From NCBI GenBank assembly GCA_024278175.1, contig JAJRTS010000061.1:1-64000 (forward strand): a DNA stretch of 64,000 nucleotides. The letters are read 5' to 3'. The translations under genes were made by a program, and so were the position numbers. Of the stretch, positions 1 through 64,000 are shown piece by piece (the first letter of the stretch is position 1; each line of letters starts with the position of its first letter). Source of the stretch: Gemmatimonadales bacterium (lineage in GTDB: Bacteria > Gemmatimonadota > Glassbacteria > GWA2-58-10). The notes below the pieces were generated by a model. That model saw only the letters and a program-made list of their open reading frames with translations, ran no database searches and was not told the origin of the DNA.

Positions 1-37
1 AAGCATCGGACACTTCCCAAGAGTGAATTATTGCCAT
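1..37 (-). CDS. Truncated CDS at left edge, possible IS5-type transposase N-terminus
   Basis: Only the first 12 codons lie in the window. An ATG at 37 (minus strand) is preceded by a strong GGAGG ribosome binding site four bases upstream (42-46 on the plus strand). The peptide reads MAIIHSWEVSDA. A start of this kind, with WEVSDA near residue 7, resembles what I remember of IS5-type transposases (WEVSDxxWxxxxPLxP). Twelve residues cannot prove that. The strong RBS is what supports a real gene start. The rest of the gene is outside the window. Confidence 0.35.
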   Translation of the reverse strand, partial: MAIIHSWEVSDA

Positions 38-668
38 AGCACCTCCAAGGTATAATTTTCAATACCTGAAGCAATATGACAAAATTATTTCAAAAAGTAA
101 AGCTTATTTACGGATAAGTTCTAAATCAAAGGTCTCGATAGAATAAATCCAGGGAAATTAGCTTGTTACTCTTTTGATTTCGTCCGGCTCGTTGTGATAT
201 TCCCGGCATCACAATCCAGGGATAGCTGCTTATGGCTTCAATTCAGGCGCTTGATGACCGCGTGTCATCTCCCAATAGGGTCGAGGTGACGGCCCGGATC
301 GGCCCGGAAACAGTCGGCCGGTGACATGGCCGATATCGCGCCCCCGGATAACCGGCTGTCTCAGTCTGCTGTATGTCGTCAGAGCATGTTGGACAGATAG
401 CCTCCAAAACTAAGGTGAAACTCTCAGCAATTGCAACTGATTTTTTCATCTTCCCGCACGCGGCAAAAAAATTCCCTCATTCTCAGGGTTTGCTGTTCAA
501 TCATATCCCTCGGTGCCGGGCACTGCCTTCCGCGGCCGTTGTGCACCGTGGCTGGAGTATGGTTGTCGAGTGATATTATGAATGGGGCCAACCTCAAATT
601 GCTTGAATCTTCTCATTTTTAGTTTTAATGTTTTGGGAGCAGGTTGCGGGGAAACCCGGCCAAAAATT
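38..668. other. Non-coding stretch between edge gene and first repeat copy
   Basis: About 630 bases with no convincing gene. The left part is AT-rich, as expected for the upstream end of an insertion sequence or a promoter region. A 68-codon minus-strand reading frame (243-449) has a weak GGGAAG before its ATG, but no recognisable domain and no neighbours. I do not call it. No tRNA, array or clear terminator is visible. Confidence 0.5.
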
Positions 669-894
669 AAAGTGTTTCTTGAAAGTTTTGTCTTTTTGCG
701 AGGGAAAGAAAATTCTGAGCATGGTACGGAAAAACTTCCGTTGTTCGTAGAATATCGTAGGGGCGACACATGTGTCGCCCGTCAACCTGTGCGCCTGCTG
801 TATCCTTTGCGGGCGAGGCATGCCTCGCCCCTACGAGGGAAGGAACGGCTCTTCGAGGGAGAATCAAGAGGACAATTGTTTAGAGAACCACTCT
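669..894 (+). repeat. Dispersed palindromic repeat, copy A (MITE-like)
   Basis: One of four related ~226-229 bp units in the window (others at 21495, 48143 and 58739), all in the same orientation. The ends are imperfect terminal inverted repeats: AGTGTTTCTTGAAAG on the left against AGTGGTTCTCTAAAC read inward from the right. In the middle are two GC-rich hairpin arms (about 758-780 and 811-834) bounded by GTAG...CTAC. In this copy each arm is itself a perfect 20-base palindrome of the form GGGCGA-N8-TCGCCC, with different centres (CACATGTG and GGCATGCC). It has no coding capacity, so it would be non-autonomous. The family name is unknown to me. Confidence 0.85.
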
Positions 895-1026
895 AAAACT
901 GACCTTGCCATAAAAAAGTTGATCCGGTTTATTAAGATAGAGTCCGGATTAATACTTTTGAAAAGGATTCGAATTTGAGATGGTGAATATCGGCTTAATA
1001 CGAGCCCTGTGCGAAAGTAGGGGATA

Positions 1027-2601
1027 ATGCCGGCACACACTACGTCGCGGCGGGAATTTATCAGGCGGACGGTCTCCGGGACCGCGGCCCTTGCTCTGGC
1101 CGGCACGCTGCCGGTTTTGTGCGGAGCCGGCGATTCCGGCGCCAGGCCGAATATCGTGCTGATCATGGCCGATGACCTCGGTTACGGCGACCTGGGCTGT
1201 TTCGGCGCGGAGTTGATCTCTACGCCCAATATCGATGCACTGGCGGCCGGCGGAGTTACGTTCACCGACGCCCACGCGCCGGCATCGCTCTGCACGCCCA
1301 CGCGCTACGCGGTGCTTACCGGGCGTTACTGCTGGCGCAGCCCGCTCAAGAGCGGTGTGCTGCAGGGCTACGACCCGTTGCTGATCCAACCCGACCGGCT
1401 CACGATTGCCGGTGTGCTCAAGGGGGCGGGTTATCGCACGGCCTGTATCGGCAAGTGGCACCTGGGCCTGGGCCGCGGCAAGCCTGTCGATTACTCGCAG
1501 CTGCTCACGCCCGGCCCGCGTGCGCTGGGGTTTGACTACTTTTTCGGCATCCCCGCCTCGCTGGACATGCCGCCCTATTGCTGGGTGGAGAACGAGCATG
1601 TGGTCGGCAGCCTGAGCCTGCCCAAGAAGCCGCTCAACACGCTCCAGCGCGAGGGCCCGATGACGCCGGGCTGGCGTGACGAGGAAGTCGGGCCAACGCT
1701 GCTGCGCAAGGCCGAGCGTTTTATTGACGGCTGTGCGCGCAACCACCCGGATGATCCGTTTTTTGTCTACCTGCCCTACCAGGCCCCCCATACACCGTGC
1801 ACCCCGCCGGGCTTTATCGAGGGTCGCAGCGGGGCCGGGGTGCGGGGCGACATGGTGGCCGAACTCGACTGGGCTGTGGGGCGGATCAACGAGGCTCTTC
1901 GGCGGCATGGGTTGGAAGACAATACGCTGGTGATAGTTACCAGCGACAACGGCGCGCTGACCACCGGGCCGCCGTCGTGGGCGGGCGACCCGCCTGAGAA
2001 GTACGACCTGGTCCACAACGGCCATCTGCCCAACGGCCACTTGCGCGGTCAGAAAGCCGACATCTGGGACGGCGGCCATCGTGAACCGCTGATCGCCCGC
2101 TGGCCCGGCCGGATCGAACCCGGACGTACGAGCGGCGACCTGTTTTGCCTTACGGACCTGATGGCAACGTGCGCGGCGGCTGCCGGCGTGGGGTTGCCCG
2201 CCAACGTCGGCGAGGACAGTTTTGATCAGTTGCCAGCCATGACCGGCGGGGCGCACTCATCCGCAGTGCGCGAATCGGTTGTGCATCATTCCGGGGCCGG
2301 GATGTTCTCTTTGCGCCAGGGCAGGTGGAAACTCGTGCTGGGCCGGGGTTCGGGCGGGTTCAGTTCTCCGCAGCTGGTCGAACCGGCAGCGGGCGAGCCC
2401 CGCGGCCAGCTCTACGACATGAGCGCGGAAAACCCGGAGCTGAAAAATCTCTGGGCGGAGAAGCCGGAAGTTGTGAGCGCCCTGCTCGCCTCGCTGGAGG
2501 AAACTGTCAGCCGCGGGCGCAGCACACCGGGGCCGGAGCAGGCCAATGACGGGGCGGTGGATATCTGGGCCGGAGCGAAAAGCAAAGTTGGAGTTCCCTG
2601 A
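1027..2601 (+). CDS. Tat-exported arylsulfatase (Cys-type)
   Basis: A 524-residue sulfatase of the alkaline-phosphatase fold, expected to hydrolyse sulfate esters on glycans outside the cytoplasm. A twin-arginine signal (S7-R-R-E-F-I) leads into a hydrophobic stretch to about residue 30. The N-terminal metal-binding segment (MADDLGYGDLG, D49/D50) and the formylglycine signature C89-T-P-T-R follow, then GKWHLG near 142-147 and SDNG near 306. Cys89 must be oxidised to formylglycine; no maturation enzyme (FGE or anSME) is seen in the window. The start at 1027 has AGGGG just upstream. It converges with a second sulfatase, leaving only 26 bases between them. The substrate cannot be told from sequence. 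Confidence 0.93.
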   Translation: MPAHTTSRREFIRRTVSGTAALALAGTLPVLCGAGDSGARPNIVLIMADDLGYGDLGCFGAELISTPNIDALAAGGVTFTDAHAPASLCTPTRYAVLTGRYCWRSPLKSGVLQGYDPLLIQPDRLTIAGVLKGAGYRTACIGKWHLGLGRGKPVDYSQLLTPGPRALGFDYFFGIPASLDMPPYCWVENEHVVGSLSLPKKPLNTLQREGPMTPGWRDEEVGPTLLRKAERFIDGCARNHPDDPFFVYLPYQAPHTPCTPPGFIEGRSGAGVRGDMVAELDWAVGRINEALRRHGLEDNTLVIVTSDNGALTTGPPSWAGDPPEKYDLVHNGHLPNGHLRGQKADIWDGGHREPLIARWPGRIEPGRTSGDLFCLTDLMATCAAAAGVGLPANVGEDSFDQLPAMTGGAHSSAVRESVVHHSGAGMFSLRQGRWKLVLGRGSGGFSSPQLVEPAAGEPRGQLYDMSAENPELKNLWAEKPEVVSALLASLEETVSRGRSTPGPEQANDGAVDIWAGAKSKVGVP

Positions 2602-2627
2602 GTGGGCAATGACCCGCTGTAATTCAC

Positions 2628-4085
2628 TTAAGGTGAACCGAGCTTGTGAAGTTCGTACACCTCGTCGGGGATTGTCTTCAGCTTCCAGAACCCGGACTCG
2701 GTCCGGGCACTTTCCATGTTGCGCAAAGCTTCTCCGGCTATGTCCTGGCGAAGAATCGCAAGGTCATTTGTCTCACCAACATCATTTTCGAGATCGTAAA
2801 TTTCCAAAGCTGTTTTCGGGCTATGTTTTAGCGCTTTCCATTTTCCCATGCGAATCGCTTGCCTGGAGGTCAGGCTTCCATGAAACTCCCAATAAAGATA
2901 TTTGTGCTTTTCCTGTTTTTCTCCTGTTAGTGCCGGGAGATACGAAATGCCGTCGATTGATTTCGGCTTGGTCGCTCCCGCGATATCCAGGGCAGTGGGC
3001 AAAAAGTCCCAGAAAGCTGAGATATGGTTCGATATCATCCAGTCTTTTATCCTGGCCGGCCAGCGCGCAACCAATGGCACCCGGATTCCTCCCTCATACA
3101 AATCACTTTTGATTCCCCTTAACGGACCATTGCTATTAAAAAAAGCCGGATCACCGCCATTTTCACGATGAGGTCCATTGTCACTCGTAAATATGACCAG
3201 CGTGTTATCGTCGATTACGAGTTCCTTTAATTTGTCCAGCAACTTACCAACGTACCCGTCCAGCCGGGTGATCATCGCCGCTTGGTTTTTTTGCTGCTGA
3301 GGCCAGTTTTCGTTGGAGTAGGGGGCATCCGAAGGGACTTCCATGCCCTCGCTACCGGCCTCATTATTGGCATGCGGGATTGTATATGAGAGATAAAGAT
3401 AAAATGGATTCCTTTGATTCCTCGCAATAAAGGACAGGGCCTCCCCGGCAAACAGATCGTTTGAATATTGAGATTTCTCAACTGCTACACCCGCGCCGTC
3501 CCCCCTGGGCTCAGCGACCCGATTTCCTGCCAGCGGAATTCTCTCTGCGTTGCGAAATAAAAATTCAGGATATGAATTATGAGCGTGACGTTGGCCCAGA
3601 TAGCCGTAGAAATAATCAAAACCCTGTTTACCGGGGACGCCTTCGGAACCCGGCGCACCCAACCCCCATTTTCCGATCAATCCTGTTTTATAGCCGGCTT
3701 CTTTCGGTAACTTCGCCACCGTTACCGTATTTAACGGGAGTGGTTCATTGCCCATGGGATCGATTTCCCTGTTACCTCTTATGTACGAGTGGCCGGTGTG
3801 AAGTCCCGTCATCAGGCAACAGCGTGAAGGAGCGCAGACCGTGCTGCCCGCGTAATGATCGGTAAACCTGATACCTTCAGCCGCCAACCTGTCGATGTTC
3901 GGAGTTCTGATATATTGCTGGCCATAACAACCCAGATCTCCATAACCCAGATCATCCGCCAGAATAAAGATTATGTTGGTTTTTTCGCTTTTGCCCGCAA
4001 CAGGCTGCGCCCGCAGCAGGCCTGCCGAGGATATTCCCATCACACCTGCAGTCAGATTTTTGATAAATTCCCGTCTTTTTTGCAT
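2628..4085 (-). CDS. Tat-exported sulfatase (Cys-type)
   Basis: A 485-residue sulfatase, distinct from its convergent neighbour. It begins with a KRREF twin-arginine-like signal (residues 3-7) and a hydrophobic segment. Metal ligands sit in ILADDLGYGDLG (D44/D45) and the formylglycine signature is C84-A-P-S-R. GKWGLG and TSDNGPH motifs follow. The ATG at 4085 is preferred over an in-frame TTG two codons earlier, because GGAAAG lies eight bases upstream of the ATG but only two from the TTG. With the neighbouring sulfatase and the GH109-like enzyme it suggests breakdown of a sulfated, amino-sugar-containing glycan. Substrate unknown. Confidence 0.93.
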   Translation of the reverse strand: MQKRREFIKNLTAGVMGISSAGLLRAQPVAGKSEKTNIIFILADDLGYGDLGCYGQQYIRTPNIDRLAAEGIRFTDHYAGSTVCAPSRCCLMTGLHTGHSYIRGNREIDPMGNEPLPLNTVTVAKLPKEAGYKTGLIGKWGLGAPGSEGVPGKQGFDYFYGYLGQRHAHNSYPEFLFRNAERIPLAGNRVAEPRGDGAGVAVEKSQYSNDLFAGEALSFIARNQRNPFYLYLSYTIPHANNEAGSEGMEVPSDAPYSNENWPQQQKNQAAMITRLDGYVGKLLDKLKELVIDDNTLVIFTSDNGPHRENGGDPAFFNSNGPLRGIKSDLYEGGIRVPLVARWPARIKDWMISNHISAFWDFLPTALDIAGATKPKSIDGISYLPALTGEKQEKHKYLYWEFHGSLTSRQAIRMGKWKALKHSPKTALEIYDLENDVGETNDLAILRQDIAGEALRNMESARTESGFWKLKTIPDEVYELHKLGSP

Positions 4086-4287
4086 GGCCAATACTTTCCT
4101 TTTAGGTAAACTAATATGCAGGGCGGTTAGTTATTTTGTAACTTTGCAAAAATCCATCCTTATCAGATATCATCGAATCAGCCCGTAAAACTCATCGCAG
4201 TAGGGGAAACGTCTGGCTCCGGGCTGGATTAGTCCCATTGCTGATGAATCCTTTCGGGTAGAGCGGTAAAGCAAAGAAAGATTGATG

Positions 4288-4340
4288 CCGGGTAAGCTAA
4301 ATGGGGCCGGAAATGTTCAGGCCCCATTTAGCTTATCCGG
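4288..4340. repeat. Near-perfect 21-bp inverted repeat (hairpin)
   Basis: Arms 4288-4308 and 4320-4340 are complementary at 20 of 21 positions, with an 11-base loop. It lies 24 bases beyond the stop codon of the minus-strand GH109-like gene. It may be a 3' hairpin that protects or ends that transcript, but neither strand shows the T-run of an intrinsic terminator. The rest of the 4086-4363 gap shows nothing I can name. Confidence 0.75.
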
Positions 4341-4363
4341 TAATCGGCCGCAAACTTGACGGA

Positions 4364-5698
4364 TCAAGTGAAATTCAGCCGCGGGGCGGTTTCCCACTTG
4401 CCCCGGGTGAAATCCGGGAAATCCACCGGTTTGCTGCGCCCGGCCACGGACATCTCGGTAAGCGGAGAGATGGCGCTGCTGGTGACCGAATCGTAGACGT
4501 CCCAGTCGGGTACCCGGTCGTTGCGGATCGCCTCCACCAGGCGGTGCCAGACCAGCGGCGTTTGCTTGACGTTGCCCCCGTGGCCGCGGACGGCCCGGCT
4601 GCGCTCGGGCGGGTTATAATTTTTGACCAGCGGATGCTCGTACTCTTTCAGGTATTTGTCCGCTTTTTCCCAGCTATGCTCCTCCGGCGAGATCCCTTCG
4701 AGGTAGATCAGCGCGCCCCGGCCCACATCGCCGATTCCCCGCCCGCCAAGAAAGACTCCCTTGCTGCCCTGCAGACGGAAAAAGCCGCGCGGATGGGGCG
4801 TGTTGGTGTCGAAATTGAGGGTGACCAGCTTACCGCCGGCGGTGCGGATCAGCGAGCAGTTGTAGTCTCCCTGGGCCATATCCATGGTAGCGTACGGATG
4901 GTCGTCGCCGTAGTACTGGGCCGCGTATTCGTTGAGCATCTGCGCCCCGGAACTCATCGACACCAGGTACTCGAACCGGTCTCCGTGGTTGATGTCCAGG
5001 CAGGGCATGATCCGGTTCATCGGGTGATCGGGATACAGGTTGCCGTTGCGGTCGATCGAGTGCTGGAGGCGCCAGGGTTCGCGCTCGGGGTCGAACTTGA
5101 CCAGGCGCAGGTCGTGGACGTAGCCGCTTTCGGCGTGGATGATGTCGCCGAACACTCCCTGCTGCACCATGTTCATCATACCCATCGCGAACCCTTCCAG
5201 CCCGATCGTGGCCCACTTGCCGCTGCTCTCGTAATTTTCAACCAATTCCCAGGCCTGGTCCACAGTCAGCACGATCGGGACCTCACTCACCGCGTGCTTG
5301 CCGTTTTTCTGGGCGGCCACACAGACCGGCTGGTGCCACTGCCAGGACGTGCAGCAGATTACGCAGTCCAGTTCTTCTTCCTCGCAGAGCCGGACAAAAT
5401 CGGTCTTGGTTTTTCCGTAGAGCCGCGGGCTGGGGCGCCCCGACTGTTCGACCCAGCTCTTGGCCCGGTAGAGATAGTGGTCCTTGATATCGCACAGGGC
5501 CGGAACCTCCACACCCTCGATCCCCAGGGCGCAGTCCAGATGCCACGATCCCCTGTCTCCTACGCCGACAAAGCCCAGCCGGACCGGTTTATCCGCGGCC
5601 CGCGCCGGTTTGAGCTGCATCTGCCCGGCTACGGCCATTCCGGCCATCGACGCCGTGGTGAGCTTGAGAAAGTCCCTGCGTTTCAGGTGGTCGCTCAT
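4364..5698 (-). CDS. GH109-like (Gfo/Idh/MocA-fold) secreted glycosidase
   Basis: A 444-residue protein of the NAD-dependent Gfo/Idh/MocA fold with a Tat signal (KRRDFLK, residues 6-12). A Rossmann glycine motif (GFVGVGDRG, about 42-50) is followed by a SWQWHQP segment, an EVP segment, VHDLR, and a C-terminus with YDSVTSSAISPLTEMS and PDFTRGKW. I recall the same layout in Elizabethkingia alpha-N-acetylgalactosaminidase, the GH109 founder, which removes terminal GalNAc by an NAD-cofactored oxidation-elimination route. The start at 5698 has AAAGGA seven bases upstream; a longer reading frame to 5740 lacks this. Adjacent sulfatases fit a sulfated glycan or mucin-like substrate. Other Gfo/Idh/MocA oxidoreductase activities remain possible. 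Confidence 0.82.
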   Translation of the reverse strand: MSDHLKRRDFLKLTTASMAGMAVAGQMQLKPARAADKPVRLGFVGVGDRGSWHLDCALGIEGVEVPALCDIKDHYLYRAKSWVEQSGRPSPRLYGKTKTDFVRLCEEEELDCVICCTSWQWHQPVCVAAQKNGKHAVSEVPIVLTVDQAWELVENYESSGKWATIGLEGFAMGMMNMVQQGVFGDIIHAESGYVHDLRLVKFDPEREPWRLQHSIDRNGNLYPDHPMNRIMPCLDINHGDRFEYLVSMSSGAQMLNEYAAQYYGDDHPYATMDMAQGDYNCSLIRTAGGKLVTLNFDTNTPHPRGFFRLQGSKGVFLGGRGIGDVGRGALIYLEGISPEEHSWEKADKYLKEYEHPLVKNYNPPERSRAVRGHGGNVKQTPLVWHRLVEAIRNDRVPDWDVYDSVTSSAISPLTEMSVAGRSKPVDFPDFTRGKWETAPRLNFT

Positions 5699-5975
5699 CG
5701 GTTGTTCCTTTCTGGAAAAATCATTGAGGATATGCCACAAGTGAAACTTTAACCGATATTCACCATATTAACATGGAAACGGCAAAAGACAGCTTCTTTT
5801 TTCAATTCCAATCGAAATTTTTCATCCCTTTGTACTCGGCCCCGAGATTTTTATCCCTCATGCGATAACCTGTCCGTTCTGATCGCAAGGATCGAAAATC
5901 TTTCGGGGCTGTACAGAAGAATAGGGACCTGACCTGCCTGCCGCAAGCTCAACTCTTGAGTTCTCCCGATCTTGG

Positions 5976-6003
5976 TTGTAATGTGCTTAGGGTACCGCAT
6001 AAT
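5976..6003 (+). promoter_or_regulatory. Possible promoter in divergent 353-base gap
   Basis: TTGTAA (5976-5981), a 16-base spacer and CATAAT (5998-6003) lie about 50 bases ahead of the propeller gene starting at 6052. The gap 5699-6051 separates this gene from the divergent GH109-like gene, so it should hold promoters for both directions. I see no clear operator or other element in the rest of it. The -35 match is only 4 of 6. Confidence 0.35.
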
Positions 6004-6051
6004 CACAGTTACGCCTGAAGACTATTTATTATCGTAAATGAAGGAGCGGAA

Positions 6052-7428
6052 ATGAAGCTGGCCCGGGTATGGACTGTTCTGCTTGCTATCTGGCTCTGCG
6101 CCTGGTTCCCGGAGCCGCTGAGGGCCGGGCAGGCCGCTGGAGAAAAACTCAAGTTCGGCAGCGTTACAATCGACCATTATAATTTCAGCCCCGTGGACAA
6201 GGACGCCCAGATGTGGAGCGCGATATATATCGCCTCCAACAATAAAATCTATATCGGCCTCTGCACCCACGGAGACGCCGCCACACTCTACGAGTTCGAT
6301 ATAGCTACGCGCAGCATGCGTCAGTTGGCCAACCTGACAGTTTTACTGGATGAGCGCGGCAGGGGAATCTGGACCAACGGTAAAATCCACGTGCGGATGC
6401 AGGAGCTCGACGGCTACGTTTATTTCGGCTCGTTCTGCGAGGACAACGGCCCGCCGGCTATCGACGCCAACAGCTACGGGGGGCCCTACTGGTTCCGGGT
6501 CGAGATGGCCAGCGGAAAAGTTGAAAAACTGAGCCGGATCAACAGCTTCTGGGGCCTGCTGGCACAGACCATGGATAAAGAGCGGCGGATAATCTACGGA
6601 CTGGCGGAGAACGGCAACCTCTACCGCTATTTTATCGACCGGGATTACACCGAGGACCTGGGCCGGGTGGATAGCTGGGACATCTGCCGGACAATATTCT
6701 CCGACGACCGGGGCAATGTCTACGGCAGCTACCCGCCGGGCAAGCTCTGGAAATACGATGCGGCAGCCGACCGGATTTTTGACCTTCAGTATGTTGAGCT
6801 GCCGATAATCAATGTCTCGCGCACGATGGCCAACCCGATGCTCGACCGCAAGGCCCAGTGGCGATATATCGAGTGGGACCCGGTCAGCAGGGCGGCCTAC
6901 GGGATAGTGGGCGGCAGCAACTTGCTGTTCCGCTTCGATGTCAACCAGGGGCAAGAGGGAACGATAACTCCGCTGACGACCATCTGCGCGCCTCAGTACC
7001 GCGATGGCGACCCGTTCAAGATACCCCATGCCACCCTGGCGATGACCATCTCCCGGAGGGAGCGGAAGATCTACTACCTCCCGGTCATCTCCGGGGATTT
7101 CGATTATGGCGCTGTTGTGCTGGACGTGGCGGGCAGCGATAAGTTCGCGGGCCGGATCGCCGATGGGCGCGGGCTGCCGCCGCTTTCTTTCATGGTCAGT
7201 TATGACATGCAAAGTGGTGAGCGGAAAGACATCGGGATGCTGCGCACCGCCGACGGCAGGTTCGCCTACGGTATGGGCGGAGCGGAAACCGACAGCGAGG
7301 GGCGCATCTGGTTTGTCGGAGCGTTCGAGGAGCCGGACAGCGCTTACGTGGTGGGACGCATGGGTGGAAACCCTTACAGCATGGGCCTGGGCTGCTACGA
7401 TCCTTTCAGCGCAGGGGGCGCAAAGTGA
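6052..7428 (+). CDS. Secreted propeller-like protein, first of a tandem pair
   Basis: A 458-residue exported protein with a signal peptide ending near LRA-GQA (residue 25). The mature part repeats short beta-rich units built around IYxG/VYG and LYxFD/LYRY (for example KIYIGL, IIYGLAENGNLYRY, NVYGSYPPGKLWKYD, IYYLPV). This is the pattern of a six- or seven-bladed beta-propeller. The AGGAG site five bases before the ATG supports the start. I do not recognise a catalytic motif. A related protein follows 67 bases downstream, and the neighbourhood (sulfatases, GH109-like) suggests binding or processing of an extracellular glycan. That role is inferred from position only. Confidence 0.8.
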   Translation: MKLARVWTVLLAIWLCAWFPEPLRAGQAAGEKLKFGSVTIDHYNFSPVDKDAQMWSAIYIASNNKIYIGLCTHGDAATLYEFDIATRSMRQLANLTVLLDERGRGIWTNGKIHVRMQELDGYVYFGSFCEDNGPPAIDANSYGGPYWFRVEMASGKVEKLSRINSFWGLLAQTMDKERRIIYGLAENGNLYRYFIDRDYTEDLGRVDSWDICRTIFSDDRGNVYGSYPPGKLWKYDAAADRIFDLQYVELPIINVSRTMANPMLDRKAQWRYIEWDPVSRAAYGIVGGSNLLFRFDVNQGQEGTITPLTTICAPQYRDGDPFKIPHATLAMTISRRERKIYYLPVISGDFDYGAVVLDVAGSDKFAGRIADGRGLPPLSFMVSYDMQSGERKDIGMLRTADGRFAYGMGGAETDSEGRIWFVGAFEEPDSAYVVGRMGGNPYSMGLGCYDPFSAGGAK

Positions 7429-7495
7429 GCCGCCATTTTCGCTCCCGCAAATCGAATCGTTATCTGACAGAGGAAAGCTATCCCCGGAGGAGAAG

Positions 7496-8863
7496 ATGAA
7501 AAATATAAAAAACATCGTGCTGTTTGCCGCCTGCCTGTGCCTTAGCGGAACGGCCGCGGCCCAGCAATGGATCAATCCCCATTTCGATACGCAGCGCCTG
7601 GACTACCGCGATCTGGGCTACCCGCTGCAGAACCTGATCCCGGCCGACAACTCGCGTATCTCCGCATTGCTGGCCCACTCCAACGGATTTATCTACGGCG
7701 CCACCAGCGGCAAGACCCAGTCGTACCTGTTCTTCTATAACCGCTATATCAACAAGGTGCGTCCGCTGGGCAGGATCGGTGGGGAGGCGGGGGTGTATCA
7801 TTGCCTGGTCGAGGGCGAGGGCGGGCGGATCTATATCGGCAGCGGGCGGAGCATGTTCGAGCCGCTGGAGCTTACGCGCGATTTCCCGGTGGGGGTCGAG
7901 GCGATCGAGAAGCAGTTGTGGCGGGACATCAAGGGCCAGTACGAGGGCTACCCGGGGGGGCACATTTATCGTTATAATCCCGCCGCGGGCGACCTTCAGC
8001 GCTACACCAACGATGACGCCTGTCCGCTGGAAGACCTGGGCATCCCCGTGCCGAACAACACTGTCTATGCCATGACCCTGAGCGCGGATAAATCGACAAT
8101 CTACGGTATCAGTTATCCCGATGCCCACTTTTTCGTTTTCGATATCGCCAGCGCTAAAACGACTGATTACGGCGACATCCTGGCCCACAAGGTTTTCGGC
8201 GGACCGGAGCGGAACTGGCGCACCGTGCCCCGCGCACTCTACTGCGACCCGGAAACGGGTTTCGTCTATACGTCCGGGGACAACGGTTTCATCCTGCGTT
8301 TCGACCCGGCGGCCGACTGCCTGGCGCTGACTTTCATGCGCCTGCCCGGCGAATACTGGGAAGGTCTCAAGTCATGGGATTACCCGGTGGTGGAAGCTTT
8401 CGATACCGACTCCCGTGGCCGGCTCTATACGGCCACCAGTGACGGCTACCTCGTCCGGCTCGATCCGGAGCTGGACAGGGCTGTTGTGCTGGGCAAGCCG
8501 CGGATAGCGCGGAGGATGCGAGCGATGCGGATTGGGGCCGATGACGTGGTATACATGATTACCGGCGAGTTCGAGCGTGCCTGCAAGCTGCACACCTACG
8601 ACCTCTCCGGCCAGCGGGGGTTCCAGGAGTTGGGTCCGTTCGCGGTCGACCGTAGCCCTTACTATTCCCGGCGGGCCTACCAGTTCGATTCGATGGCAAT
8701 TGGTCCCGACGGCACGGTGTTCTGTGGAGAGAGCGAGCGTCGCGGCAAGCTGTTTTTCTACATCCCTGGCCCCGGAGTGTTCAAAGAAGGGTTGAACCCC
8801 ACCAATCCGGTGGTGGAACGCCAGCGGAAAGACACCCCCGGTCTGATACAGGAAAGGCTCTGA
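7496..8863 (+). CDS. Secreted propeller-like protein, second of a tandem pair
   Basis: A 455-residue exported protein with a clear signal peptide (residues 1-22, cleavage near AAA-QQ). The mature part carries repeated beta-blade-like units (FIYGATSGKTQSYLFFY, RIYIGSGRS, HIYRYNP, TIYGISYPD, RLYTATSDGYLVRLDP). These match the style of the upstream protein, so the two look like an old tandem duplication. The ATG at 7496 has GGAGGAG immediately upstream; the reading frame stays open back to 7106 but overlaps the previous gene. No enzyme motif is recognised. It is probably co-transcribed with the upstream gene. Confidence 0.82.
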   Translation: MKNIKNIVLFAACLCLSGTAAAQQWINPHFDTQRLDYRDLGYPLQNLIPADNSRISALLAHSNGFIYGATSGKTQSYLFFYNRYINKVRPLGRIGGEAGVYHCLVEGEGGRIYIGSGRSMFEPLELTRDFPVGVEAIEKQLWRDIKGQYEGYPGGHIYRYNPAAGDLQRYTNDDACPLEDLGIPVPNNTVYAMTLSADKSTIYGISYPDAHFFVFDIASAKTTDYGDILAHKVFGGPERNWRTVPRALYCDPETGFVYTSGDNGFILRFDPAADCLALTFMRLPGEYWEGLKSWDYPVVEAFDTDSRGRLYTATSDGYLVRLDPELDRAVVLGKPRIARRMRAMRIGADDVVYMITGEFERACKLHTYDLSGQRGFQELGPFAVDRSPYYSRRAYQFDSMAIGPDGTVFCGESERRGKLFFYIPGPGVFKEGLNPTNPVVERQRKDTPGLIQERL

Positions 8864-8911
8864 CCCGGGCAGCTTTGGCAGTTATCAGTGGAAGTTGAAC
8901 TGACTCCGGGA

Positions 8912-8951
8912 TGTAAAAGAAAAGCCCTCCAAAGTGGCAGCTTCGGAGGGC
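8912..8951 (-). terminator. Intrinsic terminator for the tRNA-Lys transcript
   Basis: An 11-bp stem (8924-8934 with 8941-8951, one mismatch) and six-base loop is followed, in the minus direction, by TTTTCTTTT. It sits 82 bases past the 3' end of the minus-strand tRNA gene. The hairpin could also mark the 3' end of the plus-strand propeller transcript. Confidence 0.7.
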
Positions 8952-9032
8952 CAACTGGGCGCAAACTGGGGGAACGAGGGCTGTGAGCGCCTGCTTTCTC
9001 CCCCTGAAAGTGCTGTAAGTGGTTGAAATATA

Positions 9033-9108
9033 TGGTGAGCCGTGCTGGGATCGAACCAGCGACCCGCTGCTTAAAAGGCAGCTGCTCTACCAACTGAGCT
9101 AACGGCCC
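9033..9108 (-). tRNA. tRNA-Lys (anticodon TTT)
   Basis: A 76-nt tRNA on the minus strand. The acceptor arms GGGCCGT and ACGGCTC pair with one G-T. The D arm contains TAGCTCAGTTGGTAGAGCA. The anticodon stem is GCTGC/GCAGC around the loop CTTTTAA, giving anticodon TTT. The T arm contains GGTTCGATCC. The CCA end is encoded (9033-9035). It has its own apparent promoter and terminator, so it is a separate transcription unit. Confidence 0.97.
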
Positions 9109-9149
9109 ACCGAAAAACGGTGTGAATCTCTTTATTTTTTGGAGCAGCG

Positions 9150-9178
9150 AATATAACCGCCAGCGCCTGTTAAGGCAA
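9150..9178 (-). promoter_or_regulatory. Probable promoter for tRNA-Lys
   Basis: Reading the minus strand: TTGCCT (9178-9173), a 17-base spacer and TATATT (9155-9150), about 40 bases before the 5' end of the tRNA. The spacing is ideal and the -10 box matches at 5 of 6 positions. It lies just past the purA stop codon. Confidence 0.55.
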
Positions 9179-9182
9179 CGCC

Positions 9183-10469
9183 TCAGAACCCGTAACCACG
9201 ATTTATTATCTCATCGCGCTGAACGCCCACACTCACGAACTGAATCGGGCAGTCCATGATTTCGCCCACACGCTCCAGATAGGCGCGGGCCCGGGGGGGA
9301 AGTTTATCGTACTCGGTGACCCCGTTGGTAGAGCTTTGCCAGCCCTGCATGGTTTCGTAAATCGGTTCGCAGCCCTCCAGCACGTCCGGGTCGTGAGGGA
9401 ACTCGGTCAACGTCCGCCCCTTGTAACTGTAGGCGTTGCAGATCTTGATCTCTTCCAGCGTATCGAGCACGTCCAGCTTGGTCACCACCAGCCCGGTCAA
9501 CCCGTTGATGCGCTGGCTGTAGCGGGTCACTACCGCGTCGAACCAGCCGCAGCGGCGCGGCCTGCCGGTGGTGGCACCGTATTCGGCGCCCAGCTCGCGA
9601 AGCCGCTCGCCGTCGGGGCCGGTCAACTCGGTGGGCAACGGTCCGTTACCCACGCGGGTGGTGTAGGCTTTCACCACGCCCAGCACGTTATCGATGGTCT
9701 TGGGGCCGATACCCAACCCGGCCAGCGCCCCGCCAATGCTGGTGTTGCTCGAGGTGACGAACGGGTAAGTGCCGTGGTCCACATCCAGCATCAGGCCCTG
9801 GGCGCCCTCGAGCAGAACGTTGCGCCCCTGGGCCAGTTGCTCGTGGATCAGCAGAGAAACGTCGGCCTCCATCTCCAGGAACTCATCGCGGTGTTCCAGC
9901 GCCTCGGCCACAATCTGGTCCACGTCGACCCGGGCCTTGCTGCCGATCGACTCCAGCGTTTTGTTCTTCAGTCCGACATTGGCTGCGATCTTTTCGCGTA
10001 GCTTGCCGGTATGCTTCAGATCCATCACCCGTACGCCGCAACGGCTGATTTTGTCTTCGTAGGCCGGGCCGATCCCGCGCCCCGTGGTGCCGATCTTACC
10101 CTTGCCGAGGGTGATCTCGCGTTCGCGGTCGAGTACCTTGTGGTAGTCGAGCAGAAGGTGCGCCTTGCCGCTGATTTTAATCCGTCCGGCGGTTGCGATC
10201 CCGCTGTCCTCGAGGCCGCGGCGTTCCTCGCTGAATCCACCCGGATCGATCACTACGCCGTTGCCGATCACGCAGGCCGGCTGCGGAAAAATGATCCCGC
10301 TGGGGATCTGGTGCAGGATGAACTGTGTCCCTTCAACCACCACCGTATGTCCGGCGTTGGCTCCGCCCTGAAAACGGGCGACAAGGTCGGCCTTGCTGGC
10401 CAGGTAGTCGACGATCTTACCCTTGCCTTCATCTCCCCACTGGGAACCGATCACAACTAGAGAGGGCAC
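9183..10469 (-). CDS. purA: Adenylosuccinate synthetase
   Basis: A 428-residue enzyme joining IMP and aspartate, with GTP, to form adenylosuccinate: the first committed step from IMP to AMP, in the cytosol. The N-terminal GSQWGDEGKGK P-loop, GGANAGHTV, GTTGRGIGPAYEDK, the LLEGAQG segment and TTGRPRRCGWFD are all intact. Length is normal for the family. The start is GTG with GGAG five bases upstream. It is the last gene of a minus-strand run (DUF1015, serA, NIF3-like, purA), with a 128-base gap before it that holds nothing obvious. Confidence 0.97.
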   Translation of the reverse strand: MPSLVVIGSQWGDEGKGKIVDYLASKADLVARFQGGANAGHTVVVEGTQFILHQIPSGIIFPQPACVIGNGVVIDPGGFSEERRGLEDSGIATAGRIKISGKAHLLLDYHKVLDREREITLGKGKIGTTGRGIGPAYEDKISRCGVRVMDLKHTGKLREKIAANVGLKNKTLESIGSKARVDVDQIVAEALEHRDEFLEMEADVSLLIHEQLAQGRNVLLEGAQGLMLDVDHGTYPFVTSSNTSIGGALAGLGIGPKTIDNVLGVVKAYTTRVGNGPLPTELTGPDGERLRELGAEYGATTGRPRRCGWFDAVVTRYSQRINGLTGLVVTKLDVLDTLEEIKICNAYSYKGRTLTEFPHDPDVLEGCEPIYETMQGWQSSTNGVTEYDKLPPRARAYLERVGEIMDCPIQFVSVGVQRDEIINRGYGF

Positions 10470-10597
10470 TGTAACTCCGGATTATTTGAGAATTCAGTAG
10501 AATGATTAACGCGGAAATAACAAGAGGAAATGTGAATGCGAACGTATCAAAATAGCTGCGAGATAGCGGAGTGTCAAGCATGCAGGCTTTTCGCCGC

Positions 10598-11362
10598 TCA
10601 CAGCCCAGTCGGCGCGGGGATCAGTTCGCACTCCAGGCCGAATTTGCCGGCCAGGTGCTCTCCCAGGGCCGTAAGGCCCGGCACCTCGGAGCAGTAATGT
10701 CCGGCGAATATCACGTTTACCCCGCACTCACGGGCGAAATGATAAACCGTGTGGTTCTGCTCGCCGGTGATGAACGTGTCGATCCGCCGGCTTAACGGCT
10801 CGTCCAGCAATTTGTTGCCGTCACCGGCCACTATCCCGATCCTGCGCACCTGGGAGGGGCCGAAAGTCAGCACGTGGCAGTCGGTATTTAGCAGTTCGTC
10901 CAGACGGCGCACAAAATATTCCAGCCCTTCGGGTTCGACACTCTCGGCCAGCGTGCCCAGGGGCATCCCCGATGCGTGGACCAGCGTGCCCTTGTCCCGC
11001 AGGCCCAGCATCTGTGCGATCCGCGCGTTGTGGCCGAGCTGGGGATGGAAATCCAGCGGAAGATGGGCGGCGTAGAGCGAGATGCCCGCCTCCAGCAGCG
11101 TTTTCACCCGCCGGTGATGGCTGCCGGTGATCGCCAGCGCCTCGCCCCAGAACAGGCCGTGATGGACGATCAGCATTTCCCGTCCCAGCGTGGCGCAGCG
11201 CTCGAATGTCTCGCTGCAGCCGTCCACGGCCAGCGCCACTTTTCCCACCCGCTCGACTCCCTCCACTTGCAGGCCGTTGAGCGATTTGTCCACTCCCGCC
11301 CAGTTTTCCAGTTCCAGCAGGTCGTCCAGATATGCGGCCAGCTCGTCTCTGGCTACCGACAT
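10598..11362 (-). CDS. NIF3-like dinuclear metal-binding protein (DUF34 family)
   Basis: A 254-residue member of the NIF3/YbgI family, whose structures form toroidal hexamers with two metal ions per subunit. The precise reaction is unsettled; some members are linked to GTP cyclohydrolase-like or cofactor-repair roles. Visible hallmarks are NGLQVEG near residue 29, the metal-binding IVHHGLFWG (H67/H68 region), AAHLPLD, and the C-terminal GEQNHTVYHFARE and GHYCSE motifs. The ATG at 11362 has GGAG five bases upstream. It starts 20 bases after the serA stop, so the two are probably co-transcribed. Confidence 0.92.
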   Translation of the reverse strand: MSVARDELAAYLDDLLELENWAGVDKSLNGLQVEGVERVGKVALAVDGCSETFERCATLGREMLIVHHGLFWGEALAITGSHHRRVKTLLEAGISLYAAHLPLDFHPQLGHNARIAQMLGLRDKGTLVHASGMPLGTLAESVEPEGLEYFVRRLDELLNTDCHVLTFGPSQVRRIGIVAGDGNKLLDEPLSRRIDTFITGEQNHTVYHFARECGVNVIFAGHYCSEVPGLTALGEHLAGKFGLECELIPAPTGL

Positions 11363-11382
11363 AGTGACTCCATTTGCAGGAG

Positions 11383-12960
11383 TTAATTGATAAGAAGGCG
11401 CTTGACCAGCTGCATCCCCTTCACCCGGCGGATTTTCTCCACGGTCTCATCGGAGGCGGCCGTGTCGGTGCTCACCAGCGAGAGCGTGTTTTTGTGGGTA
11501 TCCTCACGCCCCAGCCGGTACTCGGCGATATTCACCCCGGCATCGCCCAGGATACTGCCCACCTGGCCGATCACCCCCGGCACGTCCTGGTTCTTAAGGG
11601 CCAGGATGTTGCCGCGCGGGTTCACCTCCAGATAGAACTCGTTGATCTTTACGATCCTCGGCAGCTCGTTACCGAACACCGAGCCCTCCACCAGACAGGT
11701 TTCTTTCTGGGTGGTAACCGACACACTGACCAGGTTGGTGTAGTCATCGCTTTCACTAAGGGTGCTCTCCACCTTGATTCCGCGGCTTTTGGCCAGCCAG
11801 GGAGCGTTGACAAAATTGACATTGCCGCCGGTGGCCGGGGTGAGAATGCCCTTGAGCACGGCCAGCTTGAGCGGCTCCACGGCGTCGCGGCACTCACCGG
11901 CCAGGGAGATAGTCACTTTCTCGATAGCCCCGTCGGCGAACTGCGCCGCGAACACGCCTATCCGCTCGGTGAGCTCGATAAAATGGCCGAACTTCTCCAG
12001 CGCACCCGTGTCGGAGAGCGGGAGGTTGACCGCGTTGTCGAAGGCGCCGTCTCTGAGCGCGGCCACGATCTGACGGGCGATCTGCACGCCCACGTTGATC
12101 TGTGCCTCGCGGGTGGACGCTCCCAGGTGGGGGGTGGACAGCACCCGCTCGTGCTCCACCAGTTCACGGCACTCGGGCGGTTCCTTGGCGTAGACGTCCA
12201 GCGCGGCCCCGGCAAGCGTGCCCTCGCCCAGGGCGGCCAGCAGCGCGGTCTCATCCACCAGCGCACCGCGCGCGCAGTTGACCAGCAGGGCGCCCGTTTT
12301 CATTTTAGCCAGCCGCCCGGCGTTGACCATCCCCCTGGTTTCATCCGTGGCCGGCACGTGCAGGGTTACAACGTCCGCGCGCCCGAACAGGACATCGAGT
12401 TCCACCAGTTCGATTTCATTCTCCGCGGCCCGCTCGACCGGGTAGTAGGGGTCGAATGCGATAATTTTCATCTTCAGCGCCTGGGCCACCCGCGCCACGT
12501 GCGAGCCGATCCGCCCCAGCCCGACCACGCCCAGGGTTTTGCCCTTGAGTTCCACGCCCACGTAGAGCGCACGGTCCCAGCGACCTTCCTTAAGAGATTT
12601 GTCCGCCGGGGCGACATTGCGCGCAAGGGCCAGGATCAGCCCCACCGTGTGCTCCGCCGCTGCGATCGTGTTGCCGTCGGGCGTATTCATCACCACGATC
12701 CCCTTCTCGGTGGCGGCGTCCAGATCGACATTGTCCACGCCCACGCCGGCCCGCCCGATGGCACGCAGCTTGTCGGCGGCCTCGATCACCTTGCGGGTCA
12801 CTTTCGCGCCGCTGCGGATCACCAGGGCATCGGCCCCGGCCACCGCCGCGGCCAGTTCGTCCTCGTTCAGTCCGGTCCTGACTTCCACCTCCATACCCTC
12901 GGCCTGCTCCAGCACCGCAAGGCCCTCGGCGGAGACCTTGTCCGCAACCAGGATTTTCAT
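11383..12960 (-). CDS. serA: D-3-phosphoglycerate dehydrogenase (long, ACT-containing)
   Basis: A 525-residue enzyme oxidising 3-phosphoglycerate with NAD+, the first step of serine synthesis. The NAD-binding motif [14 protein letters not shown] lies near residues 145-160. [10 protein letters not shown] and the catalytic-His segment HLGAST follow. The last ~200 residues carry the extra substrate-binding-like domain and an ACT domain ([20 protein letters not shown]), the usual site of serine feedback. The ATG at 12960 has GGAG five bases upstream and is preferred to the start eight codons earlier. It sits 25 bases after the DUF1015 gene; from memory, serA and DUF1015 genes are often neighbours. 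Confidence 0.97.
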
Positions 12961-12985
12961 CTTCGCTCCAGTTTTAACTTTCATG

Positions 12986-14317
12986 TTAGCCCAGGTTGAG
13001 CTTGTTAATCACCATGCCGGTGAGCATCTTGGGATAAAAATCGGTGGATTTCTGGGGCATGAACTCCCCGTTGTCCGCGATGTCCAGCACCTCGCTTACG
13101 CCGGTGGGGTTGAGGAAAAACGCCGCCTGATGTTTGCCGTCCGTGCCCGTGACCAGCTCCAGGGCTTCGGCCGGGTCGCGAAGGTACGAGACGTTGCGCT
13201 GGTGCTCCAGGTCCTGCGGGCTGATCTCCAGGCGGTCCTCCAGGATCAGCTTGTGCAGTACGTTTACATCCAGGCGTTTCCACCTGCCGCTGCCCGGCCC
13301 GGCGATCAGTTGTTCCGGATCGGCCGTGTCCTTGAGCGACAACTCCATCAACTGGCCGTGCCCGTGGGCGGCCAGCACCAGCTTGTTGCCTTCGGCGGTT
13401 GATATTTTCTCCAGCGCGGCGCTCAGGTTTTTTGCAGTGGGCGCGCCCACTCCAGCTATCTCGAAATCCTTCGCCAGCTTATCCAGCAGGCCAGCCACCG
13501 AGAAATTCTCCAGGCCGAACAGCACCCGGTGGGTGGGCAGCACGCTCAGGCCCGGGTCGTGGGCGCTCACAAAGCTCATCATCGCCCTGTCGATCGCTTC
13601 ATTGCCGATAATCGGCACACCGGCGGCGGCCTGCTCACGGAAGTAGGTGCGGGCGGTCTCGTAGCGATGGTGGCCGTCGGCGATATAGAGGTTGCGGCCG
13701 GCCATCAGTTTTTGCACTTCGGCAATCTGCCGCGGGTCGTCCACGCGCCACATACGATGCACTATCTCCTCGCCCTCGGTAACCTCGATCATCGGCCCGG
13801 CCTGCCCGGTGGTGCGCTCCAGCACGGCGTTGACCGTTCCTTGCGGGTCAGGGTAGAGCATGAACAACTGGCCGAACTGGCTGGCCGTGGCCCGGGTCAG
13901 TTCCAGGCGGTCCGCCTTGGGTCCGCTGTGGGTTTTCTCATGGGGGCGGATAACGCCGTCGGCGTAGTCGTGCAGCTTGCCCAGGGCCACGAAACCCTTG
14001 CGGGTACGTAGCTCGCCGCTGCCCGGCACCTTGTATGTCTGATGGTAGGGGTAGATACACGGCTTGTCGTTGCGCACCAGAATACCCTGCTCCAGCCACT
14101 GGTTGTACGTTTTCGCCACCTCGGCGAAATGCCCCTTGAGCCCGGTCCCTTCGGGAGCCGCGCAGATCAGGCGGGCAATGGAGTAGGCGCTTTGCGCAAG
14201 ATACTTTTCACGCAGGCCGGCGGAAATCTTGTCATAGGGCTGGGTCACCAGCTTGTCGAACGGACCTGCTTTGGCCGGGTCGAAACAGACCCCGCGAAAC
14301 GGAAATATTTCTGCCAT
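12986..14317 (-). CDS. DUF1015 family protein
   Basis: A 443-residue protein of the DUF1015 family, function not established. The diagnostic segment [12 protein letters not shown] is intact, along with the N-terminal [25 protein letters not shown] and [19 protein letters not shown]. The ATG at 14317 is chosen because the family begins in this way (AEIFPFRG). The frame is open for 61 further codons upstream, but that sequence is AT-rich and unlike the family. It is the first gene of the minus-strand run with serA. A TATAAT at about 14400 (minus strand) may be a -10 box, but no good -35 accompanies it. Confidence 0.9.
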
Positions 14318-14605
14318 CGGATACTTGCCCCGGTGTTGATAATAAAAATTGGTATTCTTACGAAATAGATGCGGAAGAAGAGTTTTTATGTACGTTTTAA
14401 TTATAATAAAAGAGCTGATATGCCGAAAGAGTTTTGACCCCTTCACAGCTGGATTTTGAGGATAAACCTCTAACGTTTCAGCATCTTTTTGTTGTATCAA
14501 AACTGAAGCAACACTTCCGCAACGGCGGTCTGGTAAAAATATTCGCGGTGCGGCGGGGAAGTTTTATATTACTGTGGATACCCTTACAAACGGTGTGGGA
14601 GAGAA

Positions 14606-17557
14606 ATGTCCGGAGGCAGAAAAAGCAGGCGCGGGCCGCCAGTTGGGATTAACGCGGCCGCGCTGGTGGAGTGGCTGGGGAGGCAGGAGCGCTACGCCGC
14701 CTCGCTGGTGCATCATCACTACATTCCCGCTCTCGAGCCGGTGTACGGCAAGCTTACGCCTCCGCTGCCGGAAACCCTGGCCCGGGCGCTGAAAAACTCC
14801 GGTGTGCAAAAGCTGTACAGCCATCAGGCGGAGGCGATCGATGCCGTGCGCTGTGGGGAAAACGTGGTTGTATCCACACCCACGGCCAGCGGCAAAACGT
14901 TGATCTACAACCTGCCGGTGCTGGAATCGTGCCTCCGTGAACCGGATACACGGGCGTTGTACCTGTTTCCGCTCAAAGCGTTGGAGCAGGATCAGCAGCG
15001 CAAGATCGAAGAGCTGTCATCTACGCTGGGGGTAAGCGTTACCAGCGCAATCTACGACGGGGACACCACCGCCTATCGCCGCCGCAAAATCCTGGCCGAC
15101 CCGCCCAATATTATCCTGACCAACCCGGACATGCTGCACCTCAGTGTGCTGGGCTACCATCAGAAATGGGAGCGGTTTTTCCGCGGCCTGCGTTACGTGG
15201 TTGTCGATGAGCTCCATACCTACAAGGGTATTTTCGGTGCGCATTTCTGTGCTGTCGTGGCCCGGCTGCGCAGAGTCGCGGCCCACTACGGCGCCGATCC
15301 GCTGTTTATTGCCTCCAGCGCCACGGTGGCTAATCCCGGCCAGTTCGCCCGGAAGCTGTTCGGAGCGCCTTTCCGGGTGGTGGACAGCAGCGGCGCGCCC
15401 TCGGCCGGGCGGCATTTTGTTTTTATCAATCCCCAGGAGATCCGGCCCGCCACCATGGCCGCGCGGCTGATGAGCGATGTTATCGGCGCGGGGCTTAAGA
15501 CTATCGCGTTCACCAAGAGCAGGCGCAGCACGGAGCTGATCCATAGCTGGCTGGTGGGCTCACGGCGCGCTCTGGCCGGACGGGTGAGCAGTTACCGCTC
15601 CGGCTACCTGCCCGAGGAGCGAAGGCGGATCGAGCAGGACCTGGCCGGCGATGTGCTCGACGGTGTGATCAGCACCAGCGCCCTGGAGATGGGGATCGAT
15701 ATCGGCGGGCTGGACGCTTGCCTGCTGGTGGGGTACCCCGGCACCGTGACCCAGACCTGGCAGCGTGGGGGACGGGTGGGTCGTGGGAGCCGCGAGAGCG
15801 TGGTGCTGCTGATCGCCCAGGCCGATGCGCTCGATCAGTTTTTCATGCGCCACCCGGATAATTTTTTCTCCCGTGGCTACGAGCGGGCGCTGGTGGACCC
15901 GGAGAACCCGTATATCCTGGCGGATCACCTGGAATGCGCCGCCGCGGAGATCCCGCTGGAGAGGGCCGAGTTGGAGCAGTTCGCCCAGGGCTGGGCTAAA
16001 GCCACGGCAAAATTGCTGGAGCGGGGCCGGCTGGTGGAGCGCCCGGCCGACGGCCGGGTGTTCAGCGCGGCCCGCTACCCTCATCGGCAGGTGTCGCTAC
16101 GTCAGGCGGGGGAGAGCTATACGATCCTCGACGCCGGGGCCGACCCGCCGCGGAGAATCGGCTCGGTGGGCGGCGGGCGGGTGCTGGCCGAGTGCCATCC
16201 CGGCGCAATCTACCTTCACCGCGCCCGCCAGTACCGGGTGTCGCGCCTGGACATGGAAAAGCGCAACGTCTACGTGGAGCGTTGCAGGGACCCGTACTAT
16301 ACGATGATCAACGCGGAGAAGGACACGGAGATCCTGGAAGTGCTCTCCAGCCGTCCCGAGGGAAATTTCCTGGTCCGCTACGGGCGGCTGAAAGTCACCG
16401 AGCGGATCAAGGGCTTCCAGAAACGCGGTATTTCCGGCGGTGAACTGCTCAGCACCCATCCGCTCGAACTGCCGCCGCAAGTGTTTGAGACCACCGGCTT
16501 CTGGATCGAGATTCCCGCCGGGGTGAGCAGGGGAGTTACGGCCGACGGCGGGCATTTCATGGGCGGCATCCACGCGGTGGAGCACGCCTCGATAGCCATC
16601 TTCGGGCTGTTCGTCCTCTGCGACCGCAACGATATAGGCGGGATCTGTTTCACCGAGCATCCCCAGGTGGGCGGCCCGGCGATTTTCATCTACGACGGTT
16701 ATCCGGGGGGAGTGGGGATCGCCCATGGGGGCTACGGCCGGATCGGCGAGCTGCTAGATGCGGCCCGCCGGCTGATCGGCGAGTGCGACTGCGAGTCGGG
16801 CTGCCCCTCGTGTATTCATTCGCCCAAGTGCGGCAGCGGCAACAAACCGCTCGACAAGCAGGCTGCCGTTGCGGTGCTGGAAATGCTGCTGGGGATCAGG
16901 AATTTGCCCGTGGACGACGAGGCTGAAAGCGAAAAGCCAGTTGACGAACAGCCCCCGGAGCGTGAGGATGAGCCGCCCCCTGAGCGTCTTTTCCCTAAAG
17001 GGAAGAAAATATACGTTTTCGACCTGGAAACCCAGCGCTCGGCCGAGGAAGTGGGCGGATGGCGCAACAAGCACCTGATGCGTGTAAGTTGCGCCGTGCT
17101 TCAGGACGCCGCCACGGGCGAGTTGCTCTCGTTTACCGAGAATGACGTGGACAGGCTGCTGGAGCTGCTGTCAGAGGCCGATCTGGTGGTCGGGTTCAAC
17201 GTGGTCGATTTCGACTACAACGTGCTGCGCGCCTACAGCGCCCGCGAGCTAACGAAAATCAAAACATTCGACATCCTGGCCGACATCCACGGGCGCCTGG
17301 GCCGCCGGATATCCCTGGGAGCGTTGGCAAGTGCGACTCTGGGAGAGCCGAAAAGCGCCGACGGCCTGCAGGCGATCCGGTGGTACCGCGACGGACAACT
17401 GGAAAAGGTGATTGACTACTGCGGTCAAGACGTTATACTTACCGGGCGGTTATTCGAGTTCGGTTTGCGCAACGGCTACCTGCTTTACGAACATCGTGAA
17501 GCAGGCCTCGTCCGTTTGAAGGTGGATTGGGAGCTAAACGACATTCTTAGAGCGTAA
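14606..17557 (+). CDS. DEAD-like helicase (MrfA/YprA type, DUF1998) fused to YprB-like 3'-5' exonuclease
   Basis: A 983-residue protein with two parts. Residues ~60-470 form an SF2 helicase: Walker A STPTASGKT (90-98), DELH (201-204), SSAT, and the C-terminal helicase lobe with GYPGTVTQTWQRGGRVGR. Residues ~620-770 match the DUF1998 region, with a cysteine cluster CDCESGCPSCIHSPKC that probably binds zinc. After an acidic, proline-rich linker (~765-795), residues ~798-975 look like a DEDDy RNase-H-fold exonuclease: DLET, VGFNVVDFDYNVL and YCGQDV. In Bacillus the separate proteins MrfA and MrfB act together in repair of mitomycin damage. Here the pair is one chain. GGAG stands just before the ATG. 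Confidence 0.9.
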   Translation: MSGGRKSRRGPPVGINAAALVEWLGRQERYAASLVHHHYIPALEPVYGKLTPPLPETLARALKNSGVQKLYSHQAEAIDAVRCGENVVVSTPTASGKTLIYNLPVLESCLREPDTRALYLFPLKALEQDQQRKIEELSSTLGVSVTSAIYDGDTTAYRRRKILADPPNIILTNPDMLHLSVLGYHQKWERFFRGLRYVVVDELHTYKGIFGAHFCAVVARLRRVAAHYGADPLFIASSATVANPGQFARKLFGAPFRVVDSSGAPSAGRHFVFINPQEIRPATMAARLMSDVIGAGLKTIAFTKSRRSTELIHSWLVGSRRALAGRVSSYRSGYLPEERRRIEQDLAGDVLDGVISTSALEMGIDIGGLDACLLVGYPGTVTQTWQRGGRVGRGSRESVVLLIAQADALDQFFMRHPDNFFSRGYERALVDPENPYILADHLECAAAEIPLERAELEQFAQGWAKATAKLLERGRLVERPADGRVFSAARYPHRQVSLRQAGESYTILDAGADPPRRIGSVGGGRVLAECHPGAIYLHRARQYRVSRLDMEKRNVYVERCRDPYYTMINAEKDTEILEVLSSRPEGNFLVRYGRLKVTERIKGFQKRGISGGELLSTHPLELPPQVFETTGFWIEIPAGVSRGVTADGGHFMGGIHAVEHASIAIFGLFVLCDRNDIGGICFTEHPQVGGPAIFIYDGYPGGVGIAHGGYGRIGELLDAARRLIGECDCESGCPSCIHSPKCGSGNKPLDKQAAVAVLEMLLGIRNLPVDDEAESEKPVDEQPPEREDEPPPERLFPKGKKIYVFDLETQRSAEEVGGWRNKHLMRVSCAVLQDAATGELLSFTENDVDRLLELLSEADLVVGFNVVDFDYNVLRAYSARELTKIKTFDILADIHGRLGRRISLGALASATLGEPKSADGLQAIRWYRDGQLEKVIDYCGQDVILTGRLFEFGLRNGYLLYEHREAGLVRLKVDWELNDILRA

Positions 17558-17966
17558 CGGTTGATTTTCCCTTCCCCATCATCTTCTTCCCGCGGCTGTG
17601 TATTATGCGAACCAGGGCGATACGGTCAACCTGATTCAGCCCGCAGAAAATGCCGCGGGTTGAATGGCGGGCCGGTTTTAGCGTGGAAATTTCTGGATTT
17701 TCGCATCGTTTCCTGGTTTTTGCGCAGAATCAGCATCGTTTACGCGGTGTTTAATCACGGAATGCAACATATTTGCTATTATTAGGTTAAATCTGCAGGA
17801 AATCGGTACATTGAGATTATCACTACTTGACATAGTAATTGATTAGTGTCAGAATTAAAAAGTGTGTAAATCGGGTTCAACCCCTTAATAAAGTGCCTGA
17901 TAGCGGTTTGAACAATTAAACCGTTAACCTGTTATTGCCCTTAAAGCAGGTAAAGAGCGAAACTTT
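17558..17966. other. 409-base intergenic region with a possible promoter
   Basis: No convincing gene. A 74-codon frame at 17561-17785 lacks an RBS and any domain. The AT-rich right half contains TTGACA (17827-17832), a 17-base spacer and CAGAAT (17850-17855), a plausible promoter for the HD-domain gene at 17967. Nothing else is visible. Confidence 0.45.
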
Positions 17967-19340
17967 ATGTTAATGCACGTCGATCATCTGATTCCCGGAC
18001 TTGAGTTGGAGAGTGACGTCCGTCTCAAGGCCGGCAGTTTCCTGATTACACGCAAGGAACTGCCGGAAGCCCGGCTGAACGACAATGTGATCGAGTCCAT
18101 CCGCAGGTTTGCCTCCCAGCTTGCTCCTGTGAGTTTCCGGGTTGAGATCAGGGCCGACGACCGGGCGCTTGTCCAGTTGAAGAACATTCTGGATCAGGAC
18201 GTGAGCCAGATCACCCAGAGTATCTCCGACGGTAAGGAATACCCCAACTTCCTCAAGGACGACGACCTTCAGGGCAAGGTGCTGCGGATCATGGAGAAGC
18301 TCATCTCCAATCCGGACATGATCAGGCACATGTACGAGTTCAAGACTTCCTCGGAGAATAAGGGCGATGCTTTCAGCCTGCTCCACGACCACAGTATCAG
18401 GGTTACCATGCTGGCTATCGCAATCGGCTTGAAGTTGAAGTGGTCTGTGATCTCACTGGTCAACGTGGGTATGGGCGGCATTTTGCACGACATGGGAATT
18501 ATCCGCACCGAGATGTTTCCGAAACTGGCACAGCTGGATGACCTGCTGCCCAACGAATTGGAAGCGTTTATCGACGAGCATCAGCAGAAGAGTATCGAGC
18601 TGTTCGGGGAAAAGAAAGTCACGCTGCTGCCGTTCACCAAGCAGGAGATCATCCACATGATCTCCAACCATCACCGGGCGGATTTCAGCGACTCGCGGCA
18701 CAAGACAACCGCGCTGCTCTATTTCGCCGAGTTGCTCGACGAGATGATCACTCCGATGCCGCATAAGATCCGTTACAGTTTTTCCCCCGAACAGATCCGG
18801 ATTCTGGGCGAAAGGTTCTCCCGCCGCAATGGCCTGATGAACGTGCTGCTGGCGCTGATCAAGCTTTACAAGGACCAGGGTCTGGCCGGGCAAATTGTGA
18901 GCGCGATGGTTTCGCTCTTCGAGATGGACGAAATCCTGGTCGAGGGCTACGAGGAAAAGCTGAAGGAGATTATCGATTTGTGCCCGTTCAACTCCGCGGT
19001 GCCCTACCCGCCGACCAGCGGCAATTCCCTGCCCAGGACTATCTACTGCAACAACAGTCTTAACCCGGATTTCAAGTGCGAGCACATGAGCCAGGTCAAG
19101 ATCGAAATCTATGTCGGCGCGGGTAAGGTCAAGTCCTACAACAAGTGCGCCATGCTCACCGACAGGCTCCACGGCTTGAATAAGGCCGGGCGCGAGGAAG
19201 CCGAGACGGAAAAGAGCGAGAAGAAGTTGTCCTCCGCCGAAACCATCAGGCAGAAGCAGCAAGCTAAAGCAGAAAGCGACGGCAAGGAGCCCTCCGGGGA
19301 AAAAACACCCGCCGAAAAAGATGCGTCCGCCAGGGAGTAG
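17967..19340 (+). CDS. HD-domain signalling-type protein, divergent from HD-GYP
   Basis: A 457-residue cytosolic protein. Residues ~1-60 resemble the small N-terminal domain that often precedes HD-GYP domains. The central part has HD-type metal ligands: H140-D-H142, H174-D175 in GILHDMGIIR, H204 and H235-H236 in ISNHHRADF. HD-GYP proteins (c-di-GMP phosphodiesterases) carry a GYP triplet after the HH pair; here it is missing, so c-di-GMP cleavage is doubtful. Four cysteines lie in the ~340-380 region. The last ~60 residues are a charged, low-complexity Lys/Glu tail. No receiver or membrane segment is seen. It is flanked by non-coding DNA and is probably monocistronic. Confidence 0.8.
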   Translation: MLMHVDHLIPGLELESDVRLKAGSFLITRKELPEARLNDNVIESIRRFASQLAPVSFRVEIRADDRALVQLKNILDQDVSQITQSISDGKEYPNFLKDDDLQGKVLRIMEKLISNPDMIRHMYEFKTSSENKGDAFSLLHDHSIRVTMLAIAIGLKLKWSVISLVNVGMGGILHDMGIIRTEMFPKLAQLDDLLPNELEAFIDEHQQKSIELFGEKKVTLLPFTKQEIIHMISNHHRADFSDSRHKTTALLYFAELLDEMITPMPHKIRYSFSPEQIRILGERFSRRNGLMNVLLALIKLYKDQGLAGQIVSAMVSLFEMDEILVEGYEEKLKEIIDLCPFNSAVPYPPTSGNSLPRTIYCNNSLNPDFKCEHMSQVKIEIYVGAGKVKSYNKCAMLTDRLHGLNKAGREEAETEKSEKKLSSAETIRQKQQAKAESDGKEPSGEKTPAEKDASARE

Positions 19341-19520
19341 TAATTTCTCCATAGCCACCCGATTTGCTTGTTGCTCACTTCCGGTGGTGGCTTCATTTTT
19401 GCATATTATCAGCCCGGATCCGGTTTCGTCTTGCCTGCGCGGCCGGTGCTTGGCGTACATTGCTTACAGATGCCAGGGCAATAATCCGGCAAGCCAATTT
19501 ATAACCACGAGGGAAATCAA

Positions 19521-20606
19521 GTGCCGGCAGCATTCGTTCTGGGCACGCGGCCCGAGATAATTAAGCTTTACCCGGTTATCGCGCAGTATCTCTCCCGCGC
19601 TTTGCCGTTCAGGATTATTCACACCAACCAGCACTACAGCCCGGAGCTGGACCGGGTCTTTTTTGAGCAGCTCAAGCTGCCGTCGCCGGATATCAACCTG
19701 GGCGCGGGTTCAGGCAGCCAGGGTGAGCAGTTAGGCAGGATGCTGCCTGCCCTGGAGCAGGCCCTGCGGCAGGTGAACCCCTCGGTGGTCTACGTTCAGG
19801 GGGATACCAACTCGGTGCTGGCCGGTGCCCTGATGGCCTCCCGGGCGGGCCTCCCGGTGGCTCACGTGGAGGCGGGCCTTCGCAGCTACGACCTTCGCAT
19901 GCCCGAAGAATACAACCGGATCCTGGCCGACAGGCTCAGCACTATGCTGTTTGCTCCCACAGAGGGCGCGAAGCGGATTCTGCTGGACGAGGGCTATGAT
20001 CCGGCCACCGTGCACGTTACCGGCAACACCGTGGTTGATACCCTTACCGCGCTCGCCGCCGGAGGCGATCAGGCCGGCTGGCCGGGCGAGCGGTGGGGAG
20101 TTGAGCGGGAAAGCTATTTTCTGGTCACCCTGCATCGCCCGGAAAACGTGGATGACCCGGTGGTGCTCGAGCGGATCCTTGGTGCAATCGATGAAGCCGC
20201 CGCACGCGCCACGATAAAAAACCTGCTGCCGCTGCATCCTCGCACCAGATCGCGGATGGATTCGTTTTCAATTGTTCCCGGCCCGAACACTTTGCTCGTG
20301 GAGCCGGTGGACTATTTCTCGTTTGTCGCCCTGCAGAAAAACGCCCGGCTGGTCATCACGGATTCGGGCGGCGTGCAGGAAGAGTCGTGCGTGCTGGGCA
20401 CGCCGTGCGTAACCGTGCGCGAGTCCACCGAGCGGCCGGAAACGGTCGAGGTGGGCGCTAACGTCGTCACCGGCACCGGATACGACCAGATTCTGGCGGG
20501 AGTTCAGCGCATGTCCGGCGCGCCCGGCGGCTGGCGAAATCCGTTCGGCGATGGCCGGGCGGGAGAAAGGATTGTAAAGATTGTCCTGGAAACGCTCGCT
20601 GGTTAA
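19521..20606 (+). CDS. wecB: UDP-N-acetylglucosamine 2-epimerase (non-hydrolysing)
   Basis: A 361-residue enzyme interconverting UDP-GlcNAc and UDP-ManNAc, which supplies ManNAc for surface polysaccharides. Family motifs are complete: LGTRPEIIKLYPV at the N-terminus, NQHYSPELD, VQGDTNSVLAGAL, HVEAGLRS, MPEEYNR, VTGNTVVDTL, TLHRPENVD and the UDP-binding TDSGGVQEE. The start is GTG with GAGGGAAA four bases upstream. The 3' end overlaps the following deacetylase gene by 26 bases, so they are co-translated. It opens the surface-glycan region. Confidence 0.95.
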   Translation: MPAAFVLGTRPEIIKLYPVIAQYLSRALPFRIIHTNQHYSPELDRVFFEQLKLPSPDINLGAGSGSQGEQLGRMLPALEQALRQVNPSVVYVQGDTNSVLAGALMASRAGLPVAHVEAGLRSYDLRMPEEYNRILADRLSTMLFAPTEGAKRILLDEGYDPATVHVTGNTVVDTLTALAAGGDQAGWPGERWGVERESYFLVTLHRPENVDDPVVLERILGAIDEAAARATIKNLLPLHPRTRSRMDSFSIVPGPNTLLVEPVDYFSFVALQKNARLVITDSGGVQEESCVLGTPCVTVRESTERPETVEVGANVVTGTGYDQILAGVQRMSGAPGGWRNPFGDGRAGERIVKIVLETLAG

Positions 20607-21477
20607 ACGGTTGGGCGCAAGGCCGGGCCTGCCCGTTGCCGCCGCAGTCTACGGTCTGGGCGGCAGGTTCTACGCCCGTTGGCTCTACAGCGCCCAGGGG
20701 GAGGCCGAAGGCAGGCTGGCCGGCGGCAGGCTGAGTGTCTCGTTCGATGTGGACTATCCCCGGGATGCGCTGGCGCTGGAGCCGCTGTGTGAGCTGCTCG
20801 GCAAGCTGGAAATCACCGCCTCTTTCGCCGTGGTGGGTGCGCTGGTGGAGCGCCACCCGGACCAGCACCGCCTGCTTGTGGACGCCGGCCACGAACTGCT
20901 TAACCACACTCAGAATCACCCGGACAACGAGTTGCTCTGCCCCGATCGCAAGTTTGACCAGCTTTCGCCCCACGAGCAGGCCGGGGAGATAGCCCTCTGC
21001 ACAAAAACCTGCCGGGAAGTGCTTGGAGTGGAGTTGGCGGGGTTTCGCGCCCCCCATTTCGGTAACGTAAGCGGCCGGGACTTTTATCGGCTGCTGGCCG
21101 GGCAGGGCTACAGTTTTTCCTCCAGTGTGCCGGCAACCGAAGCCGAATCGTGTGGCCTGCCCTTGCGGACTCCCGAGGGTGTGTGGGAGTTTCCGGTCAG
21201 CACCTGCCCGCGCCACCCGTTCGCCGTGCTCGATAGCTGGCACGCGCTGCGTGGGCCGGGAGCGCGCCATAGGGGAGAAGGCCGGTTCGCCGCGCTTTGC
21301 CGCGAGTCGCTGGCGCTGGCGGGGCGGCACGGCGGCTACCTCAACCTCTATCTCGATCCCCGTGATGTGCTCGAATACCCGCAGGCCGCCGCGGCTTTGG
21401 CCGAGTTATCTCCGCAGCGCCACGGCCTGCCTGTGGACACCTACTCCGGGTTGCTTCAGTCTCTGTTATCGAAATAA
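20581..21477 (+). CDS. Polysaccharide deacetylase (NodB-type)
   Basis: A 298-residue protein of the carbohydrate esterase 4 / NodB fold. It is expected to remove N-acetyl groups from amino sugars in a surface glycan or its precursor. Seen motifs are SFDVDYP (catalytic Asp and metal Asp), HELLNHTQNHPDNE with the metal-binding histidines, and GFRAPHFGN. There is no clear signal peptide, only a weakly hydrophobic N-terminus. The start is a TTG inside the end of wecB, with AAAGGA nine bases upstream. The coupling to wecB suggests action on a ManNAc- or GlcNAc-containing glycan. Confidence 0.88.
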   Translation: MSWKRSLVKRLGARPGLPVAAAVYGLGGRFYARWLYSAQGEAEGRLAGGRLSVSFDVDYPRDALALEPLCELLGKLEITASFAVVGALVERHPDQHRLLVDAGHELLNHTQNHPDNELLCPDRKFDQLSPHEQAGEIALCTKTCREVLGVELAGFRAPHFGNVSGRDFYRLLAGQGYSFSSSVPATEAESCGLPLRTPEGVWEFPVSTCPRHPFAVLDSWHALRGPGARHRGEGRFAALCRESLALAGRHGGYLNLYLDPRDVLEYPQAAAALAELSPQRHGLPVDTYSGLLQSLLSK

Positions 21478-21494
21478 ACTGGTTGGTGTGTGTT

Positions 21495-21723
21495 ATAGTG
21501 TTTCTCGAAAGTTTTGTCTTTTTGTAAGGGAAAGAAAATCCTGAGAATGGTACGGAAAAACTTTCGTTGTTCGTAGGATATCGTAGGGGCGAACCTCGTG
21601 TTCGCCCGTCAATCTGTGCACCTGCTTTATTTTTTTTCGGGCGAACACGAGGTTCGCCCCTACAAGGGAAAGAACGGCCCTTCGAAGAAGAATACAGCGG
21701 ACATTTCTTTCGAGAAACGCTCT
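21495..21723 (+). repeat. Dispersed palindromic repeat, copy B (MITE-like)
   Basis: The best-preserved copy. The terminal inverted repeats are ATAGTGTTTCTCGAAAG on the left and AGAGCGTTTCTCGAAAG read inward from the right, identical at 15 of 17 positions. The central arms (about 21582-21606 and 21639-21663) are perfect reverse complements over 25 bases and also have the GGGCGA...TCGCCC form. A small CGGAAAAACTTTCG-like hairpin precedes them. The unit begins 17 bases after the deacetylase stop codon. No target-site duplication is evident. Confidence 0.9.
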
Positions 21724-21909
21724 GACGGCATAGAAAGTTTTGGGGCTATCTTGAAACGGGCTTTCACTGGAACCCATCATTAAGATGAGCGCACAATACC
21801 TGCTGCTATATTTAAACGAGCTTACGTTTAGATATAACCGTAACGGAAACGAAGATATGTTCAAGACTGTCCTTCCAAATGCAATTGCGGCTTAAGCCAA
21901 GGAGCATTT

Positions 21910-22140
21910 ATGCTTGACGCGCATCCAGTTGCCGTTTGTCGCAAGTGCCGAAGACCCAGCTGCAGCCTCGAAAGTGAAGGGAAAACCTGTGGTAATCCCA
22001 TAACTCGTCACAAGCGCTGCACGGGGAAATACATGCTTGCCTTAAACGACAAAGATTGGCAAAAATGCCCGCATTGCGGTGGCGCTCGCTGCGATCTTTG
22101 CGACCGTGCGGGATGGCTATTCATCGGCAAACTCTACTGA
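21910..22140 (+). CDS. Small nine-cysteine zinc-ribbon-like protein
   Basis: A 76-residue protein of unknown function. Nine cysteines occur at 10, 13, 18, 27, 37, 53, 56, 61 and 64. The last four form C-x2-C-x4-C-x2-C, a zinc-ribbon pattern (CPHCGGARCDLC). The N-terminal group is C-x2-C-x4-C. AAGGAG lies five bases before the ATG, which makes the gene believable despite its size. It stands alone between a repeat copy and the convergent flippase gene. The 183 bases after it contain nothing obvious. Confidence 0.7.
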   Translation: MLDAHPVAVCRKCRRPSCSLESEGKTCGNPITRHKRCTGKYMLALNDKDWQKCPHCGGARCDLCDRAGWLFIGKLY

Positions 22141-22323
22141 CTCGTACACTTCATTGACGATTTCCCACACGCTGACTTGCTCAAGCGTCAATTTTATTCG
22201 CTCCTTAGCTCCATCGCTGTGCTTGCATAAGAGGCTAATTTTCTACGGTGACCGTTTTATTAACACGCTTTTAAAAAAGAGCACGTTTTTTTGCGGATAG
22301 AAGCGCCATTGTTGCCGCCAGCC

Positions 22324-23850
22324 TCAACCATCCATACCTGCGCCAAACCCCAGCCGCGCCCCCAGTTGCCGCAGGATCCGGCGGTCTTCCTCGTGGAAAG
22401 CCCCCAGTAGCTTTAACATCACCGGGAACGCTACGCAGAACATTCCGCCACCGGCCAGCAGGGTCGGCAGGGGAGTGAGCGCCAGGCTCTTGACCCAGAG
22501 TACCAGCAAGCACGGCGGCACGGCGGCGGCCAGCACGCGGGGGAAAAACACCCGCAGGCCGCCCGGGCGATGGGTGTGGCGCGCGGCGGCAATCATCAGC
22601 AGAGCGTGCAGGGTCAGGGAACACGAAGTGGCAATCGCCGCACCCTCAATCCCCATCCGCGGAATAAGCCACCAGTTGAGCACGCAGTTGACCGCCGCCG
22701 CCGCGATATTCAGCGCCAGGATCAGCCGCGTTCTGGCGTACATCGCCAGCAGCAGCGAGCTGGTGGCCGACAGGTAGTAAATCGCCCGGCCCGCTGCCAG
22801 CACGGCCAGCACGTTGGCTCCCTCGCCGAACTGATCGCCCCAGACCAGCGCCATCGCCTGCGGCGCCAGCAGCGCCAGCAGGCATACAATCGGCAGGCTG
22901 ATGAACAGGTACCAGCGGTTGTTGCTGTTAAACGTGTCGCCCACCACCCGGTTACGTCCCTCGGCGAACGCTCCGGTGGTGATCGAGAGAAACAGCGGGT
23001 TGAGCAGTTCGATGCCAAGCGCCACCAGCGCCGCCAGCCTCGCGGCCGCACCGTAAATTCCCACCTGTTCGGTGTTCAGGAAGTACCCGGCCATGAACGC
23101 GTCGATATAGTTCATCACCTGCATCACCAGCCCGGAGAGGAACAGCGGCAGGCAGTAGACGACAAACGGCTTGAAGTCGAACGCGCCGCCGCCGGAGCTA
23201 AAGAGCGGATGAACTTTGCGCTGGAGCAGCCATAGCAGTGCGGCCCAACACACCAGTTCGCTGGCCGCATAGGCGAGCATCGCGCCCTCGGCGGCCATCC
23301 CCGCGCCCAGCAACGCCGCGGTCAGAGCCAGCCGAACAAGCGGTCCGGTAAACTGGTTGACCGCCACCCGGTAGCCGATTTTCTGGAACGCCACGATAGC
23401 TTTTACCAGCACCTGTCTGCTGACAGCCAGCGGAAGTGTGGCGGCGCAGATCCTGATGATCACTGCCCCCCGGCCTGCCTCCTGGCCGAAATAGATCCCG
23501 GCCAGCACTCCGGAGAGCAGCCAGAGGATTGCCCCGGCCACGGCGCCGTTGAGCAGCGAGAGCAGGAAAGCCCCGCGCAGCACGCCGTTGAGTTTCGTTT
23601 CGTCCTTAGCGCCAATATAAAGCGGTGCGAACCGCGCCACGCCTGAATCGAAGCCCAGCACGGCGATCCCCCCGGCCACGGCCAGAGTGGAGACCCCGAG
23701 GAAAAACAGGCCGAATTCCCCGGCCCCCGCCGTCCTGGTTATCAGGATCTGGTAGGCGTAGTTGACCAGCCGGGCGAACACCAGCCCGCTAAAGATTATT
23801 GCCGCTCCCTTGGCCACTTTTACCTGTGGGCTGTCGCCGGGAGAGATCAT
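22324..23850 (-). CDS. Polysaccharide flippase (Wzx/MOP superfamily)
   Basis: A 508-residue integral membrane protein with about 12-14 hydrophobic segments and the opening helix pattern of oligosaccharide flippases (KVAKGAAIIFSGLVFARLVNY, then FGLFFLG). It should move lipid-linked glycan units across the inner membrane. The start at 23850 forms an ATGA overlap with the methyltransferase stop, so the 16 codons upstream in frame are not used. It is the last gene of a seven-gene minus-strand operon of glycosyltransferases and glycan-modifying enzymes. No Wzy-type polymerase is obvious in the operon. Confidence 0.92.
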   Translation of the reverse strand: MISPGDSPQVKVAKGAAIIFSGLVFARLVNYAYQILITRTAGAGEFGLFFLGVSTLAVAGGIAVLGFDSGVARFAPLYIGAKDETKLNGVLRGAFLLSLLNGAVAGAILWLLSGVLAGIYFGQEAGRGAVIIRICAATLPLAVSRQVLVKAIVAFQKIGYRVAVNQFTGPLVRLALTAALLGAGMAAEGAMLAYAASELVCWAALLWLLQRKVHPLFSSGGGAFDFKPFVVYCLPLFLSGLVMQVMNYIDAFMAGYFLNTEQVGIYGAAARLAALVALGIELLNPLFLSITTGAFAEGRNRVVGDTFNSNNRWYLFISLPIVCLLALLAPQAMALVWGDQFGEGANVLAVLAAGRAIYYLSATSSLLLAMYARTRLILALNIAAAAVNCVLNWWLIPRMGIEGAAIATSCSLTLHALLMIAAARHTHRPGGLRVFFPRVLAAAVPPCLLVLWVKSLALTPLPTLLAGGGMFCVAFPVMLKLLGAFHEEDRRILRQLGARLGFGAGMDG

Positions 23851-24656
23851 CGCTTGCGTCCCACGTACAGGGTGCGGTAGGCCAGCCAGCCGGGGCACGC
23901 CGGGCCCAGCGCGAGTTCCACCCGTGCGAAAACCCTCCGCGCAAGGGGCGAGCGGGCCAGCAGGCGCTCGCTGATCCGGTTCAGCGGACGGTACCAGTAG
24001 GAGTGGGCGATGTCGTAGCGCAGGGTCCGCTCCACGCTAACGCCGTAGCTATCAAGGACTTTTTTGACCTGCTTGCCGCTGGCGGTGAAAGTGGCCGAGG
24101 AGGGATCATCGGTTGTGGATTCCTCGCTCGCCAGGCCCAGAGCGCGGGCCGCCGCAGCGAACGCGGCTGCGTGTTCGGCACTGCGCATCTCGAAAAACAA
24201 CTGTCCGCCGGTGGAGAGCACACGCGCCAGTTCAGCTACCACGCGCTCCCAGTCCGGCAGATGGAACAGCACGTGCATGCAGAGCACCGCGCCGAAGCTG
24301 TCGCTTTCGAACGGCAGGCCGTAGATATCCCCCTCCACGGTGTTTACTCCGGGAGCTTTGGCTTTGAGCGAGGCCAGCATCGCCGCCGAGCTGTCCAGCG
24401 CCGTAACCGTGTGGCCGCGCCGGGCCAGCATTGAGCTGAACCGGCCCGTGCCCGCGCCCGCGTCCAGCACCGGCCCGGTCCCTAGCTGGCGCTCGATCCA
24501 GGCCCGTTCCACCTCTGTGTTCAGCCGGTTGATCCCGCCCCGGTAGCGGCTGTCGTAACCGCTGCCGAAATCACGGCTGCGGTAGCGCTCACGCTTGGCC
24601 CGGCTTATTCTATCGTCGCTGTCCTTGGTGCTATTTTCAGGTTTTCGCGTTTTCAT
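23847..24656 (-). CDS. Class I SAM-dependent methyltransferase
   Basis: A 269-residue methyltransferase. Motif I VLDAGAGTGRF (about 63-73) is followed by an acidic residue (ALDSS), GDIYGLPFESDSFGAVLCMHVLFHL (motifs II-III) and LARVLSTGGQLFFEM, the Methyltransf_11-type layout. The first ~35 residues are highly charged. The start at 24656 overlaps the deacetylase stop as ATGA; the reading frame extends 92 codons upstream only as a shadow of that gene. Its place suggests methylation of a glycan or a glycan precursor, but the acceptor cannot be read from sequence. Confidence 0.9.
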   Translation of the reverse strand: MKTRKPENSTKDSDDRISRAKRERYRSRDFGSGYDSRYRGGINRLNTEVERAWIERQLGTGPVLDAGAGTGRFSSMLARRGHTVTALDSSAAMLASLKAKAPGVNTVEGDIYGLPFESDSFGAVLCMHVLFHLPDWERVVAELARVLSTGGQLFFEMRSAEHAAAFAAAARALGLASEESTTDDPSSATFTASGKQVKKVLDSYGVSVERTLRYDIAHSYWYRPLNRISERLLARSPLARRVFARVELALGPACPGWLAYRTLYVGRKR

Positions 24657-25690
24657 TGGCCGCCGGTTGTTTCCCTGAAAAAAGTTTCGCAGTCGATAAT
24701 CCGCGCACCGTGCTGAAGCAGGAGCCGGATGTTGTGCTCCAGCAGGTGCTCGTAGCGCACCAGGTCGCGAAGGTGGAGCTGGAGTGCGATGTCGGAGTGG
24801 CCCAGCCTGGCCAGCAGGCGGTCCTGCCAGCCGCGGCTGAAACGGAAACTGACCCCCAGGTCGGTCAGGCTGCTCTGCTGCAACGGCAGGGGGTGCAGCA
24901 GCCAGCCGCGGATGAACCACTGGTAGCCGCACTCCTGCAGCAGCTCGAACGTGCGGCGGTCATATTTGATAAAAGGAGCTACGAACCCACGCACCTCCCG
25001 GCCGGTAAGCTGGCGAAGGTAGTCGTGGTTATCCGCGATTTCCATCCGCTGCCGCCTGCGCCCGTGGCTGGACATGACGACGTAGTGGCTCCAACTGTGG
25101 CTGGCGATGTCGCAGTTGGTTGCGGCAATAAAGCGCCTGACCCTCTGCTGGCTGGCGAGTATTTCGCTGCCCGCGATCGCCAGGGTGGGCCGCAGCTCGA
25201 ACCTCTCGCACCAGCGCTCCAGGATATCCAGGCCCCTGGAGTCCCAGTCCACGTTGACCCGCAGCACTACCCGGCGGCCGCCCAGGTTCGAAGGTGCGTC
25301 CGGCACGTCCGAGCCAGCCGGGAGGGGCGTTTTGTGGCTGGAGAGCAGTTTTCCCAGTGGCCGGAGCAGGCCGGAGAATGTCCTGCCCGCTCTAGTGTCG
25401 CCGCGCTGATAGAACGGGCTGAGGCCGTGGATGCGTCCCAGCGCCAGCCGAATCATACTTCGGGTGTCGCCGTCGCCGCCGATCTCGATCACGGGGTAAT
25501 TATGGTCGGACCCGGCTACGCGATAATTTGTCAGCAACAGCTCGCAGTCATCACCGGCGGCTTCCGTGGGGGCGACAGCCCTTACACGGCAGCCGGAGGC
25601 GGCATACGTGCTGGCCAGCCACATCGCCGCCCTGTCGGAGGGCAGGGGCGTCCAGGGCCGCTTCACACTGTAGCAGACTGTCGGGTCCAA
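24653..25690 (-). CDS. Polysaccharide deacetylase-like protein
   Basis: A 345-residue protein. Residues ~140-320 show a NodB-like arrangement: LRVNVDWDSRG (D-x-D), IASHSWSHYVV with the metal-binding histidines, and VRGFVAPFIKYDRRTFELLQECGY. The N-terminal ~130 residues are unlike the deacetylase core and may be a separate domain. The start is TTG with GGAG five bases upstream. The stop overlaps the methyltransferase start (ATGA). It is the second deacetylase of the glycan region, after the one at 20581. Confidence 0.82.
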   Translation of the reverse strand: MDPTVCYSVKRPWTPLPSDRAAMWLASTYAASGCRVRAVAPTEAAGDDCELLLTNYRVAGSDHNYPVIEIGGDGDTRSMIRLALGRIHGLSPFYQRGDTRAGRTFSGLLRPLGKLLSSHKTPLPAGSDVPDAPSNLGGRRVVLRVNVDWDSRGLDILERWCERFELRPTLAIAGSEILASQQRVRRFIAATNCDIASHSWSHYVVMSSHGRRRQRMEIADNHDYLRQLTGREVRGFVAPFIKYDRRTFELLQECGYQWFIRGWLLHPLPLQQSSLTDLGVSFRFSRGWQDRLLARLGHSDIALQLHLRDLVRYEHLLEHNIRLLLQHGARIIDCETFFRETTGGQ

Positions 25691-25706
25691 TGGTGCTCCG
25701 TCCCGG

Positions 25707-25922
25707 TCAAAGCGTTCGGCGAAAATCGTCCACCAGCGCGGGGTCGATATCCGCCAGGCGCCGGATCATGCTCCGGCTGCCGTGGTCATGGGCCACATCG
25801 CCGGCGGACCCGGCGAGTTTCTCCGTGTTGACGGTCCAGGCGTGCCCTGTCAACTCGAATTCCGCAGAGCGGTCCGGTGGGTTTAATCTACCCGGAAGAG
25901 TGAGCTTGATCTTGATCTTCAC
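25707..25922 (-). CDS. Small hypothetical protein in glycan operon
   Basis: A 71-residue protein I do not recognise. It is accepted because its ATG overlaps the stop of the upstream kinase-like gene (ATGA) and its stop lies 16 bases before the next TTG start, exactly as in the rest of this compact operon. The first half is beta-like (MKIKIKLTLPGRL, AEFELTGHAWTV). The second is polar with HDHGSRSMIRRL. No membrane segment or signal is visible. It may be a small partner of the adjacent kinase or deacetylase. Confidence 0.6.
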   Translation of the reverse strand: MKIKIKLTLPGRLNPPDRSAEFELTGHAWTVNTEKLAGSAGDVAHDHGSRSMIRRLADIDPALVDDFRRTL

Positions 25923-26677
25923 AAAGGAACCTTTAGCGGTGTATCGTTTTTATTTACCAGTGTTTTCGCCCTTTCCGGCGTAAGCGGCGGGTCGGCGGCG
26001 GTCTCATAATACCGTGCGGCGGCATCGGCCAGCAGGGAGTTGTTCCCGTCCGCCGCCAGGGGCAGCGAATGCAGCAGGCGCTCGTGGCAATATTTTCTCT
26101 CTCTTTCGCCGGGAGGAGCACCAGTGTTGCTGCCCGGCACCTCGCAATCGATAAACCCCACCCGGCCATCGCTCCTGATTATCACGTTGCCGGCGTTGAG
26201 GTCGGTGTGGAACACTCCGCCGCCGCACGAGCGCTCGATTGCGCCGAGCACGTCGGGCAGACGCTCGGCGATTTCCGCCGCGGGCAACAGGTTCAGCGCC
26301 ATGCCGTCAAGATACTCGCGGACGAAAAAACGCTCGCGGCAAAGCAGCACAGCCGGCCCCAGGTCCAGGGCCGCCAACCGGGCGAGCAACTCTGATTCGA
26401 GCGCGAAACGGCGGGAGGGGACAACGTATTTCCCGGCCAGTTTTACTTTCAGCCTGCGCTCGATAATACTGCTCGACGCCTTGATCACCGCGTACGGGAC
26501 GCTTGCGTCCGGCTTGAAAGCGAGATACTTCAGTCCCCAGCCCCGTCCCGGCAAAAAACGCTCCAGGAGGGGCGGAGTACCCGGCGGCTCCGTCAGCGCT
26601 GAGATCATCTCACGGCGCGAAACATCGAGGCCGAGCTCATTGTAGATAAAGGACAGTTTTCTGCTCCATGACCTCAT
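25919..26677 (-). CDS. Kinase-like protein (aminoglycoside/LPS kinase fold)
   Basis: A 252-residue protein with a eukaryotic-like kinase core. It has VIKAS (candidate ATP lysine K66), an acidic helix ESE near 94-96, the catalytic loop HTDLNAGN (H157, D159, N164) and the metal-binding FIDCE (D177). This fits small sugar or LPS-core kinases (WaaP/RIO/APH-like) and suggests phosphorylation of a sugar in the glycan or its lipid carrier. It has four-base overlaps with the genes on both sides. Substrate not determined. Confidence 0.8.
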   Translation of the reverse strand: MRSWSRKLSFIYNELGLDVSRREMISALTEPPGTPPLLERFLPGRGWGLKYLAFKPDASVPYAVIKASSSIIERRLKVKLAGKYVVPSRRFALESELLARLAALDLGPAVLLCRERFFVREYLDGMALNLLPAAEIAERLPDVLGAIERSCGGGVFHTDLNAGNVIIRSDGRVGFIDCEVPGSNTGAPPGERERKYCHERLLHSLPLAADGNNSLLADAAARYYETAADPPLTPERAKTLVNKNDTPLKVPL

Positions 26678-27864
26678 CGATTTTTCCCGCCTTTTCGTCC
26701 GGCGGCCACCTGCCCGCAGAGTTCCCGGTAGATTTCCGCTTCCTGACGTTCGCTACGGTCCGCGTCCACACTTTTTACTCTCCGGCGCAATTGTTCGCCA
26801 CTCGTTTGCCTGAGGGCCGGGTCCCGTTCCAGGCGAGTGAACGCATCGAGATAGCCTGCGGGCGATGGCTCGACCACCTCGGCCAGCTCACCGACCACTT
26901 CCGGCTCCGGCTCCCACAGCGGACGGTTGACAACTACGGGCAGAGCGCTGGCCGCGGCCTCCAGCACCGGGATACACACGCCGGGGTGGGTGATACAGAT
27001 CGCGAAAACATGATGGGTGCGGTACAACTCCGGCAGGTGCTCGTGCTGTACCCGCCGGATAAACTCCACCCTGTCGCTGATCCCCAGAGCTGCGGCCAGC
27101 TCAACCAGCCGTTGATGGAACGGCCCATCGCCGACCAGCGTCATCCGGGTGTGCTCCATCCGGCTCAGAGCCATCAGCAGCGGTTCCGGGTCCTTGCCAG
27201 CGAACTGTCTGCCCACAGTGAGGATTCTCAGCGGCCCCGCCGCGGGGTTCTGCTGACGGCTTCCGGGCTGGAAGCTGTTAAGATCGACCCGGTTGTAGAT
27301 CACGCTGATCCCGCCGTCGCGCCAGCGCGCGGCCTCCAGCGCGGGAAACCGGTAGGCGCAGACAACGTGGCTCGCCCGGCCGATACTGGTACGGTTCAGC
27401 CCCAGCAGCGAGTGGGCGGCCTGATATAACCCGCGCGCCGAGAGCAGGAAGCGCGGGCCGTGGATTCGGACGTTGCGCCGCAGGTTATAATCGGCGTGGA
27501 TGCTGACCACGCTGGCTGCCCCGCATTCCCGCGCGGTCTTTACCGCCAGCCAGCCCATCAGCAGAGGGTTATAGCCACGCACCACCTGCGCCGCCGAGCA
27601 GGAAACGAAGTCCCGCGCCCGGCGCAGAACCCGCTGCCAGCCCAGCGGTCCGGGCCGTCCCAGCGGGTGGATACTGACCTCGGCCCTGCCCGCCATCTTC
27701 CGCGCGGCCTCGATTCCCGAGTCCCGCTCCGCCAGCGGGAGCACCAGCACCCTGTCAAAAAAGTCGCAGGGGTTGAAATACCTGTCCTTGACCTCGCCCT
27801 TGGCCTCGTAACGCTCCAGCGGGTCGTTGGGGATCACCACAAGTGTTCTGGTTTCTGGTTTCAC
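26674..27864 (-). CDS. Glycosyltransferase, GT4-like
   Basis: A 396-residue GT-B glycosyltransferase. The C-terminal half has ILTVGRQFAGKDPEPLL, LVGDGPFHQRLVEL, VEFIRRVQHEHLPELY and an E-x7-E-like PGVCIPVLEAAASALPVV, the nucleotide-sugar-binding face of GT4 enzymes. The start is the GTG at 27864, giving a GTGA overlap with the upstream gene's stop. The 21 codons further upstream in frame lie inside that gene. It is the second gene of the minus-strand glycan operon. Donor and acceptor unknown. Confidence 0.9.
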   Translation of the reverse strand: MKPETRTLVVIPNDPLERYEAKGEVKDRYFNPCDFFDRVLVLPLAERDSGIEAARKMAGRAEVSIHPLGRPGPLGWQRVLRRARDFVSCSAAQVVRGYNPLLMGWLAVKTARECGAASVVSIHADYNLRRNVRIHGPRFLLSARGLYQAAHSLLGLNRTSIGRASHVVCAYRFPALEAARWRDGGISVIYNRVDLNSFQPGSRQQNPAAGPLRILTVGRQFAGKDPEPLLMALSRMEHTRMTLVGDGPFHQRLVELAAALGISDRVEFIRRVQHEHLPELYRTHHVFAICITHPGVCIPVLEAAASALPVVVNRPLWEPEPEVVGELAEVVEPSPAGYLDAFTRLERDPALRQTSGEQLRRRVKSVDADRSERQEAEIYRELCGQVAAGRKGGKNR

Positions 27865-29000
27865 CCGGCGGCTCCCCCGCCCGGCGGGCGCAGCAAGCGG
27901 ACAAAGCGTTCGCCCAGCACGTTCCAATCGAATTCTTTAACCGCTTCGAGGCAGTGGCGTCCGCCGGCGGCCAGCAGGTCGGGATTGTCGCGGAAACGCT
28001 CCAGCAGCCCGGCGGTTTCCTCGGCAGTGCGCGCGATAAGCAGCGCTTGCGGCGCCCGGGCCGCCAGCCTTCGCAGTTCCCGGCAGGGGGTGCCGATCAC
28101 CGGCCTGCCCGCGGCCCAGTACTCGAACAACTTGACCGGGCAGACCCTGTCGGTGAGGGCGTTGACCGTAAAAGGTATAAGGCAGATATCAGCATGAGCC
28201 AGTTGCCCGAACACCTGTTCGTGGCTCAGCGCGCCGGTCAGTTCCACATTGGTCAGCCCGGCGGCGCGCTCCCTGATCCGGTCCCCCTGTGGGCCGTCGC
28301 CGATCAGCACGAACCTGGCCCAGCGGCAGGCGGCGGCGGCGCGCAGCACCAGCTCGAAATCCACCCACTCGCCGAACGCTCCGGCGAACGCCACCGTAAA
28401 GCGCGAATTTTTGTTCCCGGCCCGGCTTCCAGCAAGAAAATCTGTGGCTTTTGCCAGATTGACTCCGTTTGGAATCAACTCGGCGCGGGCGGTGAGCGCC
28501 TTCAGGTCTTCGAGCAGGGGACCGCTGGTGGCCACACTGCCGGCGGTGGCCAGCCGGGCCGTGGCCCGCAGGCCGAACCGGGAAGCCCGGCGCGCCAGCG
28601 GGCTGTCGATTATCTCCGGCCGGTCGGCGTAAACGAACAGCGACCTTTTGCCTGTCAGCCTGCACCAGAGCAGGGCCAGCAGCGTACCGACCGGGTAATA
28701 GGTCACCATTGCCCGCGCGCCGCCGCTGGCCACGGCCCACAGGTTGCGCAGTTCCATGATCAGGCCGTAGCGCGCCCCGGGCCGGAACGGGCAGTTTCTG
28801 CGCCGGACCCTTACGCCACGGGGCAGGAGATAGGCTTGGGTGTCGATAAAAGAACTCTTTTCCGCTCCGGGCGGCAGGAGCGGATCGAACCAGTCGATCT
28901 CGAAGCTGCCCGAGAGGTGGCTGGCAAGCTCGGGCCCGTGGCCCCATACGCTGCCCCAGACAACCGGGCCGATGAAGGCGATTTTTTCACGTTCAGGCAA
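27861..29000 (-). CDS. Glycosyltransferase, GT4-like, first gene of glycan operon
   Basis: A 379-residue GT-B glycosyltransferase. An N-terminal IAFIGPVVWGSVWGHGPEL, then SGPLLEDLKALTARAELIPNGVN, VAFAGAFGEWVDFELVL, FVLIGDGPQGDRIRE and CPVKLFEYWAAGRPVIGT complete the GT4 pattern. The TTG at 29000 is preferred: GGAG lies eight bases upstream and the family motif begins immediately after it. An ATG at 29108 would add 36 residues without a good RBS. It is divergent from the GT-C/TPR gene, so operon promoters should lie between 29001 and 29273. Confidence 0.85.
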   Translation of the reverse strand: MPEREKIAFIGPVVWGSVWGHGPELASHLSGSFEIDWFDPLLPPGAEKSSFIDTQAYLLPRGVRVRRRNCPFRPGARYGLIMELRNLWAVASGGARAMVTYYPVGTLLALLWCRLTGKRSLFVYADRPEIIDSPLARRASRFGLRATARLATAGSVATSGPLLEDLKALTARAELIPNGVNLAKATDFLAGSRAGNKNSRFTVAFAGAFGEWVDFELVLRAAAACRWARFVLIGDGPQGDRIRERAAGLTNVELTGALSHEQVFGQLAHADICLIPFTVNALTDRVCPVKLFEYWAAGRPVIGTPCRELRRLAARAPQALLIARTAEETAGLLERFRDNPDLLAAGGRHCLEAVKEFDWNVLGERFVRLLRPPGGGAAG

Positions 29001-29273
29001 GCGCGGCGCTCCGAAAAAGCAGTAAAAATAAGCAGATACGCGTGAGAACCCCGTTGCGGGGGACGCGTGAATCAGATACAAAATACATGCCGGCCGGGCG
29101 CTCAACAACTGTTTCAGCGCTGGCCGGGCGCGCCCGGGGGCTTACAGACGCTTTACTGGCGGTATGGCCCGTCAGGGCTTACCTTTTGCAAGAATGAGGC
29201 CCGGAACCCATCATTCCGAATTTTGGCCGAGCCGGACGAAACAAAATCAATCATTGAGCCTGGACCTGCTGCG

Positions 29274-31634
29274 ATGACTCAGGGACGCGAGAGTTTTACC
29301 AAGGGGCGGGGAGTGCTGGTAGTACTCCTGCTGGCGGTGTTCGCGGTTGGTTGGGGTGTGCTTAATAACGGGTTCGTCAACTATGACGATCCCCAGTTGC
29401 TGCTGAATCCCGGAGCGGCCGGCAAGTTGCTGCCGACCTACGGTAATCTGGCCGACTGGTTGCTTCCCTCGGTGGGCAAGGCCTGGCTGCCGTTGCGCTT
29501 CATGCTGTTTTCAATCCTCTACTCGCTGATCGGACCCACGGCCTGGGTGTACCATCTGGTCAGCCTGCTGCTTTATGCCCTCGTCTGCTGCCAGGTGTAT
29601 CTGCTGGCCCACCGTCTGCTGGCCTGGGACGGGTATACAACCGGCGGGCAACCCTGGAAACTGGAGCGGAACAACTTCTGGCCCTTACTGGCTGCAATCG
29701 TGTTCGCCCTCTGCCCGCTGAACGTGGAGTCCCTGGCCTGGGTCAGCGCGGTCAAGGACTTGCAGTTGGCGTTCTGCTGGCTGGCGTTTGTGCTGAGTGT
29801 TGTCGGCCCCGACGGGCTTCGGTTGCGGGGCAACCGCAAGGCGCTGATTTTTCTGTTGCTGGCCCTGGCCGCCAAGCCCGCGGCTGTTGTGCTGCCGCTG
29901 CTGGCGGTTGCGCTGGTGGTCCTGGGTCCCTACCGGGTCGGCAGAGAGGAAATTCCCTGGAAGCCTGCCGCGGTGCTGGTGGCGGTATTGCTGCTGTTCA
30001 TGGTCTACCTGCTGCCCCACGTGGCGCGGATGCAGATCTACGCTCATCCCGGCGGTTTCGGCTCCACACTGGCCGGGGCGCTTAAAGTTCTTTTCGCCTA
30101 CGCGGGTTCTTTTCTGGCGCCGGTCGATTTGAGCGTACGCTATCTGGTCAGGGTGCCGCTGACGATGTTGGAACCGTTCACGATAGCGCGGGCGGCCACG
30201 CTGGCGGTGCTTTGCCTGGCGTTCTGGAGAATGCGCGCAGTTGGCAGGTACTTTCCGTTGGTGGGGCTGGTATGGTGCCTGCTGGCTTTCCTGCCCACCA
30301 GCGGCGTGGTGCCGATGGAAATCCTGCGTGCCGATCGTTACGCGTTGACCCTGGTGCCGATATTCGCCGTGGGCCTGGCCTACGGCCTGCGCGAAGTGGC
30401 GCGGGGGTTGAGCGCCCCGGCGGCGAAATTCACCATGGTGGCCGTATGGGTGATCCCGCTGTGCTTCGCCGTGCTGTTCGCGGCCAGGGTGGAGATCTGG
30501 AGCAGCAGCGAAAGCCTGTGGAGCGATGTGCTCCGCGGCCAGAGCGACCACTGGATAGCGCTCAACCATCTGGCGTTCGATGAGCTGGAGCGGGGCGACT
30601 CGGTGGCCGCGCAGGCGGGCTACGAGCAGGCGCTGGCGGCAAATCCCACCTCGGTGGAGGCGCTGACTTCGCTGGCGCTGCTGGTGGAGAAGCGGGGAGA
30701 CCGTCAGCGGGCCGGGGAGTTGCTTACCCGCGCGGCCCGGCTCAAGGAGTTCGACCTGGAAACGACACTGGAGTTATCCCGCTTTTATATTCGTGGAGAC
30801 AGACTGATGGACGCGGCCGGATTGCTGGAAGACCAGGACGCGCAGGGCAGGCAAAGCGCCGAAATGCATTACCTGCTCAGCGTGGTTTACCGCAGGCTGG
30901 GGTATCTGGACAGGGCGGTGGAGCGGTTGAACGCGGCCAGGGCGCTGGAGCCCGGCAACGCGCAATACGATGCCGAGCTGGGCAGGTTGATGATTATGCA
31001 GGGAGATCTCAATGGAGCGCTGGAGATTTTGACCCGTGCCCTGGAGAACGATCCGGAGTTGGTGGAGGCCTATCTCGGATTCGGAGAATTGTTTTACGCC
31101 GCGGGGCAAACCGCCGATGCGGCCCGCTCCTACGGTAGTGCCCTGGCCAGGGAAGCGGACAACCGCGACGCCCTGCTGGGTCTGGCCGGTCTGCTGGGCG
31201 GCGCGGGGAAACTGGACAGCGCCGCGATTGTGCTCGAGCGGCTGGCCGCCCTTCATCCGGGCGACTGCATGGTACTGGCCAACACGGTTGCGCTGCGGCT
31301 CTCGCAGGGTCTGCTCAGCCAGGGAGCGGAGGCTCTCGGGCGGGCGTTGGAGTGCGACAGCACACGCCTGGAGAACTATCTCAACGGCTACGCGCTTTAC
31401 GTTGCGCTTGACAGTCTGGGCAGGGCGGCTGAGATGCTCGACCGGGCGCGGCGGCTCGCGCCGTCATCGCAGGTGCTGGAGGCGCCGGAGCAAGACCTGT
31501 CAGCCAGGACCGGAGCTCCCGCCGACACCGCGATTTATTATCTCTCCGGATATTCATCCACAAGCGGCCGGCGGGTCAGCGCCCGGCAGGCTGCGCAGTT
31601 GCTGGACAGCTTGCGCGGTATTGGCCGGAAATAA
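29274..31634 (+). CDS. GT-C-like multi-pass membrane protein with TPR tail (TMTC-like)
   Basis: A 786-residue protein. Residues ~10-420 contain about ten transmembrane segments. After the first comes NNGFVNYDDPQLLLNP, the acidic-pair loop typical of GT-C enzymes that use lipid-linked sugars. Residues ~440-750 are tetratricopeptide repeats (for example AQAGYEQALAANPTSVEAL, AVERLNAARALEPGNAQYD, ALEILTRALENDPELVEAY). This is the TMTC-like layout, so protein glycosylation is a reasonable guess. The ATG at 29274 fits the family start; its RBS is weak, and the frame is open 69 codons further upstream. It is divergent from the glycan operon. Confidence 0.8.
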   Translation: MTQGRESFTKGRGVLVVLLLAVFAVGWGVLNNGFVNYDDPQLLLNPGAAGKLLPTYGNLADWLLPSVGKAWLPLRFMLFSILYSLIGPTAWVYHLVSLLLYALVCCQVYLLAHRLLAWDGYTTGGQPWKLERNNFWPLLAAIVFALCPLNVESLAWVSAVKDLQLAFCWLAFVLSVVGPDGLRLRGNRKALIFLLLALAAKPAAVVLPLLAVALVVLGPYRVGREEIPWKPAAVLVAVLLLFMVYLLPHVARMQIYAHPGGFGSTLAGALKVLFAYAGSFLAPVDLSVRYLVRVPLTMLEPFTIARAATLAVLCLAFWRMRAVGRYFPLVGLVWCLLAFLPTSGVVPMEILRADRYALTLVPIFAVGLAYGLREVARGLSAPAAKFTMVAVWVIPLCFAVLFAARVEIWSSSESLWSDVLRGQSDHWIALNHLAFDELERGDSVAAQAGYEQALAANPTSVEALTSLALLVEKRGDRQRAGELLTRAARLKEFDLETTLELSRFYIRGDRLMDAAGLLEDQDAQGRQSAEMHYLLSVVYRRLGYLDRAVERLNAARALEPGNAQYDAELGRLMIMQGDLNGALEILTRALENDPELVEAYLGFGELFYAAGQTADAARSYGSALAREADNRDALLGLAGLLGGAGKLDSAAIVLERLAALHPGDCMVLANTVALRLSQGLLSQGAEALGRALECDSTRLENYLNGYALYVALDSLGRAAEMLDRARRLAPSSQVLEAPEQDLSARTGAPADTAIYYLSGYSSTSGRRVSARQAAQLLDSLRGIGRK

Positions 31635-31940
31635 AACTCACAACAGCGCGTAATGGCTGGAGTATTGTGTTATATCCCCCAAGCGCGAATGTGAACAATG
31701 CGTCATATGGCACATGGGAATGATAATAATTATTGTTTCAGGTATCTGAGGAATGATGCTGGAGCAGTTGTATCGTGATGTTATTGTTAAAGATATATGT
31801 TATTCGCCGGTTGTGGTTCAATAAAGTTGTGTTCGGGGTATGTTTTTTGCGAAACGGGAAAAGCAGGTTTACGATAAACACGGAAAACCGATTGTGGGAG
31901 TCTCATTTCTTGATGGTGTCCATTGAACGGAGGTTGATTT
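31635..31940. other. 306-base gap before the first pseudopilin gene
   Basis: An AT-rich leader with no gene I can support. A TGGCAC at about 31708 recalls a sigma-54 -24 box but lacks the matching -12 GC element. The pseudopilin promoter should be here, since the upstream gene is unrelated. Confidence 0.4.
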
Positions 31941-32585
31941 ATGTGGAATTCGAAGGGTTTTACCCTGATCGAGATCATCGTCGCGGTCGCCCTGGTGGCG
32001 ATTCTTTCGGCGGCGGTGGCGCCCAGTGTGCTGAATAATATTTCCCAGGGCCGGATCAGCCGTACTCAGAGCGATGTGCAGGCGATTGCCAGTTCAATCA
32101 TGCGTTTCAAGAGCGACACCGGTAAATACCCGCGCCTGGATAAACCCGAGCAGCCCGATACGCTCGGAGAGGCGTTTGATTTCCTGGCCAGCGGTAATGG
32201 CGATTGGCCGCTGCCATCGGCAAATGGCATCTGGCCTACCGCTTTTCTGCTGGGCAAGGTAAATGCCTCAACTCAGAATCTGGGTAACCATTTGATTCTC
32301 GGTATCGGGGATAACGGTACGGCAGTGAGCGACAGTTATCCTCGCGCTGCCAATCCCGATGACCCGAATGATATTGGTTTCCGGGCGGGATATATCAGCG
32401 CCGATCAGCCCGATCCGTGGGGCAATAAGTATCTGGTCAACGTCGCCCCGTTGGGCAATCCCGGCCAGACGGTCTGGGTTATTTCAGCCGGTCCTAACGG
32501 AGTGCTTGAGACCACCGTGGTGAGTTCCGGTACAGGCGCCGCGGCAACCACAGCCGGTGATGACATCGGGTTCAGGATTCAGTAA
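31941..32585 (+). CDS. Pseudopilin, GspG-like
   Basis: A 214-residue type IV pilin-like protein. The short leader MWNSKG is followed by FTLIEIIVAVALVAILSAAV: prepilin peptidase would cut after G6, with Glu at +5. The C-terminal domain has GspG-like features (a DPWGNKY segment and a GPNG motif near the end). It is placed ahead of the main assembly locus but separated from it by two minus-strand glycosyltransferase genes. It could be a major pseudopilin for that machine. It is followed by a strong terminator, so it is transcribed alone. Confidence 0.9.
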   Translation: MWNSKGFTLIEIIVAVALVAILSAAVAPSVLNNISQGRISRTQSDVQAIASSIMRFKSDTGKYPRLDKPEQPDTLGEAFDFLASGNGDWPLPSANGIWPTAFLLGKVNASTQNLGNHLILGIGDNGTAVSDSYPRAANPDDPNDIGFRAGYISADQPDPWGNKYLVNVAPLGNPGQTVWVISAGPNGVLETTVVSSGTGAAATTAGDDIGFRIQ

Positions 32586-32599
32586 CGACGAGTTAAGTG

Positions 32600-32640
32600 A
32601 AAAAAAGATGGCAGCGGGCCAAACCCCGCTGCCATTTCTT
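32600..32640. terminator. Bidirectional intrinsic terminator
   Basis: An 11-bp stem (ATGGCAGCGGG, 32608-32618, with CCCGCTGCCAT, 32625-32635) has T-rich sequence after it on the plus strand and an A-run (32600-32606) before it, which serves as the U-tract on the minus strand. It lies between the convergent pseudopilin and glycosyltransferase genes. Confidence 0.85.
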
Positions 32641-32656
32641 ATTGCCTGCCGTAATA

Positions 32657-33820
32657 CTACGCATCATCCGCAAGTTGCTTGTAAAGCCTGGCCGTAAGCT
32701 CTATATGGGCGGCGAAGCTGCCGTGTCCGGCCACCGCTGCCGGGTTGGTTGTGGCGGCGGCTTTTGCGAGACCGGAATCTTCGCATGCCCTTAGCAGGCA
32801 CTCAGCCAGCGCGTGGACATCACCCGCAGAGAACAGCAGTCCGTTAGCGCCGTGGTCGATCCAGTCGCGGTTGGCCGGGATATCCGTTACAACCGGCAGG
32901 CACCCGCAGGCCATCGCTTCCAGTAGCGAGATGCTGGCGCCCTCCACAGGGCTGGTCGAGACATAGACCCGGGAGCGGGTCAGTTCATCCGCCAGTTCCC
33001 GCTGGTCCAGTCTGCCGGTGAACTTGATCCGCGATGAGAGGCCGAGCTCATCGGCATCACTCTCCAGCTTTGCCCGCAACGGGCCGTCGCCGGCCACGGT
33101 AACTTTCAGTTCAGGCAGTTTTCCCCGCACTGCCGAAGCCGCCTCCAGCAGGTCTCCAACCCTGTAGAGATCTGTCAGGTTCCTTGTGCTGATAACGGAG
33201 TGAGGTACCCGTTTGCCGATCTCCGGCGCGCAACGGAATACTTCCAGGTCGGCGCCCACCGGCTGAAGGAATATTTTTGATTCGGCTATTCCCGCTTCGA
33301 CCATCCAGCGGGAAATTTCTCCATTCACGCTGATAATCCGCCCGCTACGCCCGGCCACGGTCAGGAAAGCTTTGCGAAAGATGCCACCGCGTCCGGCCGC
33401 CATCCGCCAGTCCGAACCGTGGACTGTCAGCAGCAGGGGCCTGCTGCTGAGCGCGGAAGCCGCCATCGCGATTACTCCGGCGGGGAAAGCCCAATGGGCA
33501 TGGATCAGCCGGCAGTCCTGCGCGCGGATAGTGCGCAGGGCGGAATATAGCCCGGAGGCGACAAGGCAGCCGATACGAAGCACCGGTGCACGCTTGTATT
33601 CGATCAGCAGTTTCTGGGCGGAGGGAAACGGGAAACGAAGCACGTCGTGCGAGGGCAACTGTTCTGACGGCAGACTGTTGCGGAAAATCCGGGGCGCCAG
33701 CACGTGGGAGCGCCAGCCCATGCCCGAGAGCGCCTCAGCACTCCGCCGGACGAAAATCCCGTGGTAGGAGCCGGGGAAATCGGGATATGCATTGGTCACT
33801 ACCAGTACGGAAGAACTCAT
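32657..33820 (-). CDS. Glycosyltransferase, GT4-like
   Basis: A 387-residue GT-B glycosyltransferase. Motifs are VLVVTNAYPDFPGSYHGIFVRR near the N-terminus, LIHAHWAFPAGV, LLTVHGSDWR, VTVAGDGPLRAKLE, FTGRLDQREL and the E-rich SPVEGASISLLEAMACGCLPVV, which holds the conserved E-x7-E. The start overlaps the stop of the upstream GT2 gene (ATGA), so the two are translated together. This two-gene unit sits inside the pilus region and could glycosylate pilins or a surface glycan. That role is speculative. Confidence 0.92.
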   Translation of the reverse strand: MSSSVLVVTNAYPDFPGSYHGIFVRRSAEALSGMGWRSHVLAPRIFRNSLPSEQLPSHDVLRFPFPSAQKLLIEYKRAPVLRIGCLVASGLYSALRTIRAQDCRLIHAHWAFPAGVIAMAASALSSRPLLLTVHGSDWRMAAGRGGIFRKAFLTVAGRSGRIISVNGEISRWMVEAGIAESKIFLQPVGADLEVFRCAPEIGKRVPHSVISTRNLTDLYRVGDLLEAASAVRGKLPELKVTVAGDGPLRAKLESDADELGLSSRIKFTGRLDQRELADELTRSRVYVSTSPVEGASISLLEAMACGCLPVVTDIPANRDWIDHGANGLLFSAGDVHALAECLLRACEDSGLAKAAATTNPAAVAGHGSFAAHIELTARLYKQLADDA

Positions 33821-34818
33821 CGCTCACTGTCGTCTTTGCGATCCGAGGCGTGGCGCAGCAGCAGCACTTCTTTCTGCGTCCGGAACAGCTCCCTCTTGAG
33901 CGCTGTGATCTGGGAACTGATAAAGGCAAAACTGGCCATCTGGATACCGGCAAGCAGCAGCAGGACGCTGAGCCAGACAATGGGTCTGGTGGGGTTGAGC
34001 GCCGAGTCGAGATAGAGTTTGAACAGGTAGGCGCCAAACACGAACGAGGTCAGTGTAAAGAGCAACCCCACCACGCCGAACAGGAGGATCGGTTTTTCGT
34101 AGAAGCTGAACATCAGGTGGCTCAACACGGTCACGCGCAGGCTGAGTTTGCTGCTGCCCAGCTTGCGGCTGGCCAGCACGGCCGGTTCCTCCACCAGTTG
34201 CAGGCCCGCGGCCTCGGCCTTGGCCACAATTTCCAGGTGGATTTCCTTGCCGTCGCTGTAGAGTTCGAAACAGTCCAGGGCCTGGCGGCGGTAGCCGCGG
34301 AAAATGCCCGTCACGGTGTAGTAGCGCCGGCCCATCGCCTGGCGCAGCAGGATATTGGCGCATCGGCTGATAAGCAGCCTGAAGGCGCTCACCCCCTCGG
34401 TCCGTCCTCCGGGCATGTAGGGGCTGCCGATCACGATATCCGGTTTGTCGCTGCGGCGAAGGCGTTCGAGCAGGTTGAGAATCTGATCCGGGCTGTAACT
34501 CAGGTCGGCGTCCACGGTGACAACGTACTTGCCAGCCGCGGCTGCCAGGCCGGTGCGCAGCGCATGGCCCCGTCCGCGGTTGGGCGTGTAGCAGGCCACC
34601 CTGACTTCGGGATCGGCTTGCGCGGCCTGTTCCAGCTTTGCGCGGGTATCGTCGGTACTGCCGTCGTCCACGCAGATTACCTCGAAAGCCACGCCTGCCT
34701 GGCGCAGGGTGTCGCAGACCAGCACAGCGGTGCGGCGGGCGTTCTCGCCCTCGTTGTACATCGGGATCACTACACTGAGTTCGGGATTGTCTTGCGGGAG
34801 TGCGGCAGCTTCACCCAT
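33817..34818 (-). CDS. Glycosyltransferase, GT2-like membrane type (DPM/GtrB-like)
   Basis: A 333-residue GT-A enzyme with two C-terminal membrane helices (about 235-295). Motifs are VVIPMYNEGENA, CVDDGSTDDT, the DxD-type TVDADLSYSP, and GSPYMPGG. This matches enzymes that load a sugar onto a polyprenyl phosphate carrier at the inner membrane. The ATG at 34818 has AGGGG five bases upstream and is preferred to an ATG nine codons earlier. It is the first gene of a two-gene operon with the GT4 gene. Confidence 0.9.
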   Translation of the reverse strand: MGEAAALPQDNPELSVVIPMYNEGENARRTAVLVCDTLRQAGVAFEVICVDDGSTDDTRAKLEQAAQADPEVRVACYTPNRGRGHALRTGLAAAAGKYVVTVDADLSYSPDQILNLLERLRRSDKPDIVIGSPYMPGGRTEGVSAFRLLISRCANILLRQAMGRRYYTVTGIFRGYRRQALDCFELYSDGKEIHLEIVAKAEAAGLQLVEEPAVLASRKLGSSKLSLRVTVLSHLMFSFYEKPILLFGVVGLLFTLTSFVFGAYLFKLYLDSALNPTRPIVWLSVLLLLAGIQMASFAFISSQITALKRELFRTQKEVLLLRHASDRKDDSER

Positions 34819-34961
34819 CGAAACCCCTGGGGAGGTTGGTTGCACGCGGGTAAAAACTGGTACATGTGAGCACAGCGCTCCCGCGTTTTGTTTTCTGCAG
34901 CAGTATAAGCGCAGGGTCTTTGCGTGTCAAGCTTACGAGCTGCCTATTGTACACATCCATC

Positions 34962-34990
34962 TTGATAAAATATGGTTGGTATGATATTAT
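34962..34990 (+). promoter_or_regulatory. Promoter for the pilus assembly operon, in a 341-base divergent gap
   Basis: TTGATA (34962-34967), exactly 17 bases, then TATTAT (34985-34990). Each box matches the sigma-70 consensus at 5 of 6 positions. It points to the ATPase gene at 35160, leaving a leader of about 160 bases. The gap 34819-35159 also has to hold the promoter of the opposite glycosyltransferase pair; no other element is clear. Confidence 0.6.
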
Positions 34991-35159
34991 AATTCAAATA
35001 GTTGGAACTGATCTTTAATTCTGCAGATAGGCCGTTGCGGCAAGTGCAAAGCGGGAAAACCGTTACAGCCCATCGCGCTTGAGAATGAAATATCAAAGCG
35101 GCACTTGCCCGGCTCATTATGCCGCGGCAGGGTTCGTTGCCACCGGGGGGGAACACCAG

Positions 35160-36845
35160 ATGGCCATGCAGTCCACGCAACCGTTGGGCGAGATGCTGGT
35201 TTCGATGGGATTGATCAGCCAGGATCAATTGCAGATCGCGGTAAAAGAGCAACATCGTACCGGAAGCAGGCTGGGTGAGGTGCTGGTCAGTCTGGGATTC
35301 TGCGGCGAGGAGGACATCTCCCGCATCGTGGCCAGGCAGGCCGGTGTGAAAATGATTGATCTGGACAAGCGCAAGCCCGATGCGGCGGCGCTCAAGATGA
35401 TCGATCAGGAATATGCCAGGCGTAACAAGCTGGTTCCGATCAAGCTCGACGGCGACACGCTTACAGTGGCGATGGATAACACGTTCGACGTGATGCTCAC
35501 CGATCAGCTCCAGCAACGCACGGCCAAGTTTATCGAGGTGGTCCAGGCCACCGAGAGCGATATCCTGGATGCGATCGAAAATTTCTATCTCGGCGCCGGG
35601 CGTGACGACGATCAGATAGAGCAACTGGCCCTTGCGGCCGAGCGTGCCGGAACGAGCGAGGGCGAAGTTACCGAGGAATCGGAGTCCACGTTGGTAAAAC
35701 TGGTCGACCAGTTGCTGATCAAGGGGATCAAGAGCGAGTGTACCGACATCCACTTCGAGCCGGACACGAACACTATCCGCACGCGCTACCGCGTGGACGG
35801 AATCCTGCATCAGGGGCCCGCCCTGCCGAAGTCCTTGCAGCAGGCGCTGATCGCCAGGGTGAAAGTGATGAGCAACCTCAACATTGCCGAGAGCCGGTTG
35901 CCCCAGGACGGCCGGTTCCGTTTTTTCATGGGCAAGCGCCAGCTCGACCTCCGAGTGTCAACTTTCCCGACTGTCCACGGGGAGAATGTGGTGATGAGGC
36001 TGCTCGACAAGTCCAAAGTAATCCTGGGCCTTGACAGGCTTGGCTTTACGCCGAAAAACCTGGACAAGTTTAAAAAAGCGATTTCGCGCTCGAGCGGGAT
36101 CATCCTGGTTACCGGGCCCACCGGCAGCGGTAAAACCACCACGCTTTACAGCGCGCTTACTTACCTGAATAACTCGGAACGTAAGATTATCACGCTCGAG
36201 GATCCGGTGGAATACGAGATCCCGCTGATCCGTCAGGGCCAGATCAACGCCAAGGCCGGTTTTACTTATGCCGCCGGGATGCGCTCGATCCTGCGCCAGG
36301 ACCCGGACATCATCCTGGTCGGTGAGATTCGCGACGCCGAAACCGCGGAGATCGCCACCCAGGCGGCGCTGACCGGTCACCTGGTGTTCAGCACCCTGCA
36401 CACAAACGATTCGGCCGGTGCGTTTCCCCGCCTGGTCGATATGGGGATCGAGCCGTTCCTGGTATCGAGCTCCGTGATTGCCGTGCTGGCCCAGCGGTTG
36501 ATCCGCAAAATCTGCCTGGAATGCAAGACAGTCTACGAGCCGACCGGGGAGGACCTGGAAAAACTGGGCCTTAAGGGTAAAACAGGCAAGTACACGTTTT
36601 ACCGCGGCAGCGGCTGCGATAACTGCTCTGGAACGGGCTACCAGGGCCGTTGCGCTATCTACGAACTCATGCCCGTATCGCAGAAGATTGAAAACCTGGT
36701 GTTGCAGCGGTCCGATGGTCCGGTGATCAAAAAGACCGCGATCGAAGAGGGCATGACCACCCTGTTCCATGACGCGTTGATCAAGGCGGTCAACGGCCAG
36801 ACCAGTATCGAGGAAGTGCTGAGAGTAACTTACACGGGTAGCTGA
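35160..36845 (+). CDS. Type IV pilus / type II secretion assembly ATPase (GspE/PilB/MshE-like)
   Basis: A 561-residue hexameric motor ATPase that drives pilin polymerisation from the cytoplasm. An N-terminal MshEN-type domain (LGEMLVSMGLISQDQLQIAV, repeated in LGEVLVSLGFCGEEDI) precedes the core. The core has Walker A GPTGSGKT (319-326), an Asp-box LEDPVEYEI, Walker B ILVGEIRD, a His box TGHLVFSTLHTND, and a zinc site CLEC...CDNC. Plain MshEN domains of this kind bind c-di-GMP in Vibrio MshE. The ATG at 35160 follows a G-rich RBS; the frame is open 27 codons further upstream without one. It is the first gene of the assembly operon. Confidence 0.95.
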   Translation: MAMQSTQPLGEMLVSMGLISQDQLQIAVKEQHRTGSRLGEVLVSLGFCGEEDISRIVARQAGVKMIDLDKRKPDAAALKMIDQEYARRNKLVPIKLDGDTLTVAMDNTFDVMLTDQLQQRTAKFIEVVQATESDILDAIENFYLGAGRDDDQIEQLALAAERAGTSEGEVTEESESTLVKLVDQLLIKGIKSECTDIHFEPDTNTIRTRYRVDGILHQGPALPKSLQQALIARVKVMSNLNIAESRLPQDGRFRFFMGKRQLDLRVSTFPTVHGENVVMRLLDKSKVILGLDRLGFTPKNLDKFKKAISRSSGIILVTGPTGSGKTTTLYSALTYLNNSERKIITLEDPVEYEIPLIRQGQINAKAGFTYAAGMRSILRQDPDIILVGEIRDAETAEIATQAALTGHLVFSTLHTNDSAGAFPRLVDMGIEPFLVSSSVIAVLAQRLIRKICLECKTVYEPTGEDLEKLGLKGKTGKYTFYRGSGCDNCSGTGYQGRCAIYELMPVSQKIENLVLQRSDGPVIKKTAIEEGMTTLFHDALIKAVNGQTSIEEVLRVTYTGS

Positions 36846-36886
36846 GCAGGCGGTACGTCAACGAACGGCAGAGGTGGCGGCAGGCA

Positions 36887-38113
36887 ATGCCCACATACCA
36901 GTACAAAGCGACCAACGACGCGGGAAAAACTGTCAAGGGTGTAATAACCGCTGAGACCGAGGACGCCCTGGAGGAGGTGCTTGATGGGCAGAATCTGTTC
37001 CTGATCAGCGCGTCCGAGACAACCAGAAGCCCGGGCGGTGGTGGAAAAAAAGGCGGCGGCAAGCGGGTTGTACGCTCCAAAATCAAGCGTGCCGACCTGA
37101 TCGCGTTCACTGTCCACCTCTCAACGGTGCTCGGCGCGGGCGTACCGATCCTGCAGGGCCTGGACGACATGGTCGAGGAGACGGAGAACGCCTATTTCAA
37201 GGACGTAATCTCCGGAATCAAAAACGCCATCCAGGAAGGCAGCAGCATCTCGGACTCGTTCGCGGCCCATCCGGAAGTGTTCGGTGAGCTTTATGTCGCC
37301 ATTTTGCGCAGCGGCGAATCCACCGGCCGGGTGGACGAGGTGCTCAAGGAACTGGTGGGGTTTCTGGAGTGGCAGGAGGAACTGATGGGCACGATCAAGC
37401 AGGCCACCACCTACCCGATGATCGTGATGAGCGCGGTGATGGGACTGATCGGGGTCATGTTTGCTTTCGTGCTCCCGCAGTTTCTGAAAATTTTCGACGA
37501 TTTCAATATCGCGCTCCCTCTGCCGACCAGGATCGTGATCGCGATCAGTAATTTTTTCCAGAATTTCTGGTGGCTGATGATACTGGCAATAGTAGCCTCG
37601 GTTTTCGCTTACAGGGCGGCAAACCGCACGCCCCGGGGGCGGATGGCTATCGACAGGATGAAGCTGAAATTACCGATATTCGGCGAGCTGATGCGCAAGA
37701 TCGCCCTCAGCCGGTTCTCCCATTACCTGGCCACCCTGTTCGGCTCGGGTGTGAATATCCTGCAGGCCCTCGAGGTGGTGGAGCGCCTGGTGGGTAACGC
37801 CGTGCTGGCCGATGTGGTGCGCAGGGCGCGGCTCCAGGTGGGCACAGGCCAGTCTATCGCCGGAGCGCTGCGCGAGAGCGGCGAGTTTCCCTCGATGGTG
37901 ACCCGGATGGTCTCGATCGGCGAGGCTACAGGTAATCTGGAGGAGACCCTGCAGAAGGTGAGCGTGTACTACGACCGTGAGGTGCCGCAGACGATCAAGC
38001 GGCTTTTTACAGCGCTCGAAGGTTTGATTATAATCGGTCTGGGGATCGTGATCCTATTTGTCGTGCTTTCTATTATCCTGCCGATGTTGTCTCTACAGGA
38101 GGTGGTCGGTTGA
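36887..38113 (+). CDS. Inner-membrane platform protein (PilC/GspF/MshG-like)
   Basis: A 408-residue polytopic platform protein for pilus or pseudopilus assembly. It has two copies of the T2SSF helical domain (about 75-200 and 275-400), three main membrane helices, and the N-terminal PTYQYKATNDAGKTVKGVI motif shared by PilC proteins. Family motifs include STVLGAGVPILQGLDDM, VSIGEATGNLEETLQKVSVYYD and the terminal IILPMLSL. It lies 41 bases after the ATPase gene, and its stop overlaps the TTG start of the next gene. Confidence 0.95.
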   Translation: MPTYQYKATNDAGKTVKGVITAETEDALEEVLDGQNLFLISASETTRSPGGGGKKGGGKRVVRSKIKRADLIAFTVHLSTVLGAGVPILQGLDDMVEETENAYFKDVISGIKNAIQEGSSISDSFAAHPEVFGELYVAILRSGESTGRVDEVLKELVGFLEWQEELMGTIKQATTYPMIVMSAVMGLIGVMFAFVLPQFLKIFDDFNIALPLPTRIVIAISNFFQNFWWLMILAIVASVFAYRAANRTPRGRMAIDRMKLKLPIFGELMRKIALSRFSHYLATLFGSGVNILQALEVVERLVGNAVLADVVRRARLQVGTGQSIAGALRESGEFPSMVTRMVSIGEATGNLEETLQKVSVYYDREVPQTIKRLFTALEGLIIIGLGIVILFVVLSIILPMLSLQEVVG

Positions 38114-39885
38114 GTCGTAAAAGAGCTAACAACGCCTTTTGGCGCTCGGGTTTCAGCCTGATCGAAGTTATCGTGGCTGTTTCGATCATGGCCGTGCTGG
38201 CCGCGGCGGTCGTGCCGGTGATGTTCAACAAACTCGACCAGGCCCGTTACAAGAGAGTCTTCGCTGATCTGCAGGCGATCTACGAGGCCACGATGGGTAC
38301 ACAGGCCGAGGATTATTTCGGCTTCGTGGGCGATGTGGGCACGTTGCCTGACTCGGTGAACGAGTTGATTGACGGCACGGGTCAGGGCACGGACTGGCGG
38401 GGGCCGTACCTGTCGTTGGCCGGCGGGGCGAAGTTTACGGACGTTTACGGCAACCCCTATGTTATCGACTCCCTTCCAATCCGGGTCCGCAGCTATGGCC
38501 CCGACGGTACGGACAACAACGGGGCGGGCGATGACCTGAGTTACCCGGAGAACCCGCTCTCAACGTTTTCCGGTAACCTGGAGGCCCAGGTCTATATCAA
38601 CGGGCGGCTGATAAGCGACGCAACCACCGAGCAGGTTTCGGCGAGCATTGCATATTCGAACGACGGTACTCCCGCCACTCTGGCGCTGACGTTCAACCTC
38701 GGGAATCAGCAGTTCGAGCATACAACCGCCGTGCATCAGGGCAAGCACGTGCTGACTGTAATAGCCGGAAAGACCGGCCAGGACCCGGCCACCACGCACA
38801 AGGAAGTGGTGACGATCCTGCCGGGGGTCATTACCAAAACGCAGGTTTCGTTCGCGGACGCCGACTACATGACCCGCCTGGACACCGACCTCAATGGCAA
38901 CGGCATCCCGGATCGTCTGGAGGACATGGACGGCGACGGGATTCCCGACGACATGGATCCTGATATCGACGGCGACGAGACGCCCAACGCGATTGACCCC
39001 GATCCATACGATCCCCTGGTGACCGGTGGTGGTGGTGGGGCGACCTCTCCGCAGGTGACAGCCGTCACTCCCAGCTACGGCAACCAGGGGGATACGAACC
39101 TGCTGCTGACTATCGACGGGGCTTATTTCGCGACCGGGGCGACTGTTACGTTCAGCGGAACCGGGATTACGGTGCTTACCAATCCGGCTACTTTCGTCAG
39201 TTCCTCGCAGTTAACCGTTTCGGTCAACATCTCCGGCTCGGCCGCCACGGGTTTGCGTAACGTTACAGTCGATAATACCGACGGAGGTTCCGGTACCGGT
39301 AACAACCTGTTCGAAGTGCTGGCCAGCGGGGGTAGTCCTTCTCCGATAATCACCCTGGTGGTGCCGGATAACGCCAACCAGGGTGAGACCAACCTGACCG
39401 TAACTATCCAGGGGCAGAATTTCCTTACCGGCCCCACGGTTACTTTCAGCAACGGCAATATCTCGGTCAACAGCACAACTTTTGTCAACAGCAGCCAGGT
39501 GGACGTGGATATCACCGTGCCCGGCGCATCGGCCACCGGGGCGGGAACTGTGAGGCTGACCAACACCGACGGCAATTTCGACGAGGCCACCTTTACGGTC
39601 AATCAGACCGTGCCGAATATCAGCAACGCCACTCCTAATAATGCCAACACCCTGACCAATAACGTCTGGGTCGATATTACGGGGACGAATTTTCTCAGCG
39701 GGTTTACCGCCTCCACCAGCGGCAGTCCATTGGCAGTGGATAACACGTCGTTTATAAGCTCATCGCAGGTCCGCGTCAGGGTCGACTGCGGTTGGACGCT
39801 GAGGGATAAGCAACGCTATATAATAGTTACCAACCCCGGAGGCGGAGCCGACAGCACGCTCTTCACGATTAACGGCTGGTTATAA
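38110..39885 (+). CDS. Large modular pseudopilin with calcium-binding repeats and TIG-like domains
   Basis: A 591-residue protein, two to three times longer than a normal pseudopilin. Residues 1-14 are the prepilin leader, cut after G14 (SG/FSLIEVIVAVSIMAVL, Glu19 at +5). Residues ~40-130 keep a GspG-like head. Residues ~258-302 are acidic DxDxNGNGIPD / DMDGDGIPDDMDPD repeats of thrombospondin type-3 form, expected to bind Ca2+. The rest (~310-590) is three TIG/IPT-like immunoglobulin-fold units, each ending in an SSSQVxV strand. The start is TTG in a TTGA overlap with the platform gene, with AGGAGG seven bases upstream. It may be a tip or adhesive subunit. Confidence 0.85.
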   Translation: MSRKRANNAFWRSGFSLIEVIVAVSIMAVLAAAVVPVMFNKLDQARYKRVFADLQAIYEATMGTQAEDYFGFVGDVGTLPDSVNELIDGTGQGTDWRGPYLSLAGGAKFTDVYGNPYVIDSLPIRVRSYGPDGTDNNGAGDDLSYPENPLSTFSGNLEAQVYINGRLISDATTEQVSASIAYSNDGTPATLALTFNLGNQQFEHTTAVHQGKHVLTVIAGKTGQDPATTHKEVVTILPGVITKTQVSFADADYMTRLDTDLNGNGIPDRLEDMDGDGIPDDMDPDIDGDETPNAIDPDPYDPLVTGGGGGATSPQVTAVTPSYGNQGDTNLLLTIDGAYFATGATVTFSGTGITVLTNPATFVSSSQLTVSVNISGSAATGLRNVTVDNTDGGSGTGNNLFEVLASGGSPSPIITLVVPDNANQGETNLTVTIQGQNFLTGPTVTFSNGNISVNSTTFVNSSQVDVDITVPGASATGAGTVRLTNTDGNFDEATFTVNQTVPNISNATPNNANTLTNNVWVDITGTNFLSGFTASTSGSPLAVDNTSFISSSQVRVRVDCGWTLRDKQRYIIVTNPGGGADSTLFTINGWL

Positions 39886-39890
39886 GGCAT

Positions 39891-40469
39891 ATGCGTGTAA
39901 AATACATCATATTCGCCGTACTGGGCCTGGTCGGTGTGCTGTTCGGAGGCTGGAACTGGATGAACTATTTCAAGGGGCAGGCCGGGGGCAGTGCTCCCCA
40001 GCTCCAGGCCGTCCGTCCGCAGCCCAACCCGGAAATAGCGCAGTTGGAGCAGCAGGCAGCCCCTGTGCCGCAAGCGGCGGAGCAGGATACAGGCGGCGGG
40101 CAGCGTACGCCGCCGGGCGCTGAAATGGAGTTTCCCGATACCCTGGGGCGCAACCCGTTCCTTACGCCCGAGGAAATCCGCCTGATCGCCAGTGGCGAGC
40201 TGATCGAGGAACCCCCTCCGCCGGTGGAGGCGGGTCCGCTGCCGGAGTATAAAATATCGGCCCTGTTGAAAGATAATGTCAGCGGAGATTTTGTGGTGCT
40301 GATCGGCGGCAGGACCTACCGTCAGGGTCAGATGATCGGCCAGGAGGAAGTGGTGCGGATCACGGAAAACTCGGTGGAGCTGGAATCCCAGGGCGGCCTG
40401 AGGCGGACATTGAATATCGGCGGCAAGCAGCCCGACAGAGGTGTTTCCATCAAGCTGCGAAAAAACTGA
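39891..40469 (+). CDS. PilP/GspC/MshK-like assembly protein
   Basis: A 192-residue inner-membrane-anchored periplasmic protein. One N-terminal membrane helix (about 5-22) is followed by a proline- and glutamine-rich linker (30-75), the LGRNPFLTPEE motif typical of PilP/GspC proteins, and a small beta domain (about 110-190; YKISALLKDN, GRTYRQGQMIGQEEVVRI). It would link the inner-membrane PilMNO complex to the secretin. It begins five bases after the modular pseudopilin. The exact family (PilP, GspC or MshK) cannot be fixed by eye. Confidence 0.8.
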   Translation: MRVKYIIFAVLGLVGVLFGGWNWMNYFKGQAGGSAPQLQAVRPQPNPEIAQLEQQAAPVPQAAEQDTGGGQRTPPGAEMEFPDTLGRNPFLTPEEIRLIASGELIEEPPPPVEAGPLPEYKISALLKDNVSGDFVVLIGGRTYRQGQMIGQEEVVRITENSVELESQGGLRRTLNIGGKQPDRGVSIKLRKN

Positions 40470-40486
40470 AAGCGGGTGTTTGTACG

Positions 40487-42121
40487 GTGGCCAATTCAGG
40501 CAGGGATAATACGCGAGGCAAGAGTGGAAAAAAGTTCTCGCCGGCCCAGTTGCTCGAACAGTTGGGGCTCTACCGTAATACGGGCAGGACCGTGATCGGG
40601 ATTCAACTTGCGGGCGACATCTTTCGGATCGTGGAAATCGACCGTAAATCGAATCCGCCGCGGATCATCAATTTCTCGGCGATCGATCCGTTGATGGAGA
40701 ACACGGCCGAGGCCGCCGACCAGGTACTGGGTTTGCTCTACGAGAAGGAGATGAGCGGCCGTCTGGTCCACGCCACGGTCTGCGACCAGGGGGCCGAGTT
40801 GCGCCAGGTCAGCCTGCCCGTGCTGGCGAAAAATGAAATGCGGGCGATTGTAAGGCGTGAGCTGAAAAAAATAGTTCCCGACGCCAAACCGGCGGAAGTC
40901 GTTTTCGACTACTGGTTCGAGCGCAGTGTCAAGAAGGGCCGTAAGACCGATGTGCTTGTGGGTGTGATTTTCCGCGAAAGCTCCCAGCGGATTATCAAGC
41001 TGATGGAGCAGTGCGAGCTGGACACCGAGCTTGTGACCACCGTGCCGATGTCGCTGATAGCCTGCGTGGGGTTGATGGGGGGAAAATACAGCGGCGGTAT
41101 CACCGCCTCGGTCCATCTTGAGCGCGGCAGAAGCTATCTGGTTATTTCCAATAAAGGCAACTGGGTATTCTCCCGCGAGTTCCAGTCCGTGCTGAATAAG
41201 GAAGAGGCGCAGCAGCAGGACCAGGATACATCGCTTACGGCCAGGCGCAAGTTTGCCAGTGCGCGCTACATGGCCGATCAGGACAAGCTGCTGGTCGAGG
41301 TCAACCGCAGCCTGCTCTATTTCAAACAGCGTTTCCGCGGAGAGGGAGTAGCCTGCGCCGTGCTCAGCGGTGAGGCGTTCAACCTGGAGGATGTGGCCGG
41401 TGCCTTCCAGCAGAACCTTGGTATCGAGGGTGTTGTGTTCTCGCCCATGGAGGCGTTCGATACCTCGCAGATGGGCGACAGGGCGGCCAAGCTCGGCAGA
41501 ATTTTTCCTTCGCTCTGTCTGCCTGTGGGCGCCGCGATGCAGACCTTGCGCCAGGCAAAGCTCAATTTCGTGCCCGAGGCCTATATCAACCGCTACAAGG
41601 AACGGGCGCGCAAGTTCATCGTGGGAGCCGCCTCCGTGGTGCTGATAATCGTGCTGGGAGTTGGGTATCTGCTGATTCGCAGCAGCAGGGTGGAGTTGGA
41701 GGAAATGCTGGCCCAGAATGATCAGGGAAGAGTGATTGCCGAGATGACCGCCAAGCTGGATGATATCACCTCGGTGGCCACGGAGCGTAAACTGGCCCGC
41801 ACTCGGCGCGAGTTTCTTGAACGCTTCACTCAAGAGGGCGACCCGGTGGATGAGATGCTGATAGCGCTGAGCTATCTGGTGCCCGAGCAGATGACGCTCT
41901 ATCGCATGGTTGTCAATCAGGACTCCATCCGGACGGCGGAAATCTATGGCACTGTGGAGGGTAGGGGGATCGCCGCCAACGACAGCACTTTTAACGTGTT
42001 TTATCTCAAACTGGCGAAATCTGGTCTGTTTCTTAAAGTAGCCGAGCCGGAAATATCTTCCAGTGTCAAAGAAGGGGTTCATACCCTTAATTTCAAGGTG
42101 GACTGCCAGTTGCCTACGTGA
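40487..42121 (+). CDS. Fused PilM-PilN assembly protein (MshI-like)
   Basis: A 544-residue protein that joins two parts usually encoded separately. Residues ~35-365 form a PilM-like actin-fold cytoplasmic domain (TVIGIQLAGDIFRIVEID at its start, later LLVEVNRSLLYFKQRF). A single membrane helix lies near 383-405, and a PilN-like periplasmic domain follows (about 405-540; coiled-coil then a ferredoxin-like fold). In type IV pili PilM binds the PilN N-terminus, so fusion preserves this contact. The start is GTG with a weak RBS. A long frame on the other strand is only a shadow of this gene. Confidence 0.88.
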   Translation: MANSGRDNTRGKSGKKFSPAQLLEQLGLYRNTGRTVIGIQLAGDIFRIVEIDRKSNPPRIINFSAIDPLMENTAEAADQVLGLLYEKEMSGRLVHATVCDQGAELRQVSLPVLAKNEMRAIVRRELKKIVPDAKPAEVVFDYWFERSVKKGRKTDVLVGVIFRESSQRIIKLMEQCELDTELVTTVPMSLIACVGLMGGKYSGGITASVHLERGRSYLVISNKGNWVFSREFQSVLNKEEAQQQDQDTSLTARRKFASARYMADQDKLLVEVNRSLLYFKQRFRGEGVACAVLSGEAFNLEDVAGAFQQNLGIEGVVFSPMEAFDTSQMGDRAAKLGRIFPSLCLPVGAAMQTLRQAKLNFVPEAYINRYKERARKFIVGAASVVLIIVLGVGYLLIRSSRVELEEMLAQNDQGRVIAEMTAKLDDITSVATERKLARTRREFLERFTQEGDPVDEMLIALSYLVPEQMTLYRMVVNQDSIRTAEIYGTVEGRGIAANDSTFNVFYLKLAKSGLFLKVAEPEISSSVKEGVHTLNFKVDCQLPT

Positions 42122-42130
42122 GGACAGACC

Positions 42131-42676
42131 ATGACGATCCCTTCTGGAATCCGTAAAGTCATTCTGCCGCTGGCGATGCTGTTTATTTTCGGCGCGGCCT
42201 GGTTCGGGCTTTACAAGCCGGAGCTGGCGAAAATATCGGAATACAATAAAAAACCGGCCGCCAGCCGCCAAAAGATAGAGCAACTTGTACGGGAGTTGAA
42301 CGAGTACGACCCGCCCACCGCTGACGAGCGCGCCGAGTGGAAGGCGCTTGAGCGGGAATTCAGCCTTAAGTTGCCCCGTGGAAAGCAAATCACGGAACTG
42401 TACTCGCTGCTCTCCCGGTTGGCTGTCAACCTGGGCTGCGAGGATTTCAACCGGATGGAAATCGAGAATTCGGACACCGTTTACACCTCCGGCGATATTC
42501 CCCGGCGCGGTTTCGACATCCAGCTCGATTTCTCCTGCGATTTCCACTCGCTGAGAGAATATATAAACGGGTTGAAAGGCGCCGACAGGCTGATCGAAGT
42601 GGTGCGGCTGGAGGTTGACCGCAGCCTGCCGCTGCTTAACGTTAAGATGGTGATCAGGAGCTACTACGCTCCATGA
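42131..42676 (+). CDS. PilO/MshJ-like assembly protein
   Basis: A 181-residue inner-membrane protein with one N-terminal helix (about 10-27), a coiled-coil (about 30-75) and a periplasmic ferredoxin-like domain ending in LEVDRSLPLLNVKMVIRSY. This is the architecture of PilO, the partner of PilN. GAGGAC precedes the ATG. The gene begins nine bases after the PilM-PilN fusion, which supports assignment by position. Sequence similarity alone is weak, as is usual for PilO. Confidence 0.78.
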   Translation: MTIPSGIRKVILPLAMLFIFGAAWFGLYKPELAKISEYNKKPAASRQKIEQLVRELNEYDPPTADERAEWKALEREFSLKLPRGKQITELYSLLSRLAVNLGCEDFNRMEIENSDTVYTSGDIPRRGFDIQLDFSCDFHSLREYINGLKGADRLIEVVRLEVDRSLPLLNVKMVIRSYYAP

Positions 42677-42870
42677 TCATCCCGGGGGGTGGAAAATATT
42701 TCCTCCCCTGCTGGTATTATCTGCCGCAATTGCACCCGTGGCCGATATTATTGACCTTTAATGCCGTGGTTCGCTTTTTGCTCTCATCGCCGGTGTATGG
42801 ATGCTCTAAAAGCCGCAACGGTGCGGTTTTCCCGAAGATGGAACGATAATCCGAGACCGGAGTTGATACG

Positions 42871-44568
42871 ATGATCGCCAGTATGACTGAAAGCTTCTCC
42901 CGCTCCAGGCCGCTCAGGTCCATCGGTTTGATGCTGGTCCTGCTGATAGCCGTCTCCAGCCTGTCGTGCCGAAGGCAGAGTTTGCGCCGGCCAGCGCCGG
43001 GTTCAGCCGCGGCCGGTCCGGCCAGGATCAGCCTGCAGGATCAGCCGGAGGAAGGGGAAATGGAAGAACTGGTGCTGCCCCAGCTGGAGCAGGAAAAGCA
43101 CGCGGACTATGCGTTCAATCGCGCTGAAAACGTATTCGATGTCAATCTGGACAATGCTACGATGCAGGAAGCCCTGCAATCGATGTGCGATATGATGTCG
43201 TACAACCTGGTACTGGATCCGCAGATCTCGGACTCGCTGACTCTGCATCTGCGCGACATCACTTTCAACAAGTTCCTGGAAATCGCTATCGGCAACCACG
43301 GTTACTACTACCGCATCGAGGACAACTTTCTATACGTGGACCTGCCCGGGCTGGAAACGCGGATTTTCCATCTCGATTACCTTAACGGCAGCCGTCAGTT
43401 ACAGGGCCAGATGAATATCACCGGCATCACCGGCGATGCCAGCGGAAACCTGATACCACAGAGCAACACTCAACTTCTGACCCAGAGCATCACCAACATC
43501 TGGGCCGATATCCGCAACAGCCTGGTGGAAATAGTCCTGGGCCAGGGAGTTCAGCTTCTGGCCGCGATTACCCCCGAGGGCAGTTACGCCGGCAACGACG
43601 AGAACAGCGGCTACCGGCTCGTGGTGGAACCCAACAGCGGCGTGATCCAGATTACGGCCAGCCGTGAGGTGCTCGCCAAGGCGGAATCATTTCTGAAGGC
43701 TACAGAGGCCAGCCTCCAGCGCCAGGTGCTGATTGAGGCTCGCTTTATCGAAATTAACCTGAGTGAGTCTTTCGACGCCGGTCTGGACTGGTCGGTTATC
43801 CCTAAGCTGACCGGTGTCTCCAACCTGGGCGGCGGTCTGGCCAACGGCCAACTGGTGGCGCAGGCGCTCAACCCGTCTTCCCGCGAGTTCCAGATGGGCG
43901 TATCCAACGATAACATCACCGCCATCATGACCGCTATCTCCAAGCACGGCAAGGTCAACGTGCTGCAAAGCCCGCAGGTCAGTACGCTGAACAACCAGCC
44001 CGCGGTTATCAGGGTCGCGCGTAACGAGACTTTCTTCCAGCGTACGGAAACCCCGGGCACGCCCGCCACGGCTACCAGCCCGGCAACGCAGTCGGTGATC
44101 AACTACTTACCGATTCAGCAGCCCACCGGCGTGGTGGTCAACCTGACTCCGCAGATCGGCGACGACGGGACGATTATTATGGCCATCCGCCCCTCGATCA
44201 CCACGATCGCGGCGGTAGCTACCAGCCCCGACGGCCTGAGCACGAGCCCGATCACCGATATTCGCGAACTGGACACTGTCGCCAAGGTCCACCACGGCCA
44301 GACGATTATCCTGGCCGGTCTGATCCAGGAGCGCAAGACCAATGACGCTAAGGAAGTCCCGTTCCTCTCAAAGCTACCCTTAGTGGGGAGCCTGTTCCGC
44401 CAGGTCAAGGAGGACCGTCAGAAGGTTGAACTGGTTATCCTGCTGACGCCATTTATCAACTACAGCAGGTCGAATTCAGAAATCGCCAATGAAGCGGGCC
44501 AGCTCCCGCGGTACAAGGAAATTGCCAGAAACTACCGGATTTCCGAGGGTGAATTTAAAAGCCAGTGA
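42871..44568 (+). CDS. Outer-membrane secretin (PilQ/GspD/MshL-like)
   Basis: A 565-residue secretin, the outer-membrane pore of the machine. A signal peptide (about 1-34) ends in a cysteine, but the preceding SLS is a poor lipobox. An STN-type N domain (VFDVNLDNATMQEALQSMC) is followed by the secretin core with VLIEARFIEINL, VNVLQSPQVSTLNNQPAVI, VVNLTPQIGDDGTIIMAI, and the signature VHHGQTIILAGLIQERK...VPFLSKLPLVGSLF. VLQSPQVSTLNNQ followed by an aromatic ETFF is MshL-like. GGAG lies eight bases before the ATG. A 194-base gap separates it from the PilO-like gene and may hold an internal promoter, which I cannot identify. Confidence 0.95.
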   Translation: MIASMTESFSRSRPLRSIGLMLVLLIAVSSLSCRRQSLRRPAPGSAAAGPARISLQDQPEEGEMEELVLPQLEQEKHADYAFNRAENVFDVNLDNATMQEALQSMCDMMSYNLVLDPQISDSLTLHLRDITFNKFLEIAIGNHGYYYRIEDNFLYVDLPGLETRIFHLDYLNGSRQLQGQMNITGITGDASGNLIPQSNTQLLTQSITNIWADIRNSLVEIVLGQGVQLLAAITPEGSYAGNDENSGYRLVVEPNSGVIQITASREVLAKAESFLKATEASLQRQVLIEARFIEINLSESFDAGLDWSVIPKLTGVSNLGGGLANGQLVAQALNPSSREFQMGVSNDNITAIMTAISKHGKVNVLQSPQVSTLNNQPAVIRVARNETFFQRTETPGTPATATSPATQSVINYLPIQQPTGVVVNLTPQIGDDGTIIMAIRPSITTIAAVATSPDGLSTSPITDIRELDTVAKVHHGQTIILAGLIQERKTNDAKEVPFLSKLPLVGSLFRQVKEDRQKVELVILLTPFINYSRSNSEIANEAGQLPRYKEIARNYRISEGEFKSQ

Positions 44569-44618
44569 GCGCGTTTCTCTCACCGGCGATCCGGGCCAAC
44601 GGATGCCTGAAGAGGACT

Positions 44619-46430
44619 ATGTATCTCGACTTTTTCGTACTCCAGGAGAAACCGTTTTCTCTCACACCTGACCCGCGGTTTCTCTTCCTCAGCGACAGCC
44701 ATCGCCAGGCCCTGGATCACATGGTTTACGGGATTCAGGAACGGGAGGGGTTTATCCTGGTGGCCGGGGATATCGGCACCGGCAAAACCACGATCTGCCG
44801 TGAGCTGCTCGAGCGGCTCGATGACAATGTCGCCACCGCTCTGATCCTCAACCCCCTGCTCAGTGAGCAGGAGTTGCTTGAGGCCATTGTCGAGGATTTC
44901 GCCCTGGGCAAGCAGCCGGCCGCCGCCGCCGGAAACGCCGGCGAGAAATCCAGCCGCAAGTTGTTCGACTCCCTGGACGAGGAAACTCAGAACGCCCTGG
45001 AGCTGAACCCGCTGATGCCCGGTGAACGGGTGCTGCGCAACATCCTGGATAAAGTCCAGCAGCCGTCCTCCGCCGGTCGGCTCACCAAGAAGGAGCTTAT
45101 TGACCGCCTGAACAGGTTCTTACTGGAACTGGTGGAGCAGGGCGGCAACGCGGTGCTGATTATCGACGAGGCGCAGAACCTGTCCCCGGAAGTACTGGAG
45201 CAGGTGAGGATTCTCTCCAACCTGGAAACCACAAAACAGAAGCTGTTGCAGATTGTGCTGGTGGGGCAACTGGAACTGAAGCATAAGCTGGAGAGTCCCG
45301 CCCTGCGCCAGCTTAACCAGCGCATCACGATCCGCTACCAGCTCAACCCGCTCACTTTCGAGGAGACCAAGCGCTATATCGAGCATCGCCTGTTCGTAGC
45401 CGGCTCCAACAGTTCGGTCACTTTCGACGAGGGGGCGTACGAGCAGATTTTCGATTACTCCCGCGGCGTGCCCCGGCTGGTCAACCTGATCTGTGAGCGC
45501 TGCCTGCTGGCCGGCTTTGTGGACCAGGTGCGAAGGCTGGATGCCGACATGGTACTGCGCTGCCGGGAATCGCTCGAGGGCAACATCGAGCCCAGGCCCA
45601 GACCCCAAATTCCCGATCAGCCGGAACCGGGTGCTCCCGTGGAGCAGCGCAACGAAGAACGGATGGTTGAACTGCCGGCGGAAAAACGCCCCGAACAGGC
45701 GGTCGATCAACCGTGGGAGCGAAAGCAGCGCGGCTTCTTTTCCGGAGCGTGGCGCACCGTGGCTATCACCTTGATGGTAGTGATCACAATTGCGGCGGCA
45801 TCCATGCTGACCTGGAAAATCGCCACCCGCGGGCCGGTTTCCGCCAGGCAGGCGGCCACTCAGACCAGTCGGCCCGAGGCGGGGCAGACACGACAGGTGG
45901 CCGCGCCGGTCGAAATACCGGCGGTGAGGCTGGCCTTTTCTCTGCAACTCGGAGCGTTCCGCAATATCGAGGACGCTCTGGAGCAGGCGCGCCTGTTCGG
46001 TGAGCAGGGGCTGGAGCGCGAGTTGTACGTGGTGCCGCTGCACGTGGCCCAGTTGGGCGGACGCTGGTACCGGCTGTTCTACGGCGGGTTTCCCTCCAAT
46101 GACGCCGTTCGCGCCGAGCTTGATCGTTTGGTGGAGCGCGGCCTGCTTCGCCAGGGCAGCGCCAGAGTGGTAGAAACTTCGCTGGCATACAATCTGGGCG
46201 ATTTCGGCGACATGGCCAGCGCAAAGAAAAAAGGCGGCGAGTACATGCGCTCCTGGCGCATTCCCTCCTACGTGATGATGTTGCATAAGGACGAGCAGGG
46301 GGAGACCTGGCGGTTGTATGCCGGGGCGTTCGAGAACAGGGACCAGGCTGCGTTTCTGGGTGACAGGATCGAAGAGGCCGGCTTAAGCAAATCGCTTGTA
46401 GAGCGGCTCGGTTACTGGCCGCTTCACTAG
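44619..46430 (+). CDS. ExeA/MshM-like AAA ATPase with C-terminal SPOR domains
   Basis: A 603-residue protein. The N-terminal ATPase (MYLDFFVLQEKPFSLTPDPRF, Walker A GDIGTGKTT, Walker B VLIIDEAQNL, GVPRLVNLICER) is the ExeA/GspA family that assists secretin assembly. A membrane helix lies near 375-395, and the periplasmic part has two SPOR-like units (about 430-500 and 545-600), which usually bind denuded peptidoglycan. The ATG at 44619 matches the family start. An earlier GTG (44565) overlapping the secretin stop is possible and would add 18 residues. The insert between Walker A and B is longer than usual. Confidence 0.88.
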   Translation: MYLDFFVLQEKPFSLTPDPRFLFLSDSHRQALDHMVYGIQEREGFILVAGDIGTGKTTICRELLERLDDNVATALILNPLLSEQELLEAIVEDFALGKQPAAAAGNAGEKSSRKLFDSLDEETQNALELNPLMPGERVLRNILDKVQQPSSAGRLTKKELIDRLNRFLLELVEQGGNAVLIIDEAQNLSPEVLEQVRILSNLETTKQKLLQIVLVGQLELKHKLESPALRQLNQRITIRYQLNPLTFEETKRYIEHRLFVAGSNSSVTFDEGAYEQIFDYSRGVPRLVNLICERCLLAGFVDQVRRLDADMVLRCRESLEGNIEPRPRPQIPDQPEPGAPVEQRNEERMVELPAEKRPEQAVDQPWERKQRGFFSGAWRTVAITLMVVITIAAASMLTWKIATRGPVSARQAATQTSRPEAGQTRQVAAPVEIPAVRLAFSLQLGAFRNIEDALEQARLFGEQGLERELYVVPLHVAQLGGRWYRLFYGGFPSNDAVRAELDRLVERGLLRQGSARVVETSLAYNLGDFGDMASAKKKGGEYMRSWRIPSYVMMLHKDEQGETWRLYAGAFENRDQAAFLGDRIEEAGLSKSLVERLGYWPLH

Positions 46431-46523
46431 TGTGTTGAAGAATTGCCATTTTCAGGGAATACAGTTGTCAAGGGCCGTTCCTTGCTGTATGCGCAACAGC
46501 GGTTGATCCAGCGCAGCGGTTAG

Positions 46524-46601
46524 TTGACTCATAATAAAGCAATGCCTTATAAGGGAACGGCATGTCTTGCCCTTGACAACCGGATAAGCGATATTTTTTA
46601 T
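46524..46601 (+). promoter_or_regulatory. Two overlapping candidate promoters before the TPR gene
   Basis: The first is TTGACT (46524-46529), 18 bases, TATAAG (46548-46553). The second is TTGACA (46573-46578), 17 bases, TTTTAT (46596-46601). Both point to the TPR gene at 46662, which lies 231 bases after the previous stop. These suggest the TPR gene has its own promoter as well as read-through. Confidence 0.45.
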
Positions 46602-46661
46602 TTAAAGGCGTTGAAAAATTTATTTCAGCGCCCCTCTGAACCGCATACGGAGCCGGTTGCG

Positions 46662-48017
46662 ATGAGCATTATCGCCGAGGCGCTGAAAAAGGCGCAGCGC
46701 AAGGGCAAAAAAGGCGGCGACGTTCCGCCTCCGTTCGAGTTGGGCAAGGACAAGGACAAGGGAAAAGCCCCGGTCCGTGGCGCCGGGCCCTCGCGGGCGC
46801 CCAGGGCAAAACCAGTCTCGGCGGCCAGTGCAGCGGAAGCGGTTAAGTCCCTTGTCGGGGCCAGGAAGCCCGCCGCCGCTAAACCTTCCGCGGCAAAGAC
46901 AACGCCAAAAGCCGCTCCGGCCAAACAGCAAAAAACAGCTTCCCGGGCAGGTAAGAAGCCCCTGTTGCAGCAACGCAAGGTGCGAGTGGCGGTTATGGCG
47001 GTTTCAGTCATGGTCGGATTCGCCGCGCTGATGTATTATGTCAACTACGTCCATCAGCCGGGAGTTGACGGCATGAAAATAACCTCGGCCCCGGTCTCTC
47101 CAGCCACGGCTCAACCCCGGCAGGCGGCCGTCAGTCAGCCCACCGGGGAAGTTCCAGCCGGGCAGGCCGAAGGTGGGGAAGAACCGGCCGGGGAGGAACA
47201 GGCGGCCGGTGAACTGGCCGTGCCGCCCGTACCGGAGTTGGAGCAACTTTCCCGGAGTCCGCTGGCAGGGATGGATGAGCCGCAGGAACCGGAAACGGAC
47301 GTAAGCCCCGAATCGCAGCTTGGGCAGGCAGCCGCTGCCGAGCCGCTGGCCGCTGAGCGAGGGATCGCCGTCTCCGGCACATCGACACCGCCGGCGGGGG
47401 CTGTTCCGCCGTCGATAATCAACAAGGGCGAGCAGGAAAAGACACTCCGCGAGGACATCTACCATTTCAACATGGCTGTCTATTTCCAACGTAAGGGAGC
47501 TGTGCGCGAGGCGCTGGACGAGTACGAAGAGGTTATCCGGCTCTCTCCCCATAACGCCGAGGTTTACAGCAACATGGGCGTGCTCTACAACCAGATCGGT
47601 GAGTTCGGGGAAGCCGTGGCCGTGCTGCAGAAAGCCCTGCTGATCGATCCGCGCTACAGTAAGGCCCGCAATAACCTGGCCGTGGCATACTACCGCGCAG
47701 GCCAGTACGAGCAGGCGCTTGAGCAAGCCGGCCAGGCGATTGAAAACGAGCCGGGCAACCTCGACGCGCTCAACAACATGGGGCTGATCTACCGCAAGAT
47801 GGACAGGCCGGAGCTTGCCGAGCAGAGTTTCCGCCAGGCGCTGGCGGTGGACACGGGTTACTCCGCGGCTCACTACAACCTGGCGCTGCTTTTCGAGCAG
47901 ACCGGGCAGCTTGCGCAGGCTGTACGCCATTACCGCTCTTTTCTGGCTGCCGGAGAGGGTTCGGAACAACTCAACGCCAAGGTTCGTGCGCGGTTGCGGG
48001 ACCTCTCTCCGGGCTGA
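46662..48017 (+). CDS. TPR-containing inner-membrane protein (MshN/GspB-like)
   Basis: A 451-residue protein that begins MSIIAEALKKAQRK, a start shared with GspB- and MshN-type proteins. A long Lys/Ala/Pro-rich cytoplasmic segment (about 20-105) leads to one membrane helix (about 110-128), then a Glu/Pro/Ala-rich periplasmic linker (130-250) and about four tetratricopeptide repeats (265-440; EVYSNMGVLYNQIGEFGEA, NNLAVAYYRAGQYEQA, NNMGLIYRKMDRPELA). The start at 46662 has GGAG nine bases upstream; an in-frame ATG 46 codons earlier is rejected. It closes the assembly locus and probably scaffolds the secretin apparatus. Confidence 0.85.
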   Translation: MSIIAEALKKAQRKGKKGGDVPPPFELGKDKDKGKAPVRGAGPSRAPRAKPVSAASAAEAVKSLVGARKPAAAKPSAAKTTPKAAPAKQQKTASRAGKKPLLQQRKVRVAVMAVSVMVGFAALMYYVNYVHQPGVDGMKITSAPVSPATAQPRQAAVSQPTGEVPAGQAEGGEEPAGEEQAAGELAVPPVPELEQLSRSPLAGMDEPQEPETDVSPESQLGQAAAAEPLAAERGIAVSGTSTPPAGAVPPSIINKGEQEKTLREDIYHFNMAVYFQRKGAVREALDEYEEVIRLSPHNAEVYSNMGVLYNQIGEFGEAVAVLQKALLIDPRYSKARNNLAVAYYRAGQYEQALEQAGQAIENEPGNLDALNNMGLIYRKMDRPELAEQSFRQALAVDTGYSAAHYNLALLFEQTGQLAQAVRHYRSFLAAGEGSEQLNAKVRARLRDLSPG

Positions 48018-48142
48018 TAGTCCAAAAAACCGGGTCGACCGCACAACCAGCATAATCATTTGTGAAATTTCTCCCACCATCATATTTTTCCTGTGTCATC
48101 TCCATTTTTAAAGTTATCTCCTGTTGCAGGTTGAATAATGTT

Positions 48143-48369
48143 ATGGCTGTTATCAAAAGTTTTGTCTTTTTGCAAGGGAAAGAGAATCCTGAGAATGGTC
48201 CGGAAAAACTTCCGCTGTTCGTAGAATATCGCAGGGGCTTGCCCTTGTGTTCGCCCGTTAACCTGTACGCCTGCCGTATACTTTGGGACGAGGCGCGCCT
48301 CGCCCCAAAGAGAGAAGGAACGGCCCTTCGAAGAATGATCAAGCGGACAGTTGTTTCGAGAGCTGCTCT
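48143..48369 (+). repeat. Dispersed palindromic repeat, copy C (MITE-like), abutting uvrC
   Basis: A more diverged copy. The conserved internal blocks (GTTTTGTCTTTTTGCAAGGG and the AAGCGGACA near the right end) align with the other three units. The left terminal repeat is degraded (ATGGCTGTTATCAAAAG). The central arms are damaged: the left arm no longer pairs well, while the right keeps a perfect 14-base palindrome centred on GCGC. It ends only 15 bases before the uvrC GTG, so uvrC transcription must start in or before the element. Confidence 0.82.
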
Positions 48370-48384
48370 AGTGGGGAATTCCCG

Positions 48385-50244
48385 GTGACAGCGGACAGCA
48401 AGAAAAACGGCAAAACGGCAATAGAGCAGAAACTCTCCACGCTGCCCTCCCGGCCCGGAGTGTATCTGATGCGCGACGAGGCCGGCGGGATAATCTACGT
48501 TGGCAAGGCCAAGAGCCTGGCCAACCGGGTGCGCAGCTATTTCCGCGGTGTGCCGGCCAACCCTAAAGTGGCCGCGATGGTCGGCAGGATCGCCTCGTTC
48601 GACTACATTGTCACCGAAAGCGAGATCGAGGCACTGCTGCTCGAGAGCAACCTGATTAAAGAGTACCGGCCACGCTACAATATCGATCTCAAGGACGACA
48701 AGCGCTATCCGTATCTTAAGGTGACCACGGCCGAGCCGTTTCCCCGCGCGTTCGTAACCCGCCGGTACAGCAACGACGGGTCCCGCTATTTCGGGCCTTA
48801 CACCGACGCCCGCGCGCTGCGCACAACCCTGGAAGTGCTGCGCAAGGTTTTCCCCCTGCGCACGTGCCGTCACAACCTGCCAAAGCAGCGCGGAGCGCGC
48901 GAGTGCCTGAACTACCACCTGGGCCACTGCTCCGCTCCCTGCCACGGTCATATCAGCGAGCGGGACTACGATGCGCTGGTGGCCGAGGTGTTGCAGTTCC
49001 TGGAGGGCCGCACCGAGCCCGTTGCCCACAGGTTGCGCGAGCAAATGGAGCAGGCCTCGGAGAAGATGGATTTCGAGCTGGCGGCCCGCTACCGCGACCA
49101 GCTCCGGGCGGTGAACAAGGTGAGCCAGCGCCAGAGGATGGATGCCCCCGGTGGCGGAGACGAGGACGTGGTGGCGCTGGCGGTCGATGGGCGCGACGCC
49201 TGCGTGGTGGTGCTCAAGGTACGCGGCGGCAAGCTGCTTGGCAGCGAACATCGCATGCTGCGCAACAACCTGATGGAGCCGCCGGAGGATGTGCTCAACG
49301 CCTTTCTGGGCCACACTTATCTGGGCGAGCGGGAATACCCGCCCACGGTTTTTCTCAGCCACAGGGTTGAGGACGCGGCGCTCTACGAAAGCTGGCTGGG
49401 CGAAAAGGCGGGCCGCAAGGTGCGCTTTCACGTGCCCGCGCGTGGGGATAAGCTCCGGCTGGTGAGGATGGCCGAGCGCAACAGCCACCTTCTGCTCGAA
49501 GAAGTAGTGATGCGCCGGGAACAGGCCCGCCAGCGGGTGCCCGAAGCGTTGCTGGAGCTGCAGAAAACGTTGGGTCTCAAGCGTCTGCCCCGGCTTATCG
49601 TCTGTTTCGACATCTCCACGATCCAGGGCAGCCACGCGGTGGCCGGGATGAGTTGCGTGCGCAACGGCAAGCCGCTCAAGAGCGGCTATCGCAAGTTCCG
49701 CATCCGCTACCGGGGTGGGCAGGACGATTTCGCGATGATGAAGGAGGCCGTGGGGCGCTATTTCAGCCGCGTGGCCGCCGGCGGCCAGGAGTGTCCGCAG
49801 CTGGTTGTTATCGATGGAGGCAAGGGGCAGCTAGGCGCGGCTGTGGAGGCTATCGGGCAAACCGGGCTGGAGTTGCCCCCGCTGGTGGCTCTGGCCAAAC
49901 GGGACGAGGAACTCTATCTTCCGGGCAACCCCGAGCCTTTCGGACTCTCCAAGCGCAGCGAGGCGCTGCGGATGCTGATCCGCGCCCGCGACGAGGCCCA
50001 CCGGTTCGCCGTGGAGTACCATCGTAAGCTGCGCAAAAAGAGTACGCTGGAATCCAGACTCAACTCCATTGCCGGAGTGGGACCCGCCAGGGCCCGAGCC
50101 CTGCTGGAGGAATTCGGTTCCCCGGCGGAAGTGGCCCGCGCCCCGGTGGAGCGACTGGCGGAAGTTAAAGGTTTTTCAGTGGCGTTGGCCCGTAAAGTGA
50201 GCGAATTTCTGAACAATGGGGAAGATGATGATCGAAGTGCGTAA
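48385..50244 (+). CDS. uvrC: UvrABC excinuclease subunit C
   Basis: A 619-residue nuclease that makes both cuts in nucleotide excision repair. The N-terminal GIY-YIG domain (SRPGVYLMRDEAGGIIYVGKAK...RVRSYF) is followed by a cysteine-containing linker, a UVR motif (KMDFELAARYRDQLRAV), the RNase-H-like nuclease domain (CFDISTIQGSH; VVIDGGKGQL) and C-terminal helix-hairpin-helix motifs (LNSIAGVGPARARALLEEFGS). The GTG at 48385 is chosen because the upstream frame is repeat sequence and GGGG lies upstream of it. Its end overlaps the next gene. Length is normal for the family. Confidence 0.96.
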   Translation: MTADSKKNGKTAIEQKLSTLPSRPGVYLMRDEAGGIIYVGKAKSLANRVRSYFRGVPANPKVAAMVGRIASFDYIVTESEIEALLLESNLIKEYRPRYNIDLKDDKRYPYLKVTTAEPFPRAFVTRRYSNDGSRYFGPYTDARALRTTLEVLRKVFPLRTCRHNLPKQRGARECLNYHLGHCSAPCHGHISERDYDALVAEVLQFLEGRTEPVAHRLREQMEQASEKMDFELAARYRDQLRAVNKVSQRQRMDAPGGGDEDVVALAVDGRDACVVVLKVRGGKLLGSEHRMLRNNLMEPPEDVLNAFLGHTYLGEREYPPTVFLSHRVEDAALYESWLGEKAGRKVRFHVPARGDKLRLVRMAERNSHLLLEEVVMRREQARQRVPEALLELQKTLGLKRLPRLIVCFDISTIQGSHAVAGMSCVRNGKPLKSGYRKFRIRYRGGQDDFAMMKEAVGRYFSRVAAGGQECPQLVVIDGGKGQLGAAVEAIGQTGLELPPLVALAKRDEELYLPGNPEPFGLSKRSEALRMLIRARDEAHRFAVEYHRKLRKKSTLESRLNSIAGVGPARARALLEEFGSPAEVARAPVERLAEVKGFSVALARKVSEFLNNGEDDDRSA

Positions 50245-50854
50245 GGTTGTTGTTGAACCGCTGCAATCCAACTGCTATCTGGTCTGGAGCGAACAGTCGG
50301 GCGAGGGCGTGGTGATCGATCCGGGCGGCGAGGGAGAGAAAATAATCGGGCGAATAGAGCGGCTGGGCTTTGAACCCAAATATATTCTCAACACCCACGG
50401 CCACGGCGACCATATCGCGGCCAACTCCGCGCTCAAAAGCCGGTACGACAATGTGCCGCTGCTGATCCATCGCAATGATGCCCCGCTGCTTGTGGACCCG
50501 CAACGGAACATGAGTGCCGCCTACGGCCTGCCAGTTGTCAGCCCGGAGCCGGACGGGTTTCTGGAAGATGGCGGGAGCGTGGAGTTCGGCGGCCTTCGCT
50601 TGGAAGTGCTGTTCACGCCCGGCCACAGCCCCGGCGGAGTGTCGCTCTACGGGCACGGGGTGGTGTTTACCGGCGATACCCTGTTCATGGGTTCTGTCGG
50701 CCGCTGGGACTTGCCCGGTGGCGACGAGGACCTGCTGATCTCCAGCATCAGGGATAAACTGCTCACGCTGCCCGGGGAGACAATTGTCTACCCCGGCCAC
50801 GCGGGAGATACGACAATCGGCATAGAAAAACGCCACAACCCGTTTCTGGTATGA
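50228..50854 (+). CDS. Metallo-beta-lactamase-fold hydrolase (glyoxalase II-like)
   Basis: A 208-residue single-domain MBL hydrolase. The metal-binding signature THGHGDHIAA is intact, with FTPGHSPGGVSLY, FTGDTLF and YPGHAGDTTIG supplying the remaining ligands. The layout matches the YcbL/GloB-like group acting on small thioesters or similar molecules. The start lies inside the uvrC 3' end. Three ATGs are possible (50216, 50225, 50228); GGGG spacing favours the last. The stop overlaps xerD as ATGA. Its substrate is unknown, and the repair neighbours do not define it. Confidence 0.9.
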   Translation: MIEVRKVVVEPLQSNCYLVWSEQSGEGVVIDPGGEGEKIIGRIERLGFEPKYILNTHGHGDHIAANSALKSRYDNVPLLIHRNDAPLLVDPQRNMSAAYGLPVVSPEPDGFLEDGGSVEFGGLRLEVLFTPGHSPGGVSLYGHGVVFTGDTLFMGSVGRWDLPGGDEDLLISSIRDKLLTLPGETIVYPGHAGDTTIGIEKRHNPFLV

Positions 50855-51786
50855 GCCAACAGGATCACAAAGCTGAGAGTCCCGAAAGAGCGCCGCGTTG
50901 TTTCCTGCTGGAGCAGTTCGAGGACTACCTGATGTTCGAGCGTAATCTGGCGGCCAATACGATCGAATCCTACCTTCGTGATCTGGCCGGGTTCGTGGCC
51001 CAGATGGTGCGTGAAGGCGCCGCGAGTCCGGCCCGGGTGGACCGCGACAGCGTGGCCGAGTATCTCAACGAATTGGCCGGGGTGGGTCTGGCCGCCAGTT
51101 CGCTTTCGCGCAAGCTGAGTTCGATCAGGCTTTATTTCCGCTTTCTGGAGGGCGAGGGCGCGGTTTCGGCCGACCCCACCCGCACGCTGGAGCTTCCCCG
51201 TCGCGGCCGCAAGCTGCCGGAAGTGTTGAGCCTGGATGAAATTTTGTTACTACTTGACGCGGTGAACCCCTCCCGCCCCGGCGGCCTTCGCGACAGGGCG
51301 CTAATCGAATTGATGTACGGCACCGGGATGCGAGTCTCCGAGGTTTGCAACTTACGGCTGGAGGATATCCGCGCGGAGCAGGCCCTGGTGATCGTTTTCG
51401 GCAAGGGCGGCAAGGAGCGCGTCGCGCCACTGGGTGAGCTGGCGCTGGCTGCCCTGGGCGAGTATATCGGCAAGGAGAGGTCCCTGCTCGATAAGGGTTC
51501 CGGCGGAGCGAGTGTGTTTCTCAACCTTCGCGGAGGCAGACAGATAACCCGGATGGGGATCTGGAAATTATTGCAAAAATATGCGAAGCGGGCAGGAGTG
51601 GAAAGCAAGGTGTATCCGCACGTGCTGCGTCATTCGTTCGCGACCCACCTTGTGGAGAACGGGGCGGACCTGAGGGTGGTTCAGGAGCTGCTGGGTCACG
51701 CGGATATTTCCACCACCAAAATCTATTCTCACGCCTCCAGCGACATGTTGCGCCAGGTGCATCGTGATTTCCATCCCAGGGCCTGA
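50851..51786 (+). CDS. xerD: Tyrosine recombinase XerD
   Basis: A 311-residue site-specific recombinase that resolves chromosome dimers at dif together with a partner Xer protein. The N-terminal SAM-like domain contains NLAANTIESYLRDL. The catalytic set is complete: Arg in GTGMRVSEVCNL, Lys in GKGGKER, H-x-x-R in HVLRHSFATHLV, His in LLGHADISTTKIY, and the nucleophile Tyr in that same segment. The FHPRA C-terminus is typical of XerD. It overlaps the MBL gene by four bases. It is a housekeeping recombinase, not evidence of a mobile element. The gap after it (51787-51946) holds only a hairpin. Confidence 0.94.
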   Translation: MSQQDHKAESPERAPRCFLLEQFEDYLMFERNLAANTIESYLRDLAGFVAQMVREGAASPARVDRDSVAEYLNELAGVGLAASSLSRKLSSIRLYFRFLEGEGAVSADPTRTLELPRRGRKLPEVLSLDEILLLLDAVNPSRPGGLRDRALIELMYGTGMRVSEVCNLRLEDIRAEQALVIVFGKGGKERVAPLGELALAALGEYIGKERSLLDKGSGGASVFLNLRGGRQITRMGIWKLLQKYAKRAGVESKVYPHVLRHSFATHLVENGADLRVVQELLGHADISTTKIYSHASSDMLRQVHRDFHPRA

Positions 51787-51879
51787 GTGCTGCTGTCGTG
51801 CTGGCGGTTGGAAATCCCCCACGGCCCTGCGGTAGAAAGAGTTAGCGATGCGGTGTAACTAAACGGCTTGGATAACCAT

Positions 51880-51914
51880 GCAAAACGCCGGGAGCACGTT
51901 GGCGTCCCGGCGTT
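51880..51914 (-). terminator. Intrinsic terminator-like hairpin
   Basis: A 10-bp perfect stem (51884-51893 with 51905-51914) around an 11-base loop, followed in the minus direction by GTTTTG. It lies 33 bases beyond the stop of the minus-strand exported protein and also between it and convergent xerD. The U-tract is short, so efficiency may be modest. Confidence 0.55.
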
Positions 51915-51946
51915 AATGCTGATATATTTTGTTAAGGCAAAGCGGC

Positions 51947-52348
51947 TCAGAAGCGGAACTTTTTCTTGAGCTTGCTGCCGAAGACTCTTGTATAGACCGA
52001 TACTTTGCCGCTGAGATCCCTGATATTCTCCACCGGAAACAGCAGCAGGACCGAATTAATGCTCTTGCGCTCGGTTTTACCTTTGATCTTTAAACTGCGC
52101 GTTTTAAGCACAGTATCAGAATCTTCGATTTCACTGGGGATGTCGTACCCCTTGTTGTCGTTGAAAGCGAGCTCAAAAGCTACCTGGCCTTTGGTTTCGC
52201 TTTCTCCCAGGTAGGTCATGACGTAGGAAAATTTAACGAAGTTCTGGTCGATAACCACGCCAAAACTTCCCTTTTCCGACATTTTTGCGGCGCGAGCGGC
52301 GCTGAACGCGACCGTGACGGCAAGCAGTGCTGCAATGGCAAATCTCAT
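51947..52348 (-). CDS. Small exported protein of unknown function
   Basis: A 133-residue protein with a clear signal peptide (MRFAIAALLAVTVAFSAARA, cleavage near residue 20). The mature part is beta-rich and lysine-rich at its end (VFGSKLKKKFRF), with no cysteines and no motif I recognise. GGGAGG lies six bases before the ATG. It has its own apparent terminator and is convergent with xerD, so it is probably monocistronic. A periplasmic or surface location is likely. Confidence 0.75.
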   Translation of the reverse strand: MRFAIAALLAVTVAFSAARAAKMSEKGSFGVVIDQNFVKFSYVMTYLGESETKGQVAFELAFNDNKGYDIPSEIEDSDTVLKTRSLKIKGKTERKSINSVLLLFPVENIRDLSGKVSVYTRVFGSKLKKKFRF

Positions 52349-52553
52349 AAGGGGCCTCCCGGTGGCTGGTTCCCGATAGCTATCAGGAATTTTGCTTTGG
52401 GCTTATGTTAATCCAAATCGACAGCCAGGAAAATAATGCCCGATTACTTCGCCGGCGCCGCTCACAATTTCCCAAATATATACATCATGCTATATTTGCA
52501 TAATCGGTATATTTTTGTCAAGGTTTATATTTTTCTTGGGAAATCCAGAACAA

Positions 52554-53267
52554 ATGTATGCTGATTACAAGATTACGATTAGCGGTTTTTCAGGCTCAGG
52601 TGGGCAGGAAAACACAGTCTGGACGTTGCGTCCGGGAGTTGTATCGGTGGTCTACAGCCGCCTGGAAAGTGCCGGGCGCTCCCTGCTCGATCATCTTGCC
52701 GGCAGGAAAATTATTCACGGACTGAGGATCGGGATCGAGACCGATGGCGGCCGCGATACCTTGCAGGCGTTGCCTTCCCCTGCCGTGCTGCCCCCCCCGG
52801 GCGCGGAAATATTTGTCGGGACGACAGTGGGGGAGCAGTTGAGATTTTACGGCAGAAGTGGGGGGATGAGTGCAAAAAAACTGGCTGCACTTGATAAAGA
52901 ATTCGGGTTTGGTTTCAGCGCCATACGCGAACGTTCAGTCTGGGAGCTGGGCGAGGGAGAGCGGCGTTGCCTGTTGCTGATCTCTCAGGCGTTGGCAGGG
53001 CCCGGGAGCTGGATCATGCACAGCCCCCTTGCACGTCTGGACGGGGTCCGCCGGCGTTCGATGTCGGCGTATATCGTAGAGTACGCGGCACGGGGCAGGC
53101 TGGTGATAGCAGGTACCTCGCAGCCCGCCGGTTTGATGGGAGAGCGGAGCCGCTTGCTGGTGCTGGGAGCGTCCGGGCGCGAGCTGATATATCAGGGAGA
53201 GGGGGAGGCTGCCGGGCAATATCTGGCGAAAGCGCCGGATACACCACCACGCACGGCCAACCCCTGA
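52554..53267 (+). CDS. Degenerate ABC-ATPase-like protein
   Basis: A 237-residue protein whose order of segments follows an ABC ATPase but whose key residues are altered. Where Walker A should be is SRLESAGRSLLDHLAG, with Arg in place of the essential Lys and no GxxGxG. A signature-like ELGEGERRCLLLISQALAG is present. Walker B is replaced by SWIMHSPLARLD, without the DE pair. A switch-like AGTSQP follows. It probably does not hydrolyse ATP and may be a regulatory or structural partner. The ATG at 52554 is preferred to an upstream TTG; its RBS is weak. No permease is adjacent. Confidence 0.65.
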   Translation: MYADYKITISGFSGSGGQENTVWTLRPGVVSVVYSRLESAGRSLLDHLAGRKIIHGLRIGIETDGGRDTLQALPSPAVLPPPGAEIFVGTTVGEQLRFYGRSGGMSAKKLAALDKEFGFGFSAIRERSVWELGEGERRCLLLISQALAGPGSWIMHSPLARLDGVRRRSMSAYIVEYAARGRLVIAGTSQPAGLMGERSRLLVLGASGRELIYQGEGEAAGQYLAKAPDTPPRTANP

Positions 53268-53561
53268 TTGTATTGGAACAAAAACAGAACTGATTGAATA
53301 TCAATTATAGGGTATCGTCTAAGGTTACGGGTTCACGGTGGAAGCAGACAGGTCGGAAATGGTACCGACGGCAAGCCGAAATGAATCAATTTACTTGACT
53401 GCTCCAACAGCACGAACTATTTTTAAAACCGCTGTTATTTGGAGTGAAATTCTGCAACTATTCTCTTCGAAAACAATAATTCGAGAAAGCCTTGAGCCGG
53501 TCAGAACTAGCGTTGCCGCCGCCAGGCTTTCAAGCTGTACAACGTCAACAGGGACAGGAAA

Positions 53562-54704
53562 ATGCGTAAGTTGCTGATGTTACTGACTGTCAGTTGTGTC
53601 TGGATGTTAACCGTGGCATCAAGTCCGGTGGTAACCGGCGCCAAGGTAAGACTCGGCGCCAAGAAGTACAAGGAGACAATCGAGGTACTGGAGAAGAACA
53701 TGGCCAAGTATCCCGATGACCCTGAGCTGTTCTATTACCTCGGCCGCGCCTATGCGGGCGTGGCAAATTGGAAGTCCGCCGGTGAGAATTTCAACAAAGC
53801 CCTGGGTCTCAATCCCAAGCGCAAACTGGTCAAGGAAATCGACAAGTGGCGTGATTTCCACTGGGCTCAGTTTGTGCGCGATGCCCAGGCCCTGCTCATT
53901 CAGGAACGTTATCTGGCGGCGATCAACAAGTTCAAGATAGCCAACCAGATTAACCCTGACCGCAAGGAAAGCTATTCCAATCTGGGCGTGGCCATGCTTA
54001 ACCAGGCCCAGGCGTTCCAGGAAGCCCAGCCACCGCAGCCCGACAGCGCCAGGCTGTATTTCGACGGTGCGATCGAGAGTATCCAGCGCGCTATTGAACT
54101 GGACCCCGAGAACGAACAGTTCGTCAAAAATCTCGGCCAGGCCTATATTATGGCCGACCGGTTGGACGAGGCTATCGAACTCTACGAGGCTTTCCTGGAG
54201 GAAAACCCGTTCGATATTACCACCAGGAAACGGCTGGTCACTATCTATATGAGCAAGCAGGATTTCGAAAACGCATCCAGGCTCTACGAGGAACTGTTCG
54301 AGGACGCCGGTGCGGAAATGAGCGATGCCGACTACTATAACGCCGGTAGCTGCTACTACCAGATGTGGGCGGCCGAGGTACGTGGCAAGAGCGAAGATGA
54401 AAAAAACTCGGAGCAGGCAGCACATTACCTTACTCGCGCGGCTGAAGCCTTCGGGTACGTGTTGGATGAGAACCCCTCCGACTGCGAGGCCGGGGAGCAG
54501 TTGTACTACATCCAAATCAACCTGGAAAACTGGGATAAGGTTGTTGATATTATCGAAACCATGCTGGACAACGGGTGCGAGCGCAGCTACATTACACTGT
54601 CCAACCTGGGCGTGGCTTACAACAAGATCGGCAAGCAGCAGAAAGCTGTCGAGATATTCAAGGAAGCCCAGGAGAAGAAGCTCGCCGACGAGCAGAGCCA
54701 GTAA
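53562..54704 (+). CDS. Exported TPR protein
   Basis: A 380-residue protein with an N-terminal hydrophobic signal (about 1-20) and tetratricopeptide repeats throughout ([102 protein letters not shown]). It is likely a periplasmic scaffold or assembly factor; the partner is unknown. CAGGAAA precedes the ATG. The 294-base region upstream is AT-rich and contains no gene I can support. The pyr leader follows directly. Confidence 0.87.
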
Positions 54705-54767
54705 TCGATCACTGTCGAAGAGAGAAAGATTATCAGGTTTCTATGGACGGCTGAGCACAACAATTTC

Positions 54768-54812
54768 AACCTTCGACCGGCCCCGGATAAAGGGCCGGCC
54801 GAAGGTTTTTTT
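54768..54812 (+). terminator. Terminator in pyr leader, probable attenuator
   Basis: A long GC-rich stem (AACCTTCG...CCGGCCC pairing with GGGCCGG...GAAGGTT, about 54768-54805) is followed by seven T's. It lies 63 bases after the TPR gene stop and 37 bases before the pyrR ATG. That remaining distance is too short for a good independent promoter plus RBS. Transcription of pyrR therefore probably passes through this hairpin, which suits regulation by attenuation. No classic PyrR-binding stem-loop could be recognised upstream. Confidence 0.8.
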
Positions 54813-54849
54813 CGATGCAGCCTATGCTTTTTTCAACCGTGGGACCGAG

Positions 54850-55404
54850 ATGAGCCTGCAGAACGGTAAAAATGAAAAGCAGGTGCTCGACGCCAGGATG
54901 GTCGAACGCTCCCTGCGCAGGATCGCGCACCAGATAGTCGAGCGCAATCAGGGCGCCGACGGCCTGCTGCTGGTGGGAATCCAGACCAGGGGTGTCAATC
55001 TGGCCCAGCGCCTGGTGGCGATGATCGCGGATATCGAGAAAACCGCTGTGCCCACCGGTAAGCTCGATATCACCCTTTATCGCGACGACCTTCGGCATAA
55101 CCCTGTCCAGCCCACCGTGCGCAGCACCGACCTGCCGGCGGATATTACCGGCAGGAAAGTGGTGCTGGTGGACGATGTGTTTTATACCGGCAGGACTATC
55201 CGAGCCGCGCTGGACGCCCTGGTTGATTTCGGCCGCCCGGCGTCGATAATGCTGGCCGTGCTGATCGACAGAGGGCATCAGGAATTACCGATCAGGGCCG
55301 ATTTTACCGGCTCCTCGATTACCACCCGCAAGGACGAGGACGTTATCGTGCGGGTCAGGGAAATCGACGGTGCGGACGGAGTATGGATTGAAACGCCTGG
55401 ATGA
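54850..55404 (+). CDS. pyrR: Pyrimidine regulator / uracil phosphoribosyltransferase PyrR
   Basis: A 184-residue PRTase-fold protein. In Gram-positive bacteria PyrR binds UMP and the pyr leader RNA to promote termination, and it has weak uracil phosphoribosyltransferase activity. The N-terminal [42 protein letters not shown] and the PRPP loop [18 protein letters not shown] are all present. The start at 54850 lies just after the leader terminator; the frame is open further back only over the preceding TPR gene. It leads a pyrR-pyrB-pyrC operon and overlaps the long-frame start of pyrB by four bases. Confidence 0.95.
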
Positions 55405-55472
55405 TTCAGGGTGTTTTACTGTCAGGGATTCGTTTCCAACCGTTTATTCTAACCGCTGAGGTCCGCCTCGAG

Positions 55473-56432
55473 ATGCAATTCAACCGTAAGCACCTGCTGG
55501 GTCTCGAGGAACTCTCATCCGACGAGATTCGGATGATCCTCGATACCGCCGTGCCTTTCAAGGAAATCAGTGAAAGGCAGATTAAAAAAGTGCCTGTCTT
55601 GCGTGGCAAGACGATTGTCAATCTCTTTTTCGAACCCTCCACCCGTACCCGCATCTCCTTCGAGTTCGCAGAAAAAAGACTCAGCGCCGACACGGTTAAT
55701 GTCAATGTGTCCACCAGCAGCGTCAGTAAAGGCGAGACCCTGGTGGACATGGCGCGCAACCTGGAGGCGATGAAAATAGACATGGTGGTCATCCGCCACG
55801 CGGCCAGCGGAGCGCCCGCGTTCCTGGCCCAGCGGATAGACTCCAACGTGATCAACGCCGGCGACGGGTGGCATGAGCATCCGACCCAGGGCCTGCTGGA
55901 CATGCTCACCATCCGCGACCATTTTGGCAAACTCGATGGATTGAAAGTGGCGATAGTCGGCGATGTGATCCATAGCCGCGTGGCCCGCTCCAATATCTGG
56001 GGCCTGCAGAAAATGGGCGCCCAGGTGGGAGTCTGCGGCCCGCCCACGCTGGTCCCGGCGAGCCTGAAAGAACTTGGAGTGAAAATCTACTCCCGGATCG
56101 AGGATGTGCTCTCCGAGGTGGATGTGGTCAATGTGCTGCGGATCCAGTTGGAGCGGATGCATTCCAACATGTTCCCCTCGCTGGGCGAGTACAATCGCCT
56201 CTACGGAATCTCCACGGCCAGGCTGGAGGCCGCCGGCCGCGATGTGCTGATCCTCCATCCGGGGCCGATGAACCGGGGGGTGGAAATCGATTCCGATGTA
56301 GCCGACGGGGAGCATCAGGTGATTCTCGAACAGGTCACCAACGGAGTCGCGGTCAGGATGGCCGTCCTGTTCCTGCTGGCCGGGGGCAAGCAGGCCGGCG
56401 CCGCCGAGGCGACTGAGATGCGTGGAGAATAA
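55473..56432 (+). CDS. pyrB: Aspartate carbamoyltransferase catalytic chain
   Basis: A 319-residue enzyme that condenses carbamoyl phosphate and aspartate, step two of pyrimidine synthesis. The carbamoyl-phosphate loop [24 protein letters not shown], the active-site region [26 protein letters not shown] and [11 protein letters not shown] are intact. The ATG at 55473 gives [15 protein letters not shown], which is how I recall many homologues beginning. An in-frame ATG at 55401 overlaps the pyrR stop (ATGA) and would add 24 hydrophobic residues; coupling makes it a real alternative. No pyrI-like regulatory chain is present; pyrC follows, as in class A complexes. Confidence 0.95.
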
Positions 56433-56464
56433 CTATTGTCATCCAAGCGGAAAGCAGGTGAAAA

Positions 56465-57754
56465 TTGAAGCGTCTGTTGATCCGGGGCGGCAGGCTGGTC
56501 GATCCCGCCAACACAGTGGATGAAAAGCTCGATGTTCTGCTCTCCGGCGGCAAGGTCGCCGGGGTGGGCAAAGCGATTGACGCCGCCGAGGTTGATGAGG
56601 TGCTCGATGCAACCGGGAAAGTGGTTGTGCCGGGGCTGATCGATATGCATGTCCATCTCCGCGAACCCGGCCGGGAGGACGAGGAAACTGTCGAGAGCGG
56701 ATGCCGGGCAGCGGCCGCCGGCGGATTTACCGCCGTGGCGGCGATGCCCAACACGGAGCCGGTGACCGATGACCAGGCCACGGTGGGCTATATCATCCGC
56801 GAGGCCATCCGGGCGGGATACAGCCGTGTTTATCCGATCGGTGCGATCACCAGGGAAATCAAGGGCGAGAACCTGGCCGAGATGGGTTCGATGCTCGATG
56901 CCGGAGCGGTGGCGTTCACCGACGACGGCCATTGCCTGGCTTCGGCCGAAGTGTTGCGCAAGGCGATGACCTATTCGCTTATTTTCGACGTGCCGATCAT
57001 CCAGCACTGCGAGGACCCGGAGTTGGTTGGCGATGGTGTGATGAACTCGGGGATCACCGCCACCCGCCTGGGACTGGCTGGAAATCCGTGCGAGGCCGAA
57101 GAGGTGATTGTCTACCGCGACTGCGCCCTGGCCCGGCTGACAGGAGCGCGTTTCCACGTGGCCCACATCTCGGCCGCACGCTCGGTGGATATCGTCCGCA
57201 ACTTCAAGGCCGAGGGTGTAAGGGTTACCGCCGAGGCGACGCCGCACCATTTCATCCTGACCGACGAGGCGGTGGGCGACTTCGACACCAACGCCAAAAT
57301 GGCGCCGCCGCTACGGGGGGCCGCGGATGTGGTTGCCGTGCGCAAAGGGTTGGCCGATGGCACTATCGACTGTATCGCCAGCGACCATGCACCGCACCAT
57401 TACGATGAGAAAGAGGCGGCGTTCGCCAACGCACCCAACGGGATTGTCGGCCTGGAAACCTCTTTCGCGCTTGTCTACACCGAGCTGGTGTTGGGCGGGG
57501 TGCTTGATTTCTCCACGCTGGTGCGGCGGATGAGCACGGCCCCGGCCAGGTTGCTCAAGCTGCCCGGCGGCTCTCTGGCGGTGGGCGATCAGGGCGACGT
57601 AACCGTGCTCGATCTGGATATCAACTGGACGATCGATAAGCACAAATTCTACTCCAAGTGCCGCAACACGCCGTTCCACGGCCGGCAGGTAACGGGGCGC
57701 GCTGTGGCCACTGTTGTCGGCGGCAGGGTTGTCTGGCGGCGTGATGGTGATTAA
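56465..57754 (+). CDS. pyrC: Dihydroorotase (class I)
   Basis: A 429-residue zinc amidohydrolase forming dihydroorotate, step three of pyrimidine synthesis. The metal-binding IDMHVHLREPGREDEET, the GFTAVAAMPNTEP segment, a histidine ligand region (QHCEDPE), HVAHISAARS, and the catalytic Asp in IASDHAPHHYDEK are all visible. Length and motifs match type I enzymes, which may associate with aspartate carbamoyltransferase. The start is TTG after a CAGGTGA region, 32 bases past pyrB. It is followed at 28 bases by a very small membrane-protein gene. Confidence 0.95.
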   Translation: MKRLLIRGGRLVDPANTVDEKLDVLLSGGKVAGVGKAIDAAEVDEVLDATGKVVVPGLIDMHVHLREPGREDEETVESGCRAAAAGGFTAVAAMPNTEPVTDDQATVGYIIREAIRAGYSRVYPIGAITREIKGENLAEMGSMLDAGAVAFTDDGHCLASAEVLRKAMTYSLIFDVPIIQHCEDPELVGDGVMNSGITATRLGLAGNPCEAEEVIVYRDCALARLTGARFHVAHISAARSVDIVRNFKAEGVRVTAEATPHHFILTDEAVGDFDTNAKMAPPLRGAADVVAVRKGLADGTIDCIASDHAPHHYDEKEAAFANAPNGIVGLETSFALVYTELVLGGVLDFSTLVRRMSTAPARLLKLPGGSLAVGDQGDVTVLDLDINWTIDKHKFYSKCRNTPFHGRQVTGRAVATVVGGRVVWRRDGD

Positions 57755-57781
57755 GTTGTTTCAATTGCCGGGAGAGAAACG

Positions 57782-57928
57782 ATGAGAGCAAATGACGAAC
57801 AGCCGGCCCCGGGACGCTCGGCCACGGTTGGATTGGTGGTTTTCGCCATCTACGTGGCGGTGCTCACCCTGGCGGCGGTAAGCGAGGTTTTCGATCTCGG
57901 CTGGTTCGACCACCCGTTATTCAAGTGA
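57782..57928 (+). CDS. 48-residue single-pass membrane protein
   Basis: A small gene with a good RBS (GGAG seven bases before the ATG) directly after pyrC. The product has a polar N-terminus (MRANDEQPAPGRSA), one hydrophobic segment (about residues 15-33) and an acidic, aromatic end (EVFDLGWFDHPLFK). No cysteines. It is not a family I recognise; small subunits of membrane complexes often look like this. It lies between pyrC and a lipoprotein gene and is probably co-transcribed with both. Confidence 0.65.
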   Translation: MRANDEQPAPGRSATVGLVVFAIYVAVLTLAAVSEVFDLGWFDHPLFK

Positions 57929-57964
57929 GATGCAATAAACGACAAGGCGCAAGAGGTGAAGCTT

Positions 57965-58732
57965 ATGTTCAAGAAAGTCGCAAGTCGGTTGACGGGCATG
58001 TTCTACTTTCGTGTCGCCGCGGTACTGGCGGTGCTGGCGGCGGTTGCAGTGATCGGTTGCGGCCGGGGCAAGCAACCGGACCCCGTGCTGGAAAAAGAGA
58101 CGGTTATGGTGGGCGAGGGGGTGCGGATTCTTCGTGAGGGCACATCGGTCCAGCGCGACTCGGTGATCCGTACGTTCAACAACCTCTCGCATCCGGAGTT
58201 ACTGCGTCCCTATCTGGCCGAAACCGATACCAACGTGAAGATCGGGATTGTCAGCGCCCTGGGAAATCTGAAGGATGTGGGCGCGGTGGCCGAGTTGAAC
58301 GCGATGCTGACCGAGAGCGACGACTACCTGTTGCGCGAAACGGTCATCTGGGCGCTGGGCGAGTTGAACGACACCTCCAGCGTGCCCGTGCTGATCGAGA
58401 TCATGCTCGGCACCACCGAGAACCTCGATATGCGGCTGGGCCTGCCGATAACCCTGGCGACTTTTATCAATACTTCCTACGCCGGTAAGATAGAACAGAC
58501 GTTTGTCGATGTGCTTCAGAACATGGGTGACGACCTGGAATTGTGCAGCTACGTGGCTGTGGGGATTCTGGAAGTGCTGGAGCCGGGCAACTACGAGCTG
58601 TTTCTTGGCCAGTTGCCACTGCTTAAGGAAATGGCCAAGCGCCGCCTTGAGGAGAATGGGGACGACGGGATATATACCAACTTCCAGCTTACTATCGAGG
58701 AATTGGAAAACTACAAACCGGGATCGGTCTGA
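57965..58732 (+). CDS. HEAT-like repeat lipoprotein
   Basis: A 255-residue protein with a lipoprotein signal: an N-terminal basic region, a hydrophobic segment and a lipobox AVIGC ending at about Cys32. The mature part has HEAT-type helical pairs (NVKIGIVSALGNLKDVGAVAEL, YLLRETVIWALGELNDTSSVPVL), suited to protein-protein contacts. The ATG at 57965 has AGAGGTGA five bases upstream; a GTG three codons earlier is less well placed. Function unknown. A repeat copy begins six bases after the stop. Confidence 0.82.
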   Translation: MFKKVASRLTGMFYFRVAAVLAVLAAVAVIGCGRGKQPDPVLEKETVMVGEGVRILREGTSVQRDSVIRTFNNLSHPELLRPYLAETDTNVKIGIVSALGNLKDVGAVAELNAMLTESDDYLLRETVIWALGELNDTSSVPVLIEIMLGTTENLDMRLGLPITLATFINTSYAGKIEQTFVDVLQNMGDDLELCSYVAVGILEVLEPGNYELFLGQLPLLKEMAKRRLEENGDDGIYTNFQLTIEELENYKPGSV

Positions 58733-58738
58733 GCCGTT

Positions 58739-58967
58739 ATAGTGGTTCTCAAAAGTTTTGTCCTTAATGCAAAGGAAAGCGAATCCTGATAACGGTACGG
58801 AGAGACTTCCGTTGTCCGTAGAAAGTCGTAGGAGCGAACCTTGTGTTCGCCCGTCAATCTGTGCACCTGCTATATTCTTTACGGGCGAACACAAGGTTCG
58901 CCCCTACAAGGCAAGGAACGGCTCTTCGAAGGAAAATCAAGCGGACATTTCTTTCGAGAAACGCTCT
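58739..58967 (+). repeat. Dispersed palindromic repeat, copy D (MITE-like)
   Basis: A well-preserved 229-bp copy. The left end ATAGTGGTTCTCAAAAG pairs with the right end AGAGCGTTTCTCGAAAG (read inward). The central arms (about 58828-58852 and 58881-58905) are reverse complements with one mismatch and have the GGGCGA-centre-TCGCCC form. It starts six bases after the lipoprotein stop, the closest of the four to a gene end. The arms may act as a 3' hairpin for that transcript. Confidence 0.9.
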
Positions 58968-59019
58968 AAAAGAGATTGTTTCCGGGCGGGCCGCTAGGTT
59001 GTGACGCAAGTCGCCGACA

Positions 59020-59051
59020 CCGTTCCCCCAGATGTGGGGGAACGGTTTTTT
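59020..59051 (+). terminator. Strong intrinsic terminator
   Basis: A perfect 10-bp stem (CCGTTCCCCC, 59020-59029, with GGGGGAACGG, 59036-59045) and six-base loop is followed by six T's. It ends the transcript of the pyr-lipoprotein operon after repeat copy D. The following 294 bases before the MoxR gene contain no gene; the promoter of that operon should lie there. Confidence 0.92.
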
Positions 59052-59345
59052 ATGACTGGATTGGGCGCATCAATCGGGTGCTGACGATACCAGGGGTGTC
59101 TGCCGGGGGGATTTATCTTAACCCCTGTGCCTGATATGGGGTGATTTCACTTCATATGCAACGCCGGAGCGGACAAGGGGCTTTTATCCGCACTGAAGCC
59201 TTGCGTAAAGTGGTAATTGTTAATAACTTATCCCCTTCGCGCCGGTTTGTGGCTGCTGGTATATAGTTTGCTTCTGTTGGTGTGTGGGAAAGAGTGCTTA
59301 TTCGGCCGGGCGGACAACAGTAACGCAAGACGACGGAGTTGATTG

Positions 59346-60335
59346 ATGAACGAACAGATCCATGTTCTCAACGAGCAGGTCAAGCGGGAAAGCGAAGTGG
59401 CGGAGCGCGTGCTGGAGGAGGTCGGCCGCGTGATAGTGGGGCAGCGTTACATGGTGGAGCGCCTGCTGCTGGGGCTGCTCTGCGATGGGCACGTGCTGAT
59501 CGAGGGTGTGCCGGGGCTGGCCAAGACCCTGAGCGTAAGTACGCTGGCCCTTGTGATCGAGGCGGAATTCGGGCGGGTGCAGTTCACCCCGGACCTTTTG
59601 CCCGCCGATTTACTGGGTACGATGATCTACAACCAGAAAACGGGCGATTTCGAGCCGCGCAAGGGCCCGGTGTTCACCAATATCGTGCTGGCCGACGAGA
59701 TCAACCGCGCTCCGGCGAAAGTGCAGAGCGCCCTCCTGGAAGCGATGCAGGAGCGTCAGGTTACCATCGGCGGAACCACCTACGAACTGCCCAGGCCTTT
59801 CCTGGTGCTGGCCACCGAGAACCCGATTGAGCAGGAGGGCACTTACCCGCTGCCCGAGGCCCAGGTGGACCGCTTCATGTTCAAGCTCAAGGTTGGTTAT
59901 CCCACCCGCGAGGAAGAGCGGGTGATCTTGGAGCGGATGAGTGGCGGCGAGTTGCCCGCGGTTGAAAAGCGGCTCACCCCCGAGGATATTATCAGGCTTC
60001 GCGCCGTGGTGCGCGAGGTCTACATGGACGAGAAGATCAAGGACTATATTGTTTCGCTGGTGCTGGCCACCCGCGAGCCGGCGCAGTACGGCCTGGCCGA
60101 GCTGGACGGGCTGATCGAGTACGGGGCCAGCCCCCGCGCCACGATTTTTCTGGCCCAGGCTGCCCGGGCCAACGCTTTCATGCGCCGCCGCGGCTACGTG
60201 ACCCCGGAGGACATCAAGCAGGTGGGTCCGGATATCCTTCGCCACCGCGTCCTGCTCACCTACGAGGCCGAGGCCGAGGACCTGACCAGCGAAGACATTA
60301 TCCGCAAGGTGTTCGAGACGGTGGAGGTTCCCTGA
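59346..60335 (+). CDS. MoxR-family AAA+ ATPase
   Basis: A 329-residue cytosolic AAA+ ATPase of the MoxR type. Members act with DUF58 and von Willebrand-type partners, probably as chaperones that mature or activate other complexes. Walker A is GVPGLAKT, Walker B LADEINRAPAKVQ, sensor-type ATENPIEQEGTYPLPEAQVDRFM follows, then a C-terminal lid with SPRATIFLAQAARANAF. The ATG at 59346 has GGAG seven bases upstream. The DUF58 gene follows after one base, so they form an operon. Confidence 0.94.
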   Translation: MNEQIHVLNEQVKRESEVAERVLEEVGRVIVGQRYMVERLLLGLLCDGHVLIEGVPGLAKTLSVSTLALVIEAEFGRVQFTPDLLPADLLGTMIYNQKTGDFEPRKGPVFTNIVLADEINRAPAKVQSALLEAMQERQVTIGGTTYELPRPFLVLATENPIEQEGTYPLPEAQVDRFMFKLKVGYPTREEERVILERMSGGELPAVEKRLTPEDIIRLRAVVREVYMDEKIKDYIVSLVLATREPAQYGLAELDGLIEYGASPRATIFLAQAARANAFMRRRGYVTPEDIKQVGPDILRHRVLLTYEAEAEDLTSEDIIRKVFETVEVP

Positions 60336-60336
60336 G

Positions 60337-61215
60337 GTGATTCCCCGCGAAGTGATCCGCAAAGTTAAGCAGATCGAAATCGTGACCCGCAATATCGTGG
60401 AAGACGTGTTCAGCGGGGAGTACCACAGTATATTCAAGGGCCTGGGCATGGAGTTCAGCGAGGTCCGCGAGTACCAGCCGGGCGATGACGTGCGTTCTAT
60501 CGACTGGAATGTCACCGCCAGGATGGGCCAGCCCTTTATCAAGAAATACGTGGAAGAGCGCGAGCTGACTGTGGTATTCCTGGTCGATGCCTCGGCCAGC
60601 GGTATGTTCGGCTCCGCGGATAAGCTCAAAAACGAGTTCGCCGCGGAGATCTGCGCGGTGCTCGCTTTCAGTGCGATCAAGAACAACGACCGCGTGGGCC
60701 TGGCCGTTTTTACCGACGAGGTCGAGAAAGTAGTCGTGCCCAAGAAGGGCCGCAAGCACGTGTTGCGCGTAATTCGCGAACTCCTGTTCTACCGCCCCCG
60801 CAAGCGCGGCACCAGCATCCGCGAGGGCATGGAATACCTGCTCAGGCTGCTGAAGCGTAAGACAGTCGTGTTCGTGGTCAGCGATTTTCTGGATACCGGT
60901 TTCGAGAAGCCTCTGCGCAGCCTGGCCCGCCGCCACGATGTCGTCCTGATGAGGGTCACCGATCCGCGGGAGCTGGAGTTGCCGACGGTGGGCCTGATCC
61001 GGCTCGAGGATGCGGAAACGGGCAGGCGTCAGCTGATCGACACTTCATCGCGCGCCGTGCGGGAGCGGTTCGCCGCCCTGACCTCCCTGCGGCGGCGGGA
61101 GCAGGACGCGCTGTTCAAGGCCACCCGTGTGGACTGTATAGACCTGAGGGTAGGAAATTCTTATATTGAACCCCTGATGGCCTTCTTCCGCAAGCGGGAG
61201 AAAAAGTTCAGGTAG
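60337..61215 (+). CDS. DUF58 family protein
   Basis: A 292-residue DUF58 protein, the usual partner of MoxR ATPases. The DUF58 signature is visible as FSEVREYQPGDDVRSIDWNVTARMGQPFIKKYVEERE. This leads into a vWA-like fold with VVFLVDASASG (a partial MIDAS DxSxS) and later VVFVVSDFLDTG. There is no membrane helix, so it should be cytosolic. The start is GTG, one base after the MoxR stop, with GGAGG upstream. Its exact client is unknown. Confidence 0.92.
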   Translation: MIPREVIRKVKQIEIVTRNIVEDVFSGEYHSIFKGLGMEFSEVREYQPGDDVRSIDWNVTARMGQPFIKKYVEERELTVVFLVDASASGMFGSADKLKNEFAAEICAVLAFSAIKNNDRVGLAVFTDEVEKVVVPKKGRKHVLRVIRELLFYRPRKRGTSIREGMEYLLRLLKRKTVVFVVSDFLDTGFEKPLRSLARRHDVVLMRVTDPRELELPTVGLIRLEDAETGRRQLIDTSSRAVRERFAALTSLRRREQDALFKATRVDCIDLRVGNSYIEPLMAFFRKREKKFR

Positions 61216-61522
61216 AGACGGCGCCAAAGCTTCGCCAGCGCCGGCGGTCAAAACCCCTGACCCGGATTATTCACGAAGCCTGATTTGTTCGAGAGCAAGG
61301 AAGCAGTGGTGCCGCTGTACTGCTCAATACCGCAATCCGCTGATGACGCAGCTATTCGGACAAAACAGGCGAGCCGAAGGGGAAAATATCGACACTTTTT
61401 TCTGAGTGAGATCAGTTTTAAATCGCGAGGAGTTTTGAGCAATATTTTGGTAAGTTGCTAAAACACCAGCCGTTAAAGAAACGGGCGTTATTTTTATGAA
61501 TAATCCTGGTTGGAGGGATTGA
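61216..61522. other. 307-base gap between DUF58 and ABC transporter genes
   Basis: No gene I can support on either strand. The right half is AT-rich and should carry the promoter of the ABC operon, but I cannot point to a convincing pair of boxes or a terminator. Short minus-strand frames here lack RBSs. Confidence 0.5.
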
Positions 61523-62509
61523 TTGATACATGTAAATAACCTCACCAAGCGCTACGGCAATTTCAGGGCGGTGGACAATATCTCCTTCAACCTGCGCAAG
61601 GGGGAGATTCTCGGTTTCCTGGGACCAAACGGGGCCGGCAAGACCACCACCATGCGCATTATCACCGGCTACCTCTCGGCCACGCTGGGCAACGTGACAG
61701 TGGCCGGCAACGACATTTTTCAGCGGCCCCTGGCGGTCAAGCGCAATATCGGTTATCTGCCGGAAACGCCCCCGCTCTACCGCGACATGCGCGTGAGCGA
61801 CTATCTCAATTTCTGCGGTAAGATCAAGGGCCTCTCCGGCTACCGCGACCGCAAGCGCCGCCTGGGTTACGTGGTGGAGCGCTGTGGGCTTGAGGAAGTG
61901 CGCAACGTGCATATCCACAAGCTGAGCAAGGGCTACCGTCAGCGTGTGGGCCTGGCCCAGGCGCTGATCCACAACCCGCCCGTGCTGGTTCTCGATGAGC
62001 CCACCGCCGGGCTGGACCCGCATCAGATTATCGGCGTGCGTGAGCTGATCCGTCAACTGGCGGGCGATCACAGCATCCTGCTTTCCACCCATATCCTGCC
62101 CGAGGCCAGCCTGACCTGCGACCGCGTGCTGATTATCGACCGGGGCAGGATTCTGGCCGAGGACACCACCGAGCGGCTCACCGGCGAGCTTACCGGCCAC
62201 GACATGATCCGGCTCACCGTTAGCGGCGCGCCGGATGATATCCGCAAGAGGATCGGCGTTCTGGAGGGCGTGGCCAAAGTGGACGAGCACAAGGCGCCCG
62301 GCATGGGCAAGGACGGGATTCGGCAGTTCGATATCAGCTACGAACTGGGCAAGGACCGCAGGGGCGAGCTGTCCCGGGCGGTGGTCGGCAGCGGAGCGGA
62401 GCTTCTTGAGTTGCGGGCGCAGTCGCTCTCGTTAGAGGAAATATTCATCAAGATTACCACCCGGGCGCCGGAAGAAGCCGATTCCCGCATCGATCAGGAA
62501 GGCAGGTGA
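61523..62509 (+). CDS. ABC transporter ATPase (GldA-like)
   Basis: A 328-residue ABC ATPase. Walker A GPNGAGKTT, Q-loop region NIGYLPETPPLYRDM, signature LSKGYRQRVGLAQAL, Walker B VLVLDEPTAGLD and the H-loop STHIL are all complete. A ~90-residue C-terminal extension follows (to LEEIFIKIT), as in exporters of the GldA/CcmA group. The start is TTG with GGAGG immediately upstream. With the next two genes it makes a GldA-GldF-GldG-like set, in Bacteroidetes required for gliding. Here the role could be gliding or a general export function. Confidence 0.93.
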   Translation: MIHVNNLTKRYGNFRAVDNISFNLRKGEILGFLGPNGAGKTTTMRIITGYLSATLGNVTVAGNDIFQRPLAVKRNIGYLPETPPLYRDMRVSDYLNFCGKIKGLSGYRDRKRRLGYVVERCGLEEVRNVHIHKLSKGYRQRVGLAQALIHNPPVLVLDEPTAGLDPHQIIGVRELIRQLAGDHSILLSTHILPEASLTCDRVLIIDRGRILAEDTTERLTGELTGHDMIRLTVSGAPDDIRKRIGVLEGVAKVDEHKAPGMGKDGIRQFDISYELGKDRRGELSRAVVGSGAELLELRAQSLSLEEIFIKITTRAPEEADSRIDQEGR

Positions 62510-62510
62510 A

Positions 62511-63290
62511 ATGCAGAACGTATTCTCCATATTCTGGCGCGAATACAAGTCGTACTTCCTCAGCCCGATAGCCTATGTCGTGATCGGTGTGTTTCTCTTT
62601 CTGGTGGCAAACCGTTTCGTGTTCAAGTTCAACGAGTTTGTCCAGCTTACGTTCGAGGCCACCGGCGAGGCGGTGAACTATCAGCAGACAATCCCCAAGT
62701 TCAGTATTAACGATACGGTGATCCGCTACCTGTTCCAGCAGATGCGCAATATCAGCCTGTTCCTGTTGCCGATGATTACCATGAGGCTGTTTGCCGAGGA
62801 GCGCAAGACCGGCACCCTGGAGCTGCTGCTGACCTCGCCGCTGACTATCACTCAGTTGGTGCTCGGCAAGTTCCTCTCCGCTTTCGTGCTGTTCCTGACG
62901 ATGGTGTTGCCGACCGCGCTCTTTCAGTATTTCATCTTTCTCTACGGCAATCCCGACCTGGGGCCCGTGCTGACCAGTTATGCCGGGATCGTACTCTACG
63001 GGGCCGCGGTGATCAGTATCGGCACGCTGATCAGCTCGCTGACCGAGAACCAGATTATCGCCGGCGCGCTCACGTTCGGCGCGTTCCTGTTCCTCTGGAT
63101 TGTGGGCAGGGTCAGCGACGCCACTCTCAGCGCGTGGGGCGAGGTAGCCAAGTATATCTCGATCACCTCGCACTTCACCAATTTTTCGATGGGAATAATC
63201 GATTCGCGCGACGTTGTTTTCTACCTGTCGTTCTGTTTTATCGGGCTGTTCCTGACCCATCAGTCGATTACTTCGCTGCGGTGGAGGTGA
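62511..63290 (+). CDS. ABC-2 type permease (GldF-like)
   Basis: A 259-residue membrane protein with about six transmembrane helices. The segment MRLFAEERKTGTLELLLTSPLTITQLVLGKF is the hallmark of ABC-2 permeases of the NosY/GldF group. It begins one base after the ATPase stop with a CAGGTGAA site and pairs with that ATPase. The first helix is followed by a large periplasmic loop (about 35-85). Confidence 0.92.
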   Translation: MQNVFSIFWREYKSYFLSPIAYVVIGVFLFLVANRFVFKFNEFVQLTFEATGEAVNYQQTIPKFSINDTVIRYLFQQMRNISLFLLPMITMRLFAEERKTGTLELLLTSPLTITQLVLGKFLSAFVLFLTMVLPTALFQYFIFLYGNPDLGPVLTSYAGIVLYGAAVISIGTLISSLTENQIIAGALTFGAFLFLWIVGRVSDATLSAWGEVAKYISITSHFTNFSMGIIDSRDVVFYLSFCFIGLFLTHQSITSLRWR

Positions 63291-63299
63291 TCCGCGCTT

Positions 63300-64000
63300 A
63301 TGAAGCAGAAAATTAAAATAATGGGCTATGTCAGCCCGGTCGTGCTGTTTCTCGGGCTGGGAACGTACTATCTCAACGGCTTCTGGGGAACGCTTTCGGT
63401 TTCGCTGAGCGTGCTGGGCGTGCTGATGGGGCTGGTTTACGCCGTTATCTGTCACGATGATTTCAGGCGCGTTTTCAGCGCCCGCAGTTTCCGCAGCGGC
63501 ACCAACATGCTGCTGGTGATCTGCGTGGTGCTCAGCCTGCTGGTGGTGATCAACATGATCGGCTACCGTAATTTCTACTGGCAGGATGTGACCATTAAGA
63601 AAAAATACGAACTCAGTCCGCTGACAATGGCGATTATCGACCAGGTTAACGAAAAAAACGCCACGGTTAATGTGACCTCGTTCTTCTGGACCTATATCGA
63701 CCGCAACATGGGCAAACAGCAGAACCAGATCCTGATCCGCGACAACCGCCGGGTCGAGAGTAAACTGCGTGACCTGCTGGAGGTCTACGCCGATATCTGC
63801 CCCAATATCAATTTCCGTTTCCTCGATCCCAACCGTGAGCTGGTGCTGGCCCGCGAGTACAATATCCAGCTCTACCGGGGGAACGTTACGATTGTGGAGA
63901 GCGGCGGCAACACTCAGATGATCTCCGATGTGGACACCGAGGAAGAGGTGACCAACGCGCTGATCAAAGTGCTCAGTGACGAACGCCGGGTGGTCTATTT
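63300..64000 (+). CDS. GldG-like ABC auxiliary protein (3' end beyond window)
   Basis: The first 233 codons of an open frame that continues past the window. GGAGGTGA lies nine bases before the ATG. Two or three N-terminal helices (within about residues 10-90) are followed by a periplasmic domain (YELSPLTMAIIDQVNEKNATVNVTSFF, later a DPNRELVLAREYNIQ segment). This is the layout of GldG/DUF7088-type proteins that accompany GldF. It completes the gldA-gldF-gldG order. Confidence 0.82.
   Translation, partial: MKQKIKIMGYVSPVVLFLGLGTYYLNGFWGTLSVSLSVLGVLMGLVYAVICHDDFRRVFSARSFRSGTNMLLVICVVLSLLVVINMIGYRNFYWQDVTIKKKYELSPLTMAIIDQVNEKNATVNVTSFFWTYIDRNMGKQQNQILIRDNRRVESKLRDLLEVYADICPNINFRFLDPNRELVLAREYNIQLYRGNVTIVESGGNTQMISDVDTEEEVTNALIKVLSDERRVVY

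Follow-up and report, generated by a model that had tools for sequence, protein, structure and literature searches.

In Bacillus subtilis, the helicase MrfA (YprA) and the exonuclease MrfB (YprB) act epistatically in a pathway that is specific to mitomycin C and does not depend on UvrABC (PMC11194089). MrfB is a 3'-5' exonuclease of the DEDD-His type with a TPR tail and His258 as catalytic histidine, and its contact with MrfA is evidenced only by two-hybrid data and a docking model, in which the free 3' end lies close to the MrfB active site (PMC11194089). Passages of a 2025 preprint (PMC12458937) describe MrfA as a 3'-5' helicase, attribute a "broad phyletic distribution" to MrfAB, and mention in one clause YprA helicases "fused to" MrfB homologues; complementation is reported there to require alleles that are closely related. 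We analysed a gene that encodes both kinds of domain in one polypeptide, located in the first 64,000 nucleotides (the window) of contig JAJRTS010000061.1 from a Gemmatimonadales bacterium of the Candidatus Glassbacteria.

A helicase and a DEDD exonuclease in one reading frame

The gene is a single uninterrupted frame from ATG to stop encoding 983 aa (Table 1), and is present in the genome as one copy with no internal stops. An earlier note on this DNA had read it as a complete SF2 helicase with the four-cysteine DUF1998 cluster joined to an RNase-H-fold DEDD exonuclease, and had proposed a domain search, structure prediction of the C-terminal region and a survey of homologues. This reading was borne out by the frame itself, by Pfam, by the match to a solved YprA structure and by AlphaFold. 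DEAD, Helicase_C, MZB (formerly DUF1998) and RNase_H_2 were all matched. The motor motifs are a Walker A sequence TASGKT containing K97, DELH (201-204), SAT (238-240) and GGRVGRG (388-394), and zinc cysteines C727, C729, C733 and C736 are present and invariant in 59 fused homologues. The structure of B. subtilis YprA (PDB 6znp) matched residues 38-739 of the 983-aa protein with E 4.5e-163, and the closest curated NCBIfam model, TIGR03817 (DECH_helic), scored 728.6 bits, below its curated cut-off of 874.1. With RecA1, RecA2, winged helix and MZB all present, the protein belongs by sequence to the MrfA/YprA helicase family.

Table 1. Features of the window, with positions counted from its first nucleotide and residues from the start of the 983-aa protein
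Feature	Residues	Position	Strand	Evidence
MrfA/YprA-type helicase and DEDDy-type exonuclease, whole gene (983 aa)		14606..17557	+	Frame, Pfam, PDB match
RecA1 / DEAD domain, Walker A K97, DELH 201-204	72-242	14819..15331	+	Pfam DEAD 3.4e-30, motif positions
RecA2 / Helicase_C	295-393	15488..15784	+	Pfam 5.8e-12
Winged helix, WHD_HRQ1	430-500	15893..16105	+	Pfam 4.8e-11
MZB (MrfA Zn-binding; PF09369), cysteines 727/729/733/736	659-737	16580..16816	+	Pfam 1e-21, cysteine conservation
Disordered tether	773-792	16922..16981	+	pLDDT <50 in full-length model, variable length in homologues
C-terminal DEDD-Tyr exonuclease, catalytic D806, E808, D870, Y938, D942	801-983	17006..17554	+	RNase_H_2, conservation, AF2, Foldseek
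Convergent sulfatase-like gene		1027..2601	+	Judged by eye
Convergent sulfatase-like gene		2628..4091	-	Judged by eye
Type II secretion / type IV pilus-like run		35079..46430	+	Judged by eye
uvrC		48283..50244	+	

The C-terminal region exceeded the RNase_H_2 (PF13482) cut-off of 22 bits both within the whole protein (E 1.9e-5, 25.1 bits) and as an isolated nuclease domain (E 8.2e-7, 29.6 bits). The motifs DLET, VGFNVVDFDYN and YCGQDV, already recognised in the earlier note, are located at residues 806-809, around 863-871 (GFNVVDFDY) and at 938-943, and the chain ends 41 residues past the last catalytic Asp. Modelling of the C-terminal domain with AlphaFold (AF2), using an alignment of 76 homologues, gave a mean pLDDT of 96.3 and a fold resembling the proofreading exonucleases of polymerases. 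Modelling of the full-length chain with 59 fused homologues gave a mean pLDDT of 89.0, with helicase and nuclease both confident and values below 50 between them. The fusion protein is predicted to consist of two rigid modules joined by a flexible tether of about 20 residues. The tether is acidic in this protein, as had been described, but its charge varies among homologues, and what holds across the set is only its length and the absence of conserved sequence: 84 homologues have 53-153 residues (median 61.5) between the final zinc-cluster Cys and DLET.

The fusion was present in all six genomes of the family to which the window belongs, the proteins of the five relatives being 64-81% identical to the one studied here. 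In two of the six genomes the helicase is split across contigs and the nuclease is still in frame with the end of the helicase. Among 298 sampled genomes of the phylum the nuclease domain was confined to these six, and of 60 relatives searched only the five family members gave a helicase match over all or nearly all of its length. A nuclease-only scan of genome contigs yielded 78 loci, and in 57 of these, from several phyla, the helicase lies upstream in the same frame (one, L024, was counted as fused with a helicase match that starts just upstream of its stop-to-stop frame). Three loci were cut by a contig end, and the remaining 18 are stand-alone frames, mostly from Nitrospirota and Verrucomicrobiota. 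By record title, fused carriers include Desulfobacterota-type bacteria, Myxococcota, Acidobacteria and Methylomirabilota, and among them is the isolate Desulfacinum hydrothermale DSM 13146. The window comes from a fragmented genome of 113 contigs, which could raise the suspicion that an assembly error or frameshift had joined two neighbouring genes. However, 84 homologues, drawn from many assemblies and including that of the D. hydrothermale isolate, have both parts in one open frame; we rejected an artefact on this recurrence in independent assemblies and consider its probability negligible. The helicase-nuclease fusion is genuine and old, and it is spread widely among bacteria.

The stand-alone DEDDy exonucleases (L074-L077, L080, L082, L085-L089, L091, L094 and L097) are 178-275 aa long. 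Their genomes mostly lack the helicase (14 of 17 tested), suggesting that the nuclease alone has uses of its own; the genome of L091 also holds a fused copy.

The nuclease and its relation to MrfB

The first Asp, the Glu and D870 are invariant in all 81 nuclease domains aligned, as is the last Asp in the 80 domains that extend far enough to include it. The residue four before the last Asp is Tyr in 78 of these domains and His in two; among fused homologues, the catalytic position holds Tyr in 81 of 84 and His in two. Since the carboxylates are invariant and Tyr occupies the position four before the last Asp in 78 domains, we class the fused nuclease as a predicted DEDD-Tyr enzyme (DLETQR, EVGGW, GFNxxxFDY, YCxxDV) with its catalytic motifs intact. 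The catalytic residue of the exo-II motif is D870 and not D868, the latter position being Gly in the sister genome L005. In the predicted models D806 and E808 are on strand 1, and D870 and Y938/D942 are on helices, arranged as in DEDD enzymes, giving the DEDDy layout of DxE on strand 1, D on helix B and YxxxD on helix C. The best Foldseek matches of the domain were family-B DNA polymerases (E 4.6e-7, TM 0.64), with a match that, judged by its length, covers their exonuclease part, and also T7 DNA polymerase. The proofreading domains of family-B polymerases and of T7 DNA polymerase are DEDDy exonucleases.

In one fused homologue, a 991-aa frame (L171, G391:C15), two of the catalytic carboxylates are gone (FMNLETQ, YCRRNV), leaving an apparently dead nuclease on the helicase; the sister L172 is intact. 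This loss suggests that degradation is perhaps not the sole use of the domain.

The earlier note had called the nuclease YprB-like and the whole a fusion of MrfA and MrfB, in which case the Tyr would be a minor substitution within MrfB. Several results are consistent with this. Both nucleases fall in the Pfam family RNase_H_2, passages of PMC12458937 term the fused domains MrfB/YprB homologues, and two fused members have His at the Tyr position. We assembled a reference set of nine MrfB sequences (PDB chain 8UN9 and genes adjoining split helicases), which share DTETTG or DLETTG, FNGxxFD and HNxxD. Profile-profile comparison of the fused domain with their alignment gave 82% probability (E 1.1e-5) with the catalytic columns aligned, a figure that had been only 10.6% with a single MrfB sequence. 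The fused nuclease and MrfB are predicted to be remote homologues within one superfamily.

Other results set the two nucleases apart. The MrfB core scored 137.6 bits against RNase_H_2, whereas the fused domain scored 29.6, with two polymerase-exonuclease Pfam families close behind at about 21 bits. All true MrfB sequences aligned have the catalytic His. Pfam searches of the 983-aa protein and of the domain found no TPR domain after the nuclease, and the fused domain is without the N-terminal RHG-containing region typical of MrfB. A PDB-wide profile search with the nuclease domain gave nothing significant, MrfB 8UN9 included, the best match being a diDNase-type exonuclease (E 0.23). In the nuclease tree all MrfB rows grouped together with 100% support, separated from the DEDDy domains, whether fused or stand-alone, by a very long and saturated branch that does not pin down the nearest family of the fused domain. 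In the same tree the stand-alone rows were scattered over several weakly supported places, favouring neither fusion of a stand-alone nuclease nor later fission. Together with the separate clade formed by the helicases of true MrfAB pairs (below), these results make a plain MrfA-MrfB fusion quite improbable. As judged from sequence, the exonuclease lineage is not MrfB but a distant relative that, in the genomes surveyed, occurs in its place and never alongside it.

Alternation with MrfB and two helicase clades

We surveyed 247 genomes from the phylum to which D. hydrothermale (G315) belongs, a different one from that of the window, for the helicase and for both nucleases. The DEDDy nuclease was found in 69 genomes and a strong MrfB, scoring 124 bits or more where the match below it had 49 bits, in 32, and 104 genomes carried the helicase at E <= 1e-80. 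Among these 104 carriers, 68 have the DEDDy nuclease, 29 have MrfB, none has both and seven have neither, counted over related genomes so that the 97 cases with a nuclease are not independent trials and a Fisher p-value computed from them should not be read literally. No MrfB was matched in the genome of the window or in its five family members. Since the two DEDD nuclease lineages alternate as partners of one helicase family, this suggests that they do the same job, namely degradation in the 3'-5' direction coupled with unwinding.

The helicases themselves fall into two clades. In a tree from a quick search (midpoint root, SH-aLRT support, no bootstrap, L148 left out), the 16 MrfB-partnered rows, including B. 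subtilis, formed one clade, and the fused helicases with six partnerless ones formed the other, with 100% SH-aLRT; the fused helicase does not group with B. subtilis MrfA or with MrfB-partnered helicases. True split MrfAB pairs were found in the same kinds of bacteria, in the helicase clade of B. subtilis MrfA. The single case without a clean fit is L148, a long branch that was placed beside the fused side in an earlier tree. At this locus (L148/L119, G341:C17) an MrfB fragment is directly upstream of a 761-aa helicase, with the gene order reversed; its placement is uncertain.

Six helicases of the fused type (L149, L153, L154, L155, L156 and L170), which form a clade, have neither nuclease nearby, and neither a DEDDy domain nor a strong MrfB was found in their genomes, suggesting that the helicase can act without a nuclease. 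A seventh genome with neither, L150, was rejected as a solo helicase, as its locus is cut at a contig end. Four further candidates (L158-L160 and L164; G548, G501, G525 and G449) were rejected as partnerless because MrfB is present elsewhere in their genomes: mrfA and mrfB sit on separate contigs or some 9 kb from each other, and MrfAB therefore need not be adjacent genes.

We put forward tentatively, as a scenario that falls a little short of probable, that YprA-type helicases gained a DEDD exonuclease twice independently, once as the separate DEDDh protein MrfB and once as a DEDDy domain in cis, and that the two are strict functional alternatives. The fusion would then be a second, undescribed version of UvrABC-independent adduct repair in Desulfobacterota, Glassbacteria, Methylomirabilota, Acidobacteriota and others.

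Proposed role and comparison with known systems

We favour, as the somewhat more probable reading, an "unwind and chew" enzyme of DNA repair, made as one chain, that stands in for MrfA and MrfB with its own helicase clade and nuclease lineage. The SF2 helicase of the YprA clade, expected from its homologues to translocate 3'-5' on single-stranded DNA and to carry an MZB canopy, would open the duplex, and the tethered DEDDy-type 3'-5' exonuclease would degrade the exposed 3' end. Most simply this would be the tracking strand trailing the motor, since both activities would then share direction and strand: a 3'-5' motor would leave the 3' end of the tracking strand behind it, and the tethered exonuclease could follow the same way. 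The fusion would take the place that the separate MrfA and MrfB fill in other bacteria. We infer its enzymatic activity, polarity, strand choice and repair role, as well as bulky-adduct or mitomycin-type substrates, from its homologues.

The window also contains uvrC, and two UvrA-class genes are found elsewhere in the genome, making nucleotide excision repair likely in this bacterium. The fusion would accordingly add to excision repair, as MrfAB does in B. subtilis. With UvrA and UvrC encoded, it is not obvious that the bacterium needs a further pathway for adducts. The presence of UvrA and UvrC, together with the separate helicase clade, could indicate a different repair or housekeeping system that acts, for instance, on replication or recombination intermediates and not on adducts or mitomycin damage. 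We regard this as unlikely, as strict alternation with MrfAB within one phylum suggests an equivalent role.

A role in anti-phage defence was also considered, since YprA-type helicases of the DISARM, Druantia and ARMADA branch are likewise paired with nucleases, sometimes C-terminally fused, according to passages of PMC12458937. However, the fusions described there carry Vsr or inactivated RNase H domains, PADLOC matches of the present protein were limited to the helicase core, its nearest solved relative is the repair protein YprA, and the adjacent genes (DUF1015, HD-domain, SerA and PurA) are of housekeeping and not of defence type. Searches for membership of DISARM, Dpd, Druantia or ARMADA found no full-length match to a defence helicase model and no operon partners at the locus. 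We consider a defence function very improbable. Elsewhere in the window, by eye, are two convergent sulfatase-like genes with secretion-type leaders, and a run resembling type II secretion or type IV pilus genes (GspE-like ATPase, GspF-like, pseudopilin-like, secretin-like and ExeA-like).

The fusion architecture as such is already known from PMC12458937, whose fused YprA helicases, assigned to the branch that serves DNA repair, very probably include the architecture in the window. In the passages concerned, the clause gives neither sequences nor residues, names no nuclease class and describes no distribution, and the representative of the branch is a two-gene pair. The earlier suggestion that this locus extends the pathway beyond Firmicutes holds for a fused helicase-exonuclease in a lineage of Gram-negative type, the Candidatus Glassbacteria; the occurrence of MrfAB outside Firmicutes was, by the same passages, known before. 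In the part of the literature searched, the text of the preprint included, we found no biochemistry or genetics of any fused member, and no mention of the DEDDy nature of the nuclease, its separation from MrfB, the matching helicase clade, the alternation with MrfAB or the solo nuclease. The separate DEDDy lineage and its strict alternation with MrfB appear to be undescribed in these papers.

Proofreading domains of family-B and T7 DNA polymerases, the best structural matches, have the DEDDy active site in common with the fused nuclease, but share only about 15-22% identity with it, and the fusion has no polymerase. S. aureus DinG also combines a DEDD 3'-5' exonuclease and an SF2 helicase in one chain, and both activities are needed for resistance to mitomycin, formaldehyde and crosslinks (PMC12345164). 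Unlike the protein studied here, it is a 5'-3' helicase with a DinG-type motor and an N-terminal DEDDh nuclease, and is an independent fusion. B. subtilis MrfA (6znp) shares the helicase core, winged helix and four-cysteine MZB domain over residues 38-739, but lacks the C-terminal tether and nuclease and belongs to the well-supported other clade. MrfB (8UN9) is alike in its DEDD superfamily, Pfam family and supposed job beside the helicase, whereas its catalytic His, TPR and N-terminal RHG region have no counterpart in the fusion, which has Tyr; this cautions against annotating such proteins as MrfA-MrfB fusions. For the question of how MrfA and MrfB cooperate, one chain with both domains removes doubt as to whether they meet, and makes their coupling testable. 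Should MrfAB and the DEDDy fusion prove to be genuine alternatives, the essential design would be a YprA motor with a 3'-5' exonuclease behind it, and the type of nuclease would be interchangeable.
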